Part shown: piece after piece, positions 1 through 45,180 of the stretch | Numbering within the stretch: position 1 is the stretch's first letter | Layout of the letters: every line of letters starts with the position of its first letter | Assembly: GCF_003934165.1 (NCBI RefSeq) | Contig: NZ_RKST01000032.1 | Location: forward strand, 1 to 45,180 | Origin: Borborobacter arsenicus | Lineage (GTDB): Bacteria; Pseudomonadota; Alphaproteobacteria; Rhizobiales; Rhizobiaceae | Length of the DNA stretch: 45,180 nt | Direction of reading: 5' to 3' | The notes under the pieces: model-generated | What the model saw: the letters and a program-made list of their open reading frames with translations, nothing else | The model's database searches: none | What the model was told of the DNA's origin: nothing | Translations under genes and position numbers: made by a program

Positions 1-117
1 TCCAAAACGCAAATGCCTCCGATGAAACCGGAGGCATTTTGATGACCCCACGTTAAGGGGTCCCGTTTGGACGAAAATCACCCCTCAAACAGGGTCCTCA
101 TTCCACGAAAAATCACA
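1..117. repeat. Left arm of a 117-bp perfect terminal inverted repeat; inward-facing end of an insertion sequence
   Basis: Bases 1-117 are the exact reverse complement of 45064-45180 by direct reading; identity stops at 118. The arm ends with CA at 116-117, so an IS whose body lies to the left would end here. It holds two related direct repeats (58-81 and 92-117), each starting GGGTCC and ending ACGAAAA(A)TCAC, spaced 34 bp apart. Repeated subterminal motifs with TG...CA tips are known in IS21-family elements, so that family is the best guess; no transposase is in view to prove it. The hairpin at 11-39 lies inside the arm. Alternative: the window is an assembly contig that ended inside a multi-copy IS. 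Confidence 0.85.
11..40 (+). terminator. Rho-independent terminator inside the left IS end
   Basis: A ten-base perfect stem (AAATGCCTCC at 11-20, GGAGGCATTT at 30-39) encloses a nine-base loop and ends in a four-T run. It reads toward the IS tip, so it probably terminates the IS genes lying left of the window. It may also shield the cargo from IS transcription. The mirror copy is at 45141-45170. Confidence 0.7.
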
Positions 118-126
118 ATCGATAGT

Positions 127-501
127 TCAGACGATGGGAGGTTTGTTGCGGTCGGACGGTTCGGCTGTTGCCAAATCAGCCGTGACTATCGGGTCGACCA
201 CGGCAGAAATGGGAAACGCGGCCATAGCAGGCAGGCTGCTCAAGATAGCAGTGACAGGACAGCTGGCGCCGCAGCAGCAGGGACACTCAGGATTCGCGGT
301 CTCGCTTACGGGCGCGCTTGCCTTCGCCCAAAAGTCAGCAGGGACGGGACCTGCGCAATCCGCGGTCTGTAGCGGGTGAGACTGATCCACGTGGGACCGT
401 ATATCGATTTTGAGGGAACCCGCAGACAACAGCAGCGACAAGATCATTGCTAGTTTTAGCAAGATCAAAGTCGGTCTCAATGTCTCAAGGGTTGCTATCA
501 T
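127..501 (-). CDS. Small secreted Cys-rich protein, function unknown
   Basis: This 124-residue protein has an N-terminal hydrophobic segment (about residues 12-30, LILLKLAMILSLLLSAGS) that fits a signal peptide. A Cys cluster CPCCCGASCP lies near residues 73-82, a hydrophobic middle follows, and the C-terminus is KPPIV. The layout matches five other small proteins in this window (5594, 30179, 32431, 37213, 42796), all beside copper genes, and resembles DUF2946-type proteins. I infer a periplasmic metal or redox role, but no function is established. The gene ends ten bases from the IS tip and is intact. A consensus-like promoter sits so close to the start codon that the mRNA may be leaderless. 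Confidence 0.6.
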   Translation of the reverse strand: MIATLETLRPTLILLKLAMILSLLLSAGSLKIDIRSHVDQSHPLQTADCAGPVPADFWAKASAPVSETANPECPCCCGASCPVTAILSSLPAMAAFPISAVVDPIVTADLATAEPSDRNKPPIV

Positions 502-507
502 GCCTGA

Positions 508-535
508 ATTGTAGCTCCCGGCCGAGTCCTGTCAA
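508..535 (-). promoter_or_regulatory. Sigma70-type promoter, probably leaderless
   Basis: On the minus strand a perfect -35 TTGACA (530-535) is followed by a 16-base spacer and a -10 TACAAT (508-513). The ATG of the downstream gene starts at 501, only six bases after the -10 element. A start site about seven bases downstream of the -10 would coincide with the ATG, and no ribosome binding site fits between them. Confidence 0.55.
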
Positions 536-715
536 TTCAGGCCGACGGCCTTCCCTGTAAGCCAAATGGGGTATGCTGCTCTAAATCGATCGCTTCTGGC
601 CTATGCCTTTGGGTCTCGTTCGGATGACATCTTTCTAAATCCGAAAGGGGCGGTTTCGGCCATCTGCCAACAGCCAAGGCTCTGGCGGTGTCCGTACGGG
701 TAGTTATCTGGATTT

Positions 716-2254
716 TTAACGCGCCGCAGTGTCGTGTGTGTATGTAATGGCTGTCATCCCCAAGACGGGAAACATGCCCGTGGCCAGTCTCCTCAAGAGA
801 AGCAGCACCAGCAGATAGCCTGTTCCACCCGCTGCCGCCCGAAGCGCGAGCGCCACCCAGGGTGCCAGAGTGGAGAGATCGATCGCTTGTCCCAGCGCAT
901 AGATCGCACCGATCATGCCCGCGACGGCGAGCGGGACAAAACCGCTGCCACGTGCGATGCCATACCAGTCGAGGCCACCATAACGCCCCTGAAGCCAGAT
1001 CAAAGTCGCTAAAACCACTGCTGCGGCGAGAACCTGCCCGTATGCGAGGGGAAGCAAACCGAAAGGGGCGAGGACAACGATAAGACCGATAAGGACAAGT
1101 GAGTTCGCCAAGCCGACGGGTGCCATCTTGCGGATATTGCCTTTTATGGAGAGCAGCGGCTCCGTCATGCAACCGGAGGCCATAAGCAGCTGTTTTACCG
1201 CTAAGATGCTGACCACCATTGCCGCAGGTGCCCATGCTTCGCCCAACACGAGATCGACAAAGCCGTCGGCGACCAATCCAAGCCCGACAAACACCGGAGC
1301 GGCAACAGCCAGAAGGAGGGGAAACAGCGTATTCCCCGTCTTCCTCATCTCGTCGTCCTTGCCAGCTTCCGAGTCCTCGCGATCGCGCGCGCGTCGGAAA
1401 ACAATCCATGCGAGCATTCGCATCGGCTCGCCCACTAGTTCGTAGAGTGCAGCCACGATGCGCTCGGCTGCGCGGTAATAGCCGGCTTCGGCCAGGCCGA
1501 GAAAACTGCCTACCGCGAGCGTGCCCGAATAGGAGCGCAGAAAGACGATCAGCCGATTGGCGACGATATGCTGTGAGAACAGGAGCACCTCGCGCCTGAC
1601 TATCCGGGTTGGAGCGACTGGACGTATCCATCCCACAGCCAAAATCGAACCGCACAGAAGTACAAGCTGCATCGCCAGCCGCCCGGCAACAAGTGCAAAG
1701 ACGTTCCAGCCTTTGAACAGCCCGAAGACGATCAGGGCCAGCCCAGCCGCCTCGGCGGTGATCCGGATGATCGCCTGGCTATGCAATCGCCCGCGATGGA
1801 CGAGTGCCCCATCATAAGTGGTTGTCATTGCGGAAGGTAGTGCCAGGCAACTGAATAGTGCTAGGAGCGATGCTTCCATGACCTGGTCGAAGGCTTCGTA
1901 GAGAATGCCGGCGACACCTAAGCCAAGCGCCGTGAACAAAAGACCGCTCGCGAGCGAAATAGTAGTAACCTGATCAAGGTGCTCTTCTCCAGCGGGCGAC
2001 TTCATGATGAATTCGGCCCATCCGCCCTCTGCCAACACCACGAGGAAGATGGCAACGGCGGAAGTGAAGGCGAAGAAGCCGAATTCAGTCGGCGTGAGGA
2101 CGCGGGCGGCGATGACGAACGCGGAAAGCTGCGCCACCTGGGAAACGAGCTTGGCCGAAAGCGCCGAGAAGCCGCCGCCAACGATGTTGGGGTTGATCAA
2201 GCGGAGCCGCCGCTCCGCATCCACTCGGGGGCTCACGCCGTCAGTCCCACCCAC
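716..2254 (-). CDS. Polysaccharide/oligosaccharide flippase (Wzx-like, MOP superfamily)
   Basis: A 512-residue integral membrane protein with about 12 hydrophobic segments. The stretch VIAARVLTPTEFGFFAFTSA near the first helices is typical of Wzx/RfbX-type lipid-linked sugar flippases, which move undecaprenyl-linked glycans across the inner membrane. The GTG at 2254 is chosen as start because a strong site AAGGAGG lies eight bases upstream; the frame stays open further upstream, but that sequence looks non-coding. There are no glycosyltransferases or polymerases beside it, so the substrate is unknown. It has no evident link to the copper genes and may be a leftover of an exopolysaccharide locus next to the IS. 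Confidence 0.75.
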   Translation of the reverse strand: MGGTDGVSPRVDAERRLRLINPNIVGGGFSALSAKLVSQVAQLSAFVIAARVLTPTEFGFFAFTSAVAIFLVVLAEGGWAEFIMKSPAGEEHLDQVTTISLASGLLFTALGLGVAGILYEAFDQVMEASLLALFSCLALPSAMTTTYDGALVHRGRLHSQAIIRITAEAAGLALIVFGLFKGWNVFALVAGRLAMQLVLLCGSILAVGWIRPVAPTRIVRREVLLFSQHIVANRLIVFLRSYSGTLAVGSFLGLAEAGYYRAAERIVAALYELVGEPMRMLAWIVFRRARDREDSEAGKDDEMRKTGNTLFPLLLAVAAPVFVGLGLVADGFVDLVLGEAWAPAAMVVSILAVKQLLMASGCMTEPLLSIKGNIRKMAPVGLANSLVLIGLIVVLAPFGLLPLAYGQVLAAAVVLATLIWLQGRYGGLDWYGIARGSGFVPLAVAGMIGAIYALGQAIDLSTLAPWVALALRAAAGGTGYLLVLLLLRRLATGMFPVLGMTAITYTHDTAAR

Positions 2255-2761
2255 TCTACTCGCCTCCTTGCCCCGCCCGCTAAGGTTTGGGAGCCGTTCC
2301 TCATCCCTCTGGTCTTCACGGCTACGACCGCTTCGTTGCGACCTGGCCGTGAATCCCCGCGATACACGAACAATCCGAGTGAAGTCGTCCGGGAATATTT
2401 TGGCTGGGCGGTGTTTCATCCTGGCTGTGCAGCCGCCGACCGACCGTGCATTGACAGACATCGGATGGCTCGTGTTGCCAGTAGTCCGCATTTGCCATTT
2501 GTAGCCCGCGTGAACTTTGGGTCAATTCGGACCGTAGGCGTAATCGGTAAGCCGAACGACGTACGAGCGTCGCTGCCGCGTCATAGCAGTCCGGATGGCT
2601 GCGCGTCTTCGTTGTCAGCTCCGGTCAGCGGGATTGCCTCGCCGGTCGATCGAGCCGGACGCGGGGCTTGTCGGGTATGCGGTCGCATACTGATACGAAT
2701 CAAACGGGGAACGCGCGGCCTGCCTGGGAGTTAGACCCGAGGCACCGTTCACGGAGACATC
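2255..2761. other. Intergenic region without a recognisable gene
   Basis: About 500 bases separate the divergent flippase and small secreted protein. Open frames exist on both strands, but they have low-complexity, Arg/Ser-rich translations typical of GC-rich shadows. The region must hold the promoters of both neighbours; I see no convincing -35/-10 pair, operator or RNA structure. Confidence 0.4.
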
Positions 2762-3145
2762 ATGAACGTCCGGTCCCATCCCATGACAATCCCCTGGACC
2801 CTCGAATGGTTCGGGTTGAACTTGACGGCCTTCGGGCCTGTCGGTCTGACGTTCACCTTCATAAATCTGGCTTGTTTGCTGGTTATTCCGCAGGCTTGGG
2901 GGCATGCCGCGCCATCCGGCTGGGCTTATCCTTACCAATGCTGCAGCGATCGTGATTGCCACCCGGTACACGGCCATGTCACTGAAGGACCCAGTGGCTA
3001 TGTCATCGAAGATACGGGCGAAATCGTGGGGTACGGGGATCCTCGTTTGAAGAACTCGCCCGACGGAGAGTTTCACCTTTGCGCGCCGAATGGAAGCGCC
3101 AAGCCCCGGGCGATCTGTCTGTTCGTGCCGCCGCGCTCATTCTAG
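2762..3145 (+). CDS. Small secreted protein of a Rhizobiales family, function unknown
   Basis: A 127-residue protein with a hydrophobic segment at about 25-45 that ends WGHA, a plausible signal peptide. The mature part has PYQCCSDRDCHPV near residues 57-69 and ends CLFVPPRSF. Small exported proteins with a CC...DC motif and a terminal FVPP segment are common hypothetical proteins in Rhizobiales. Four Cys in the mature part suggest disulfides or metal binding. The start follows CGGAGACATC. It sits directly before the CueR-type promoter of copB; membership of the copper system is inferred from position only. Confidence 0.65.
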   Translation: MNVRSHPMTIPWTLEWFGLNLTAFGPVGLTFTFINLACLLVIPQAWGHAAPSGWAYPYQCCSDRDCHPVHGHVTEGPSGYVIEDTGEIVGYGDPRLKNSPDGEFHLCAPNGSAKPRAICLFVPPRSF

Positions 3146-3293
3146 ACCCGCCTGCCAGGAGGATCGACGGTGGCTTTCCGGAGTTGCGCCGACCTCACTT
3201 GCCAATCCGAAGGAAAGCAGCATTTCACGGCGTCGAGGCCCCCGCCCGACCCAGGAGATCTTGGAACCTGGTGCCTTTCCCAAAAAAAGGAAC

Positions 3294-3324
3294 TTGACCT
3301 TCCATCGGCTGGAACGTCCATGGT
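3294..3324 (+). promoter_or_regulatory. CueR/HmrR-type promoter of copB
   Basis: -35 TTGACC at 3294-3299, a 19-base spacer, and a -10-like CATGGT at 3319-3324. The spacer holds the imperfect dyad ACCTTCC-N7-GGAACGT. A 19-base spacer is the hallmark of promoters activated by MerR-family regulators, and CCTTCC...GGAAGG dyads are typical of CueR. It lies 92 bases before the copB ATG. Related sites occur before copA, copZ and cueR in this window. Confidence 0.65.
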
Positions 3325-3415
3325 CTGGCTTTGACGGAACGTGAAGCGCACAGCGGCGATCGCTTGCGCTCGCGGATAGAATTGATCGGCCGGCACCGAA
3401 ACAGAGAGGCGTAGC

Positions 3416-5488
3416 ATGGAACGCGACCATCACCACGGGCATCACGCCGAAGCTGCGGGTCAACATCGATCTGGCCATGGCAAAGCCTCGCCCGGCCACG
3501 CCGAGGGTTCCGGTCATACGGGCCATGACCACGGCCAAATGGTTGCTGACTTCCGCCGGAGATTCTGGATCTCGCTTGCGCTGACCCCACCCGTCCTGTT
3601 GCTGTCGCCGATGATCCAGCATTGGCTGGGCATCCAAGGGACGATGGATTTCCAGGGTAGCGAACTTCTGCTTTTTGGCCTGTCGACGGCGGTTTACATC
3701 TATGGTGGCTGGCCTTTCCTTACCGGGTTCGTTTCGGAGATCCGGGGCGGCAGGCCTGGTATGATGACGCTGATCGCCTTGGCGATCTCGGTGGCCTATG
3801 TCTACTCGGCGGCAGTCACGTTTGGCCTTACCGGAATGTCTTTTTACTGGGAGCTGGTGACGCTGATCGTCATCATGCTCCTCGGGCATTGGCTCGAGAT
3901 GCGGTCGGTCATGGGCGCATCGCGTGCACTTGAAGAACTCGTCCGTCTTCTGCCGGACACGGCGGCGCGGCTGGATGCTTCCGGGTCAGTCACCGAAGTT
4001 CCCATCACGGAACTCGTGCCCGGCGACCGGGTTCTCGTCCGGCCCGGAGCCAAGGTGCCCGTCGACGGCACAATCCTGGAAGGAAAATCCTCGTTCAACG
4101 AGGCGATGCTCACGGGAGAATCACGGCCTGTTTCAAAGGAGAAGGGCGACAGCGCTATAGGCGGCGCAATCAACGGCGCAAATGCCGTCACCATCGAGGT
4201 CACCGCGACGGGCGACAAGACCTACCTTGCGCAAGTCATCAGCCTCGTCAGGGAGGCGCAGGCGACGCGCTCCCGCACCCAGGACGTGGCCAACCGGGCA
4301 GCGGCCTGGCTCACCTACATCGCCTTGGCGGTTGGCGTCGGCTCTCTCGCCTTCTGGCTGATGGCTGGAGAAAGCTGGGAATTCGCCGTGGAGCGGATGG
4401 TCACTGTCATGGTCATCGCCTGTCCTCACGCGCTCGGGCTGGCAGTGCCGCTGGTCGTTGCCGTAAGCACGTCGCTCAGCGCGGGAAGCGGCCTGCTGAT
4501 CCGCGACCGTGCCGCCTTCGAGCGCGCGCGCAACCTGGATGCGGTCGTCTTCGACAAGACCGGAACGCTGACCGAGGGGCGGTTCGGCGTGAGCGACATC
4601 GTCCTTCTCGCGGGCGGGAGCGAGGAGGAAGAACTGCGGTTCGCGGCATCCGTGGAGAGCCACTCCGAGCATCCGATCGCGCAAGGGATAGTGGCCGCCG
4701 CAAAAGAGAGGGGCATCGGCTTCCCCGCTCCCGGCCAGGTCCGCAACCTCACGGGCGAAGGCATAGTCGCGGAGGTCGACGGACAGGATGTCCGGATCGT
4801 GAGTCCCGGTAATCTCGTCAGGCAGGGCAACCCGGTGCCCGGGGCGCGCCTCGGCGAGCTCGAGGCAGAAGGCAAGACCGTCGTCGTGCTCGTCCGCGCC
4901 GGCGTGCCCCGCGCCCTGTTCGCGCTTGCGGACATCGTGAGGCCCGAGTCCCGGAATGCCATTGCGGAGTTGAAGGCCCTCGGCATCAGCTCGGTGATGC
5001 TGACTGGCGATGCCACGGGCGTGGCGGCATCCGTCTCCCGCGACCTCGGCATCGCGGAGTACTTCGCCGAGGTGCTTCCCGACGAGAAGTCAGCCAAGAT
5101 CAAGGAGCTGCAGTCCCGCGGTCTCCAAGTCGCCATGGTCGGAGACGGCGTGAACGACGCCCCGGCGCTGGTGCAGGCCGACCTGGGTGTCGCGATCGGC
5201 GCCGGAACCGATGTCGCGGTCGAATCCGCCGACGTCGTGCTGGTCAGGAGCGACCCGAGGGACGTGGCCGCCATCCTCGGGCTTTCCCGCGCCACCTACA
5301 GGAAGATGGTGCAGAACCTGATCTGGGCGACCGGATACAATGCCGTCGCCATACCGATGGCTGCCGGCATCACGTTCGGAACCGGGTTCCTGATGACGCC
5401 TGCGGTCGGTGCCGTGTTTATGTCCGCCAGCACGATCATCGTGGCAATCAATGCCCAGCTGCTGAGGCTGTATCGAAAGAAGGGTTGA
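3416..5488 (+). CDS. copB: Copper-exporting P1B-type ATPase, CopB class (CPH motif)
   Basis: A 690-residue ATPase that pumps copper or silver out of the cytoplasm across the inner membrane. Visible motifs are a His-rich metal-binding N-terminus (HHHGHH and repeated GH pairs, residues 4-40), LTGES at 232-236, CPH at 336-338 (the P1B-3 signature, in place of CPC), DKTGT at 380-384, SEHP and GDGVND at 576-581. There is no CXXC-type HMA domain. Length is normal for CopB. It is first in a copper block and lies behind a CueR-type promoter. CopB-type pumps have been linked to Cu(II) or Cu(I)/Ag(I) export; the exact ion cannot be told here. It complements the CPC-type CopA at 24379-26913. Confidence 0.93.
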   Translation: MERDHHHGHHAEAAGQHRSGHGKASPGHAEGSGHTGHDHGQMVADFRRRFWISLALTPPVLLLSPMIQHWLGIQGTMDFQGSELLLFGLSTAVYIYGGWPFLTGFVSEIRGGRPGMMTLIALAISVAYVYSAAVTFGLTGMSFYWELVTLIVIMLLGHWLEMRSVMGASRALEELVRLLPDTAARLDASGSVTEVPITELVPGDRVLVRPGAKVPVDGTILEGKSSFNEAMLTGESRPVSKEKGDSAIGGAINGANAVTIEVTATGDKTYLAQVISLVREAQATRSRTQDVANRAAAWLTYIALAVGVGSLAFWLMAGESWEFAVERMVTVMVIACPHALGLAVPLVVAVSTSLSAGSGLLIRDRAAFERARNLDAVVFDKTGTLTEGRFGVSDIVLLAGGSEEEELRFAASVESHSEHPIAQGIVAAAKERGIGFPAPGQVRNLTGEGIVAEVDGQDVRIVSPGNLVRQGNPVPGARLGELEAEGKTVVVLVRAGVPRALFALADIVRPESRNAIAELKALGISSVMLTGDATGVAASVSRDLGIAEYFAEVLPDEKSAKIKELQSRGLQVAMVGDGVNDAPALVQADLGVAIGAGTDVAVESADVVLVRSDPRDVAAILGLSRATYRKMVQNLIWATGYNAVAIPMAAGITFGTGFLMTPAVGAVFMSASTIIVAINAQLLRLYRKKG

Positions 5489-5593
5489 TCCGGCGATCAA
5501 GGCGGAAACTGAACTCACGTTGATCCAGGACAAACAGCATTGCGCCATTCCGGTGTATCGTTGAAAGTCGAGGATGTAAGAAGGACGAGCAGG

Positions 5594-5998
5594 TTGCGAC
5601 TGAACCCGGCCAACGCAGCAAGGAAAGCCAGAGCGACGGCACCCTCCGCGCGTCTTCTCGCCTTGCTGCTGGCAGTTCTGGTCGCGTTCTCCCTGTCCAC
5701 CTTCGGCGCCGCGCACGCGCACATCGGAACGGTGGGCGAGGCGTACGCCACCGGCGGCCACTCGGAAGTTACCGCTTCGGCTCAGCACGCGCACGCCGTG
5801 CCCTGCGACGATTACCACGCGGACCAGGGCGGCCAAGACGGTTGCTGCATGTCGTCCGCCTCCTGCGCCGTCTGCGTTCCGGTTCCATCAGCGGAATTCG
5901 CGTTCGGTACCATGAGCGAGCTCGCGATCTCGATAACCCTTTCCGCCTCGCTGCCGCGCGATCCTCCGACCCTGTCCCGCCCTCCCAAGCTCTCGTGA
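5594..5998 (+). CDS. Secreted Cys/His-rich small protein, function unknown
   Basis: About 134 residues from the TTG at 5594, chosen because AAGGA lies eight bases upstream; the same frame is open from 5540. There is a long hydrophobic signal segment (LLALLLAVLVAFSLSTFGAA), then His residues, a cluster CCMSSASCAVC and the C-terminus LSRPPKLS. The layout matches the other small Cys-rich proteins of this window. It follows copB by about 100 bases and precedes a multicopper oxidase, so a periplasmic copper-binding or delivery role is inferred. No assigned function; DUF2946-like at best. Confidence 0.6.
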   Translation: MRLNPANAARKARATAPSARLLALLLAVLVAFSLSTFGAAHAHIGTVGEAYATGGHSEVTASAQHAHAVPCDDYHADQGGQDGCCMSSASCAVCVPVPSAEFAFGTMSELAISITLSASLPRDPPTLSRPPKLS

Positions 5999-6004
5999 CC
6001 GCCT

Positions 6005-6028
6005 GAGTGCACGTGTCTTCGTGCACTC
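6005..6028 (+). other. Perfect hairpin just upstream of a ribosome binding site
   Basis: GAGTGCACG (6005-6013) and CGTGCACTC (6020-6028) form a nine-base perfect stem with a six-base loop. It starts six bases after the stop codon of the preceding gene and ends five bases before an AAGGAG. There is no T run, so it is not a standard terminator; it may stabilise or process the mRNA between the two genes. Confidence 0.5.
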
Positions 6029-6047
6029 CCTCAAGGAGTCACAAACG

Positions 6048-6122
6048 ATGAGAGCTTTGAACCATGAACATGATTACCCGGCGCCAGTTCCTGGCGTCAT
6101 CGGCGGCGTGCGGATTCGCTAG
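6048..6122 (+). CDS. Possible 24-residue leader ORF overlapping the multicopper oxidase start
   Basis: The best ribosome binding site in this gap, AAGGAG at 6033-6038, is nine bases before an ATG at 6048 that is out of frame with the oxidase. That frame encodes 24 residues starting MRALNHEHDYP and stops at TAG 6120-6122, inside the oxidase signal peptide. The oxidase ATG at 6064 has no good site of its own, so translation may be coupled through this leader. A chance overlap is also possible. Confidence 0.3.
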   Translation: MRALNHEHDYPAPVPGVIGGVRIR

Positions 6123-7503
6123 CGCCGTCCCGTCCTTGATCGCTTCCGGCGCTGCGCAAGCCGCAACGCCGACACTCCTTCGCGCCGAAAGCCGCGTCAT
6201 CGAGGTCGCCGGGCGCGCCGCCAAAGTCTACGGCCTCGTGCGGGAAGGCGGCCAGCAGGGGCTCGCCTTGTGGGCAGGCGACGCCTTCCGCGTCCGCCTC
6301 GAGAACGCGCTTGACGCGCCGACGCTGGTCCATTGGCACGGGCTTACCCCGCCCTTCGGCCAGGACGGCGTGCCCGACCTGCCCCAGCCCCTGCTGAAGC
6401 CAGGCGAGAGCTTCGACTACGCGTTCCCGCTGGAAACGCCGGGTACGCACTGGATGCACGCGCACACGCTCCAGGAACAGCAGCTCCTGGCCGCGCCGTT
6501 GATCGTCTCCGATCCGGCGGAAGTCGGGCTGGACGAGCAGGAAGTCGTCGTGTTGCTGCATGACTTCAGCTTCAAGGCTCCGGAGGAACTCCTGGCAGGA
6601 CTGGCCGGCTCGGACGGGTCCATGTCGGGCCATGGTGGAGGCCATGGCGGACACGGGTCGAGCGCTTCAGGCCATGGATCCGGCGGCGCGGCCATGGACA
6701 TCAATGACATCGAGTACGATGCCTACCTGGCCAACGACCGCACGCTCGATGACCCGGAAGTTTTCCGGGTGGACCGTGGCGGTTCCGTTCGGCTGCGCAT
6801 CATCAACGGAGCGACCGCTACCGCGTTCTGGATCGACACCGGCGGGCTCGATGGCGAGGCGATCGCGGTGGACGGGAACCCGGTGGTTCCCGTTCCCGGC
6901 CGACGCTTCCCGCTCGGGATGGGACAGCGGATCGACATCAGGCTGCGGGTGCCGTCCGAGGATGGCGCTTGGCCCGTCCTCGCGCTGCGCGAAGGAGCCG
7001 TCCAGCGGACCGGATTCATCCTGGCGACGGCAGGCGGCCGGGTCGAGCGAGTGATGTCGGCTGGGGGGAAGGCTTCGACCCCGCTTGATCTCGCCTTCGA
7101 GGAGCAGCTCCGTGCGTCGCACATCCCGCCGGAGAGGCCTGCTATCCGGACTCATCCGGTCGTCCTGGGCGGGACGATGGAAGGATACGTCTGGACGATC
7201 AACGGCCGGACCTGGGACGAGCGCCTTCCGCTTCAGGTCAGCGCCGGCGACCGCGTCGAACTGGCGATGCGGAACGACAGCATGATGGGCCACCCGATGC
7301 ATCTGCACGGCCACCACTTCCAGGTGGTCGAGGTCAACGGCCGGAGGTTCGATGGAGCGCGGCGCGACACGGTCTGGCTGCCGCCCGAATCGGCGGTGAC
7401 CGTCGCGTTCGATGCCTCCAACCCGGGCACGTGGGCCTTCCACTGCCATCACCTCTACCACATGGCCACGGGCATGATGACCGTCGTCGAATACGTCGGC
7501 TGA
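6064..7503 (+). CDS. Tat-exported multicopper oxidase
   Basis: A 479-residue periplasmic copper oxidase, expected to oxidise Cu(I) to the less toxic Cu(II). The N-terminus ITRRQFLASSAACGFASA is a Tat signal. All copper-ligand motifs are present: HWHG at 90-93, HAH at 132-134, HPMHLHGHH from 410 and HCHHLYHMATGM from 460, with Met in the axial type-1 position. A His/Gly-rich insert (GHGGGHGGHG, about residues 183-206) may bind extra metal. It lies between a secreted Cys-rich protein and a beta-propeller protein in the copB block. One of three multicopper oxidases here. The start codon lacks a strong ribosome binding site. Confidence 0.9.
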   Translation: MNMITRRQFLASSAACGFASAVPSLIASGAAQAATPTLLRAESRVIEVAGRAAKVYGLVREGGQQGLALWAGDAFRVRLENALDAPTLVHWHGLTPPFGQDGVPDLPQPLLKPGESFDYAFPLETPGTHWMHAHTLQEQQLLAAPLIVSDPAEVGLDEQEVVVLLHDFSFKAPEELLAGLAGSDGSMSGHGGGHGGHGSSASGHGSGGAAMDINDIEYDAYLANDRTLDDPEVFRVDRGGSVRLRIINGATATAFWIDTGGLDGEAIAVDGNPVVPVPGRRFPLGMGQRIDIRLRVPSEDGAWPVLALREGAVQRTGFILATAGGRVERVMSAGGKASTPLDLAFEEQLRASHIPPERPAIRTHPVVLGGTMEGYVWTINGRTWDERLPLQVSAGDRVELAMRNDSMMGHPMHLHGHHFQVVEVNGRRFDGARRDTVWLPPESAVTVAFDASNPGTWAFHCHHLYHMATGMMTVVEYVG

Positions 7504-7529
7504 GCCCTGTGCGGATAAGGACGAAGAAC

Positions 7530-8669
7530 ATGAGGACCCTGAACACCAACCATCCGGCACGCTCCGTTGCCGCAGTCTCCACCTTGCACGTCTCGATCTC
7601 TCGGCGTATCGCGTCAGCGGCGCTCGCGACGGCATCCGTTCTCGCGCTCCTGGTGCCGATTGCCGGTGAGGCGGCGCAGGCCGCTTCGACAGGCTTCGTC
7701 TACACGGCGGACGAATACGGCAACTCCGTCAGCCGGATCGATCTCGCCTCAGGCAAGGTCGAGATCGTCCCGGTTACCGTCACGCCCCACAACGTCCAGT
7801 TCGTGCCCAAGGCGAACAAGGTTCTCGCGGTCGGCACCCCCGTCCAGGAAGAAGGCCACGGACACGCCGAAGCCGAGAACAGCAACCGCGGTGACGGCCA
7901 TGGCGGCGACGCAGTGGCCGCGGGGGCGCTGATCGTCCTCGATCCGCGAAGTCTCTCCACGGCCCCCGCCGCCACTATCGAGGTGGGTTCCCATCCAGCC
8001 CACGTGATTGCCGACCCCGCCGGGGAGCGCGCCTTCGTCTCCAACTCAGGCGACGACACCGTGACGGTGGTCGACCTCGCCAAGGGAGAAGCCATCTCCG
8101 AAATCGGCACGGGCGACTACCCGCACGGGCTGCGGATGAACCCTGACGGCAGCACGATCTACGTCGCCAACGTCGACGACGGCACCGTTTCGGTCATTGA
8201 TGTCCAAGGGCTCAACGAGATGCACAGGATCGAGGTCGGCAAGGCTCCGGTCCAGGTCGGCTTCACGCCGGACGGGAGCCGTGTCTACGTCTCGCTGAGG
8301 GACGACAACAAGGTGGCCGTCATCGATACGGCCACCTTGCAGGTGACCGCCCGGATCGATGTCGGGCGCTCCCCGATCCAGATGCATGCGACGCCTGACG
8401 GGAGGTTTGTGTACGTGGCCAATCAGGGCAGCGAGACCGAGCCGGACGAGACCGTGTCGGTCATCGATGTCGCGAGCGGGACGGTCGTGAAGGCGATCAC
8501 GACCGGCAAGGGAGCGCACGGCGTCACCGTCAGCGACGATGGTGCCCATGTCTTCGTCACCAACATCGTCGATGGCACCGTGTCCGAGATTTCCGTGGCT
8601 ACGCAGTCCGTGGTCCGCACCCACAAGGTGGGCGAAGGGCCCAACGGGATCACTTTCCAGGCGCAGTGA
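7530..8669 (+). CDS. Exported YVTN-repeat beta-propeller protein
   Basis: A 379-residue protein with a signal peptide of about 50 residues (hydrophobic ALATASVLALLVPIAG) and seven or so repeats of the YVAN/VSVID type (VYVANQGSE, TVSVIDV, IYVANVDDG), characteristic of YVTN/lactonase-like propellers. A His-rich insertion (EEGHGHAEAEN, GDGHGGD) sits in the first third. The ATG at 7530 has AAGGAC 11 bases upstream; the upstream open frame overlaps the oxidase and is rejected. Propellers of this type often accompany multicopper oxidases in copper clusters; their role there is not defined. A strong terminator follows, ending this transcription unit. Confidence 0.85.
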   Translation: MRTLNTNHPARSVAAVSTLHVSISRRIASAALATASVLALLVPIAGEAAQAASTGFVYTADEYGNSVSRIDLASGKVEIVPVTVTPHNVQFVPKANKVLAVGTPVQEEGHGHAEAENSNRGDGHGGDAVAAGALIVLDPRSLSTAPAATIEVGSHPAHVIADPAGERAFVSNSGDDTVTVVDLAKGEAISEIGTGDYPHGLRMNPDGSTIYVANVDDGTVSVIDVQGLNEMHRIEVGKAPVQVGFTPDGSRVYVSLRDDNKVAVIDTATLQVTARIDVGRSPIQMHATPDGRFVYVANQGSETEPDETVSVIDVASGTVVKAITTGKGAHGVTVSDDGAHVFVTNIVDGTVSEISVATQSVVRTHKVGEGPNGITFQAQ

Positions 8670-8675
8670 CCGTGG

Positions 8676-8710
8676 CCCGGGCGGCAATTCCGCCGCCCGG
8701 GTTTCTTTTT
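8676..8710 (+). terminator. Strong Rho-independent terminator after the copB block
   Basis: CCCGGGCGGC (8676-8685) and GCCGCCCGGG (8692-8701) form a ten-base perfect GC stem with a six-base loop, followed at once by TTTCTTTTT. It starts seven bases after the stop codon of the propeller gene. Confidence 0.9.
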
Positions 8711-8724
8711 CAAGGAGCACCTCC

Positions 8725-9327
8725 ATGAACACCTTTTCCAGAACTGCTTTTGCAGCCGCGCTGCTGCTTGCCGCCTCTCCGGCCTTTGCCGAAGACGCAC
8801 ACCACCCGGCTCCGGCGGAAACCACGGCCCCGACGGAGCCTGCTCCCCCGCCGTCCGCTCCCGCTCCGGGTGCTGGAGCCGCGATGCCAGGCGGCATGAT
8901 GGGCGGCGACATGATGAAGATGATGCAGGAGATGATGGGCCGCCACGCGGGGATGATGCGAGGCATGATGGCCGACGGGACGGGGATGCAGGACGGCATG
9001 ACGGCGAGGATGATGGCTCCTGAGCATGTCGAGGGGCGGATCGCGTTCCTGCGGGCGGAACTCAAGGTAACGAGCGCGCAGGAACCGCTCTGGGAGGCCG
9101 TGGCCGCTGCCATGCGGGAGAACGCGCGTGCGTCCACGGGAACGATGCGGCAGGAGTCGACTGCCGGGGGACTGTCGGCTTCGCTCGAGCGGCGGGAGCA
9201 GCAGCTGTCGGCCCGTCTTGAAGCGGTGAAGCGATTGAGGACAGCGGTCGAACCCTTCTACGCGTCGCTTGACGAAGCGCAAAAGACGGCTGCCGACACA
9301 CTGCTGATCTCGATGGGAATGATGTAA
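8725..9327 (+). CDS. Met-rich periplasmic Spy/CpxP-like (LTXXQ) protein
   Basis: A 200-residue exported protein. Signal peptide MNTFSRTAFAAALLLAASPAFA, then a Pro/Ala linker, then a Met-rich stretch (about 20 Met between residues 50 and 100, for example GGMMGGDMMKMMQEMMG) that could bind Cu(I). A helical C-terminal half follows with LKVTSAQEPLW and FYASLDEAQKTAADTLL, two segments of the LTXXQ type found in Spy/CpxP chaperones. AAGGAG lies before the ATG at 8725. It starts a new unit just after the terminator. Inferred role: protecting envelope proteins during copper stress, or copper buffering. Confidence 0.8.
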   Translation: MNTFSRTAFAAALLLAASPAFAEDAHHPAPAETTAPTEPAPPPSAPAPGAGAAMPGGMMGGDMMKMMQEMMGRHAGMMRGMMADGTGMQDGMTARMMAPEHVEGRIAFLRAELKVTSAQEPLWEAVAAAMRENARASTGTMRQESTAGGLSASLERREQQLSARLEAVKRLRTAVEPFYASLDEAQKTAADTLLISMGMM

Positions 9328-9336
9328 CGCAAGCCC

Positions 9337-9360
9337 GGGCGCGCGGCAGTCGCGCGCCCT
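9337..9360 (+). terminator. Hairpin, possible weak terminator after the Spy-like gene
   Basis: GGGCGCGCG (9337-9345) pairs perfectly with CGCGCGCCC (9351-9359) around a five-base loop. Only two Ts follow, so termination is probably partial and downstream genes could still be co-transcribed. Confidence 0.5.
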
Positions 9361-9411
9361 TCCAAGCGCGTTTCCCGGATGGGAAAGCATTCAAACGACA
9401 GGAGATTACCG

Positions 9412-9690
9412 ATGACAGCAAACAACCCTGATCGTTCTCAGGATATGCGGCCTGTTGGCCACGCGTGCGGGTTCTGGAGGTCGAGAGCAGGCCTGGTCGC
9501 CTTGGGGTTCCTGCTCATCGGAGCTTCAGTGCTTCTCTTCGAGCACAGGCTCCACGTCCTCGGCTACCTGCCGTTCGTGCTCCTGCTGGCATGTCCGCTG
9601 CTCCATCTGTTCCTGCATCGCGGGCATGGCCACGGCGGGCACCATCGCTCTGCGCCGCCGCCGCGCAATCGCGTCGACACGGGAGCATGA
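9412..9690 (+). CDS. DUF2933-type small membrane protein
   Basis: A 92-residue protein with two hydrophobic helices (LVALGFLLIGASVLLF and YLPFVLLLACPLLHLFLH) and a His-rich tail (HRGHGHGGHH). Small two-helix proteins with an LLxCPLxHLFxH segment belong to the DUF2933 family, often found in copper and heavy-metal loci. GGAG precedes the ATG at 9412. The next gene starts four bases after its stop, so the two are probably co-translated. Function unknown; the His tail suggests metal binding at the membrane. Confidence 0.75.
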   Translation: MTANNPDRSQDMRPVGHACGFWRSRAGLVALGFLLIGASVLLFEHRLHVLGYLPFVLLLACPLLHLFLHRGHGHGGHHRSAPPPRNRVDTGA

Positions 9691-9693
9691 GGC

Positions 9694-10365
9694 ATGGAAG
9701 CGTCTCCTTCCGCTTATGGACTCTGGAGCCTGGTCATCATCAACAGCGCGGTCTTCATTCTTTTCGCCTTCAGCTTCTTAAGGCCGCGGAGCGGCCGCGA
9801 CTGGACGTCTTTCGGCGCCTTCAGCGCTTTCCTCATCGCGCTGTTCGCCGAGATGTACGGCTTCCCGGTCACGATCTACTTGATGTCCGGCTGGCTGCAG
9901 AGTCGTTATCCGGACACGGACTGGTTCGCCCATGATGCCGGACACCTGCTGGAGATGACCCTCGGCTGGCAGGGAAATCCGCATTTCGGGCCGTTCCACC
10001 TCCTCAGCTTTGTCCTCGTCGGCGGAGGCTTCCTGCTGGTTTCGGCCTCCTGGCGGGTGCTGTTCGATGCGCAGAGGAACGGACGTCTCGCGACCGATGG
10101 ACCGTACGGGTACGTCCGCCATCCTCAGTACGTTGGGTTCGTGCTGGTGCTGCTGGGCTTCCTGGTGCAGTGGCCAACGCTGCTGACGCTCGCGATGTTT
10201 CCGGTGCTCGTCGCGATGTATGTGCGGCTTGCCCGGCGCGAGGAGGCCGAGGTGCGCGCCCGCTTTGGGGAGGCCTACGACCGCTACGCCGCCGGGGTCC
10301 CGGCATTCCTGCCCCGATGGGCTAAAGTTCCCGCCACGGGTGGCGGGATGAATAGACGGAGCTGA
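9694..10365 (+). CDS. Isoprenylcysteine carboxyl methyltransferase-like membrane protein
   Basis: A 223-residue membrane protein. The C-terminal half has the SAM-binding signature of the ICMT/PEMT family: GPYGYVRHPQYVGF near residues 139-152, then EEAEVRARFGEAYDRYAAGV. About five hydrophobic segments are visible. Bacteria lack prenylated proteins, so the true methyl acceptor is unknown; such genes recur next to DUF2933 and copper ATPase genes. It begins four bases after the DUF2933 gene and ends five bases before the metallo-hydrolase gene, so it may bridge the copper and metabolic blocks in one transcript. Confidence 0.8.
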   Translation: MEASPSAYGLWSLVIINSAVFILFAFSFLRPRSGRDWTSFGAFSAFLIALFAEMYGFPVTIYLMSGWLQSRYPDTDWFAHDAGHLLEMTLGWQGNPHFGPFHLLSFVLVGGGFLLVSASWRVLFDAQRNGRLATDGPYGYVRHPQYVGFVLVLLGFLVQWPTLLTLAMFPVLVAMYVRLARREEAEVRARFGEAYDRYAAGVPAFLPRWAKVPATGGGMNRRS

Positions 10366-10370
10366 ATTCC

Positions 10371-11735
10371 ATGACCTTGTCGATTTCGTTTCTGGGCGGC
10401 GCAGGCACCGTGACAGGCTCGCGTTTCCTCCTCGAGCACGACGGCCGGCAGGTACTTGTCGACTGCGGCCTCTTCCAGGGCCTCAAGCAGCTGAGGCTCC
10501 GCAACTGGGCTAAGTTCCCCGTCGATCCCGCGAGCATCGACGCAGTCCTGCTGACGCACGCGCATCTCGACCATTCCGGCTACCTGCCCGCGCTGGTGCG
10601 CGATGGCTTCCGGGGGAAGGTCCATGCTTCCAGCGCCACCGTCGAGCTCTGTGAGATTCTCCTGAAAGACAGCGGCTTCCTCCAGGAGAAGGACGCCGAA
10701 TACGCCAACAGGCACGGCTTCTCCAAGCACAAGCCCGCACTCCCGCTCTACACGCTGAAAGATGCCGAGGCTGCCTTGCGGCACCTCCATGCGGTACAGT
10801 TCCACGAGAGGCTTTCCCTGCCCGACGGCCCCGACATCCTGCTCAGGCGCGCGGGGCACATCCTGGGGGCTGCCTCCCTCGAATGCAGCTGGGGCGGCGT
10901 CAGGATCGCCTTCTCCGGAGACCTTGGCCGCTTCGGCGACCCGGTCATGGTGAATCCGGAATCTGTGCCTGAAGCCGACTACGTGGTCGTGGAGTCCACT
11001 TACGGGAACAGGCGTCACGAAAAGCGCGATCCTCAGGACGCGCTGGCGGAGATCGTAAACCGGACGATCGCACGGGGAGGCACCGTCGTAATTCCAGCCT
11101 TCGCCGTCGGTCGCGCGCAGTCTCTGCTCTACCACCTGGAGCGTCTCGTCTCCTCCGGACGCGTGTCCAGGATTCCGGTGTTCCTGGACAGTCCGATGGC
11201 GATCAACGCGACAGAACTGCTGCACCGCCATTCCGGCGACCACAGGCTCACGCCGGACGAATGCGAGCGCGCCTGCGGCATCGCCGAATACGTCCGAGGG
11301 GTCGGGGAATCGAAGGCCCTCACTTCCAACCCGATGCCTAAGGTGATCGTCTCGGCGAGCGGCATGGCGACCGGGGGGCGCGTCCTGCATCACCTGAAAA
11401 GATACGCACCGGAAAGGCGTAACACGATCCTGTTCAGCGGCTTCCAGGCCGCCGGGACTCGGGGCGCCGACATGCTCGATGGGGCGGACCGCATCAAGAT
11501 CCATGGCGAGTACATCCGGGTCCGGGCCGAGGTCGCGAACCTGCCGATGCTGTCCGCCCATGCCGATGCCGACGAGATCATCGCCTGGCTCGGCCGCTTC
11601 CATCGGCCGCCCAGGATGACCTTCATCTCGCACGGTGAGCCCGAGGAGTCAGATGCATTGCGCCGGCGCATAAAGGACGAGCTCGGCTGGGCGTGCCGTG
11701 TCCCCGAACATCTGGAAAAGGCAGTTCTCGAATGA
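10371..11735 (+). CDS. Beta-CASP metallo-beta-lactamase-fold hydrolase, probable RNase
   Basis: A 454-residue cytoplasmic protein with the full pattern of RNA-processing metallo-hydrolases: HAHLDHSG (near residues 60-67), SGDLGR, VVESTYGNRRH, FAVGRAQSLL, SASGMATGGRVLHHL, SAHADADEI and SHGEPEESD. Relatives (CPSF-73/Ysh1-like bacterial proteins) cut RNA using two zinc ions. Its stop overlaps the start of the AMP phosphorylase gene (ATGA), implying coupled translation. In that context it could supply nucleotides from RNA, which is an inference; the substrate has not been shown for this group. Confidence 0.88.
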   Translation: MTLSISFLGGAGTVTGSRFLLEHDGRQVLVDCGLFQGLKQLRLRNWAKFPVDPASIDAVLLTHAHLDHSGYLPALVRDGFRGKVHASSATVELCEILLKDSGFLQEKDAEYANRHGFSKHKPALPLYTLKDAEAALRHLHAVQFHERLSLPDGPDILLRRAGHILGAASLECSWGGVRIAFSGDLGRFGDPVMVNPESVPEADYVVVESTYGNRRHEKRDPQDALAEIVNRTIARGGTVVIPAFAVGRAQSLLYHLERLVSSGRVSRIPVFLDSPMAINATELLHRHSGDHRLTPDECERACGIAEYVRGVGESKALTSNPMPKVIVSASGMATGGRVLHHLKRYAPERRNTILFSGFQAAGTRGADMLDGADRIKIHGEYIRVRAEVANLPMLSAHADADEIIAWLGRFHRPPRMTFISHGEPEESDALRRRIKDELGWACRVPEHLEKAVLE

Positions 11736-13282
11736 CCGGACAGAGCAACTCCGCCGCACAGGCCGCCCCGCGGCAAGGCCATCCGCTGAGAAGCCGCCGC
11801 CTGGGAATCCACACCCAGCACGAAGCGGTGGTGTTCATGCGGACAGACTGCCACGTATGCCGCTCGGAGGGGCTTGCCGCTAACTCCCGCGTGTTGCTTT
11901 CGGCAAACGGCCGGGACGTGATCGCCACGCTCCACCAGGTCTCCTCGGACTTCATCGAAATCGACGAGGCCGGGCTCTCCGAGACCGCGTGGCAGCACCT
12001 GCAGGCAGCCGACGGGGCGGCTGTCTTCGTGCGGCATCCCGATCCGGTCGAATCGTTCGGCAAGGTGAGGGGGAGGATCTTCGGCACCCGGCTCGGCGAC
12101 CGGGATTTCGCGGCCATTCTCGGGGACATCTCCGCAGACCGCTACTCGGACGTGGAGCTGTCGGCCTTCCTCACGGCAACATCCGCGTTTCCCCTCGACG
12201 ACGGCGAAACTTTGGCGCTCACCCGGTCCATGGTCGAAATCGGCGATAGCCTCGACTGGGACGCGTCGCCTGTCGTCGACAAGCACTGCGTCGGGGGGCT
12301 GCCCGGGAACCGCACCACGCCGATCGTCGTGGCGATCGCCGCGGCGCATGGCCTGACGATGCCGAAGACATCCTCCCGGGCCATCACGTCTCCCGCGGGT
12401 ACGGCCGATGCCATGGAGACCCTAGCTCCGGTCGATCTCGACCTCGCGGACATCCGCCGCGTCGTCGAGCGGGAGTTGGGCTGCGTCGTCTGGGGAGGCG
12501 CCGTACGCCTCAGCCCGGCCGACGACATCCTCATCCGCGTCGAGCGCGCCCTCGACATCGATTCCGAGGGGCAGCTCGTCGCATCGGTGATGTCGAAGAA
12601 GATCGCTGCGGGATCGACCCACCTTGTACTGGACATCCCCGTCGGTTCAACGGCGAAGGTCCGGAGCGAGGCGGCCGGCAGGGCGCTCGCGGCGCGCCTG
12701 ACCATGGTCGGCGAAGCCTTCGGGCTGAAGTCGGCGACGATCTTTACCGACGGATCGCAGCCTGTCGGCCGCGGCATCGGCCCGGCACTCGAGGCTATGG
12801 ACGTGCTTGCCGTGCTCCAGCAGGCGGGGCACGCGCCTGCGGACCTGCGGGACCGCGCCTGCACGCTCGCCGGCACGCTCCTGGAACTGGGCGGCCGCGC
12901 AGGGCCTGGCGCAGGCAAGGCGCTCGCCGAAAGCACGATCGCCGACGGCAGGGCATGGGCGAAGTTCCAGCGCATCTGCGAGGCCCAGGGGGGCATGCGG
13001 ATCCCGCCTGTCGCCCGCCAGCGGATGCCCCTCCTGGCTCCGCGTTCGGGTACGCTCCGCTCCATCGACAACCGCCGCATCGCAAGGGTGGCGAAGCTCG
13101 CGGGGGCTCCCGGATCGAAGGCAGCCGGAGTCGAGATGCACGTCAGGCTCGGGGCAGCGCTGGAAGCGGGCGAACCGCTATGCACCGTCTGCTCGGAAAC
13201 GACAGGAGAACTGCAATACGCGCTGGACTACGCACGCGATGTCCTCGCGATCTTCGGAATAGATAAGGAGCCCACGCCATGA
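11732..13282 (+). CDS. AMP phosphorylase / long-form thymidine phosphorylase
   Basis: A 516-residue enzyme. The length and the motif DKHCVGGLPGNRTTPIVV (near residues 186-203) mark the long AMP-phosphorylase-like branch of the nucleoside phosphorylase family II, not the 440-residue DeoA branch. Also visible: TSSRAITSPAGTADAMETL and an N-terminal domain of about 85 residues. Archaeal relatives split AMP with phosphate to adenine and ribose 1,5-bisphosphate; thymidine phosphorylase activity is the alternative. It overlaps by four bases with both neighbours (ATGA at each end), so hydrolase, phosphorylase and PRPP synthetase should be made together. Confidence 0.85.
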   Translation: MTGQSNSAAQAAPRQGHPLRSRRLGIHTQHEAVVFMRTDCHVCRSEGLAANSRVLLSANGRDVIATLHQVSSDFIEIDEAGLSETAWQHLQAADGAAVFVRHPDPVESFGKVRGRIFGTRLGDRDFAAILGDISADRYSDVELSAFLTATSAFPLDDGETLALTRSMVEIGDSLDWDASPVVDKHCVGGLPGNRTTPIVVAIAAAHGLTMPKTSSRAITSPAGTADAMETLAPVDLDLADIRRVVERELGCVVWGGAVRLSPADDILIRVERALDIDSEGQLVASVMSKKIAAGSTHLVLDIPVGSTAKVRSEAAGRALAARLTMVGEAFGLKSATIFTDGSQPVGRGIGPALEAMDVLAVLQQAGHAPADLRDRACTLAGTLLELGGRAGPGAGKALAESTIADGRAWAKFQRICEAQGGMRIPPVARQRMPLLAPRSGTLRSIDNRRIARVAKLAGAPGSKAAGVEMHVRLGAALEAGEPLCTVCSETTGELQYALDYARDVLAIFGIDKEPTP

Positions 13283-14208
13283 CAAGGCCGCTTGTTTTCG
13301 CACTGCCAGGCAACGAGTCCATGGCTGAACGGCTCCGCGCCGCCCTCGGCGGGGAGCGTGGGGCACTGGATACGCGCAACTTCCCGGACAGCGAAACCTA
13401 CCTGAGGTTCGCGACCGATCCCAAGGACAGGGACGTGGTGCTTGTCTGCACGCTCGACCGTCCTGACGACAAGTCCTTGCGGCTCCTGTTCGCCGCGGAT
13501 GCCGCGAGGGACCTTGGTGCCTCTAGCGTGGGCCTCGTGGCTCCCTACCTGGCCTATATGAGGCAGGACCGCCGCTTCCAACCGGGCGAGGCGATCACTT
13601 CACGCACGTTCGCGCGGATAGTCTCCTCGCATGTCGACTGGCTTGTGACCGTCGACCCCCATCTCCATCGCTACGCCAGCCTCGAAGAGGTCTACCCCAT
13701 CCCCGCTAGGGCCGTCCGGTCCGCACCGCTTCTGTCCGACTGGATCAGGGCGAACGTGGACCGCCCGTTGCTGCTCGGACCCGACGTGGAAAGCGAGCAA
13801 TGGGTCTCGGAGGTGGCGGGCGCTATCGGCGCTCCCTATCAGGTGCTGCGGAAGACCAGGTACGGCGACAGGAATGTCGAGGTCGCCGTCCCGGACCTGG
13901 GCGTCTTCGCCGGGCATACGCCAGTCCTCGTGGACGACATCGTGTCTTCCGGCAGGACCATGCTGGAGACGGCATGCCGCCTCCAGCAACAGGGACTGAA
14001 GCGCCCCGTCCTCGTGACCGTGCACGCCCTGTACTCCGACGAGACCTACCGCAACCTCAAGGCAAGCGCCTCGGCCGTGGTCTCGGCTGATTCCGTTGTC
14101 CATCCCTCCAACGTCATCGATCTCTCAAGTATACTCGCCGAAGCCGCCGCACAGGCGATCGGTCCGGCCTACGGCAACAACACAAGCAGGAAAGCCCTCC
14201 CAAAATGA
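13279..14208 (+). CDS. prs: Ribose-phosphate pyrophosphokinase-like protein (PRPP synthetase)
   Basis: A 309-residue cytoplasmic enzyme of the phosphoribosyltransferase fold. Motifs: RNFPDSETYLRF near the N-terminus, YLAYMRQDRRFQPGEAITSR, DPHLHRY (in place of the usual DLHAGQ), and the PRPP loop VLVDDIVSSGRTM. It interconverts ribose 5-phosphate + ATP and PRPP + AMP. The divergent DPHLHRY segment and the location suggest a specialised copy rather than the housekeeping Prs. Start and stop overlap the neighbouring genes by four bases. Running in reverse, it could recover ATP from PRPP and AMP; this is a hypothesis. Confidence 0.87.
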   Translation: MTRPLVFALPGNESMAERLRAALGGERGALDTRNFPDSETYLRFATDPKDRDVVLVCTLDRPDDKSLRLLFAADAARDLGASSVGLVAPYLAYMRQDRRFQPGEAITSRTFARIVSSHVDWLVTVDPHLHRYASLEEVYPIPARAVRSAPLLSDWIRANVDRPLLLGPDVESEQWVSEVAGAIGAPYQVLRKTRYGDRNVEVAVPDLGVFAGHTPVLVDDIVSSGRTMLETACRLQQQGLKRPVLVTVHALYSDETYRNLKASASAVVSADSVVHPSNVIDLSSILAEAAAQAIGPAYGNNTSRKALPK

Positions 14209-14666
14209 CCAACCACAGCAAATCCCTCCTCGCGGCCCTAGCAATGGTCCTGTCTTCCACGGCTGCGGGAGCAGCGGCGGGAGAGTCCATCGCCGTGTAC
14301 AAAACCCCTTGGTGCGGCTGTTGTCACGCCTGGGCAGAGGCGGTCGGAAAGGCTGGGTATCAAGTGAAGACGGTCGATCTTGAAGACCTTTCGCAGATTC
14401 GCAAGCAGGCCGGCGTTCCCACCGAAATGGAAGGCTGCCACGTCGCAGCCATCGAAGGGTACTTCCTCGAGGGCCACGTCCCTCTCGAAGCGATCGAGAA
14501 GCTTCTTGCCGAGCGCCCGGCCATCAGTGGCCTAGCTGTACCAGGGATGCCCCAGGGATCGCTTGGAATGGGAGAGGATCCTGCGGCGACCTATCAGGTC
14601 TATGCCGTTGCGCGCGATGCCTCTGGACCTGCCGCCGTATACTACGAAGCGGGAAGCAGGCGGTAA
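14205..14666 (+). CDS. DUF411 metal-binding protein, exported
   Basis: A 153-residue protein with a signal peptide (about 1-26, ALAMVLSSTAAGAAAG), then VYKTPWCGCCHAWAE with the CXCC motif of DUF411. EGCHVAAIEGYFLEGHVP and GLAVPGMPQGSLGMG are further family signatures with Cys, His and Met ligands. Family members bind copper in the periplasm. Its ATG overlaps the prs stop codon (ATGA), so a periplasmic copper protein is translationally coupled to nucleotide enzymes. A second DUF411 gene is at 28103-28546, and the two differ clearly in sequence. Confidence 0.87.
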   Translation: MTNHSKSLLAALAMVLSSTAAGAAAGESIAVYKTPWCGCCHAWAEAVGKAGYQVKTVDLEDLSQIRKQAGVPTEMEGCHVAAIEGYFLEGHVPLEAIEKLLAERPAISGLAVPGMPQGSLGMGEDPAATYQVYAVARDASGPAAVYYEAGSRR

Positions 14667-14683
14667 AAAGCCGGAGCAGGACG

Positions 14684-15232
14684 ATGCCGCAGTTCGCGTA
14701 TTCCGCCGAGGCCACGGTTCGCGTCGACGCTCCGGCCGAGGCGTTGTTCGGGTACCTGGACAACCATGGGAACCTATCCGCACACATGGATCAGCCATCC
14801 TGGGCCATGATGGGGGCCAGGATGGAAGTCCACATGGACGCGAGCGGAACCCGATCGGTCGGCTCGAAGTTCGGGTTCACGGGAAGCTTCCTGGGAATGC
14901 CGTTGGCTGTCGACGAGATCATCACTGAACGCAAACCGCCATTCCTGAAGACCTGGACGACGATCGGCGAGCCGAGGCTCTGGGTGATCGGGCGCTACAG
15001 GATGGGATTGAGGATAGCTCCCCGATCCGGGTCGTCGCTGCTGACCGTGTTCATCGGCTACGACCTGCCGCAAGGCTTCGGAACGCGCATGCTCGGCTGG
15101 CTACTGGGCGGCATCTACGCCAGATGGTGCACCCGGCGCATGGCGGGCGACGCCGCGCGGCATTTTCGCAAAGCGACCATCGATGCCGGGACGCAAGCGC
15201 CCGGCCGACAATCAGGAGGAGAACAACAATGA
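14684..15232 (+). CDS. SRPBCC-fold (START/Bet v1-like) protein
   Basis: A 182-residue cytoplasmic protein. The pattern [21 protein letters not shown]...[21 protein letters not shown]...[12 protein letters not shown] fits the SRPBCC hydrophobic-ligand fold. No catalytic residues can be assigned. AGCAGG lies before the ATG. Its last codons overlap the phosphoketolase start, whose ribosome binding site AGGAGGAG lies inside this gene. Role in the block is unknown; binding of a lipid or aromatic ligand is possible. Confidence 0.7.
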
Positions 15233-17619
15233 CCGGCAAGCAGCAGACGGTTCAAGGGACGCTTTCCGCCGAAGAGCTTATGGCGATCCACGCCTACTGG
15301 CGAGCCGCCAACTATCTTACAGTCGGGCAGATCTACCTGCTCGACAACCCGCTCCTGCGCGAGCCTCTGAGGCTGGAACATATCAAACCCCGGCTCCTGG
15401 GTCATTGGGGGACCTCGCCGGGACTCAACTTCGTCTACGCCCATCTGAACAGGCTTATCCGGCTGCGCGACGCGAACATGATCTATGTCTGCGGACCGGG
15501 GCATGGCGGCCCCGCGATGGTCGCCAACACCTACCTCGAGGGTACCTACAGCGAGCTCAATCCCGACATTTCCCGGGACGAGGCAGGCTTGCGGAAGCTC
15601 TTCCGCCAGTTTTCGTTTCCAGGAGGCATTCCCAGCCATGCCGCGCCCGAGGTTCCGGGGTCGATCAACGAGGGTGGTGAACTCGGGTATTCCCTGTCGC
15701 ACGCCTACGGTGCCGCCTTCGATAATCCTGACCTGATCGTCGCCTGCGTGATCGGCGACGGCGAGGCAGAGACCGGGCCGCTTGCCGCGGCCTGGCACTC
15801 GAACAAGTTCCTGAACCCCGCGCATGACGGTGCCGTGCTGCCCATCCTTCACCTCAACGGGTACAAGATCGCCAATCCCACCGTGCTCGACCGCATCCCG
15901 CCGGAGGAACTGCGCTCGCTCTTGATCGGCTACGGGCACGAACCGCTGTTCGTGGAAGGGGATGACCCGTCGGAGATGCACGAGCGGATGGCATCGGTGC
16001 TGGAGGAGGCTTTCGGGAAAATCCGAGAGATCCAAGAACACGCCCGTGCAGGGAGTGGAGGGAAAAAACGCCCCCGATGGCCGATGATCGTCCTGCGGAG
16101 CCCGAAAGGCTGGACCGGGCCGAAAGAGGTCGATGGCTTGAAGACCGAAGGTTTCTGGCGTTCTCATCAAGTGCCGCTCTCGGGCCTCGCCGGGAACGCG
16201 GAGCACCTCAGGATGCTCGAGGATTGGCTTGGGAGCTATCGCCCCGAAGAACTGTTCGGCGAGGACGGCAGCCCCGTCCCGGAGGTCCTCTCCGCAACGC
16301 CAGCCGGGTCCCGGCGCATGAGCGCCAATCCCCATGCGAACGGGGGAATGCTCCGCAAGAGCCTGGACATGCCCGGGCTCGCTCCGCATGCTGTCCAGGT
16401 CAGCCGCCCCGGCGAGAGGAAGGCCGAAGCCACGAGGGTGATGGGCGGCTTCCTTCGCGAAGTGATGCGTTTGAACGGAGCCCACCGCAACTTCCGTCTC
16501 GTCGGCCCCGACGAGACAGCATCTAACAGGCTCCAGGACGTCTTCGAGGTGGCGGGGCGCGCCTGGATGGAGCAGGTCCTTCCGGAAGACACGGATCTTG
16601 GCCCCGATGGCCGGGTGTTGGAAATTCTTTCGGAACATACCTGCCAGGGCTGGCTCGAAGGCTATCTGCTCACCGGACGGCACGGCCTGTTCTCCTGCTA
16701 CGAGGCCTTCATCCACATCGTGGATTCAATGTTCAACCAGCATGCAAAATGGCTGGACGCGAGCCGCGACATCCCATGGCGGCATCCCGTCTCGTCTCTC
16801 AACTACCTGCTGACGAGCCATGTGTGGCAGCAGGACCACAACGGTTTCAGCCACCAGGATCCCGGGTTCGTCGATGTCGCCCTGAACAAGAAGGCCGACA
16901 TCGTGCGCGTCTACTTCCCGCCGGACGCGAACACGCTGCTGTGCGTTACAGACCATGTCCTCAGGACCTGGGACCGCATCAACATCATCGTGGCCGGAAA
17001 GGCACCCTCCTGGCAGTGGTTGTCCATGGACCAGGCGAGGGCGCACTGCGAGGTTGGGATCGGCATCTGGGACTGGGCTTCCAGCAAGGGACCGAGCGAC
17101 CCGGACGTGGTGATGGCATGCGCCGGAGATGTCCCCACGGTAGAGACCCTCGCTGCTGTGCAGATCCTGAGGGAGCACATGCCGGATCTCAATGTAAGGG
17201 TCGTCAACGTGGTCGACCTGATGACCCTGCAGCCACGGGAGGTCCATCCGCATGGCCTGTCCGACCGCGAGTTCGACGGGCTGTTCACGGCCGACAAGCC
17301 CGTCATTTTCGCCTATCACGGCTACCCGTGGACGATCCACAGGCTGACATACCGAAGGAGGAACCACGCCAACTTCCACGTCCGGGGCTTCAACGAAGAA
17401 GGCACGACGACCACGCCCTTCGACATGACCGTGTTGAACGGGCTGGACCGATACCACCTGGTGCAGAGCGTGATTGAGCGCACGCCAAAGGTGGAATCAA
17501 CCGGCTTCCGGCTGAAACAGCTGATGGAAACCAAGCTGCTTGATCATTACGGTTACGTTCGGGCTCATGGGCAGGATTTGTCGGAAATCCGCGATTGGAA
17601 GTGGAACGCGCTGGTTTGA
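15229..17619 (+). CDS. xfp: Phosphoketolase
   Basis: A 796-residue thiamine-diphosphate enzyme, the usual length. It cleaves xylulose 5-phosphate (or fructose 6-phosphate) with phosphate to acetyl phosphate plus glyceraldehyde 3-phosphate (or erythrose 4-phosphate). Signatures: [25 protein letters not shown], the ThDP motif [19 protein letters not shown] and [11 protein letters not shown]. The ATG at 15229 is set by AGGAGGAG; it overlaps the previous stop. Acetate kinase follows after seven bases, giving a complete route from pentose phosphate to acetate and ATP. Confidence 0.95.
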
Positions 17620-17626
17620 TGACACG

Positions 17627-18826
17627 ATGATCGCCGACACAATTCTCGTACTGAACGCTGGCTCGTCGAGCCTCAAGTTCGGCGTGTTCGAGCTGTGCAC
17701 GCAGTTGCCTGTCCTGATGCGAGGCAGCCTTGCGTCACTAAATGGCAAGCCGCAGATGAGCGTCTTCGGTCCGGAAGGCAGCCAGGCACAGCACGCGGAT
17801 CTGGCAGACGGTCCGATCAGCACCGAAGAAGCACTGGAGTTCGTCTTTGCCGAAGTCGAGGGGAAGGGGCTCCTTCAATCTGTCAGCGCAGTCGGCCACC
17901 GAATCGTTCATGGGGGACGCGATTTCACTGCCGCGACCATCCTCGATCCGCCAACGCTCGAGGCACTGCGAGCGCTTGCCCCCGTAGCTCCGCTTCACCA
18001 GCCACACAATCTCGACATCGTCGAACTTGCTGTCCGCTTCCTGCCCAAGGCCGTGCAGATCGGTTGCTTCGATACCGCCTTTCACGCCGCACGGCCGAGG
18101 TTGGCGACGCTTTACGCACTCCCGCGCGCGCTGACGGATTCAGGCATCATGTCCTTCGGCTTCCATGGCATATCCTACGGTCATATCGCGTCGCGGCTGC
18201 GCGAGCGTTATGGGTCGGCTGCCGGCGGGCGTGCCATCGTCGCCCATCTCGGCAGCGGAGCCAGCCTCTGCGCGATGCATGAAGGAAAGAGCGTCGCAAC
18301 CACAATGGGGTTTTCGCCGCTCGACGGTTTGGTGATGGGCACGCGTTCTGGCTCGATCGACCCTGGGGTCATCCTCTATCTGTTGCAGAACCGTAAGATG
18401 CGTGCCCACGAGATCTCGCGACTTCTCTACGATCGGTCGGGCCTGCTCGGTGTTTCTGGCATCAGCGATGATATGCAGACCTTGGTTGAGTCTGACGACC
18501 CGCAATCAAAAGAGGCGATCGATCTTTTTGTCTACCGTGCCGGTCGCGAGATCGGATCGCTGGCCGCCGCGCTGGGTGGATTAGACACATTGGTGTTCAC
18601 CGCCGGGATCGGTGAAAATTCCCCCTTGATCCGCGACAAGATTTGCGAGGCCGCGGCCTGGCTCGGCGTGACACTTGATGCCGAGCGTAACCGACAAGGC
18701 AACGAGCGTATCAGCGCCCATGGCTCTGTGGTCGACGTTTTGGTGATCCCGACAGAGGAGGAGAGAGCCGTCGCAGAGCAGGTGTCGTCGGCAATGTCGC
18801 AAGGGGTGCCAGTTCGAGACAAGTGA
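17627..18826 (+). CDS. ackA: Acetate kinase (acetate/propionate kinase family)
   Basis: A 399-residue enzyme that converts acetyl phosphate and ADP to acetate and ATP. Signatures: VLNAGSSSLKFGVF at the N-terminus, VGHRIVHGG, HLGSGASLCA, MGTRSGSIDPGV and FTAGIGENSPLIR. The usual GFHGTSH is here FGFHGISYGH, so the position of the catalytic-region His is Tyr; GFHGxSY variants occur in a proteobacterial subgroup. The start is seven bases after the phosphoketolase stop with only a weak ribosome site, so coupling is likely. Codon choice looks less biased than in its neighbours, hinting at separate ancestry. Confidence 0.93.
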   Translation: MIADTILVLNAGSSSLKFGVFELCTQLPVLMRGSLASLNGKPQMSVFGPEGSQAQHADLADGPISTEEALEFVFAEVEGKGLLQSVSAVGHRIVHGGRDFTAATILDPPTLEALRALAPVAPLHQPHNLDIVELAVRFLPKAVQIGCFDTAFHAARPRLATLYALPRALTDSGIMSFGFHGISYGHIASRLRERYGSAAGGRAIVAHLGSGASLCAMHEGKSVATTMGFSPLDGLVMGTRSGSIDPGVILYLLQNRKMRAHEISRLLYDRSGLLGVSGISDDMQTLVESDDPQSKEAIDLFVYRAGREIGSLAAALGGLDTLVFTAGIGENSPLIRDKICEAAAWLGVTLDAERNRQGNERISAHGSVVDVLVIPTEEERAVAEQVSSAMSQGVPVRDK

Positions 18827-19065
18827 AGGCAATCCGGCACAATAGCGGAGCAATGTACAAAGGGCCTGAGTTGCAGACCCACCACGGTGGATGTCGGCGG
18901 AATTGCGAGTGGCACTGACCCACTTGTCGTGTCGTCGGCGACGTGCGGGACATGGTGCGGGCATGCGCAATCGGTTCTGGACTACGCTTCCATGTTCATC
19001 AACTCTGCCATGGGAGTATGTTCACGCTCCGGGAGCCGCCTTGGCAGTCCAACATGGAGGAGACG

Positions 19066-20472
19066 ATGGTCGATCATAGTGAAACTCCGGCTCCAGGCAT
19101 TCGGGACCTGGGAGCCGTCCCCCATTCGCTGAACAGCAGCTGCTTCTGCATCAGCGTGGACCGGGACGAGCTCGCCAGGGAGTTCCAGACGAGTGCTGAA
19201 ACACACACGGCGCTTTCCGCCATGGGAGACGAGCATGCGAACATGTTCGCCGCGCTTCCGGTGTTCGTTGCGCGGCAGCACCTGGACAGGATGGCAGAGA
19301 TCGTCCGGGCCGCGGAGGCGGTTATATCATCGCGCGCCTATCGCGACCTCGTGCTCGAAAATGCGCCCGCTATCGCGCAGTTCGAGCCGCGGGCGAGAGG
19401 CGTCTTCATGAGCTTCGACTTCCATCTGTCATCCGACGAGCCGAAGCTCATCGAGATCAACACGAACGCAGGGGGCGCTCTCCTCAACCTCTCGCTGGCG
19501 CGGGCTCAGCGCGCCTGTTGCGAGGCCGTCGAGCCGATGATGCCCGGTGCGGCCGCCCTCGACGCGCTGGAGCATCGGTTCATGGACATGTTTCTCGCCG
19601 AATGGCATCTCGAACGTGGCGAACTGCCGCTCCGCCGAATCGCCATCGTCGACGAGCAGCCGGAGGGTCAGTACCTCTACCCCGAGTTTCTGCTCTTCCA
19701 GCAGCTGTTCGTCCGGAACGGCATCGACGCGGTCATCGCCGACCCGTCGGCGCTGTCGATGAGCGACGGCATGCTCCGGCACGAACGGGGCCCGGTCGAT
19801 CTGGTCTACAACCGACTGACGGATTTCATGCTTGAGCGGCCGGCACACCACGCCATACGCAAGGCGTACCTGGAAGGTTCGGTCGTGCTGACACCGCACC
19901 CGAGAGCACACGTTCTATACGCCAACAAGAGAAATCTGGCGGTGCTCAGCGACCACGCCCGGTTGAGCGCGCTCGGGATTCCAGACGACGTTTCGACGAC
20001 ACTCGTGGCTGGTGTTCCCAGCACCGAAACGGTCAAAGCATCCAAGGCTGACTCGCTTTGGTCCAGGCGGCGTAAGCTGTTCTTCAAGCCTGCGTCTGGG
20101 TTCGGAAGCAGGGCTGCCTATCGGGGGGACAAGCTGACCAGACGAGTGTGGGAGGAAATCCTCGCGGGGGACTACGTTGCCCAGGAACTTGTTGCTCCCG
20201 GCGAGAGGATGATCGGAGCGCCTGAGTCCCCGACACCGCTCAAGTTCGACGTGCGGAACTACGTCTACGGCGGAGAGGTGCAGTTCGTGACGGCACGTCT
20301 TTACCAGGGCCAGACCACCAATGCCCGTACTCCGGGAGGCGGCTTTGCGCCGGTGTTCACTACTTCAGAAAAAGATTCCACTGGCGGGTTGAGCGACATC
20401 CTCGAACACGCGATTCTGCCCTGCGACAAAGCCACAGCATCATGCGGAGTTCCTGCCGCAGAAAGGACATAA
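19066..20472 (+). CDS. ATP-grasp-like protein of unknown function
   Basis: A 468-residue cytoplasmic protein; GGAGG lies five bases before the ATG at 19066. Visible: FDFHLSSDEPKLIEINTNAGG (residues about 120-140), FFKPASGFGSRAAYRGDK and DYVAQELVAPGE, then LKFDVRNYVYGGEVQF and RLYQGQTTNARTPGGGFAPV. The lysine/glycine-loop, the EINTN metal-ligand style segment and the order fit an ATP-grasp ligase, where ATP activates a carboxylate for joining to an amine or thiol. I do not recognise the exact family or substrate. It is between acetate kinase and the CBS-BON protein and transcribed the same way. Confidence 0.65.
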   Translation: MVDHSETPAPGIRDLGAVPHSLNSSCFCISVDRDELAREFQTSAETHTALSAMGDEHANMFAALPVFVARQHLDRMAEIVRAAEAVISSRAYRDLVLENAPAIAQFEPRARGVFMSFDFHLSSDEPKLIEINTNAGGALLNLSLARAQRACCEAVEPMMPGAAALDALEHRFMDMFLAEWHLERGELPLRRIAIVDEQPEGQYLYPEFLLFQQLFVRNGIDAVIADPSALSMSDGMLRHERGPVDLVYNRLTDFMLERPAHHAIRKAYLEGSVVLTPHPRAHVLYANKRNLAVLSDHARLSALGIPDDVSTTLVAGVPSTETVKASKADSLWSRRRKLFFKPASGFGSRAAYRGDKLTRRVWEEILAGDYVAQELVAPGERMIGAPESPTPLKFDVRNYVYGGEVQFVTARLYQGQTTNARTPGGGFAPVFTTSEKDSTGGLSDILEHAILPCDKATASCGVPAAERT

Positions 20473-20475
20473 CCC

Positions 20476-21132
20476 ATGATCGCGAAGGATATGATGACAC
20501 CAGCGCCGACCACGGTATGTCCGGAGCACAGCGTGTGGCACTTGGCCCGGATCATGTTGGCCGAGCATGTAAGCGGGATTCCGGTGCTCACTGATGACGG
20601 CACGCTTGCTGGCATAGTGACCGAGGGCGATCTTCTTCGCCGAACAGAACTCGGAACCGAAGATGCCTTCCCCGAAGATTCCCTCCACGATGCCGATTCA
20701 CTTGCCAGACTCTACGCGAAGAGCCGTAGCTGGAAGGTCGGCGATGTCATGACCAAGGATGTCGTCACCGTGGACGAGGACGCGTCCGCGCGCGAAATCG
20801 CTATGCTGATGAACCGACATGGCATCAAGCGCCTCCCGGTCATGCGCAACGGGCGCTTGACCGGCATTGTCAGCCGCGCGGATCTCCTGAAGGTCATTTC
20901 GATACCCAGGCCCCGTGCGCAGATTCGGGGTGACGAGGCGCTGCGGCGTGCCATTGTCGCACGTCTGAAGGATGCCGCGTCTGTCTTATCAGCGCAGCCA
21001 GCTGTCGCTGTGAAGGACGGAATAGTGACTGTCACCGGAACTGTGCGGTCACCGGCTGAGCGCGATGTCATTCGCTCGATCGTCGAGATCGTTGCCGGCG
21101 CAGGTTTCGAAGATCATCTCAGCGGTGCATGA
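20476..21132 (+). CDS. CBS-pair and BON-domain protein
   Basis: A 218-residue cytoplasmic protein. Two CBS motifs, MIAKDMMTPAPTTV...VSGIPVLTDDGTLAGIVTEG (residues 1-60) and VGDVMTKDVVTVDEDA...RLPVMRNGRLTGIVSRADLL (about 90-140), are followed by a BON-like domain (about 150-218, VKDGIVTVTGTVRSPAERD). CBS pairs usually bind adenine nucleotides and report energy charge; BON domains bind membranes or partner proteins. It lies four bases after the ATP-grasp gene with AAAGGA before the ATG. In an operon that would make or use AMP/ATP, an energy-sensor role is plausible but inferred. Confidence 0.85.
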   Translation: MIAKDMMTPAPTTVCPEHSVWHLARIMLAEHVSGIPVLTDDGTLAGIVTEGDLLRRTELGTEDAFPEDSLHDADSLARLYAKSRSWKVGDVMTKDVVTVDEDASAREIAMLMNRHGIKRLPVMRNGRLTGIVSRADLLKVISIPRPRAQIRGDEALRRAIVARLKDAASVLSAQPAVAVKDGIVTVTGTVRSPAERDVIRSIVEIVAGAGFEDHLSGA

Positions 21133-21240
21133 ATTAGAAACCTGAAGATGCCCCGCCCATCCGCCAGGCTGGAAGCCCTTGTCGGCCGAAACCGAGAAGA
21201 AGATCTTGTCCACGGCGTTGGGTACTAGGTCGGTCAACCC

Positions 21241-22170
21241 GTGCTACGCCTTACCCCCTTTCTGGTGCTTGTCGCCCTGCTCAATTCACTATGCTATCCG
21301 TTCATTGCTTTGGGATTGACATACTCGCCTCACCTAACATTCGCCGCCTTGCGCGCGATCGTGGCCGGCCTTTTCCTGGCCATGATCGCTATTGCCTTGC
21401 GTCGCCCGCTCCCGACGGATCTTCGTTCCTGGCTAGCCTTGGCATCCATCGGCCTCGGCGCAACCTCGTTTGCGTATTTCGGCATGTTTCATGCCGCAGA
21501 GTTCGTCGCACCCGGTCTTGCGACGGTCATCGCCAACAGTCAGCCCCTGATCACCGCAGTCCTCGCATTCTTCTTTCTGTCCGAGCGTCTTCGAGGGCTG
21601 CAATATGCGGGATTGTGCCTGGGCTTCCTTGGCATCGCCGCGACGAGCCTTCCACAAATAGGAGGTGGCGATCAGGCGGCATTCTCCATTGGCCTCGCTT
21701 ACATTCTTCTTTCGGTGGCAGGAATCGCCATAAGCAATGTTCTGATGAAGAGCCTGGGCCGCTACGTTGATCCGCTTATCGCTATGGCTGCGCAGTTGCT
21801 GCTGGGATCCATTCCGCTGGTCGCTCTGGCGCTGATATTCGAGGAACCCACGCGGATAGAGTGGACCCTTGAATTTGTCGTCGCGCTACTTGCGCTCGCC
21901 CTTCCTGGCACGGCATTGGCATACTGGCTTTGGTTTTGGCTCCTTGGCCACGCCCCCCTGGGGAGGGTCAACGCATTCACTTTCCTTTCCCCCGTTTTCG
22001 CCCTCATTCTCGGTGCCACTTTCTTTGGCGAGCATATCGGCCCGATGACCCTCGTCGGCCTCATTCTGACCGCCCTCGGAGTCGTCATCGTCGAACGCGC
22101 GGCGCTCGCTACGCCGACGGAGAACACAGTAGCCGCTGATCCATGGTGCGATCGCCAGCGGCTGCCCTGA
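21241..22170 (+). CDS. EamA-family (DMT superfamily) transporter
   Basis: A 309-residue membrane protein with ten hydrophobic segments arranged as two EamA halves (for example AAEFVAPGLATVIANSQPLI in the first half and GRVNAFTFLSPVFALILGAT in the second). Members export metabolites or amino acids; the substrate cannot be told. The start is a GTG at 21241 without a clear ribosome site. Codon use is less biased than in the copper genes, and no neighbour explains it, so it may be a separate acquisition. About 100 non-coding bases separate it from the CBS-BON gene. Confidence 0.8.
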   Translation: MLRLTPFLVLVALLNSLCYPFIALGLTYSPHLTFAALRAIVAGLFLAMIAIALRRPLPTDLRSWLALASIGLGATSFAYFGMFHAAEFVAPGLATVIANSQPLITAVLAFFFLSERLRGLQYAGLCLGFLGIAATSLPQIGGGDQAAFSIGLAYILLSVAGIAISNVLMKSLGRYVDPLIAMAAQLLLGSIPLVALALIFEEPTRIEWTLEFVVALLALALPGTALAYWLWFWLLGHAPLGRVNAFTFLSPVFALILGATFFGEHIGPMTLVGLILTALGVVIVERAALATPTENTVAADPWCDRQRLP

Positions 22171-22404
22171 AGCGCGTGTTCGACGCTCCGGTGCCGCGAC
22201 GGGCATCGCACGGGCCCGACCGCGAGCGCCGGAGCCATAACCGACTTTCCGGTTATAAGTTTGATAGTCGCGGCGAAGCTTTCATGTCGTCCAGGTGGGA
22301 CGGCAGAATTCTTCCGCCGCCCCGAGCGAAGCGGCATGGTTACTGTAGCCCCGGCAAGGCAGCAGTTAGGTCCCCTGTCGGACGAAGTGCCCGCTGCGAC
22401 AGGA

Positions 22405-23769
22405 TCAGGCTGGTGCGTCAGCCAGCCAGCCTCCCTTGAATCCGGCACGTCGGAGACCTTTCAGAACGTACGGGCAGGACCGCATCAACTCCCACAATAG
22501 ACCGCTTCTTACATTTTCGATCATGAGGACGACAGGGCCTTCGTTTAGCCCAAAGTGCCATGGTGAAACCCACCAACCGAAGGCATTGTCGGGTGATCCG
22601 GAATGAGTGGGATTGAACGCGGCCTTGAACCCGTAGGCGTTGGCAGCCTTGAGCTTTGCCTGATGAATGCAGAAGGCAATCGAGGGTAGAACGATTTCTG
22701 GAGCGAACGGCAGGGAAGCTGCAACCGCCCAGGGGGCGAGCGTGCCGTCGTCTGGGCCATGGGGCACGCCGCGCGCGACATAGTCTTCGAAGCGGCGCTC
22801 GGTACCGTTCAGCTTGAGCGTGGAGGGGCCAGGGCCCTCGCTCGCTGTGATGCCCCAGCAATGTTCGCCGTAGCCATCGAAACGGCGTGGGTTCTCGATC
22901 GCATACCGCTGCTGGACGAGAGTGGCCCGGCGGCTGTTTTCGAAGTAGTCGATTCCTTTGCTGCGCATGAATGAATCCTGCAGACCTAGAAAATCGATCC
23001 ACACGGGAGAGAGCTGGTGGATGAACAGTGGGCCTGCATAGAGGTATTCATGGCCGTAGAAGCGCTCCCACCGGAACGTATCGGTCCAGGCTTCGTAGCT
23101 GCTTCTGGGTAGGGCATGGGTCGGCGAGCCGAGCCCTAGAACATATAGAAGCAGGGCCTCGTCGTATCCTTCCCAGCGGTGTTTCAGGAAGCCACCCTCC
23201 GGGGTCCAGCCGTGGGTAACGGTTTCTCCTCCGTTCAGTGACCAGAGCCAGTCCGCCCGGCGATAGAGCTCGACTGCCAGGGTCCGTATCTCGGCTTCCG
23301 TCGACGGGTCTTCGTTGAAGAACGCTGCCGCAGCCAACGCGCCGGCCAGAAGCAACGTGCTGTCGATCGTGGACAGTTCGCAACCCCAAGCGCGACGGCC
23401 AGTCTGCATGTCCAAGAAGTGATAATAGAAGCCTCGGTGGCCGGTCGCGTCAGGCTCCGGCCCGTGTGGGCTGTCCCGGAAGAAACGGAGCGTGGCGAGC
23501 GTGCGCTCCGCAGCAGCGCTGCGGCTCATGTAGCCGTTCTTCACGCCCACCGGATAGCATGCCAAGCCAAGTCCCGTAGCCGCGATGCTTGCGGGCCAGT
23601 TCTCCTCGGTCTTGTCGCGGACCAGACCGTTCGCCGGGTTCGCTTCCCGAACGAAGTAGTCGAAGGTCTCGCGCTGCAGTGTCGCGAGATCATCGTTTAT
23701 GACAGGCGGACACACTTGGAACCCAGACTGGATGTATTTCCGAAACGAGCCCGATTTAACAGGCTTCAT
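22405..23769 (-). CDS. Glucoamylase-like domain protein (PF10091 type)
   Basis: About 454 residues from the ATG at 23769; an open frame continues to 23928 but looks non-coding. Signatures: LQRETFDYFVREANPANGLVRDKT near the start, GRRAWGCELSTIDSTLLLAG, FGHEYLYAGPLFIHQLSPVW-like and YGEHCWGITASEGPG. These fit the glucoamylase-like (alpha/alpha-toroid) domain also found in cyclic beta-glucan enzymes; it probably hydrolyses or processes beta- or alpha-glucans. I see no signal peptide, so it may be cytoplasmic. No link to copper is visible. Confidence 0.8.
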   Translation of the reverse strand: MKPVKSGSFRKYIQSGFQVCPPVINDDLATLQRETFDYFVREANPANGLVRDKTEENWPASIAATGLGLACYPVGVKNGYMSRSAAAERTLATLRFFRDSPHGPEPDATGHRGFYYHFLDMQTGRRAWGCELSTIDSTLLLAGALAAAAFFNEDPSTEAEIRTLAVELYRRADWLWSLNGGETVTHGWTPEGGFLKHRWEGYDEALLLYVLGLGSPTHALPRSSYEAWTDTFRWERFYGHEYLYAGPLFIHQLSPVWIDFLGLQDSFMRSKGIDYFENSRRATLVQQRYAIENPRRFDGYGEHCWGITASEGPGPSTLKLNGTERRFEDYVARGVPHGPDDGTLAPWAVAASLPFAPEIVLPSIAFCIHQAKLKAANAYGFKAAFNPTHSGSPDNAFGWWVSPWHFGLNEGPVVLMIENVRSGLLWELMRSCPYVLKGLRRAGFKGGWLADAPA

Positions 23770-23887
23770 TCGGATGTCGCAAGGGAAGGGACGGACTGGG
23801 CCAGTGCCGATGTGTGCGGGTTGGCGTATTGGCAGTGAGATTGCGGTGCCGCGTGCGCGAGTGCCCAAGTCGCCGTGGCCTCGCGCG

Positions 23888-24328
23888 TCAACCAAGAATC
23901 CCCACTGTCGCGGCAGCCACGGCTGCATAGCGGACAGTCTTCGCCACCGTAACCAGGGCGAGAAAGCTCCAGAGTGGCTCGCGCAGCACTCCTGCCGCGA
24001 CCGTCAGTGCGTCGCCAACGAAGGGAGCCCAGCTGAACAGGAGGCTCCACCTGCCCCAGCGGCGGTACCAGCGGCTCGCCCGTTCGAGTGCTGCAGGTCC
24101 AGCCGGAAACCATTTCCTGTCACGGAGGCGATCCACGGCACGACCGAGCGCCCAGTTCACTACTGCCCCGAGGACGTTCCCGACGCTCGCCACGGCAACC
24201 AGGAGGAGCGTGGAATGCGTGTCGGCCACGAGCAAGCCGACAAGCACTGCTTCGGACTGCGCCGGAAGGATAGTCGCCGCGACGAAAGCGGCCCCAAAGA
24301 GCCCGCCGAGGCTTGCAAGGTCATTCAT
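23888..24328 (-). CDS. YqaA/DedA-like small membrane protein
   Basis: A 146-residue protein with four hydrophobic segments. It starts LFGAAFVAATILPAQSEAVL, and SVGNVLGAVVNWALGR and FSWAPFVGDALTVAAGVLR match the VTT/SNARE-associated (YqaA, DedA) family of inner-membrane proteins, some of which move lipids. It lies about 50 bases upstream of the copA stop on the same strand, so it could be part of the same transcript as copA. Function in this context is unknown. Confidence 0.8.
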   Translation of the reverse strand: MNDLASLGGLFGAAFVAATILPAQSEAVLVGLLVADTHSTLLLVAVASVGNVLGAVVNWALGRAVDRLRDRKWFPAGPAALERASRWYRRWGRWSLLFSWAPFVGDALTVAAGVLREPLWSFLALVTVAKTVRYAAVAAATVGILG

Positions 24329-24378
24329 GGATCGCGGATCCCCGTAGCGGGGGGCGGCCCCCGGGTAGCTTAGGTATC

Positions 24379-26913
24379 CTATGCGGCTGCCGTCTTCGCA
24401 GCCGCCGTGGGGGTGGTAGCCCCCAAGGGAGCCTGGAATCGCTTCAGGCGCAGGGCGTTTGCGAGCACGAAGACGCTCGACAACGCCATCGCTCCGGCGG
24501 CCAGCATCGGCGACAACAGCGTGCCTCCGAAGGTATAGAGCGCGCCGGCGGCGACCGGGATCAGGCTGGCGTTGTAGGCGAAGGCCCAGAACAGGTTCTG
24601 CCGGATGTTCCGGATCGTCGCCTTCGACAGTGCGATCGCGTTCGCGACACCCAGGAGATCACCCGACATCAGGACCACGTCGGCGCTCTCGATCGCCACG
24701 TCGGTCCCGGTGCCGATCGCCAGGCCCACGTCCGCTTCGGCGAGCGCGGGGGCATCATTGATGCCGTCTCCGACGAAGCTGACCACGCGTCCGCCGTCGC
24801 GCAGGCGCTTGACCGCGTCGACCTTGCCGTCAGGCAGGACCTCGGCGACGACCTCGTCGATGCCGAGCTCGGCCGCGATGGCTTCCGCCGTCCGGCGGTT
24901 GTCTCCTGTGATCATCGCAATCTTCAGCCCGAGCGCGTGCAGAGCGCGGATCGCCTGAGGCGTCGTCGGCTTGACCGGATCGGACACCGCGATCATGGCG
25001 GCGAGCCGGCCATCGATCGCGGCATAGAGCGGAGTCCTGGCCTTCCGGCCGAACTCGGTGGCTTGTTCGGAGAAGCTCTCCACCTCTATGCCGAGCTGCG
25101 CCATGTAGCGGTCCGCGCCGATGGCGATTTCGTGTCCGCCGGAGCGCGCCTTCACGCCGAAGCCGGGCACCGCGTCAAATCCTTCGATCGCGTGCAGTGG
25201 CAGGCCGTTCGCCTTCGCGGTGGCAACGATGGCCGCGGCAACCGGATGCTCGGAATGCACCTCGACGGAGGCCACCAGCGACAACACCCGATCACGGTCG
25301 AAGCCTTCCGCTACTACCAGGTCGGTCAGTTCCGGGCGTCCGGCGGTCAGCGTCCCGGTCTTGTCGAGCACCACGACATCGATGCCCTTGAGCGTCTGGA
25401 GCGCTTCGCCGTTGCGGAACAGGATGCCCAGTTCGGCGGCGCGGCCGGTGCCGACCATGATCGAGGTCGGAGTCGCGAGGCCCATGGCGCATGGGCAGGC
25501 TATGATGAGAACGGCGACCGCGTTGACCAGCGCGAAGGCGAGGGCGGGCTGCGGGCCGAAGAATAGCCAGGTCAGGAAAGTCAGCGCCGCGGCGGCCATG
25601 ACCGTCGGCACGAACCACGCGGTGACCTTGTCGACCATTGCCTGGATCGGCAGCTTCGAGCCCTGTGCGGCTTCGACCATCCTTATGATCTGGGCAAGGA
25701 GCGTGTCCGCGCCCACCTTGGTCGCGCGGTAGGTGAAGCTGCCCGTCTTGTTGATGGTGCCGCCGACGACTTGCGAACCCTCGCTCTTGATGACGGGAAC
25801 AGGCTCGCCCGAAATCATGGACTCGTCGACATAGGACGAGCCGCCGAGAACCTCGCCGTCGACGGGAACCTTGTCGCCCGGTCGAACCTGCAGCACGTCG
25901 CCAACGCGCACTTCTTCAAGCAAAACATCGAGGAACTCGCCATTGTGCTGGACACGGGCGGTTTTTGCCTGCAGCCCGATCAGCCGCTTGATGGCTTCGC
26001 TGGTGCGGCCCTTTGCCTTTGCTTCGAGAAAGCGACCGAGGAGAATGAGGGTGATGATCACCGCCGAGGCCTCGTAATAGACGTTGGCGGTGCCAGCAGG
26101 CAGCACCGACGGCGCGAACGTCGCGACGACGGAGTAGCCCCAGGCGGCGGTCGAGCCGAGGATGACAAGCGAGTTCATCTCGGGAGCGAGTCGCAAGAGG
26201 GCAGGGATGCCCTTCCGGTAGAACCGCATGCCCGGGCCGAACTGCACGATGGTGGCCAGCACGAAGAAGGCCAGAAAGAGCGGCCGCTGGCCGATGTTCA
26301 TCAGAAGCCAATGATGAAAGGCGGGAATCGCGTGCGAACCCATCTCAAGGAGGAATATCGGCAGCGTCAGGATCGCCGCGACCGATACATCCCGCTTGAG
26401 CAGGCGCAGTTCCTTGTCCTTGGCCTCCTGCCTCGCTTCGGAGCCGCCGACGGAGGCCGCCGCCCGGCGCGGCTCGTATCCGGCCTGCCTGATGGCCGCC
26501 TCGATGGCAGAAGGTGCGACAGCTCCCGAAATCGCTTCGATGGTGGCACGCTCGGTTGCAAGATTGACCGAGGCCTTGAGCACACCCGGAACCGCCGCAA
26601 GCGCCTGTTCGACACGTCTGACGCACGAGGCGCAGGTCATGCCTTCGATCTCGACCTCGGCCGCCTCTGTCGGGACGTGATATCCGGCGGAGCTGATCGC
26701 GGCGATGATCGCGGCCTGATCGGCAACTCCGTCGAACGTCACGTCGGCGGATTCGGTTGCCAGATTGACAAAAGCTGCCTTCACGCCCGGCACCTTGCCG
26801 ATCGCGAGTTCAACGCGGCGCACGCAAGAGGCGCAGGTCATTCCTTCGATGCCGATACTCTGCCGCACGTCGTTGTTGGTTCCTGGTCGAGGCCATCCGC
26901 TGTGAGCGTTCAT
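24379..26913 (-). CDS. copA: Copper-exporting P1B-1 ATPase CopA with two HMA domains
   Basis: An 844-residue Cu(I) pump of the inner membrane. Two N-terminal metal-binding domains each carry GMTCASC (Cys 27/30 and Cys 94/97). Further signatures: ISGEPVPV, the membrane CPC at 473-475, DKTGTLT from 517, SEHPVAAAI and GDGINDAP near the C-terminal third. The ATG at 26913 is chosen because AGAGGAA lies nine bases upstream and HMA domains start soon after; the frame upstream is non-coding and contains the promoter. A CueR-type promoter lies 38 bases upstream. It differs from the CPH-type CopB at 3416-5488 in both motif and N-terminus. Confidence 0.96.
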
Positions 26914-26950
26914 TTTGAGCTGTTCCTCTATCGCTTTGCAGTATGGTCGA

Positions 26951-26981
26951 GTTCTAGAGGTTCCAGTGTCCGGAAGGTCAA
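26951..26981 (-). promoter_or_regulatory. CueR/HmrR-type promoter of copA
   Basis: On the minus strand: -35 TTGACC (26976-26981), a 19-base spacer, -10 TAGAAC (26951-26956). The dyad is ACCTTCC-N7-GGAACCT. The layout is the same as at the other three CueR-type sites of the window. Confidence 0.75.
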
Positions 26982-27421
26982 CATCTATTTTTGCCCGGAT
27001 TTGCGCGTCAAAATCCAGGGTAGCCAGAGCGGGACAGCCAGGCTTCCGTGACCGTGGACGAGATCGGCGCCCATTTCGGCCGACGGCAAGGTAAATGGTT
27101 CGCTGCAGCTTGATTCTCGTCAATGCTGGTGACCGCAAAGGGAATGGCCGGACAGCGCCCGGATGCCACCGCGCATCCTTGGGACGTTAAGCGCCTGCTG
27201 GCCGCGCGCCCGGATGCGATCGGCGTAAGGGCCCGACGTGCCAACGGCTACCCGGGTATGGGCGCGGCTGAGGCGGCTGCCTATCCTACCACGTCATCTC
27301 GTCAAGCGGGACGGGAAGACGGAAGTTGTTGCCAGCTATCGTTAAAACGCTCGGATGGTCGCGCGGACCTTATGACCTCCTATCTGGCCACGGCAACGAG
27401 GTGTCGCGTGGACAGGATCGT
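26982..27421. other. Intergenic region without a recognisable gene
   Basis: About 440 bases between the copA promoter and the cytochrome gene. Frames on both strands translate to Arg/Ala-rich sequence without motifs. I see no hairpin with a T run, no repeat and no second promoter. It may hold decayed coding sequence. Confidence 0.35.
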
Positions 27422-27898
27422 TCATGGTGTCTTCTCCTTCTCCCGTCGGCTCATCTCCGCCTGGTAGGCGCGCTCTCGGTCCGGCCACGTGCTCCTGATG
27501 AAGGCGAGGACGGCGCGGATTTCCTCGTCGCCCAGCACCTCCCCGAAACCCGGCATGTCGCTTTTGTAGCCCCCGCCAACCACAGCGGCGGGACCTTCCT
27601 TCGTGATCCTGAAGAGCACGCCGTCGGGATGGTGCCAGGTGTGGCCGGACACGTCGTGCGGCGGGGCGGGCATCCGCCCCGTGGGGAGCTGGCTTTTCCA
27701 GTCAGGCTGGCCTTCCAGATTGACCCCGTGGCAGGTGGCGCAGTGCTGCGCATAGAGCAAGCGGCCGCGCGCGATGGTCGAAGCCGACGACGCATCGTCA
27801 CCCGTGCCGAACGGCCAGGCCCAGGCCAAGGCGGTTATCGCACCGCCGAGCGCGGCGGCTGCCACGCCTGCACCGAATATCCGCGTGGTGGCCTTCAT
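27422..27898 (-). CDS. Single-haem cytochrome c
   Basis: A 158-residue protein with a membrane anchor or signal segment (IFGAGVAAAALGGAITALAWAW, residues about 7-28), the haem motif CATCH after LLYAQH, and an axial-ligand region KSDMPGFGEVLGDEEIRAVLAFI. It belongs to the class I cytochrome c group. Its ATG overlaps the stop of the 47-residue membrane protein (ATGA). Last gene of the oxidase/DUF411 operon; it could take electrons released by the multicopper oxidase or serve another envelope redox step, which is inference. Confidence 0.88.
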   Translation of the reverse strand: MKATTRIFGAGVAAAALGGAITALAWAWPFGTGDDASSASTIARGRLLYAQHCATCHGVNLEGQPDWKSQLPTGRMPAPPHDVSGHTWHHPDGVLFRITKEGPAAVVGGGYKSDMPGFGEVLGDEEIRAVLAFIRSTWPDRERAYQAEMSRREKEKTP

Positions 27899-28038
27899 CT
27901 GCGACCGGCGAAGAAGACATATTTGACCAGGGCCGCTGCCCCGAGCACGAGTACGACCACCGCGAGCAGCCAGACCAGGCCCATGCCCCACATCATGCCA
28001 GTCATTCCTTCCATCATGCCGTTGGGACCGTTCATCAT
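27895..28038 (-). CDS. Short Met-rich single-helix membrane protein (47 residues)
   Basis: This short gene starts MMNGPNGMMEGMTGMMWGMG, continues with one membrane helix (LVWLLAVVVLVLGAAALVKY) and ends FFAGRR. AGGAAAGGAA precedes the double ATG. The stop overlaps the cytochrome ATG by ATGA, evidence that it is truly translated. Seven Met in the first 18 residues could bind Cu(I) at the outer face of the membrane. Similar tiny proteins with a MMxGMG...WLLxVVxLVLG layout occur in copper loci, without an assigned role. Confidence 0.7.
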   Translation of the reverse strand: MMNGPNGMMEGMTGMMWGMGLVWLLAVVVLVLGAAALVKYVFFAGRR

Positions 28039-28055
28039 GGTTCATTCCTTTCCTA

Positions 28056-28084
28056 CCCTCGGCAAACGCCAGGAGTGCCGAGGG
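28056..28084. terminator. Hairpin between DUF411 gene and the 47-residue ORF
   Basis: CCCTCGGCA (28056-28064) and TGCCGAGGG (28076-28084) form a nine-base perfect stem with an 11-base loop. A TTTT lies four bases beyond on the plus strand; no T run follows on the minus strand, where the operon runs. It may tune relative expression in the operon rather than end it. Confidence 0.45.
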
Positions 28085-28102
28085 CTGTTTTGAGCAAAAG
28101 TC

Positions 28103-28546
28103 CTATTCTTTCGCATAGACCCCGCCCACGGTGCCGGACTTCGTGATCTCCAGCATCTCGAACGGTGCTTCCTTGGCCCCGCTCATGCCCGGCGAGCCCA
28201 AGGGCATGCCCGGTAGCGTCACCCCCTTGATGTCGGGCCGCTCGGTAAGCAGTTTGCGCACCGTGTTGACGGGCACATGGCCGCTGACGACATAGCCATC
28301 GACCATCGACAGATGGCAGCCTTGGAATTCGTCGGGAATGCCGGCCTCGCGGCTCATGGCGGCAAGATCGTGCGTCGGCTTTACGGTGACGGTGAAGCCG
28401 TTCTGTCGCAGATAGTCGGCATAGCCTTCGCAGCAGCCGCATTGCGGCGTCTTGTACAGCGTCACGTCCTTGCTCTCATCGGCGAATGCCGCGCCTGAAC
28501 CAAGCAGGAGCGAGGCGAGAACGACAGGTTTCAGAATGTTGCGCAT
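28103..28546 (-). CDS. DUF411 metal-binding protein, exported (second copy)
   Basis: A 147-residue protein: signal peptide ending SGAAFA (about residue 22), VTLYKTPQCGCCEGYADYL with the CXCC motif, then FQGCHLSMVDGYVVSGHVP and LPGMPLGSPGMSG. It binds copper in the periplasm by family analogy. AAAGGAG precedes the ATG at 28546. It lies 18 bases after the multicopper oxidase stop, in the same operon, and has clearly diverged from the copy at 14205-14666. Confidence 0.9.
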   Translation of the reverse strand: MRNILKPVVLASLLLGSGAAFADESKDVTLYKTPQCGCCEGYADYLRQNGFTVTVKPTHDLAAMSREAGIPDEFQGCHLSMVDGYVVSGHVPVNTVRKLLTERPDIKGVTLPGMPLGSPGMSGAKEAPFEMLEITKSGTVGGVYAKE

Positions 28547-28564
28547 TGACGTTTCTCCTTTTCT

Positions 28565-30088
28565 TCAGGCGACGCGGAAGACACCCATCATGCCGGCGGC
28601 CTGATGTTCGAGAATGTGGCAGTGGATCATCCAGTCGCCGGGATTGTCGGCGACGAAAGCGATTTCGACCTTTTCGCGCGGCGCCATCAAGACCGTATCC
28701 TGCCATTCGCGGTGGCGGGTCGGCTGGCCGTTGCGCGAAATGACGCGGAACGAGTGACCGTGCAGATGGATCGGGTGGTGCCAGGCGGTGGCATTGGTCA
28801 TGGCGATGACATGGCTGCGGTCCCGCGCAAGCGTGAACATCGGCTCCATGACATGGCCTTCGGCCGCGACGCCGTTGATGAACCAGATGCCGCCCTTGTG
28901 CATCATGTCCATCATCATCCCCATGTTGCCCATCATGCCGCCCATTGAGCTGTCCTTGCCCATGTTGCCCATCATACCTTCCGTGGGATTTGGGGAGCCC
29001 TCGCTCTCGCCCATGCTGCCGCCCATCTCCTGCATGACCATCGCCCCCATCATGCCGCCGTTGAAGGTGATGTCGTGCCGAATGGCGGTGGCCAGGTCTG
29101 GCTCCGGCAAGGGGTTTGGCGGCAGCGCGATAGGCCAGTCCGGCGTCTTGTCCCTGACCGACGTATCGGCATAGACGAGATCGACCAGCCGGTACTCCAG
29201 GCCTTCGTAGAAGCGATCCTGCACGGTAACACGGCTTCCGGGATTGCCCGTCATGTCGAGGATGATGTCGGCGCGCATCGCGGGCCCGAGCACGACCAGC
29301 CCGCCGTCCGGCGCGTGTGGCTCGACGGGTTGCCCGTCGAGTGCCACGATGATCGGCTCGTGACCTCCAAAGTCGAGGCCGAAGATGCGGGCATTGGCGG
29401 CGTTGATCAACCGCAGCCTGATGCGCTCGCCCGTGCGCACCGCGACAGCCTCGGGAATGCGGCCATTGATGGTGACGGCGTTGCCGACGCGGCCGCCATG
29501 CATGGCATCGTGCATGTTGCCGAAGTCGTCGCGAATGTCCGCCGCCTCGGTGAGCCGCCAGTCCGAAAGCACCCAGACGATGTCGCGGTCGACCCGGATC
29601 GGCTCCGGCTCTTCGACGATCAGCGCGCCGTAGAGCCCGCGGCCGACCTGCTCGAAGCTGCGCTGGTGCGGATGGTACCAGAAGGTGCCGGCATCGACCG
29701 CGTCGAATTCGTAGACGAAATCCTTGCCGGCTGAGATCGGCGCTTGCGTGAGATGCGGCACGCCGTCCATGGCGTTGGGAACCCTCACGCCATGCCAGTG
29801 GACGGTGGTGTCCTCGGCGAGCCCGTTCTCCACGGTGATCCGCAGGCGCTCGCCCTGCTTCACGCGGAGTTCAGGGCCGGGGACGCTGCCGTCGTAGCAC
29901 CAGACGGACGTGTCACCGTACGGCTCGGGCACTATCCTGGCGCGGCCCTGTTCCGCCCGGAGCCGGAATTCCCGAGCGCCAGCGGCGCGGGCATTGGATT
30001 GCAATGGAAGCATCGCGCCCGCCGATAGGGCGGCGCCGGATGCAATGAAGGCGCGACGCGTCAGCGTCGGCATGCGGGAATCGGACAT
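28565..30088 (-). CDS. Tat-exported multicopper oxidase with Met-rich insert (CueO-like)
   Basis: A 507-residue periplasmic oxidase. Tat motif LTRRAFIASGAALSAGA; copper motifs VHWHGVRVP, FWYHPHQRS, HHPIHLHGHSF and HCHILEHQAAGM. A Met/Gly-rich insert of about 60 residues (EGMMGNMGKDSSMGGMMGNM and onward, roughly residues 365-405) resembles the Met-rich Cu(I)-binding segment of CueO. The ATG at 30088 is chosen with AGGA nine bases upstream and directly before the Tat motif. First gene of a four-gene operon with DUF411, a Met-rich miniprotein and cytochrome c. Confidence 0.92.
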   Translation of the reverse strand: MSDSRMPTLTRRAFIASGAALSAGAMLPLQSNARAAGAREFRLRAEQGRARIVPEPYGDTSVWCYDGSVPGPELRVKQGERLRITVENGLAEDTTVHWHGVRVPNAMDGVPHLTQAPISAGKDFVYEFDAVDAGTFWYHPHQRSFEQVGRGLYGALIVEEPEPIRVDRDIVWVLSDWRLTEAADIRDDFGNMHDAMHGGRVGNAVTINGRIPEAVAVRTGERIRLRLINAANARIFGLDFGGHEPIIVALDGQPVEPHAPDGGLVVLGPAMRADIILDMTGNPGSRVTVQDRFYEGLEYRLVDLVYADTSVRDKTPDWPIALPPNPLPEPDLATAIRHDITFNGGMMGAMVMQEMGGSMGESEGSPNPTEGMMGNMGKDSSMGGMMGNMGMMMDMMHKGGIWFINGVAAEGHVMEPMFTLARDRSHVIAMTNATAWHHPIHLHGHSFRVISRNGQPTRHREWQDTVLMAPREKVEIAFVADNPGDWMIHCHILEHQAAGMMGVFRVA

Positions 30089-30178
30089 GATCAATCATCC
30101 TGGAATAGCCGTAGTGACGCGCGGACGTAGCCGGGCATCGGCGGGTCGGCCGCAAGCGGATGTCGCCGTGGCCGACAG

Positions 30179-30496
30179 CTAAACGATGGATCGAGGAGGG
30201 TAGGGATCAGGCGGCCCGGTGCGACCGTCGGACTGCTCCCCGGGTGGCGCAGAATCGATGACCGCGACATATGGTAGCTCGGTTGCGGTCGGCAGGCAGA
30301 TCGCGGCCAGCACGGTCACGCAGAACTGGTCGCATGTCGATGCCTGCGCGTCATCGCCGGGACAACCCTGGCAATCTGCCATTCCGCTATCCATAGTTGT
30401 CAGGGACATGTCGGTGGCAGTGCCGACCTGCGCCGCCGTGCTCGCGGCGAAGACCGCGAGGAAGACGATTGCGAGGATGCGGGCAAGCTTGCTCAT
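30179..30496 (-). CDS. Small secreted Cys-rich protein, function unknown
   Basis: A 105-residue protein from the ATG at 30496; the frame is open a little further up. Signal peptide (ILAIVFLAVFAASTAAQ), then CQGCPGDDAQASTCDQFC, AAIC, and a Pro-rich tail PPDPYPPRSIV. One of six similarly built proteins here. It is about 90 bases upstream of the multicopper oxidase on the same strand, so it may begin that operon. A periplasmic copper or disulfide role is inferred only. Confidence 0.6.
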   Translation of the reverse strand: MSKLARILAIVFLAVFAASTAAQVGTATDMSLTTMDSGMADCQGCPGDDAQASTCDQFCVTVLAAICLPTATELPYVAVIDSAPPGEQSDGRTGPPDPYPPRSIV

Positions 30497-30756
30497 CGGG
30501 GACAAGGTAGTCCTCGCCCCGCAACATGTCCAGAACGTGCCATTCGGCAGCAACCGCCACCTCAGGACCCCGGTCGCAATAGAAGCATGCCCGCAGGTTG
30601 GCCGCTTGACTTCGATGATGGACGCAACGTCACAGGACGCGATATCCCCTTACCAAGGGCGGGTGGTAGACGTGCGGTGAAACTTCTTCTTCTGAGACGA
30701 GAGCCGTTTCTGTCAAGGCCGGAGTTGACCGGGGGTGATGTCGAGGGCTCTCCGTT

Positions 30757-31661
30757 TCAGACAGTTCCTTCCAGAGCCCTTCGGAAGGTGATCTCCTCCA
30801 CGAAATGCGGAAGGCCCCCTCGCTCCCGGAGCTTGCGCGCTTCGATGATCTTGGTCCCCTGATGGCTGTGGAGCCAGTCCCGGGAGGCAACCGCGGCAAT
30901 GACAAGATAGTCGGTGCTGCGGGAGACGCTCTTGGCAACCGTCCCACCCCGTTCGAGAATCCAGCGCTCGATGACCTTTCGGGTCCGATGCTGAAAGCGC
31001 CGGTCACCACGAACCCCGCATCCCGGAAAACCAGCTTGCCAGGATCGCGCAGCACCCCTTCGATCGAGGGCGTATTTCCGTAGGTGGCTATTCCGGTATC
31101 GGCGCAGCTGTCGCCTACCAGGCGGGCGATCCATTCACCGATGTCTTCCTCTTCCTCAGGAGAAAGGTGCCCGTCCGTGACGGCCTCTAATGCTACGCTT
31201 CTGAGGGAGACTATCCTCGGGTCTTCCTCGAGAACAGGAGCTCGACCGATGCGCCCGATCAGTTTCTCGACCTCCTTGACTTTGAGGCGGCCATCGCATG
31301 CGATCCCGGCGCAAAAACCGAAGAAACGGTTGCAGGTATCCTTCGCATCGCGCTCCGCGGCAAAGGCTTTGGAGCGATAATCGACGATGCCGGAGATCAC
31401 CCCGAAAATCTCGTTGTGAAAGTCGGCATACGCGGTATCCAGGTCTTGGATGAGGTCGGCCGCGTCCTCGTCGCCGAACAGGCGAAGGAACTGCTCGGCT
31501 TCAGCCCTGATCGAAGCGGTTTCCAGGCTTTCAATGGATCCGCTGGCGAGAACGCCTTCCAGAAAACCCAACCAATATGCCTCGGCCTTCCTGCGATTGC
31601 TCTTCGCGTGGATGCGTCCAAGCGTAAATCCGCCGTACTTCAATTCACCGTTGTTCGACAT
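30757..31661 (-). pseudogene. TerB-like/BRCT-domain protein, broken by a one-base frameshift
   Basis: From ATG 31661 (GAGGAGGGGGGAA upstream) the frame encodes MSNNGELKYGGFTLGRI and a helical domain with KAEAYWLGFLEG and CDGRLKVKEVEKLI, up to FVVTGAFSIGP. The expected BRCT continuation, RKVIERWILERGGTVAKSVS then STDYLVIA and ASRDW, is in the next frame and ends at 30757. Adding one C to the CCC run at 30981-30983 (minus strand) would join both parts into about 302 residues. BRCT domains bind DNA-repair partners or phosphopeptides. Without the fix, the first frame runs on as unrelated sequence to about 30630. Recent mutation or a sequencing error are both possible. Confidence 0.75.
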
Positions 31662-31868
31662 TTCCCCCCTCCTCAAAGCCCGCGGCGATGATATTTGCGC
31701 TGACTCTGACATGCAACTTTCGTGACTGACCCGGCCATCGGCCTGGATCGGAGCGTTATGCGACCCCGGGCGAAAGCTCGGCGACGGGATGGACGCGCGG
31801 ATGTCCAACACCCGTGCAACCCTTTCATTAGGCGGGCGCTCGGTCACGAAACCGTGATCATGGCGGGT

Positions 31869-31899
31869 TTGACCTTCCTCTGGCTGGAAACCCGATGTT
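31869..31899 (+). promoter_or_regulatory. CueR/HmrR-type promoter of copZ and probably the cus operon
   Basis: -35 TTGACC (31869-31874), 19-base spacer, -10-like GATGTT (31894-31899); dyad ACCTTCC-N7-GGAAACC. It is 40 bases before the copZ ATG. No comparable promoter is seen before the downstream TolC/oxidase genes, so they may depend on this one. Confidence 0.7.
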
Positions 31900-31938
31900 C
31901 GTTTCTTGGCAATGTGCCGAACAACGAAGGAGACAGAA

Positions 31939-32136
31939 ATGCTGAAACTGAACGTCCCTGACATGACATGCGGGCATTGCGCGGGAACGGTGACGAAGGC
32001 AGTGCAGAGCGTGGACAGCCACGCGTCGGTAACCGTGGACCTGCCGTCAAAGACAGTGTCGATCGTTACGGCCGTGGATCCCGCAAAGATCTCAAAAGCG
32101 GTGGAGGCCGCTGGATACGCCAACAAGCCCGCCTGA
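31939..32136 (+). CDS. copZ: CopZ-like copper chaperone (single HMA domain)
   Basis: A 65-residue cytoplasmic protein, a single heavy-metal-associated domain: MLKLNVPDMTCGHCAGTVTK with the CXXC copper site (CGHC at residues 11-14), then a short beta-alpha-beta pattern ending AAGYANKPA. GGAGACAGAA precedes the ATG at 31939. It would carry Cu(I) to the P1B ATPases and to CueR. It stands directly behind a CueR-type promoter. Confidence 0.92.
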   Translation: MLKLNVPDMTCGHCAGTVTKAVQSVDSHASVTVDLPSKTVSIVTAVDPAKISKAVEAAGYANKPA

Positions 32137-32430
32137 CACCGTTGGCGCAGCGCGCACCCGTGCAGCCGGACGAACCGACACGGGATGTGCGCCCGCCAGT
32201 TGAACGCCTTGAAGGTCGGCCGCCCGGGTCGGATCGATGGCGGCGTGCATGCTCGGGCCAGCAGCTTACGGCCAACATTACTTGTCGGGCAGAAAGCCGA
32301 CATTCCAGGCGTTGAGCTGTCCGGACGGGGTGCCGATGCCGCCTGTCGCTCGATCACTTTTGATTGCAGCCGCGCAAGTTGGCGGCTGCGGTTCTTGACA
32401 TTTTTCGCGAACACGGGCCCAAGAAGCGCA

Positions 32431-32841
32431 ATGGCTGTCTTTGGACAAATCTTGACTCGACGCATGGGATCGCTTCGCGCGGTGCTCGCGTTTGCGTTCC
32501 TGTTCATGTCGTGCCTTCAGCCGGGCATGTTTGCGGGGGCGAACGCTACGGGCTTCCACGGCGAAGCCTCTGCGGCCAGTGATGACCCGGAATCGATCCA
32601 AGAGACGAATGGCCATGAGGCGCATCATGCCGCTTCGTCCGAAGACGGTAAGCAGCATCCGCACGGCTCGGACGGTTTTGACAAGAGTTGTGAGGTTCAT
32701 TGCGCCCCCTGCCAGGCGGTGCCCGTAGGCTGTCCCGACATCGAGCGGGTAGTCGCGCGGTGCTTTGCCCCGGTCGAGGCAGCGGTCTTTCCTTACGGGG
32801 AATACGCGACCCTCATTCGTCCTCCTGAACACCTGGCCTGA
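32431..32841 (+). CDS. Secreted Cys/His-rich small protein, function unknown
   Basis: About 136 residues from the ATG at 32431. Signal peptide (MGSLRAVLAFAFLFMSCLQP), a His-rich middle (NGHEAHHAASSEDGKQHPHG), then CEVHCAPCQAVPVGC and the tail LIRPPEHLA. The HCxxC cluster and His stretch suggest metal binding. Same general build as the other small Cys-rich proteins in this window. It lies between copZ and the small lipoprotein of the Cus operon. Confidence 0.6.
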   Translation: MAVFGQILTRRMGSLRAVLAFAFLFMSCLQPGMFAGANATGFHGEASAASDDPESIQETNGHEAHHAASSEDGKQHPHGSDGFDKSCEVHCAPCQAVPVGCPDIERVVARCFAPVEAAVFPYGEYATLIRPPEHLA

Positions 32842-32927
32842 CGACGCCTCGTTGAGGCGGCCGCGCGCAGCGTCCGGAATCCTTGTCCGGCGCACGCATT
32901 CGCACACGTCAAACTCCAGGATCATAA

Positions 32928-33158
32928 ATGAAACTCGCAAGCGTCGCGGTGCTCGCATCGCTGTCTGTCGCCGGCTGCACGGCGACCAATCCTCCGAACG
33001 TGCTTCCAGACTTCAATCCGGCTGACCCGATCATGGGTCTGCGGGAAGCGCACCACCATTCCGTGATCGACTACCGCCACCGGGAGCCGACGGAACCCAA
33101 GAACTGGCGTCAGCTGAACGACAGGCTGGCCCCTGGCAACGAGGGAGCGGGCTCGTGA
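32928..33158 (+). CDS. Small lipoprotein upstream of the outer-membrane factor
   Basis: A 76-residue protein with a lipobox (LSVAGC, Cys at residue 17) and a short mature part rich in His and charged residues (EAHHHSVIDYRHREP). Its stop overlaps the GTG start of the TolC-type gene (GTGA), so the two are coupled. It is probably anchored to the outer membrane; a helper of the efflux pump is a reasonable guess. Confidence 0.7.
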   Translation: MKLASVAVLASLSVAGCTATNPPNVLPDFNPADPIMGLREAHHHSVIDYRHREPTEPKNWRQLNDRLAPGNEGAGS

Positions 33159-34600
33159 TCCGGGGCTTCCTGAAAACGATCTCGGCCGTCTCGCTGCCGC
33201 TGCTTGCGGCCGGATGCGCGACGACGGCGAACGGCGTTTCCGATCCCTATGCAGGCTTCGTCACCGTGGCCGCGCGAACCGCCTCGGTGACCGGGAAGGA
33301 GGCTGTGTGGGTGCAGTCAAGCGGACAGGCCCGCGCAGTTGGCGAGCGCGTCAAGCACCTCGTGCAGAAGAAGACGATCGGGCCCGACACCGCTGTCCAG
33401 GTCGCCCTGCTTAACAACAAGGGCCTCCAGGCCGCTTACGCGGAGGTCGGACTGTCCGCCGCCGATGTCTGGCAGGAGACGATGCCTGTCAACCCGACGC
33501 TATCGGTCGGCGTGACCGGGATCGGCATCGGCCGGACCGTCGAGAGCGCCGTCGCCAACAACATCCTCGCTTTGATCACGAAACCGAGGCGGGTGGCGGT
33601 TGCGGACGCCCGCTTCCGACAGACGCAGCTCAGGGCGGCCGAAGAGACCTTGAAACTGGCCGCCGACACGCGCCGCGCCTGGATCAACGCGGTCTCGGCC
33701 TGGGAGACCGTCGCATACCTGAACAAGGCGCAGGCAGCCGCGGATGCCGCTTCCGAACTGGCGCAGAAGCTTGGCGAGACAGGCGCTCTCACCAAGACCG
33801 GACAGGCCCGGGAACACGTCTTCTATGCCGAACTGGCGGGCCAGACCGCGGAAGCGAGGCTTGCCGCACGCACCGCCAAGGAGGAGCTCACACGCCTTAT
33901 GGGGCTCTGGGGCTCAGACACGGAATATTCGGTGCCGAACGCCCTTCCTGCTTTGCCAAAGGGTTCGAAGGCGAAGCGGACCGTCGAAGCCGATGCCCTG
34001 AAAAACCGCGTCGACCTGCAGGTCGCCAGGCTGGAGCTTGAGGCGCTGGCAAAATCCTACGGGCTGACAGAGGCTACGCGCTACCTGACTGATCTCGAAG
34101 TCCTTTCGGGCGTGGAGATCGAGCAGGAAAAGGAAGACGGCGAGACGGAGACGACCGTATCCGGCAATGTTGAGCTGGAGTTCGTCATCCCGATCTTCGA
34201 CACGGGCAAGGCGCGCATGCGCAAGGCGGAGTTCGGCTACATGCAGGCGGCAAACCTCCTGGCAGAGAAAGCCGTCAACGTCCGCTCGGAGGCACGGTCC
34301 GCCTATGACGCGTACCGCTCGACGGAAGAGATCGCGCGACACTACCGGAACAATGTCGTCCCCTTGCGGACCAAGATCGAGGACGAGTCCCTTCTCACCT
34401 ACAACGGCATGATCACCAACACCTTCGAACTCCTCGCCGACACCCGCGCGAAGGTGAATTCGATCATGCTTTCCATCAACGCCAAGCGCAATTTCTGGCT
34501 GGCCGACGTCAATCTCGCAACCGCCGTGTACGGCGGCGGTGCCTCGTCGGGCGGCAGCGCCCCTCAGGCGGTCGCCGAAGACGGCGGCGCTGGCCACTGA
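33155..34600 (+). CDS. cusC: TolC-family outer-membrane efflux factor (CusC-like)
   Basis: A 481-residue lipoprotein (LLAAGC near residue 23) with two long helical repeats: AVQVALLNNKGLQAAYAEVG in the first, and LEFVIPIFDTGKARMRKAEF in the second, the usual TolC/OMF pattern. It forms the outer-membrane channel of a copper/silver efflux system with CusB (38076) and CusA (39527), although four to six other genes separate it from them. GTG start overlapping the lipoprotein stop. Length is typical. Confidence 0.88.
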   Translation: MIRGFLKTISAVSLPLLAAGCATTANGVSDPYAGFVTVAARTASVTGKEAVWVQSSGQARAVGERVKHLVQKKTIGPDTAVQVALLNNKGLQAAYAEVGLSAADVWQETMPVNPTLSVGVTGIGIGRTVESAVANNILALITKPRRVAVADARFRQTQLRAAEETLKLAADTRRAWINAVSAWETVAYLNKAQAAADAASELAQKLGETGALTKTGQAREHVFYAELAGQTAEARLAARTAKEELTRLMGLWGSDTEYSVPNALPALPKGSKAKRTVEADALKNRVDLQVARLELEALAKSYGLTEATRYLTDLEVLSGVEIEQEKEDGETETTVSGNVELEFVIPIFDTGKARMRKAEFGYMQAANLLAEKAVNVRSEARSAYDAYRSTEEIARHYRNNVVPLRTKIEDESLLTYNGMITNTFELLADTRAKVNSIMLSINAKRNFWLADVNLATAVYGGGASSGGSAPQAVAEDGGAGH

Positions 34601-34614
34601 GAAGGAGAACAGAG

Positions 34615-35976
34615 ATGCTTTCAAGACGACAGATTCTCGGCGCCGGCGCGCTTCTGGCGGGTGCGACCGCGTGGACCAAGACCTCGGCCATGGGCCTGCC
34701 GGACGCTCCCGTGATGGAAACTCCCGACATGCAGCCGCCGGTCTTCCCGACCAGCGGCCCGGACTACCAGCCGGTCGTCACCCTCAACGGCTGGACGCTG
34801 CCGCACCGGATGAACAACGGGGTCAAGGAATTCCACTTGGTCGCCGAACCCGTCGAGCGGGAACTTGCTCCCGGAATGACCGGATATCTTTGGGGATACA
34901 ACGGACAGTCGCCGGGTCCGACCATCGAGGCAGTCGAGGGCGACCGCGTTCGTATCTTCGTGACCAACAAGCTTCCCGAGCACACCACCATCCACTGGCA
35001 CGGCATGATCCTGCCGTGCGGCATGGACGGCGTGACAGGACTGACGCAGCCGGGAATCCCGTCGGGAAAGACCTTCGTCTACGAGTTCGATCTCGTGAAG
35101 AGCGGCACCTTCATGTACCACCCGCATGCCGACGAGATGGTTCAGATGGCGATGGGGATGATGGGTTTTTTCGTCATCCATCCCAAGGATCCGAAGTTCA
35201 TGCCTGTCGACCGCGACTTCGTCTTTCTCCTCAACGCGTACGACATCGATCCGGGTACCTATGTGCCCAAGGTTATGGAAATGACCGACTTCAACATGTG
35301 GTGCTGGAACAGCCGCGTGTTTCCTGGGATCAGCCACCTCGTTGTGTCAAAGAACGACCGCGTGCGCGTTCGGGTCGGCAACCTGACGATGACCAACCAC
35401 CCGATCCACATGCACGGATACGACTTCGAGGTCACCTGCACCGACGGCGGCTGGGTGCGTCCCGAAGCCAGGTGGCCCGAGGTGTCGATCGACATTCCGG
35501 TCGGCGCGATGCGGGCTTACGAATTCGACGCGAAGTACGAGGGCGACTGGGCGATCCATTGCCATAAGTCGCACCACACCATGAACGCGATGGGCCATGA
35601 CGTGCCCACGTTCATTGGTGTCGACAAATCCAAGGTCGCCGAGAAGATCCGCAAGGTGCAGCCCGAATACATGCCGATGGGCAACCGCGGCATGGCCGAC
35701 ATGGGCGAGATGGAGATGCCGCTCCCCGACAACACCATCCCGATGATGACTGGCTGGGGCCAGTTCGGGCCCATCGAGATGGGCGGCATGTTCTCGGTCG
35801 TCAAGGTCCGCGAGGGCCTGTCGGCGGCCGACTACGCGGATCCTGGATGGTTCCAGCATCCGGAAGGAACCGTCGCCTACGAGTGGAAAGGGGACGTTCC
35901 CGCCCCCGCAAAGTCAGGCGACGCAAAAACGATGGCTCCTGCAACCCCGCACGGCAGCCACGGAAAACAGGGATGA
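34615..35976 (+). CDS. Copper oxidase (multicopper oxidase, CopA-type of copper loci)
   Basis: A 453-residue exported oxidase. Tat-like signal MLSRRQILGAGALLAGATAW; copper motifs IHWHGMILP, FMYHPHADE, NHPIHMHGYDF and HCHKSHHTMNAMGH. Met-rich tail (NRGMADMGEMEMP). AAGGAG precedes the ATG at 34615, 12 bases after the outer-membrane gene. It would oxidise Cu(I) in the periplasm. It is the third oxidase in the window and differs from the other two in having two blue-copper-type segments without the His-Gly or Met-Gly inserts. Confidence 0.9.
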   Translation: MLSRRQILGAGALLAGATAWTKTSAMGLPDAPVMETPDMQPPVFPTSGPDYQPVVTLNGWTLPHRMNNGVKEFHLVAEPVERELAPGMTGYLWGYNGQSPGPTIEAVEGDRVRIFVTNKLPEHTTIHWHGMILPCGMDGVTGLTQPGIPSGKTFVYEFDLVKSGTFMYHPHADEMVQMAMGMMGFFVIHPKDPKFMPVDRDFVFLLNAYDIDPGTYVPKVMEMTDFNMWCWNSRVFPGISHLVVSKNDRVRVRVGNLTMTNHPIHMHGYDFEVTCTDGGWVRPEARWPEVSIDIPVGAMRAYEFDAKYEGDWAIHCHKSHHTMNAMGHDVPTFIGVDKSKVAEKIRKVQPEYMPMGNRGMADMGEMEMPLPDNTIPMMTGWGQFGPIEMGGMFSVVKVREGLSAADYADPGWFQHPEGTVAYEWKGDVPAPAKSGDAKTMAPATPHGSHGKQG

Positions 35977-36011
35977 CCTCAGGTACTCTACTCACAAACA
36001 ACTGAAGAGAG

Positions 36012-36506
36012 ATGAGCATGAAACGATTGATGATAGCAGCCTTCCTTGCCGCTGTGGTTCCCTCCTTCGCCTCGGCAGGAGGGAGCCACAGCGGCGGCCA
36101 TGGAGAGGCCGCAATGATGGAAATAGGCAAGCCGGGCGAAAAATCGGAAGTGAAGCGCACCGTGGAAATCGGCATGCGCGAAAAGCCGGACGGCGGCATG
36201 GTTTTCGAACCTGCGTCGCTGTCGATCAAGGAGGGCGACACGATCCGCCTGAAGTTCACCAACAAGGGCGAGATCGACCATGAGTTCGTCATGGATGTCC
36301 ATGAGGGCATCATGGAGCACAAGGCGTTGATGGAGAAGTTCCCCGAAATGGAACACGCGGATCCGAACTCGATCAGGCTGGCGCCTGGAGAGACCGGCGA
36401 GATCATATGGACTTTCGCGAAGGCAGGCGATTTCGGCTTCGCCTGCCTCGTGCCGGGACATTACGACTCCGGCATGAAGGGCAGCCTTAAGGTCGCAAGA
36501 AACTGA
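36012..36506 (+). CDS. Periplasmic cupredoxin
   Basis: A 164-residue protein. Signal peptide (LMIAAFLAAVVPSFASA), His-rich start (GGSHSGGHGEA), then a plastocyanin-like fold: DTIRLKFTNKGEIDHEFVMD (first His ligand) and FGFACLVPGHYDSGM (Cys, His and Met ligands). A single blue copper site is expected. It could shuttle electrons from the adjacent copper oxidase or bind copper. Same direction and close spacing to its neighbours. Confidence 0.88.
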   Translation: MSMKRLMIAAFLAAVVPSFASAGGSHSGGHGEAAMMEIGKPGEKSEVKRTVEIGMREKPDGGMVFEPASLSIKEGDTIRLKFTNKGEIDHEFVMDVHEGIMEHKALMEKFPEMEHADPNSIRLAPGETGEIIWTFAKAGDFGFACLVPGHYDSGMKGSLKVARN

Positions 36507-36538
36507 AACCACACTCAACCGAGAAAAGGACTTATGAG

Positions 36539-36823
36539 ATGAATGCTTTTGCCAAAGTCGCGGTTATCGGCCTCGCCGTGTTCGGGCTCGCGTCGGGTAC
36601 CTTGGCTGCCGAATACACCAAGGGTAAGGTCACCAAGGTCGACACCAAACAGAAAAAGATCACCATCAAGCACGAGGAACTGACCAACCTCGACATGCCC
36701 GCCATGACGATGGTGTTCGTGGTTGCTGACGATGCAATGCTGGATGAAGTCAGCGAAGGGCAGGCGATCGAGTTCGTCGCGGAACGCGTGAACGGGCGCA
36801 TCACCGTCACCGAAATAAAGTAA
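36539..36823 (+). CDS. cusF: CusF-like periplasmic copper chaperone
   Basis: A 94-residue protein: signal peptide ending TLAA, then YTKGKVTKVDTKQKKITIKH and LTNLDMPAMTMVFVVAD. The DMPAMTM segment carries the Met pair, and H in IKHEEL the His, used by CusF to hold Cu(I) or Ag(I) with a tryptophan neighbour; the Trp itself is replaced by Phe (MTMVF), as in many alphaproteobacterial relatives. It hands copper to CusB. A GC hairpin follows the gene. Confidence 0.93.
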   Translation: MNAFAKVAVIGLAVFGLASGTLAAEYTKGKVTKVDTKQKKITIKHEELTNLDMPAMTMVFVVADDAMLDEVSEGQAIEFVAERVNGRITVTEIK

Positions 36824-36836
36824 GCGAACAGCAGGA

Positions 36837-36863
36837 ACGGGGCGGCGTCCGCAGCCGTCCCGT
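36837..36863 (+). terminator. GC hairpin after cusF, possible terminator
   Basis: ACGGGGCGGC (36837-36846) pairs with GCCGTCCCGT (36854-36863), with one G-U pair, around a seven-base loop. There is no T run, so it could be a weak or Rho-assisted stop, or an mRNA-stabilising end. Confidence 0.45.
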
Positions 36864-37212
36864 CTCGCAACCATTGGAATGGGAGGCTACGGAATTAGGC
36901 GCGGGCGCTGTGATTTACTGCGCAGTAGTGTTGCTTCTTGCAACGGCGACGGACTGGTCCCGACTGTGGGATCCAAAATATGTGCATTCGGATTCCGAGG
37001 GCCCGCATTCAGACATCGGGGCGGAAATCGGGACCGTTTACATAGGCTGCCCGTCGACATCCAATATTGCCTCCTCTTCGGAGTGTTGGGTCAAGCATCC
37101 GCCCGCAGCCGGAGGCTTGACCCACGAAGTTCCAGCGCGCGGGCGAAATCTCTTTCATCACATTCAGCTGAAGCGGGTAGTCACGGGCAATGAGCTATGA
37201 CATGTTCGGTCT
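36864..37212. other. Intergenic region with a strong hairpin, no gene
   Basis: About 350 bases with no convincing gene. It contains an inverted repeat at 37087-37124: ten-base arms TGGGTCAAGC and GCTTGACCCA with a further TCCG/CGGA pairing inside, separated by one mismatch. This could be an operator, an RNA stem or the end of an mRNA. The right arm contains TTGACC, a -35-like hexamer, but no matching -10 is present. Confidence 0.4.
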
Positions 37213-37554
37213 ATGAGCTGCTGGTCATTCGCAAGTCGCCTGCTGCTGGTGCTGGCTCTGTTAGGGCTTGCAGCCAGCCCTGTGGGTACCGCCTCGGCGA
37301 TGCCTGCGATGGCAGCGGCTGCCATGCCGATGCCTGACGGCATGGCGTGCTGTCCTGACGACCAGCCTGTCGCACCCGAGTGCGCCATGGACTGCCCGCT
37401 GGCCGTCCTGTGCGCCGCCGGGATAGCTGGCGTTTCGGTTCCTGATCCTTCATTTCCGATCCGCGCTCTTTTGAACGGCGAATTCGGCAACCGCGGCCAA
37501 ACCGTGCGGGCATCGCTTGCCCGGGAACCCGCGCCCAAACCGCCCCAAGCCTGA
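37213..37554 (+). CDS. Small secreted Cys-rich protein, function unknown
   Basis: A 113-residue protein. Signal segment (LLLVLALLGLAASPVGTASA), then a Met/Ala stretch and the cluster ACCPDDQPVAPECAMDCPLA, plus a further LC. Tail EPAPKPPQA. No good ribosome binding site precedes the ATG at 37213. One of the six Cys-rich proteins. Position between cusF and the FixH-like gene supports a copper role by association only. Confidence 0.55.
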   Translation: MSCWSFASRLLLVLALLGLAASPVGTASAMPAMAAAAMPMPDGMACCPDDQPVAPECAMDCPLAVLCAAGIAGVSVPDPSFPIRALLNGEFGNRGQTVRASLAREPAPKPPQA

Positions 37555-37677
37555 CTGTCACTGGCGTTCTTGCGCCAAAGACCGTGCGGATGGATCCGCA
37601 CGGAGCGGAGCCGCGTGGCCTGCGCCACGCCGATGCCGTGCGCCTGCACGGTCAATGACAGTCGGAACTTTCAAATC

Positions 37678-38079
37678 ATGAAATCGAAACTCGTTCTTCG
37701 CGCCGCGATGCTGGCGCTCGCATCCGTCATCGCAGCTTCCCAATCCGCTGAGGCCCAGCCGCAGGACTACGAATTCCAGCTCGTCGAACATGTGATCAAG
37801 CAAGGCAGCGACGCCGTTGTCGCCGTCAGATTGGTCGACAAGCGCAGCGGCAGACCCGTTGGGGACGCCGTCGTCTTCACCACCCGGATGGACATGGCCC
37901 CGGAAGGGATGGAGTCGATGACCACGCCCGTCGAGACACTGCCGTCGGACCAGCCCGGCATCTACCGCTTCAGGACCGATCTGACGATGGCCGGAGCATG
38001 GCGCTTCTCGATCGCGGCCAAGGTCCAGGGCGAGACCGAAACGGTCGAAAGCCGCCTGGAACTGAAGGCCGTCCAATGA
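37678..38079 (+). CDS. FixH/YtkA-like exported protein
   Basis: A 133-residue protein: signal peptide (AAMLALASVIAASQSAEA) and a single immunoglobulin-like domain, YEFQLVEHVIKQGSDAVVAV then GRPVGDAVVFTTRMDMAPEG, MESMTTPVETL and GIYRFRTDLTMAGAWRF, as in FixH/YtkA proteins found before CusB in copper pumps. Met pairs may bind copper. Its stop overlaps the cusB ATG (ATGA), so it is translationally coupled to the pump. Confidence 0.78.
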   Translation: MKSKLVLRAAMLALASVIAASQSAEAQPQDYEFQLVEHVIKQGSDAVVAVRLVDKRSGRPVGDAVVFTTRMDMAPEGMESMTTPVETLPSDQPGIYRFRTDLTMAGAWRFSIAAKVQGETETVESRLELKAVQ

Positions 38080-39530
38080 GCAAGCTCGGCTCATTCCTGG
38101 CCCTCGCCGTAGTGGCGGCGGGGGCTGGGGCGGGCGGATACTGGGCCGGCCAGCGCGATCTCTCGTTTCAGACCGCGATGCAGACGGCCAGGTACGCGAT
38201 AGCGCGAATGCTCGGTCAGGAACCCGCGGCAGAGGCGGCCGAGGCGTCTCCACCACAACCCGTCATCTACTACCGCCATCCTGACGGCGATCCGGTCTAT
38301 TCGGCGACCCCGAAGCGGGCCGAAGACGGCCGCGAGTTCGTGGCGGTCCGCGCGAGCGAGGACGTGAGCTTCGACGGTGTCCCTACGCCTAACGAGGAAG
38401 CGGCCGTCGGCGGGTCAGAGGCAGGCAGCCGTAAGGTCCTCTACTACCGTAACCCGATGGGCTTGCCGGACACCTCCCCGGTCCCCAAGAAGGATTCGAT
38501 GGGGATGGACTACCTGCCCGTCTACGAAGGCGAGGCGGAAGACGGCTCGACTGTGAAGGTTTCGGCCGGGAAGCTGCAGCGAACGGGCGTGAGGACAGCG
38601 CTGGCGACCAGCAGCGCAGTCATGCGCGCGGTCCGCATCCCCGGAACTGTTACGCTGGACGAGCGCCGGGTCAGTGTCGTCGCGATTCGCACCGAAGCCT
38701 TCATCGAGAAGGTCGCCGACATCACGACCGGCGACAGGATCGAGAAAGGCCAGCCGCTCCTGCGCTTCTACGCGAAGGAGATCGCCGCGGCAGGGGCGCT
38801 TTACGCGGCCGATCTCAAGAGCGGCAAGGGGAAAACCGCGGCTGCAGGCAGCCTGCAGCGCCTGGAAAACCTCGATGTTCCGGCGGAAGCGGTCGCCGAA
38901 ATCGAGAAGACGAAGAAGGTGCCGCTTTCCGTGACGCTCACGGCCCCGCGCAGCGGCGTGGTGCTGGAAAGAATGGCCGTCGACGGGATGATGGCCGAGG
39001 CCGGGGAAACGCTGTTCCGGATCGCCGACATCTCGAATGTGTGGGTGACCGCTGACGTTCCCGAATACGGGCTAAGTTCCGTGCGCCCCGGCGACCCTGC
39101 GGTCGTGCGGGTCAGGAGCCTGCCCGGCCAGGAGTTCAACGGCAAGGTCAGCCTGATCTATCCGGAAATCCAGGGCCAGACGCGGACCGCGCGCGTCCGT
39201 ATCGAAATGCCCAATCCGGATGGCCGCCTGCTCGCCAACATGTACGCCGAAGTGGAGATCCTGACGGGCGGCGCAGCACCTGTCGTGACCGTGCCGGAGA
39301 GCGCCGTGATCGATACGGGCGATCGCCAGGTCGTGATCGTGGACAAGGGCGAAGGCCGCTTTGAGCCGCGCGACGTGCAGATCGGCATGCGCGGCGAAGA
39401 GATGACCGAGATCCTCACGGGCGTGAGCGAGGGCGAGCGGGTCGTTGTCTCGGCAAACTTCCTGATCGATGCCGAAAGCAACCTGAAGGCGGCGCTGAGC
39501 GCGTTCGTCCCGACGGAGGCGCAGCCATGA
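38076..39530 (+). CDS. cusB: RND efflux periplasmic adaptor (CusB-like)
   Basis: A 484-residue membrane-fusion protein. N-terminal anchor (LALAVVAAGAGAGGYWAG), two heavy-metal-binding segments (IYYRHPDGDPVY near residue 65 and LYYRNPMGLPDTSPVPKKDS near 122), then the barrel-sandwich and beta-barrel parts (EKGQPLLRFYAKEI, APRSGVVLERMAVDGM). It links CusA to the outer-membrane channel and accepts Cu(I)/Ag(I) from CusF. Start overlaps the FixH-like stop; the stop overlaps the cusA ATG. Confidence 0.93.
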   Translation: MSKLGSFLALAVVAAGAGAGGYWAGQRDLSFQTAMQTARYAIARMLGQEPAAEAAEASPPQPVIYYRHPDGDPVYSATPKRAEDGREFVAVRASEDVSFDGVPTPNEEAAVGGSEAGSRKVLYYRNPMGLPDTSPVPKKDSMGMDYLPVYEGEAEDGSTVKVSAGKLQRTGVRTALATSSAVMRAVRIPGTVTLDERRVSVVAIRTEAFIEKVADITTGDRIEKGQPLLRFYAKEIAAAGALYAADLKSGKGKTAAAGSLQRLENLDVPAEAVAEIEKTKKVPLSVTLTAPRSGVVLERMAVDGMMAEAGETLFRIADISNVWVTADVPEYGLSSVRPGDPAVVRVRSLPGQEFNGKVSLIYPEIQGQTRTARVRIEMPNPDGRLLANMYAEVEILTGGAAPVVTVPESAVIDTGDRQVVIVDKGEGRFEPRDVQIGMRGEEMTEILTGVSEGERVVVSANFLIDAESNLKAALSAFVPTEAQP

Positions 39531-42500
39531 TCGCCAAGCTCATCGCCTGGTCGGCGCGCAACCTCGTCCTCGTCTTCTTCGCCGCGGCGCTGGCGGTCGG
39601 CGCAGGGGCATACGCGCTGAAGACATTGCCACTGGACGCGATCCCGGACCTCTCGGACGTCCAGGTCATCGTCTTCACCGATTATCCCGGCCAGGCCCCG
39701 CAAGTGGTGGAGGACCAGGTCACCTATCCGCTGACGACCGCCATGCTGACAGTGCCGCGGTCCAAGGTGGTCCGGGGCTTCTCCTTCTTCGGCGTCTCCT
39801 TCGTCTATGTGATCTTCGAGGACGGCGTCGATCCCTATTGGGCGCGCAGCCGCGTGCTCGAATATCTGAACGCCGCCGCCAGCCGGCTGCCGGGCGGCGT
39901 TTCCCCGGCGCTCGGCCCGGACGCGACCGGCGTCGGCTGGGTCTACCAGTATGCGGTCGTGGCCAAGGAGCTGTCGCTGGCGGAACTGCGGTCGCTGCAG
40001 GACTGGGTCGTGCGCTTCGCCGCCTCGAAGGCCGAGGGCGTGTCGGAGGTGGCGAGCGTCGGCGGGTTCGTCAAGCAGTATTCCATCGTGGTGGACCCTG
40101 ACCGGATGCGCGCCCAAGGCGTGACGCTGTCCGAGGTCAGTGAAGCGGTCCGGGCCAGCAACATGGACACTGGCGGGCGCACGGTCGAAATCTCCGAATT
40201 CGAGTTCATGGTGCGGGGGCGTGGCTACCTGAAGAGCGTCGCCGACATCGAGAACATCGCGCTCAAGTCCGTCGGCGGCGTGCCGCTCAGACTAGCGGAT
40301 GTCGCCAGGGTTGAGGTCGTCCCTGACGAACGACGCGGCATCGCCGAACTGAACGGCGAGGGCGAGGTCGCCAGCGGCATCGTGCTGCAGCGCGTCGGCG
40401 CAAACGCATTGACGGTCATCGAGAACGCCAAGAAGGCTCTCGCCGGGATCGAGACCAGCCTGCCCGAGGGCACCGAAATCGTGCCCGTCTACGACCGCTC
40501 CAAGCTCATCGAGGCGGCGATCGAGACGCTGAAGTCGACGCTGGTCGAGGAGAGCATCGTGGTGGCGCTTGTTACCGTTGTCTTCCTGCTTCACGTCAGA
40601 AGCGCGCTGGTCGCCATCATCATGCTGCCTGTCGGCATCCTGGTGGCCTTCGTCGCGATGAAACTTCTCGGCATCGGCTCCAACATCATGAGCCTTGGCG
40701 GCATCGCTATCGCCATCGGCGCGATGATCGACGCTGCGATCGTCATGATCGAGAACGCGCACAAACATCTTGAGCGCGCCAGCCCGGACAAACCCCGCAT
40801 CCAGATTCTGGTCGAGGCGGCGGCGGAAGTGGGTCCAGCGCTGTTCTTCAGCCTGCTCATCATCACCGTCTCGTTCCTGCCGATCTTTACGCTCGAAAGC
40901 CAGGAGGGCCGCCTGTTTGGGCCGCTCGCCTTCACCAAGACCTTCGCCATGGCTGCGGCGGCGCTTCTTTCAGTCACGCTTGTGCCCGCCCTGATGGTCG
41001 TGTTCGTGCGCGGCCGGATCATCCCGGAGCACAAGAACCCGATCAACAGGCTTCTGATCGGCCTTTACCGCCCGATCATCGCCAGGGTTCTTACGGCGAA
41101 GACGTTCACCATCCTCCTCGCGATCGCCGCCCTTGCCGTCACCGTGTGGCCCGTGCGCCAGCTCGGCAGCGAATTCATGCCGAACCTCGACGAGGGGACG
41201 CTGATGTACATGCCGACCACGTTGCCCGGAATATCGGTCACCAAGGCGGCCGAATTGATGCAGATGCAGGACCGGATCATCAAGTCCTTTCCCGAGGTGG
41301 AATCCGTCTTCGGCAAGGCAGGGCGGGCACAGACGGCCACGGATCCAGCACCGACCGAGATGTTCGAGACGATCATCACCCTGAAGCCGAAACCAGAATG
41401 GCGGCCGGGCGTGACCGTGGAGAGCCTCAAGGCGGAGATGGACGCGGCGCTGCAGTTCCCGGGAGTTTCCAACGCGTGGACGATGCCGATCCGCGCCCGC
41501 ATCGACATGCTATCGACGGGCATCCGTACGCCCGTCGGGGTCAAGGTCTACGGTACCGATCTTGCGGAAATGGAGAGCGTTGCGCGGCAGATCGAGGCGG
41601 TGCTCAGGGCCGTTCCGGGAACGTCCAGTGCCTATGCCGAGCGGGTCATCGGCGGCTACTATCTCGACATTGTTCCCGACCGCGCCGCGCTCGGCCGCTA
41701 TGGCCTGTCGGTCGGCGACGTACAGGACGTGATCTCGACGGCTTTGGGCGCCGAGGTGGTCACCTCTACGGTCGAGGGCCGGGAACGCTATGGCGTGTCG
41801 ATCCGCTATCCGCGCGCCATGCGCAGCGACCCGCAGGCCATAGCCAGGGAGGTGCAGGTCGCGCTGCCCGGCGGCGGCTTCGTGCCGCTCGGAGAAGTGG
41901 CCAAGGTCGAACTCACGCGGGGCGCGACCTCGATCCGCACCGAGAATGGCCAGCTTGCCGTCTATATCTTCGTCGACATCGCGGGCCGAGATCTCGGCGG
42001 CTATGTCGCCGACGCGCAAGCCGCGGTCGCGAGCGGGGTCGACCTGCCGCCGGGCTACTCCGTCGCCTGGAGCGGACAGTTCGAGTATCTCGAGCGGGCC
42101 ATCGAACGCCTGAAGATCGTCGTGCCGCTGACGCTCGCGCTGATCTTCCTGCTCCTCTACCTGAACTTCCGGGCGCTGACCGAAACGCTGATAGTCATGC
42201 TGTCGCTGCCCTTCGCCCTGGTCGGCGGCATCTGGCTGATGTGGTGGCTCGGCTTCAACATGTCCGTCGCGGTCGCGGTCGGCTTCATCGCGCTCGCGGG
42301 CGTGGCCGCCGAGACAGGCGTGATCATGCTGATCTATCTCGACCATGCGTGGTCGGAGGTCAAAGCCGCGGCAGATAAACGGGACCTGACACTGGATGAC
42401 CTCCATGCAGCCATCATGGTCGGCGCGGTTGAGCGGGTGCGGCCGAAAATGATGACGGTCGTCGCCATCACGGCGGGTCTGCTGCCGATCCTGTGGAGCA

Positions 42501-42670
42501 CAGGCACAGGCTCGGAGGTCATGCAGCGCATCGCCGTGCCGATGATCGGGGGGATGATCTCCTCGACCGTTCTGACGTTGGTCGTGATCCCCGCCGTCTA
42601 CGGGATCGTCAAGGGCTGGCGGCTGCCTAAGGCGGTCGCCGTGGTTCGGCTCGTGGCGGCTTCTAGTTGA
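39527..42670 (+). CDS. cusA: Heavy-metal RND efflux pump (CusA-like)
   Basis: A 1047-residue inner-membrane proton-driven pump, full length for the HME-RND family. Visible: IPDLSDVQVIVFTDYPGQAP near the start, GRTVEISEFEFMVRGRGYL, GGIAIAIGAMIDAAIVMIEN in the fourth helix (Asp and acidic residues for proton relay), PNLDEGTLMYMP, and Met residues such as MLSTGIRTPVGVKVYG around the periplasmic binding cleft. CusA is preferred to CzcA because the neighbours are CusF, CusB and copper oxidases. Coupled to cusB by ATGA. Confidence 0.94.
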   Translation: MIAKLIAWSARNLVLVFFAAALAVGAGAYALKTLPLDAIPDLSDVQVIVFTDYPGQAPQVVEDQVTYPLTTAMLTVPRSKVVRGFSFFGVSFVYVIFEDGVDPYWARSRVLEYLNAAASRLPGGVSPALGPDATGVGWVYQYAVVAKELSLAELRSLQDWVVRFAASKAEGVSEVASVGGFVKQYSIVVDPDRMRAQGVTLSEVSEAVRASNMDTGGRTVEISEFEFMVRGRGYLKSVADIENIALKSVGGVPLRLADVARVEVVPDERRGIAELNGEGEVASGIVLQRVGANALTVIENAKKALAGIETSLPEGTEIVPVYDRSKLIEAAIETLKSTLVEESIVVALVTVVFLLHVRSALVAIIMLPVGILVAFVAMKLLGIGSNIMSLGGIAIAIGAMIDAAIVMIENAHKHLERASPDKPRIQILVEAAAEVGPALFFSLLIITVSFLPIFTLESQEGRLFGPLAFTKTFAMAAAALLSVTLVPALMVVFVRGRIIPEHKNPINRLLIGLYRPIIARVLTAKTFTILLAIAALAVTVWPVRQLGSEFMPNLDEGTLMYMPTTLPGISVTKAAELMQMQDRIIKSFPEVESVFGKAGRAQTATDPAPTEMFETIITLKPKPEWRPGVTVESLKAEMDAALQFPGVSNAWTMPIRARIDMLSTGIRTPVGVKVYGTDLAEMESVARQIEAVLRAVPGTSSAYAERVIGGYYLDIVPDRAALGRYGLSVGDVQDVISTALGAEVVTSTVEGRERYGVSIRYPRAMRSDPQAIAREVQVALPGGGFVPLGEVAKVELTRGATSIRTENGQLAVYIFVDIAGRDLGGYVADAQAAVASGVDLPPGYSVAWSGQFEYLERAIERLKIVVPLTLALIFLLLYLNFRALTETLIVMLSLPFALVGGIWLMWWLGFNMSVAVAVGFIALAGVAAETGVIMLIYLDHAWSEVKAAADKRDLTLDDLHAAIMVGAVERVRPKMMTVVAITAGLLPILWSTGTGSEVMQRIAVPMIGGMISSTVLTLVVIPAVYGIVKGWRLPKAVAVVRLVAASS

Positions 42671-42795
42671 AGTTTCAGCTGTCTTGCGGCGGCGTTTGAA
42701 GGCAGCTGGCTTTGGGGGCCCAACGGTACCGCCCGGGTGGCCATGCGGCTGCATCGCCCTACCTTCAGCTGGACTCTCGTGATGGAGGGCGGACG

Positions 42796-43134
42796 ATGCC
42801 TTTAGCTGTGAAGTTTCTGGCCTTCTTCGCGTTCTGCGCCATGGTGCCGCTGAACGTGTTTGCAAGCGCCATGCCAGAACGGCCGAGCATTCATTTTCAC
42901 TCGGCAGACGTACAAAGCCGCCAGGAAGCGCGCATGGAGCAGGTTCAGCCCGGCGCGGACGAGCACGCGCATCCCGGCGATATATTCCACTGTGACGGAG
43001 GCTGCATCGTCTTGATGGCTACCGAAGCCCCGGGCCTCCATCCACGTCACCTTCCTCTCGGCTTTCGGCCGCCCCTCTCGCTGTTGCTGGAAGGCCTCAT
43101 GCCGCCAACGCTTCCGCGCCCGCCCAAAGCCTGA
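42796..43134 (+). CDS. Small secreted Cys/His-containing protein, function unknown
   Basis: A 112-residue protein from the ATG at 42796. Signal segment (FLAFFAFCAMVPLNVFASA), a His-rich middle (SIHFHSADV, DEHAHPGDIFH), CDGGC, and the tail TLPRPPKA, closely like LSRPPKLS of the protein at 5594. It follows cusA by about 125 bases. Build and position place it with the other small Cys-rich proteins; metal binding is inferred. Confidence 0.55.
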   Translation: MPLAVKFLAFFAFCAMVPLNVFASAMPERPSIHFHSADVQSRQEARMEQVQPGADEHAHPGDIFHCDGGCIVLMATEAPGLHPRHLPLGFRPPLSLLLEGLMPPTLPRPPKA

Positions 43135-43176
43135 TCAGTCGAAATGGACCCGAACCGATCACAAAGGAGAATCGAG

Positions 43177-43611
43177 ATGAGCAAGATCGTTGCTGTTGCC
43201 GCTTTCTCGTTCCTGCTGATGTCGCCAGCGCTGGCCCAGGAAAGCGAGAAGGTCGACCTGCCTGCAGCCTGCCAGGATGCGCCGACACAGGGCGGCAAAA
43301 TGGACATGTCCCAGATGGACACCATGATGCAGGGCATGATGGCCGACATGGACGAGGTTCAGAAAGCCAACATGCGATCCATGATGAAGATGCATGATCC
43401 AATGATGCGCGCCGTCATGATCAAGGATCCTGATCTCGCCTTCAACTGCGGAATGATCGCTCACCATCAAGGCGCGATTGCCATGGCGGAGGTTGAACTC
43501 GAGATGGGCAAGGACGACGAATCCAAGAAGATGGCCCAAGCGATCATCGATGCCCAGAAGAAGGAAATCGCCGAGATGACTGCCTGGGTCGAGGAACACG
43601 CAAAGCAATGA
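43177..43611 (+). CDS. DUF305-type exported Met/His-rich protein
   Basis: A 144-residue protein: signal peptide ending SPALAQ, a Met-rich segment (MDMSQMDTMMQGMMADMDEV, around residues 48-67), and the DUF305 signature CGMIAHHQGAIAMAEVELEM near residues 91-110. DUF305 proteins are small exported helical proteins, many in metal-resistance loci; copper binding through Met and the HH pair is likely but unproved. AAAGGAG precedes the ATG at 43177. Confidence 0.85.
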   Translation: MSKIVAVAAFSFLLMSPALAQESEKVDLPAACQDAPTQGGKMDMSQMDTMMQGMMADMDEVQKANMRSMMKMHDPMMRAVMIKDPDLAFNCGMIAHHQGAIAMAEVELEMGKDDESKKMAQAIIDAQKKEIAEMTAWVEEHAKQ

Positions 43612-43621
43612 ACATGGAGAC

Positions 43622-43647
43622 GAGGAGCGGCCAGCCTGCCGCTCCTC
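43622..43647 (+). terminator. Hairpin after the DUF305 gene
   Basis: GAGGAGCGGC (43622-43631) and GCCGCTCCTC (43638-43647) form a perfect ten-base stem with a six-base loop. A second weaker stem (AGCCA/TGGCT) ending in TTTT lies just downstream near 43650-43670. Together they may stop transcription before the copper-storage gene. Confidence 0.55.
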
Positions 43648-43750
43648 CAGCCAGCGCCGGTTGGCTTTTGCCGGAACGGGTCCGGGTTCGGCAGGCCGCG
43701 TCCTGCCGCGTCCGCAGTCTCCGAACTTATTCAAGACATAGGAGTCCACC

Positions 43751-44152
43751 ATGCATGTCCATGAGATGATCACTTCCCACCCTGAGGTTCAGGGCAACGT
43801 CGCGGAGAAGCTGCTCCGCTGCATCGAGGATTGCTATTCCTGCGCGCAGACGTGCACTTCATGCGCCGATGCCTGCCTGGCCGAACCCTCCGTTGACACG
43901 CTGAAGCAGTGCATCCGGCTGAACTTGGACTGTGCCGATGTCTGTGCGGCGACCGGCTCGATGGCATCCCGCAGGACGGGTTCTAACGTCCCGGTCCTGC
44001 GCGCCGTCATGCTGGCATGCGAGCAGGCTTGCCGTGCGTGCGGCGACGAGTGCCGGAGGCACGCCGACATGCACGAACACTGCCGCGTCTGCGCCGACGA
44101 ATGCATGCGCTGTGCGGAATCCTGCAGGGATGCGGTTGCTGAGGTGCGATGA
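43751..44152 (+). CDS. csp: Four-helix-bundle copper-storage protein (Csp-like, DUF326)
   Basis: A 133-residue protein with about 17 Cys in CXXXC spacing on helices: CIEDCYSCAQTCTSCADACL, CIRLNLDCADVC, CEQACRACGDECRRH and CRVCADECMRCAESCRD, with His between. This is the Csp1/Csp3 pattern, where Cys line the core of a four-helix bundle and store many Cu(I) ions. No signal peptide is seen, so it is a cytosolic Csp3-type store. It lies behind its own ATG at 43751 with AGGAG nearby, between the DUF305 and cueR genes. Confidence 0.92.
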   Translation: MHVHEMITSHPEVQGNVAEKLLRCIEDCYSCAQTCTSCADACLAEPSVDTLKQCIRLNLDCADVCAATGSMASRRTGSNVPVLRAVMLACEQACRACGDECRRHADMHEHCRVCADECMRCAESCRDAVAEVR

Positions 44153-44447
44153 CCTTCCGACGTGATCGCCTCTTGCCCCCGCCGTGCGTTGTCGGCAGGC
44201 CCGTGAGGTGAATGCAACGCTTCCATGACGGCGGACGCCTTGAAGCCTCCGCCGCCATGGAGGCCTTCGACGGGCCGAACTTCCCCCTGGCGGCTTCTAG
44301 TCTTGCGCGGGCAAAGCGCCCGTGAGGATATCTACGGACAGCGAGGAGCCGCCTTATGCCTGCGCTAAGGCCATATTCCGCCTGAAGATCACGAGTGGAA
44401 AGGCGAATGCCGAAGGGAAGCGCGGCTGCTGCCTCAAAAAAAAGCCC
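44153..44447. other. Intergenic region before cueR, no gene
   Basis: About 295 bases between the copper-storage gene and the cueR promoter. Frames on both strands have no recognisable motif. A GC-rich stretch near 44231-44265 (CGGCGGACG...CCGCCG) could fold, without a T run. Confidence 0.35.
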
Positions 44448-44478
44448 TTGAGCTTCCAGTAACTGGAAGCATTATATC
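44448..44478 (+). promoter_or_regulatory. CueR operator-promoter of cueR (autoregulation)
   Basis: -35 TTGAGC (44448-44453), 19-base spacer, -10 TATATC (44473-44478). The spacer holds a perfect 19-base palindrome, GCTTCCAGT-A-ACTGGAAGC (44452-44470), the best of the four sites. MerR-family regulators bind such dyads between -35 and -10 and untwist them on metal binding. It is 29 bases before the cueR ATG. Confidence 0.85.
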
Positions 44479-44507
44479 TCTCCTGCTTGGTGACAAGGAG
44501 ACAACCT

Positions 44508-44906
44508 ATGAATATCGGAACCGCGTCCGTGAAATCCGGTCTGCCGCCGAAGACCATCCGCTACTACGAGGAAATCGGGCTTCTGAAGGCCGACCGGGCA
44601 GGAAATGGGTATCGCGACTATTCGATGTCGGACGTGCATCGGCTTCGCTTTCTGCAGAGGTCCCGCAGCCTTGGCTTCTCGGTCGAGGAATGCCGCCAGC
44701 TGCTGTCGCTTTACGGAGACAAGGAACGCGAGAGCGCCGACGTGAAGGCGATCGCCGAGGTCAAACTTGCCGAGATCGACCGCAAGATCGCGGAACTGGC
44801 GAGCCTGCGCGAAATGCTCAACCATCTCGTGCGGGCCTGCAACGGCGACGAGCGCCCGGACTGCCCGATCATCGACGGCCTTGCGGGAAGCGGTACGCCC
44901 CAGTGA
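44508..44906 (+). CDS. cueR: Copper-sensing MerR-family activator CueR
   Basis: A 132-residue regulator. N-terminal winged helix: IGTASVKSGLPPKTIRYYEE, then DVHRLRFLQRSRSLGFSVEE; a long dimer helix (KLAEIDRKIAELASLREML); and the metal loop RACNGDERPDCPIIDGL, with two Cys eight residues apart as in CueR for Cu(I) and Ag(I). AAGGAG precedes the ATG at 44508. It probably controls the four 19-base-spacer promoters in the window, including its own. The next gene starts with GTG overlapping its stop. Confidence 0.94.
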   Translation: MNIGTASVKSGLPPKTIRYYEEIGLLKADRAGNGYRDYSMSDVHRLRFLQRSRSLGFSVEECRQLLSLYGDKERESADVKAIAEVKLAEIDRKIAELASLREMLNHLVRACNGDERPDCPIIDGLAGSGTPQ

Positions 44907-45063
44907 GTCGCGCGCCCGTCATTGCAGCAGTTCTTGTCGTGGTCGGGAGCGCCGCGGGAATGGCACTCGCGAGCACGGCCGTGGCTCCGCTCGTCGCCGA
45001 GCGACAGGCATCGATGAAGGCCATGGCAGAGGCCGCCAAGACCATCTCCGGAATGTTTGAGGG
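44903..45063 (+). pseudogene. Truncated exported protein, likely start of a cytochrome c'-like gene
   Basis: A GTG overlapping the cueR stop opens a frame with a signal-anchor (APVIAAVLVVVGSAAGMALA), then VAERQASMKAMAEAAKTISG and MFEG. It runs into the IS end at 45064 and stops by chance at 45103 after IS-encoded residues. The MKAMAEAAKTI segment after a short anchor is reminiscent of cytochrome c'-type proteins found next to copper genes; this assignment is weak because the haem motif would lie beyond the cut. The rest of the gene may lie on the other side of the IS. Confidence 0.55.
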
Positions 45064-45180
45064 TGTGATTTTTCGTGGAATGAGGACCCTGTTTGAGGGG
45101 TGATTTTCGTCCAAACGGGACCCCTTAACGTGGGGTCATCAAAATGCCTCCGGTTTCATCGGAGGCATTTGCGTTTTGGA
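45064..45180. repeat. Right arm of the 117-bp terminal inverted repeat; IS end that truncates a gene
   Basis: This is the reverse complement of bases 1-117. The IS tip is the TGTGATTTTTCG at 45064, and the IS body would continue to the right. The reading frame that starts at 44903 runs into the arm and stops at 45103, so this copy interrupts a host gene. The bases next to the two tips (TTTGAGGG before 45064 and ATCGATAG after 117) do not match, as expected for two separate insertions or an inverted duplication rather than one target-site duplication. Confidence 0.85.
45141..45170 (-). terminator. Rho-independent terminator inside the right IS end
   Basis: Inverted copy of the hairpin at 11-40: ten-base stem with a T run on the minus strand. 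It would end transcription coming leftward out of an IS body to the right of the window. Confidence 0.65.

Follow-up and report, generated by a model that had tools for sequence, protein, structure and literature searches.

A candidate mobile gene cassette for the conversion of RNA ribose to acetate and ATP in Borborobacter arsenicus

Within the window, a stretch of 45,180 nucleotides of Borborobacter arsenicus contig NZ_RKST01000032.1, a run of forward-strand genes was found which may represent a mobile proteobacterial stress-energy cassette, by which the ribose of RNA would be converted to acetate and ATP. As its reactions and fluxes are deduced from sequence, this reading is offered tentatively, its probability being judged a little under even.

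The gene run and its enzymes

The run encodes, in order, a beta-CASP metallo-beta-lactamase (MBL) ribonuclease (TTHA0252/aCPSF1-like; 10371..11735), a long-form nucleoside/NMP phosphorylase (11732..13282), a Prs-like protein (ribose-phosphate diphosphokinase, PRK07199 subfamily; 13279..14208), a DUF411 protein (14205..14666; PF04214, 82 bits, cut-off 27), an SRPBCC/Polyketide_cyc2-like protein (14684..15232; PF10604, 22.8 bits, under the cut-off of 27.4), a phosphoketolase (15229..17619) and an acetate kinase (17627..18826). Exact ATGA overlaps join MBL to phosphorylase, phosphorylase to Prs, Prs to DUF411 and the SRPBCC-like gene to phosphoketolase, with 17 bases separating DUF411 from the SRPBCC-like gene and 7 separating phosphoketolase from acetate kinase; the run is probably co-transcribed. 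The first-pass annotation had named five of these genes in one direction, the first three being joined with DUF411 by ATGA overlaps, and this was borne out. It had overlooked the SRPBCC-like gene, and three starts were corrected, that of the phosphorylase to 11732, that of the phosphoketolase to 15229 and that of the acetate kinase to 17627, each an ATG with an open frame.

Upstream on the same strand lie an LTXXQ (CpxP/Spy-like) protein (8725..9327; PF07813, 60.6 bits; start and frame checked), possibly the first gene of the transcript, a small DUF2933 protein with an inferred start (9412..9690; PF11666, 63 bits for the open frame 9379-9690) and an ICMT/PEMT-type membrane methyltransferase (9694..10365), 5 bases before the MBL gene. 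Downstream, also on the forward strand, are an uncharacterised protein of glutathione/glutathionylspermidine-synthetase fold (19066..20472) and a CBS-BON protein (20476..21132; PF00571, PF04972).

The phosphorylase scored 665 bits against PRK04350 (cut-off 434) and also exceeded the TIGR02645 cut-off. The names of these two NCBIfam models favour its annotation as an ordinary thymidine/pyrimidine nucleoside phosphorylase, a reading considered very improbable, as the DeoA thymidine phosphorylase model PRK05820 gave 191.3 bits, under its cut-off of 269, and a separate DeoA is encoded on contig C4 of the same genome. Furthermore, the motifs PGN[KR]T, PKTSSRAITS, VWGGA and ERaLxID are shared with the NMP phosphorylase of Thermococcus kodakarensis (4ga5, the closest solved structure) and are absent from three DeoA proteins; ERaLxID replaces the IRDVTAT segment of DeoA, and PGN[KR]T forms an insert of the long form. 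On these model scores and motifs a plain thymidine phosphorylase was rejected. The protein looks NMP-type, in agreement with the first-pass annotation, if the motifs do reflect activity; its score against the AMP/NMP phosphorylase model TIGR03327 (473.2 bits) stays under the curated cut-off of 535.

In the MBL protein the Beta-Casp, RMMBL and MBL domains (PF10996, PF07521, PF00753) and the HxHxDH motif (as HAHLDH) are all present, and the closest solved structure is the TTHA0252 RNase. A type VII Cas14 MBL (NF045584) was rejected at 358.8 bits against a cut-off of 800. The Prs-like protein, beside which the genome encodes two further Prs-family members, exceeded the cut-offs of TIGR01251 (182.3 bits; 113) and PRK07199 (412.8 bits; 322), and carries GPDVESEQW and DDIVSSGRT where those two show SPDxGG and SGGT/TGGT. 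It retains RQD and KxR and lacks the canonical PDxGG and xGGT-type PRPP loop, motifs whose roles in Prs enzymes are assumed here. The phosphoketolase is canonical, with three XFP domains (PF09364, PF03894, PF09363) and 1448.3 bits against NF003621 of the PRK05261 subfamily (cut-off 1295), and the acetate kinase scored 352.2 bits against TIGR00016 (cut-off 293.4). The only AckA and the only XFP-family gene of the host genome both lie inside this run.

Recurrence in relatives

The neighbourhoods of related phosphorylases were surveyed in 80 contig loci, many of them short; being the top 80 out of at least 574 relatives, they do not form a random sample. MBL genes were found near 58 of these 80 and Prs genes near 69, compared with 0/20 for both near canonical DeoA genes. 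Sixteen further long-form loci were drawn from three same-family genomes and 13 picks among the 59 positives of a class sample (mostly from the top of the list, plus three genomes also holding a phosphoketolase); MBL and Prs were each present in 13/16, and both XFP and ACK were absent near all 16. Among the same best 80, a phosphoketolase-family gene lay near 21, the methyltransferase occurred in 18, DUF411 in 7 and all five genes together in 12, with both phosphoketolase forms counted. That the gene set might be unique to this locus was therefore rejected. Heavy-metal ATPases were found near 32 of these 80 loci; universal stress, MgtC, archaeal-type GAPDH, ADH and PHA-related genes recurred in fewer.

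When two scans were united, 29 of 87 loci held a phosphoketolase-family gene, 8 canonical and 21 divergent; the ORF families came from a home-made ORF caller, and L002-L004 (about 4.5 kb) were excluded from the 87. The genes of L065 and L116 are cut by locus ends and were counted through the neighbourhood scan alone, and those of L033, L057, L073, L100 and L115 through the ORF-based scan alone. The commonest linked member of the family is a divergent, uncharacterised phosphoketolase-like protein of about 790 residues, showing 23-26% identity to the phosphoketolase of the run and missing XFP_C in all five examples tested. In titles and abstract openings retrieved under the name 'xylulose 5-phosphate 3-epimerase', nothing was found on this protein family.

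Of the 27 ORF-called phosphoketolase-family genes, 23 stand in one run together with one or more of phosphorylase, Prs and MBL, and six or more different arrangements occur. A phylogenetic tree of the phosphorylases placed the canonical form inside the run at three separate places, although this tree was of a quick kind and the three changes could include losses. The divergent label of the tree was given to 20 loci (19 in the tree), including L048 and L055, where the gene lies outside one called run.

In an even class sample of 385 genomes, 59 encoded the long-form phosphorylase and 15 a canonical phosphoketolase, the latter possibly a low figure as at most two candidates were scored per genome. 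The two occurred together in 4, including this genome, against 2.3 expected; in G421 they lie about 2.9 Mb apart, and G433 and G290 carry them on separate contigs (those of G290 being short). The conserved co-occurrence that the first-pass annotation proposed to look for held for MBL and Prs and for the five-gene set in part of the loci, and did not extend to a class-wide pairing of phosphorylase with phosphoketolase; nor is linkage to phosphoketolase and acetate kinase general, given its absence from the sixteen further loci.

These counts bear on a second explanation, namely salvage of nucleotides and PRPP from damaged RNA after stress, with phosphoketolase and acetate kinase as an adjoining general low-oxygen fermentation unit fed by central sugars. 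MBL and Prs are far steadier partners than phosphoketolase in both sets of loci, and in Bradyrhizobium diazoefficiens each half belongs to a predicted operon of its own. This salvage reading is nevertheless thought doubtful, if less so than the other alternatives, since the phosphoketolase-family genes lie inside the run in most ORF-called loci and in several orders. It is also conceivable, but unlikely, that useful genes have simply gathered, without a single pathway, in an island for metal and low-oxygen stress that grows by accretion. The heavy-metal ATPases and the rarer stress-related neighbours would suit such accretion, as would near-identical phosphorylases in distant taxa (L060/L063 and L044/L052); the ATGA-coupled joins, and partners which are reordered yet retained within a single run, speak against it.

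Copper setting and low-oxygen control

The surroundings of the run do form a copper-resistance region, as had been noticed, with multicopper oxidases, a cupredoxin, an RND efflux set (OEP, CusB-type and AcrB-family proteins) and a pair of copper P-type ATPases that both exceed the TIGR01511 cut-off. A CueR/MerR-type promoter-like site (3294..3324, forward strand) was spotted by eye upstream of one copper ATPase of the adjoining block (3416..5488, forward strand; CPH motif; TIGR01511, 583 bits against 397), by its likeness to the CueR consensus. A search with this pattern gave one perfect match, plus two sites that differ at 3 positions, against 0 in 100 shuffles, but as the pattern was composed after the sighting this is not a blind test; it had no match in 163 loci. 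Between the copper block and the run lies a terminator-like hairpin (8674..8703, forward strand; 12 pairs, 10 of them G-C, T-rich tail), which has the most pairs of 9 sites in a scan of the region where 10.3 were expected from shuffles. A sigma-70 scan found 0 sites with 2.2 expected, and a paper on copper in B. diazoefficiens contained no mention of the terms sought. Induction of the run by copper, as initially suggested, is hence unsupported, the CueR-like site preceding the copper ATPase and the hairpin separating the two blocks; any copper link would be an inference.

Low oxygen is better evidenced as the condition of the module. In B. diazoefficiens, the counterparts matched by annotation, bll3117-3116-3115 and bll2518-2517, form two separate predicted operons and are listed as FixK2-dependent, bll3116 just as a member of its predicted operon (PMC9104804, Table 2). 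Transcript and protein of bll3115-3117 and bll2518, four of the five gene kinds, rise in microoxia (PMC6515984, Table 2), and in that paper these four carry no mark as direct FixK2 targets and are unchanged in bacteroids. The low-oxygen part of the first-pass annotation agrees with these published tables.

FNR/FixK boxes are enriched across the islands. In the 86 loci, 1.61 Mb in all, 39 were counted, spread over 25 loci and inflated by near-duplicates (L050/L051 and L075/L076, for example), while ten scrambled palindromes averaged 3.1 and ranged from 0 to 6. The DeoA control sequence (397 kb) contained one, and the 16 further long-form loci (299 kb) contained 8, with scrambled versions averaging 1.1. 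Of the 86 loci, 77 offered a called phosphorylase ORF preceded by 250 bases or more; in none of these did an exact box lie upstream of the phosphorylase operon, and one-mismatch sites there numbered 8 against 2.4 expected. The window has 5 sites with at most one mismatch (2.5 expected); none at this module is exact, the nearest one-mismatch site being inside ackA at 18626. Since they are neither in front of the phosphorylase operon nor exact at this module, these boxes were rejected as evidence for it. A Sphingopyxis fnr paper contained no mention of the terms sought. Overall, the first-pass interpretation is partly supported, namely in the gene run with its coupled joins, its recurrence, the motifs, the sole host AckA and XFP genes and the low-oxygen association; copper induction, the step beyond ribose 1,5-bisphosphate and generality lack such support.

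The proposed pathway and its relation to known systems

In the favoured reading, RNA would be cut to 5'-nucleotides by the beta-CASP nuclease, and the phosphorylase would convert NMP and phosphate to base and ribose 1,5-bisphosphate (R15P). R15P would reach ribose 5-phosphate through PRPP (host PhnN) and/or the Prs-like enzyme of the module, host Rpi and Rpe would yield xylulose 5-phosphate, and phosphoketolase with acetate kinase would give acetate and ATP from the sugar phosphate. Up to acetate no electron acceptor would be needed, and the beneficiaries would be cells with scarce oxygen or metal-damaged respiration. PhnN, Rpe and RpiA are encoded in the genome. A search for R15P isomerase gave 0 matches in the genome at E up to 0.001, the same search matching in 9 of 14 control genomes (3 over cut-off); with the isomerase missing and PhnN present, the step onward from R15P to pentose 5-phosphate is inferred, a possible route being host PhnN with Prs in reverse.

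A bolder proposal, regarded as unlikely, is a bacterial NMP shunt free of isomerase and RuBisCO, taking RNA to ATP without respiration under low oxygen or copper stress by means of the Prs-like enzyme and either canonical phosphoketolase or a new ThDP enzyme class. With its diphosphoryl or phosphoryl transfer reversed on ribose phosphates, the altered Prs-like enzyme might then convert R15P and AMP to ribose 5-phosphate and ADP, or PRPP and AMP to ribose 5-phosphate and ATP, and the divergent phosphoketolase relative could be a thiamine-diphosphate enzyme finishing the route from RNA to acetyl-phosphate.

The proposed entry, from NMP to R15P, resembles that of the archaeal NMP shunt (pentose bisphosphate pathway), whose phosphorylase shares the superfamily branch and motifs, although the module protein falls under the AMP_phos cut-off. 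The archaeal shunt continues through R15P isomerase and RuBisCO, whereas in this host the isomerase is missing, RuBisCO is on another contig (over the PRK04208 cut-off and under that for type III) and the exit would be phosphoketolase and acetate kinase. Heterofermenters and bifidobacteria employ the phosphoketolase pathway, with a canonical phosphoketolase and acetate kinase as here, but the module would be fed by nucleotides and lies within a metal-resistance region. The low-oxygen genes of B. diazoefficiens are of the same five annotated kinds and differ in forming two predicted operons without copper genes; no pathway is put forward for them in the available parts of PMC9104804 and PMC6515984. 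The haloarchaeal non-carboxylating pentose bisphosphate pathway, comprising guanosine phosphorylase, R1P kinase, R15P isomerase, RuBP phosphatase and Ru1P aldolase, likewise has an R15P node and breaks down ribose without RuBisCO; unlike the module, the enzymes listed in the available part of that paper include no phosphoketolase (PMC9700705).

Because low-oxygen control has been published for the counterparts matched by annotation, a direct test is possible in a laboratory rhizobium. Two enzymes are singled out by the analysis, the Prs paralogue with its altered motif and the divergent phosphoketolase-like protein. If the favoured reading is true, bacteria could draw ATP from their own RNA with no need of an electron acceptor, and a widespread cassette whose annotation reads only 'thymidine phosphorylase', MBL and Prs would be explained.

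Gene run and its surroundings

Positions 10371–18826 of the + strand carry, in order, genes for a beta-CASP metallo-beta-lactamase nuclease (MBL), a long-form phosphorylase, a Prs-like protein, a DUF411 protein, an SRPBCC/Polyketide_cyc2-like protein (its family match falls short of the cut-off), phosphoketolase and acetate kinase (AckA), including all five genes that the first-pass annotation had placed in one direction. The ATGA overlaps it described as uniting MBL, phosphorylase, Prs and DUF411 were seen at all three joins, with a fourth at SRPBCC/phosphoketolase. Spacings of 17 bases (DUF411/SRPBCC) and 7 bases (phosphoketolase/AckA) were found at the other joins, and the true starts in the run include 11732, 15229 and 17627. 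MBL starts 5 bases after the end of an ICMT gene, which itself lies 3 bases after a DUF2933 gene; this close spacing suggests that the transcript may begin at the LTXXQ gene at 8725. Nothing direct was found in favour of the proposed copper induction, and a terminator-like hairpin (8674–8703) stands between the module and the copper block. That block contains a CueR-like site (3294–3324), called with a pattern drawn up once the site had been seen and based on what we take to be the CueR consensus. An exact FNR-type palindrome (27110–27123) lies close to where the ORF for the second copper ATPase (24379–27138, − strand) begins.

Recurrence of the gene set

A plasmid protein search yielded 173 records; in 105 of them a single place covered 80% or more of the query. 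Six plasmid regions were examined. A genome-collection scan found at least 574 phosphorylase relatives, the best 80 of which form the contig loci. Neighbours were counted by tblastn (E-value limit 1e-10, 25% or more of the query) at the 80 contig loci, the six plasmids, 16 further long-form loci and 20 loci of canonical thymidine phosphorylase (DeoA). In that order, MBL was nearby at 58, 5, 13 and 0 loci, Prs at 69, 6, 13 and 0, a heavy-metal ATPase at 32, 6, 6 and 0, the phosphoketolase family at 21, 2, 0 and 0, and AckA at 17, 2, 0 and 1. The five-gene set lay within the stored stretch in 12/80 contigs counting both phosphoketolase forms, and in two (L065, L094) with the canonical form. Phosphorylases of L060/L063, L044/L052 and L084/L094 are near-identical although the taxa are distant, which points to recent transfer.

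Among 385 genomes sampled across the class, 59 had the long-form phosphorylase and 15 canonical phosphoketolase, with both in four, the host included (2.3 expected). The two genes are ~2.9 Mb apart in genome G421 and on separate contigs in G433 and G290, those of G290 being too short to decide. Hence the general unit is the nucleotide half, and its acetate counterpart is a partner that recurs without being constant.

Two kinds of phosphoketolase

With tblastn and ORF calls pooled, 29 of 87 loci (80 contigs, six plasmids and the window) had a phosphoketolase-family (XFP) gene. Eight are canonical (window, L032, L062, L065, L078, L084, L094, L116; identity at least 57%) and 21 divergent (identity 23–26%; L042:6289–8658, L031:11292–13679 and 19 other loci). 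At 1e-10 the divergent form matched XFP and XFP_N in 5/5 tested and XFP_C in none; canonical L084 matched all three domains. By alignment, the divergent form retains GH, GQGH, GSH, EGGYLG, PDE and N..SHQDP at phosphoketolase motif positions. Two plasmid records (L031, L033) label it 'xylulose 5-phosphate 3-epimerase', and literature under that name, judged by titles and abstract starts, held nothing on this protein. At L031, L033, L036 and 8/80 contig loci the neighbourhood of the cassette includes a glyceraldehyde-3-phosphate dehydrogenase of type II (archaeal-type), which could use the second phosphoketolase product.

The XFP gene shares a run with phosphorylase (TP), Prs or MBL at 23/27 ORF-called loci (canonical 5/6, divergent 18/21). 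Besides the window's own, the gene orders were PRS-XFP-MBL-TP, XFP-PRS-MBL-TP, XFP-MBL-TP(-PRS), XFP-TP-PRS, TP-ACK-XFP (ACK, acetate kinase), MBL-TP-ACK-XFP-PRS and TP-PRS-XFP. On a quick phosphorylase tree (89 rows), the five canonical-in-run rows fell at three places (window; L062 with L078; L084 with L094) relative to 19 divergent-kind rows, giving three label changes, three of them forced by supported branches.

Enzymes, regulation and proposed route

The closest solved structure to the window phosphorylase is 4ga5, titled putative thymidine phosphorylase and presumably from T. kodakarensis. Alignment with it and three DeoA proteins showed PGN[KR]T, PKTSSRAITS, VWGGA and ERaLxID common to the window protein and 4ga5, and the DeoA segments MISGRGLGHTGGTLDK and IRDVTAT missing from the window protein. 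It scored under the AMP_phos cut-off and over that of PRK04350, and so is not classed in TIGR03327. The T. kodakarensis enzyme is described in PMC9700705 as an NMP phosphorylase acting on AMP, CMP and UMP. The Prs-like protein, one of three Prs-family proteins in the host, retains RQD, K-x-R and the DDIxSS-type loop; in alignment it has GPDVESEQW where the other two have SPDxGG, and E-S-x-Q-W is invariant in eight cassette members.

The host's single AckA and single XFP-family gene are both in this run. Elsewhere in its genome are DeoA and PhnN (contig C4), Rpe (C11, near a RuBisCO scoring over PRK04208), RpiA (C6) and a stand-alone Pta-type protein (C26); an R15P (ribose 1,5-bisphosphate) isomerase was not found there. 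Since E. coli PhnN forms PRPP from R15P, as stated in PMC9700705, a route from R15P through PRPP to R5P by reverse Prs is chemically available.

In Bradyrhizobium diazoefficiens, with orthology taken from annotation and operon make-up, Table 2 of PMC9104804 lists predicted FixK2 boxes for bll3117-bll3116-bll3115 (thymidine phosphorylase family, Prs, MBL; at −74), bll3116 entering solely through the predicted operon, and for bll2518-bll2517 (phosphoketolase, acetate kinase; at −89). Deletion of fixK2 decreased bll3115 31-fold, bll3117 6.6-fold and bll2518 and bll2517 10-fold each (values listed in PMC9104804). In Table 2 of PMC6515984, bll3115, bll3116, bll3117 and bll2518 are among 71 genes up in transcript and protein under microoxia at a lenient threshold, carry no direct-FixK2-target mark and are unchanged in bacteroids; bll2517 is missing from that list. 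FNR/FixK-type palindromes occur at 2.43 per 100 kb in the L031–L116 islands versus 0.25 in DeoA neighbourhoods (about tenfold), an enrichment absent at the phosphorylase operon itself.

Among the papers listed by literature searches on the cassette's parts, in a library with few subscription journals, none proposes the pathway by title and abstract start. The gene run and its recurrence are shown, and on the predicted chemistry the cassette most likely provides an RNA-to-acetate-plus-ATP route under low oxygen, in which RNA would pass through NMP, R15P, R5P, Xu5P and acetyl-phosphate to acetate and ATP. It would be carried in metal islands because the two are favoured in the same habitats or by the same stresses.
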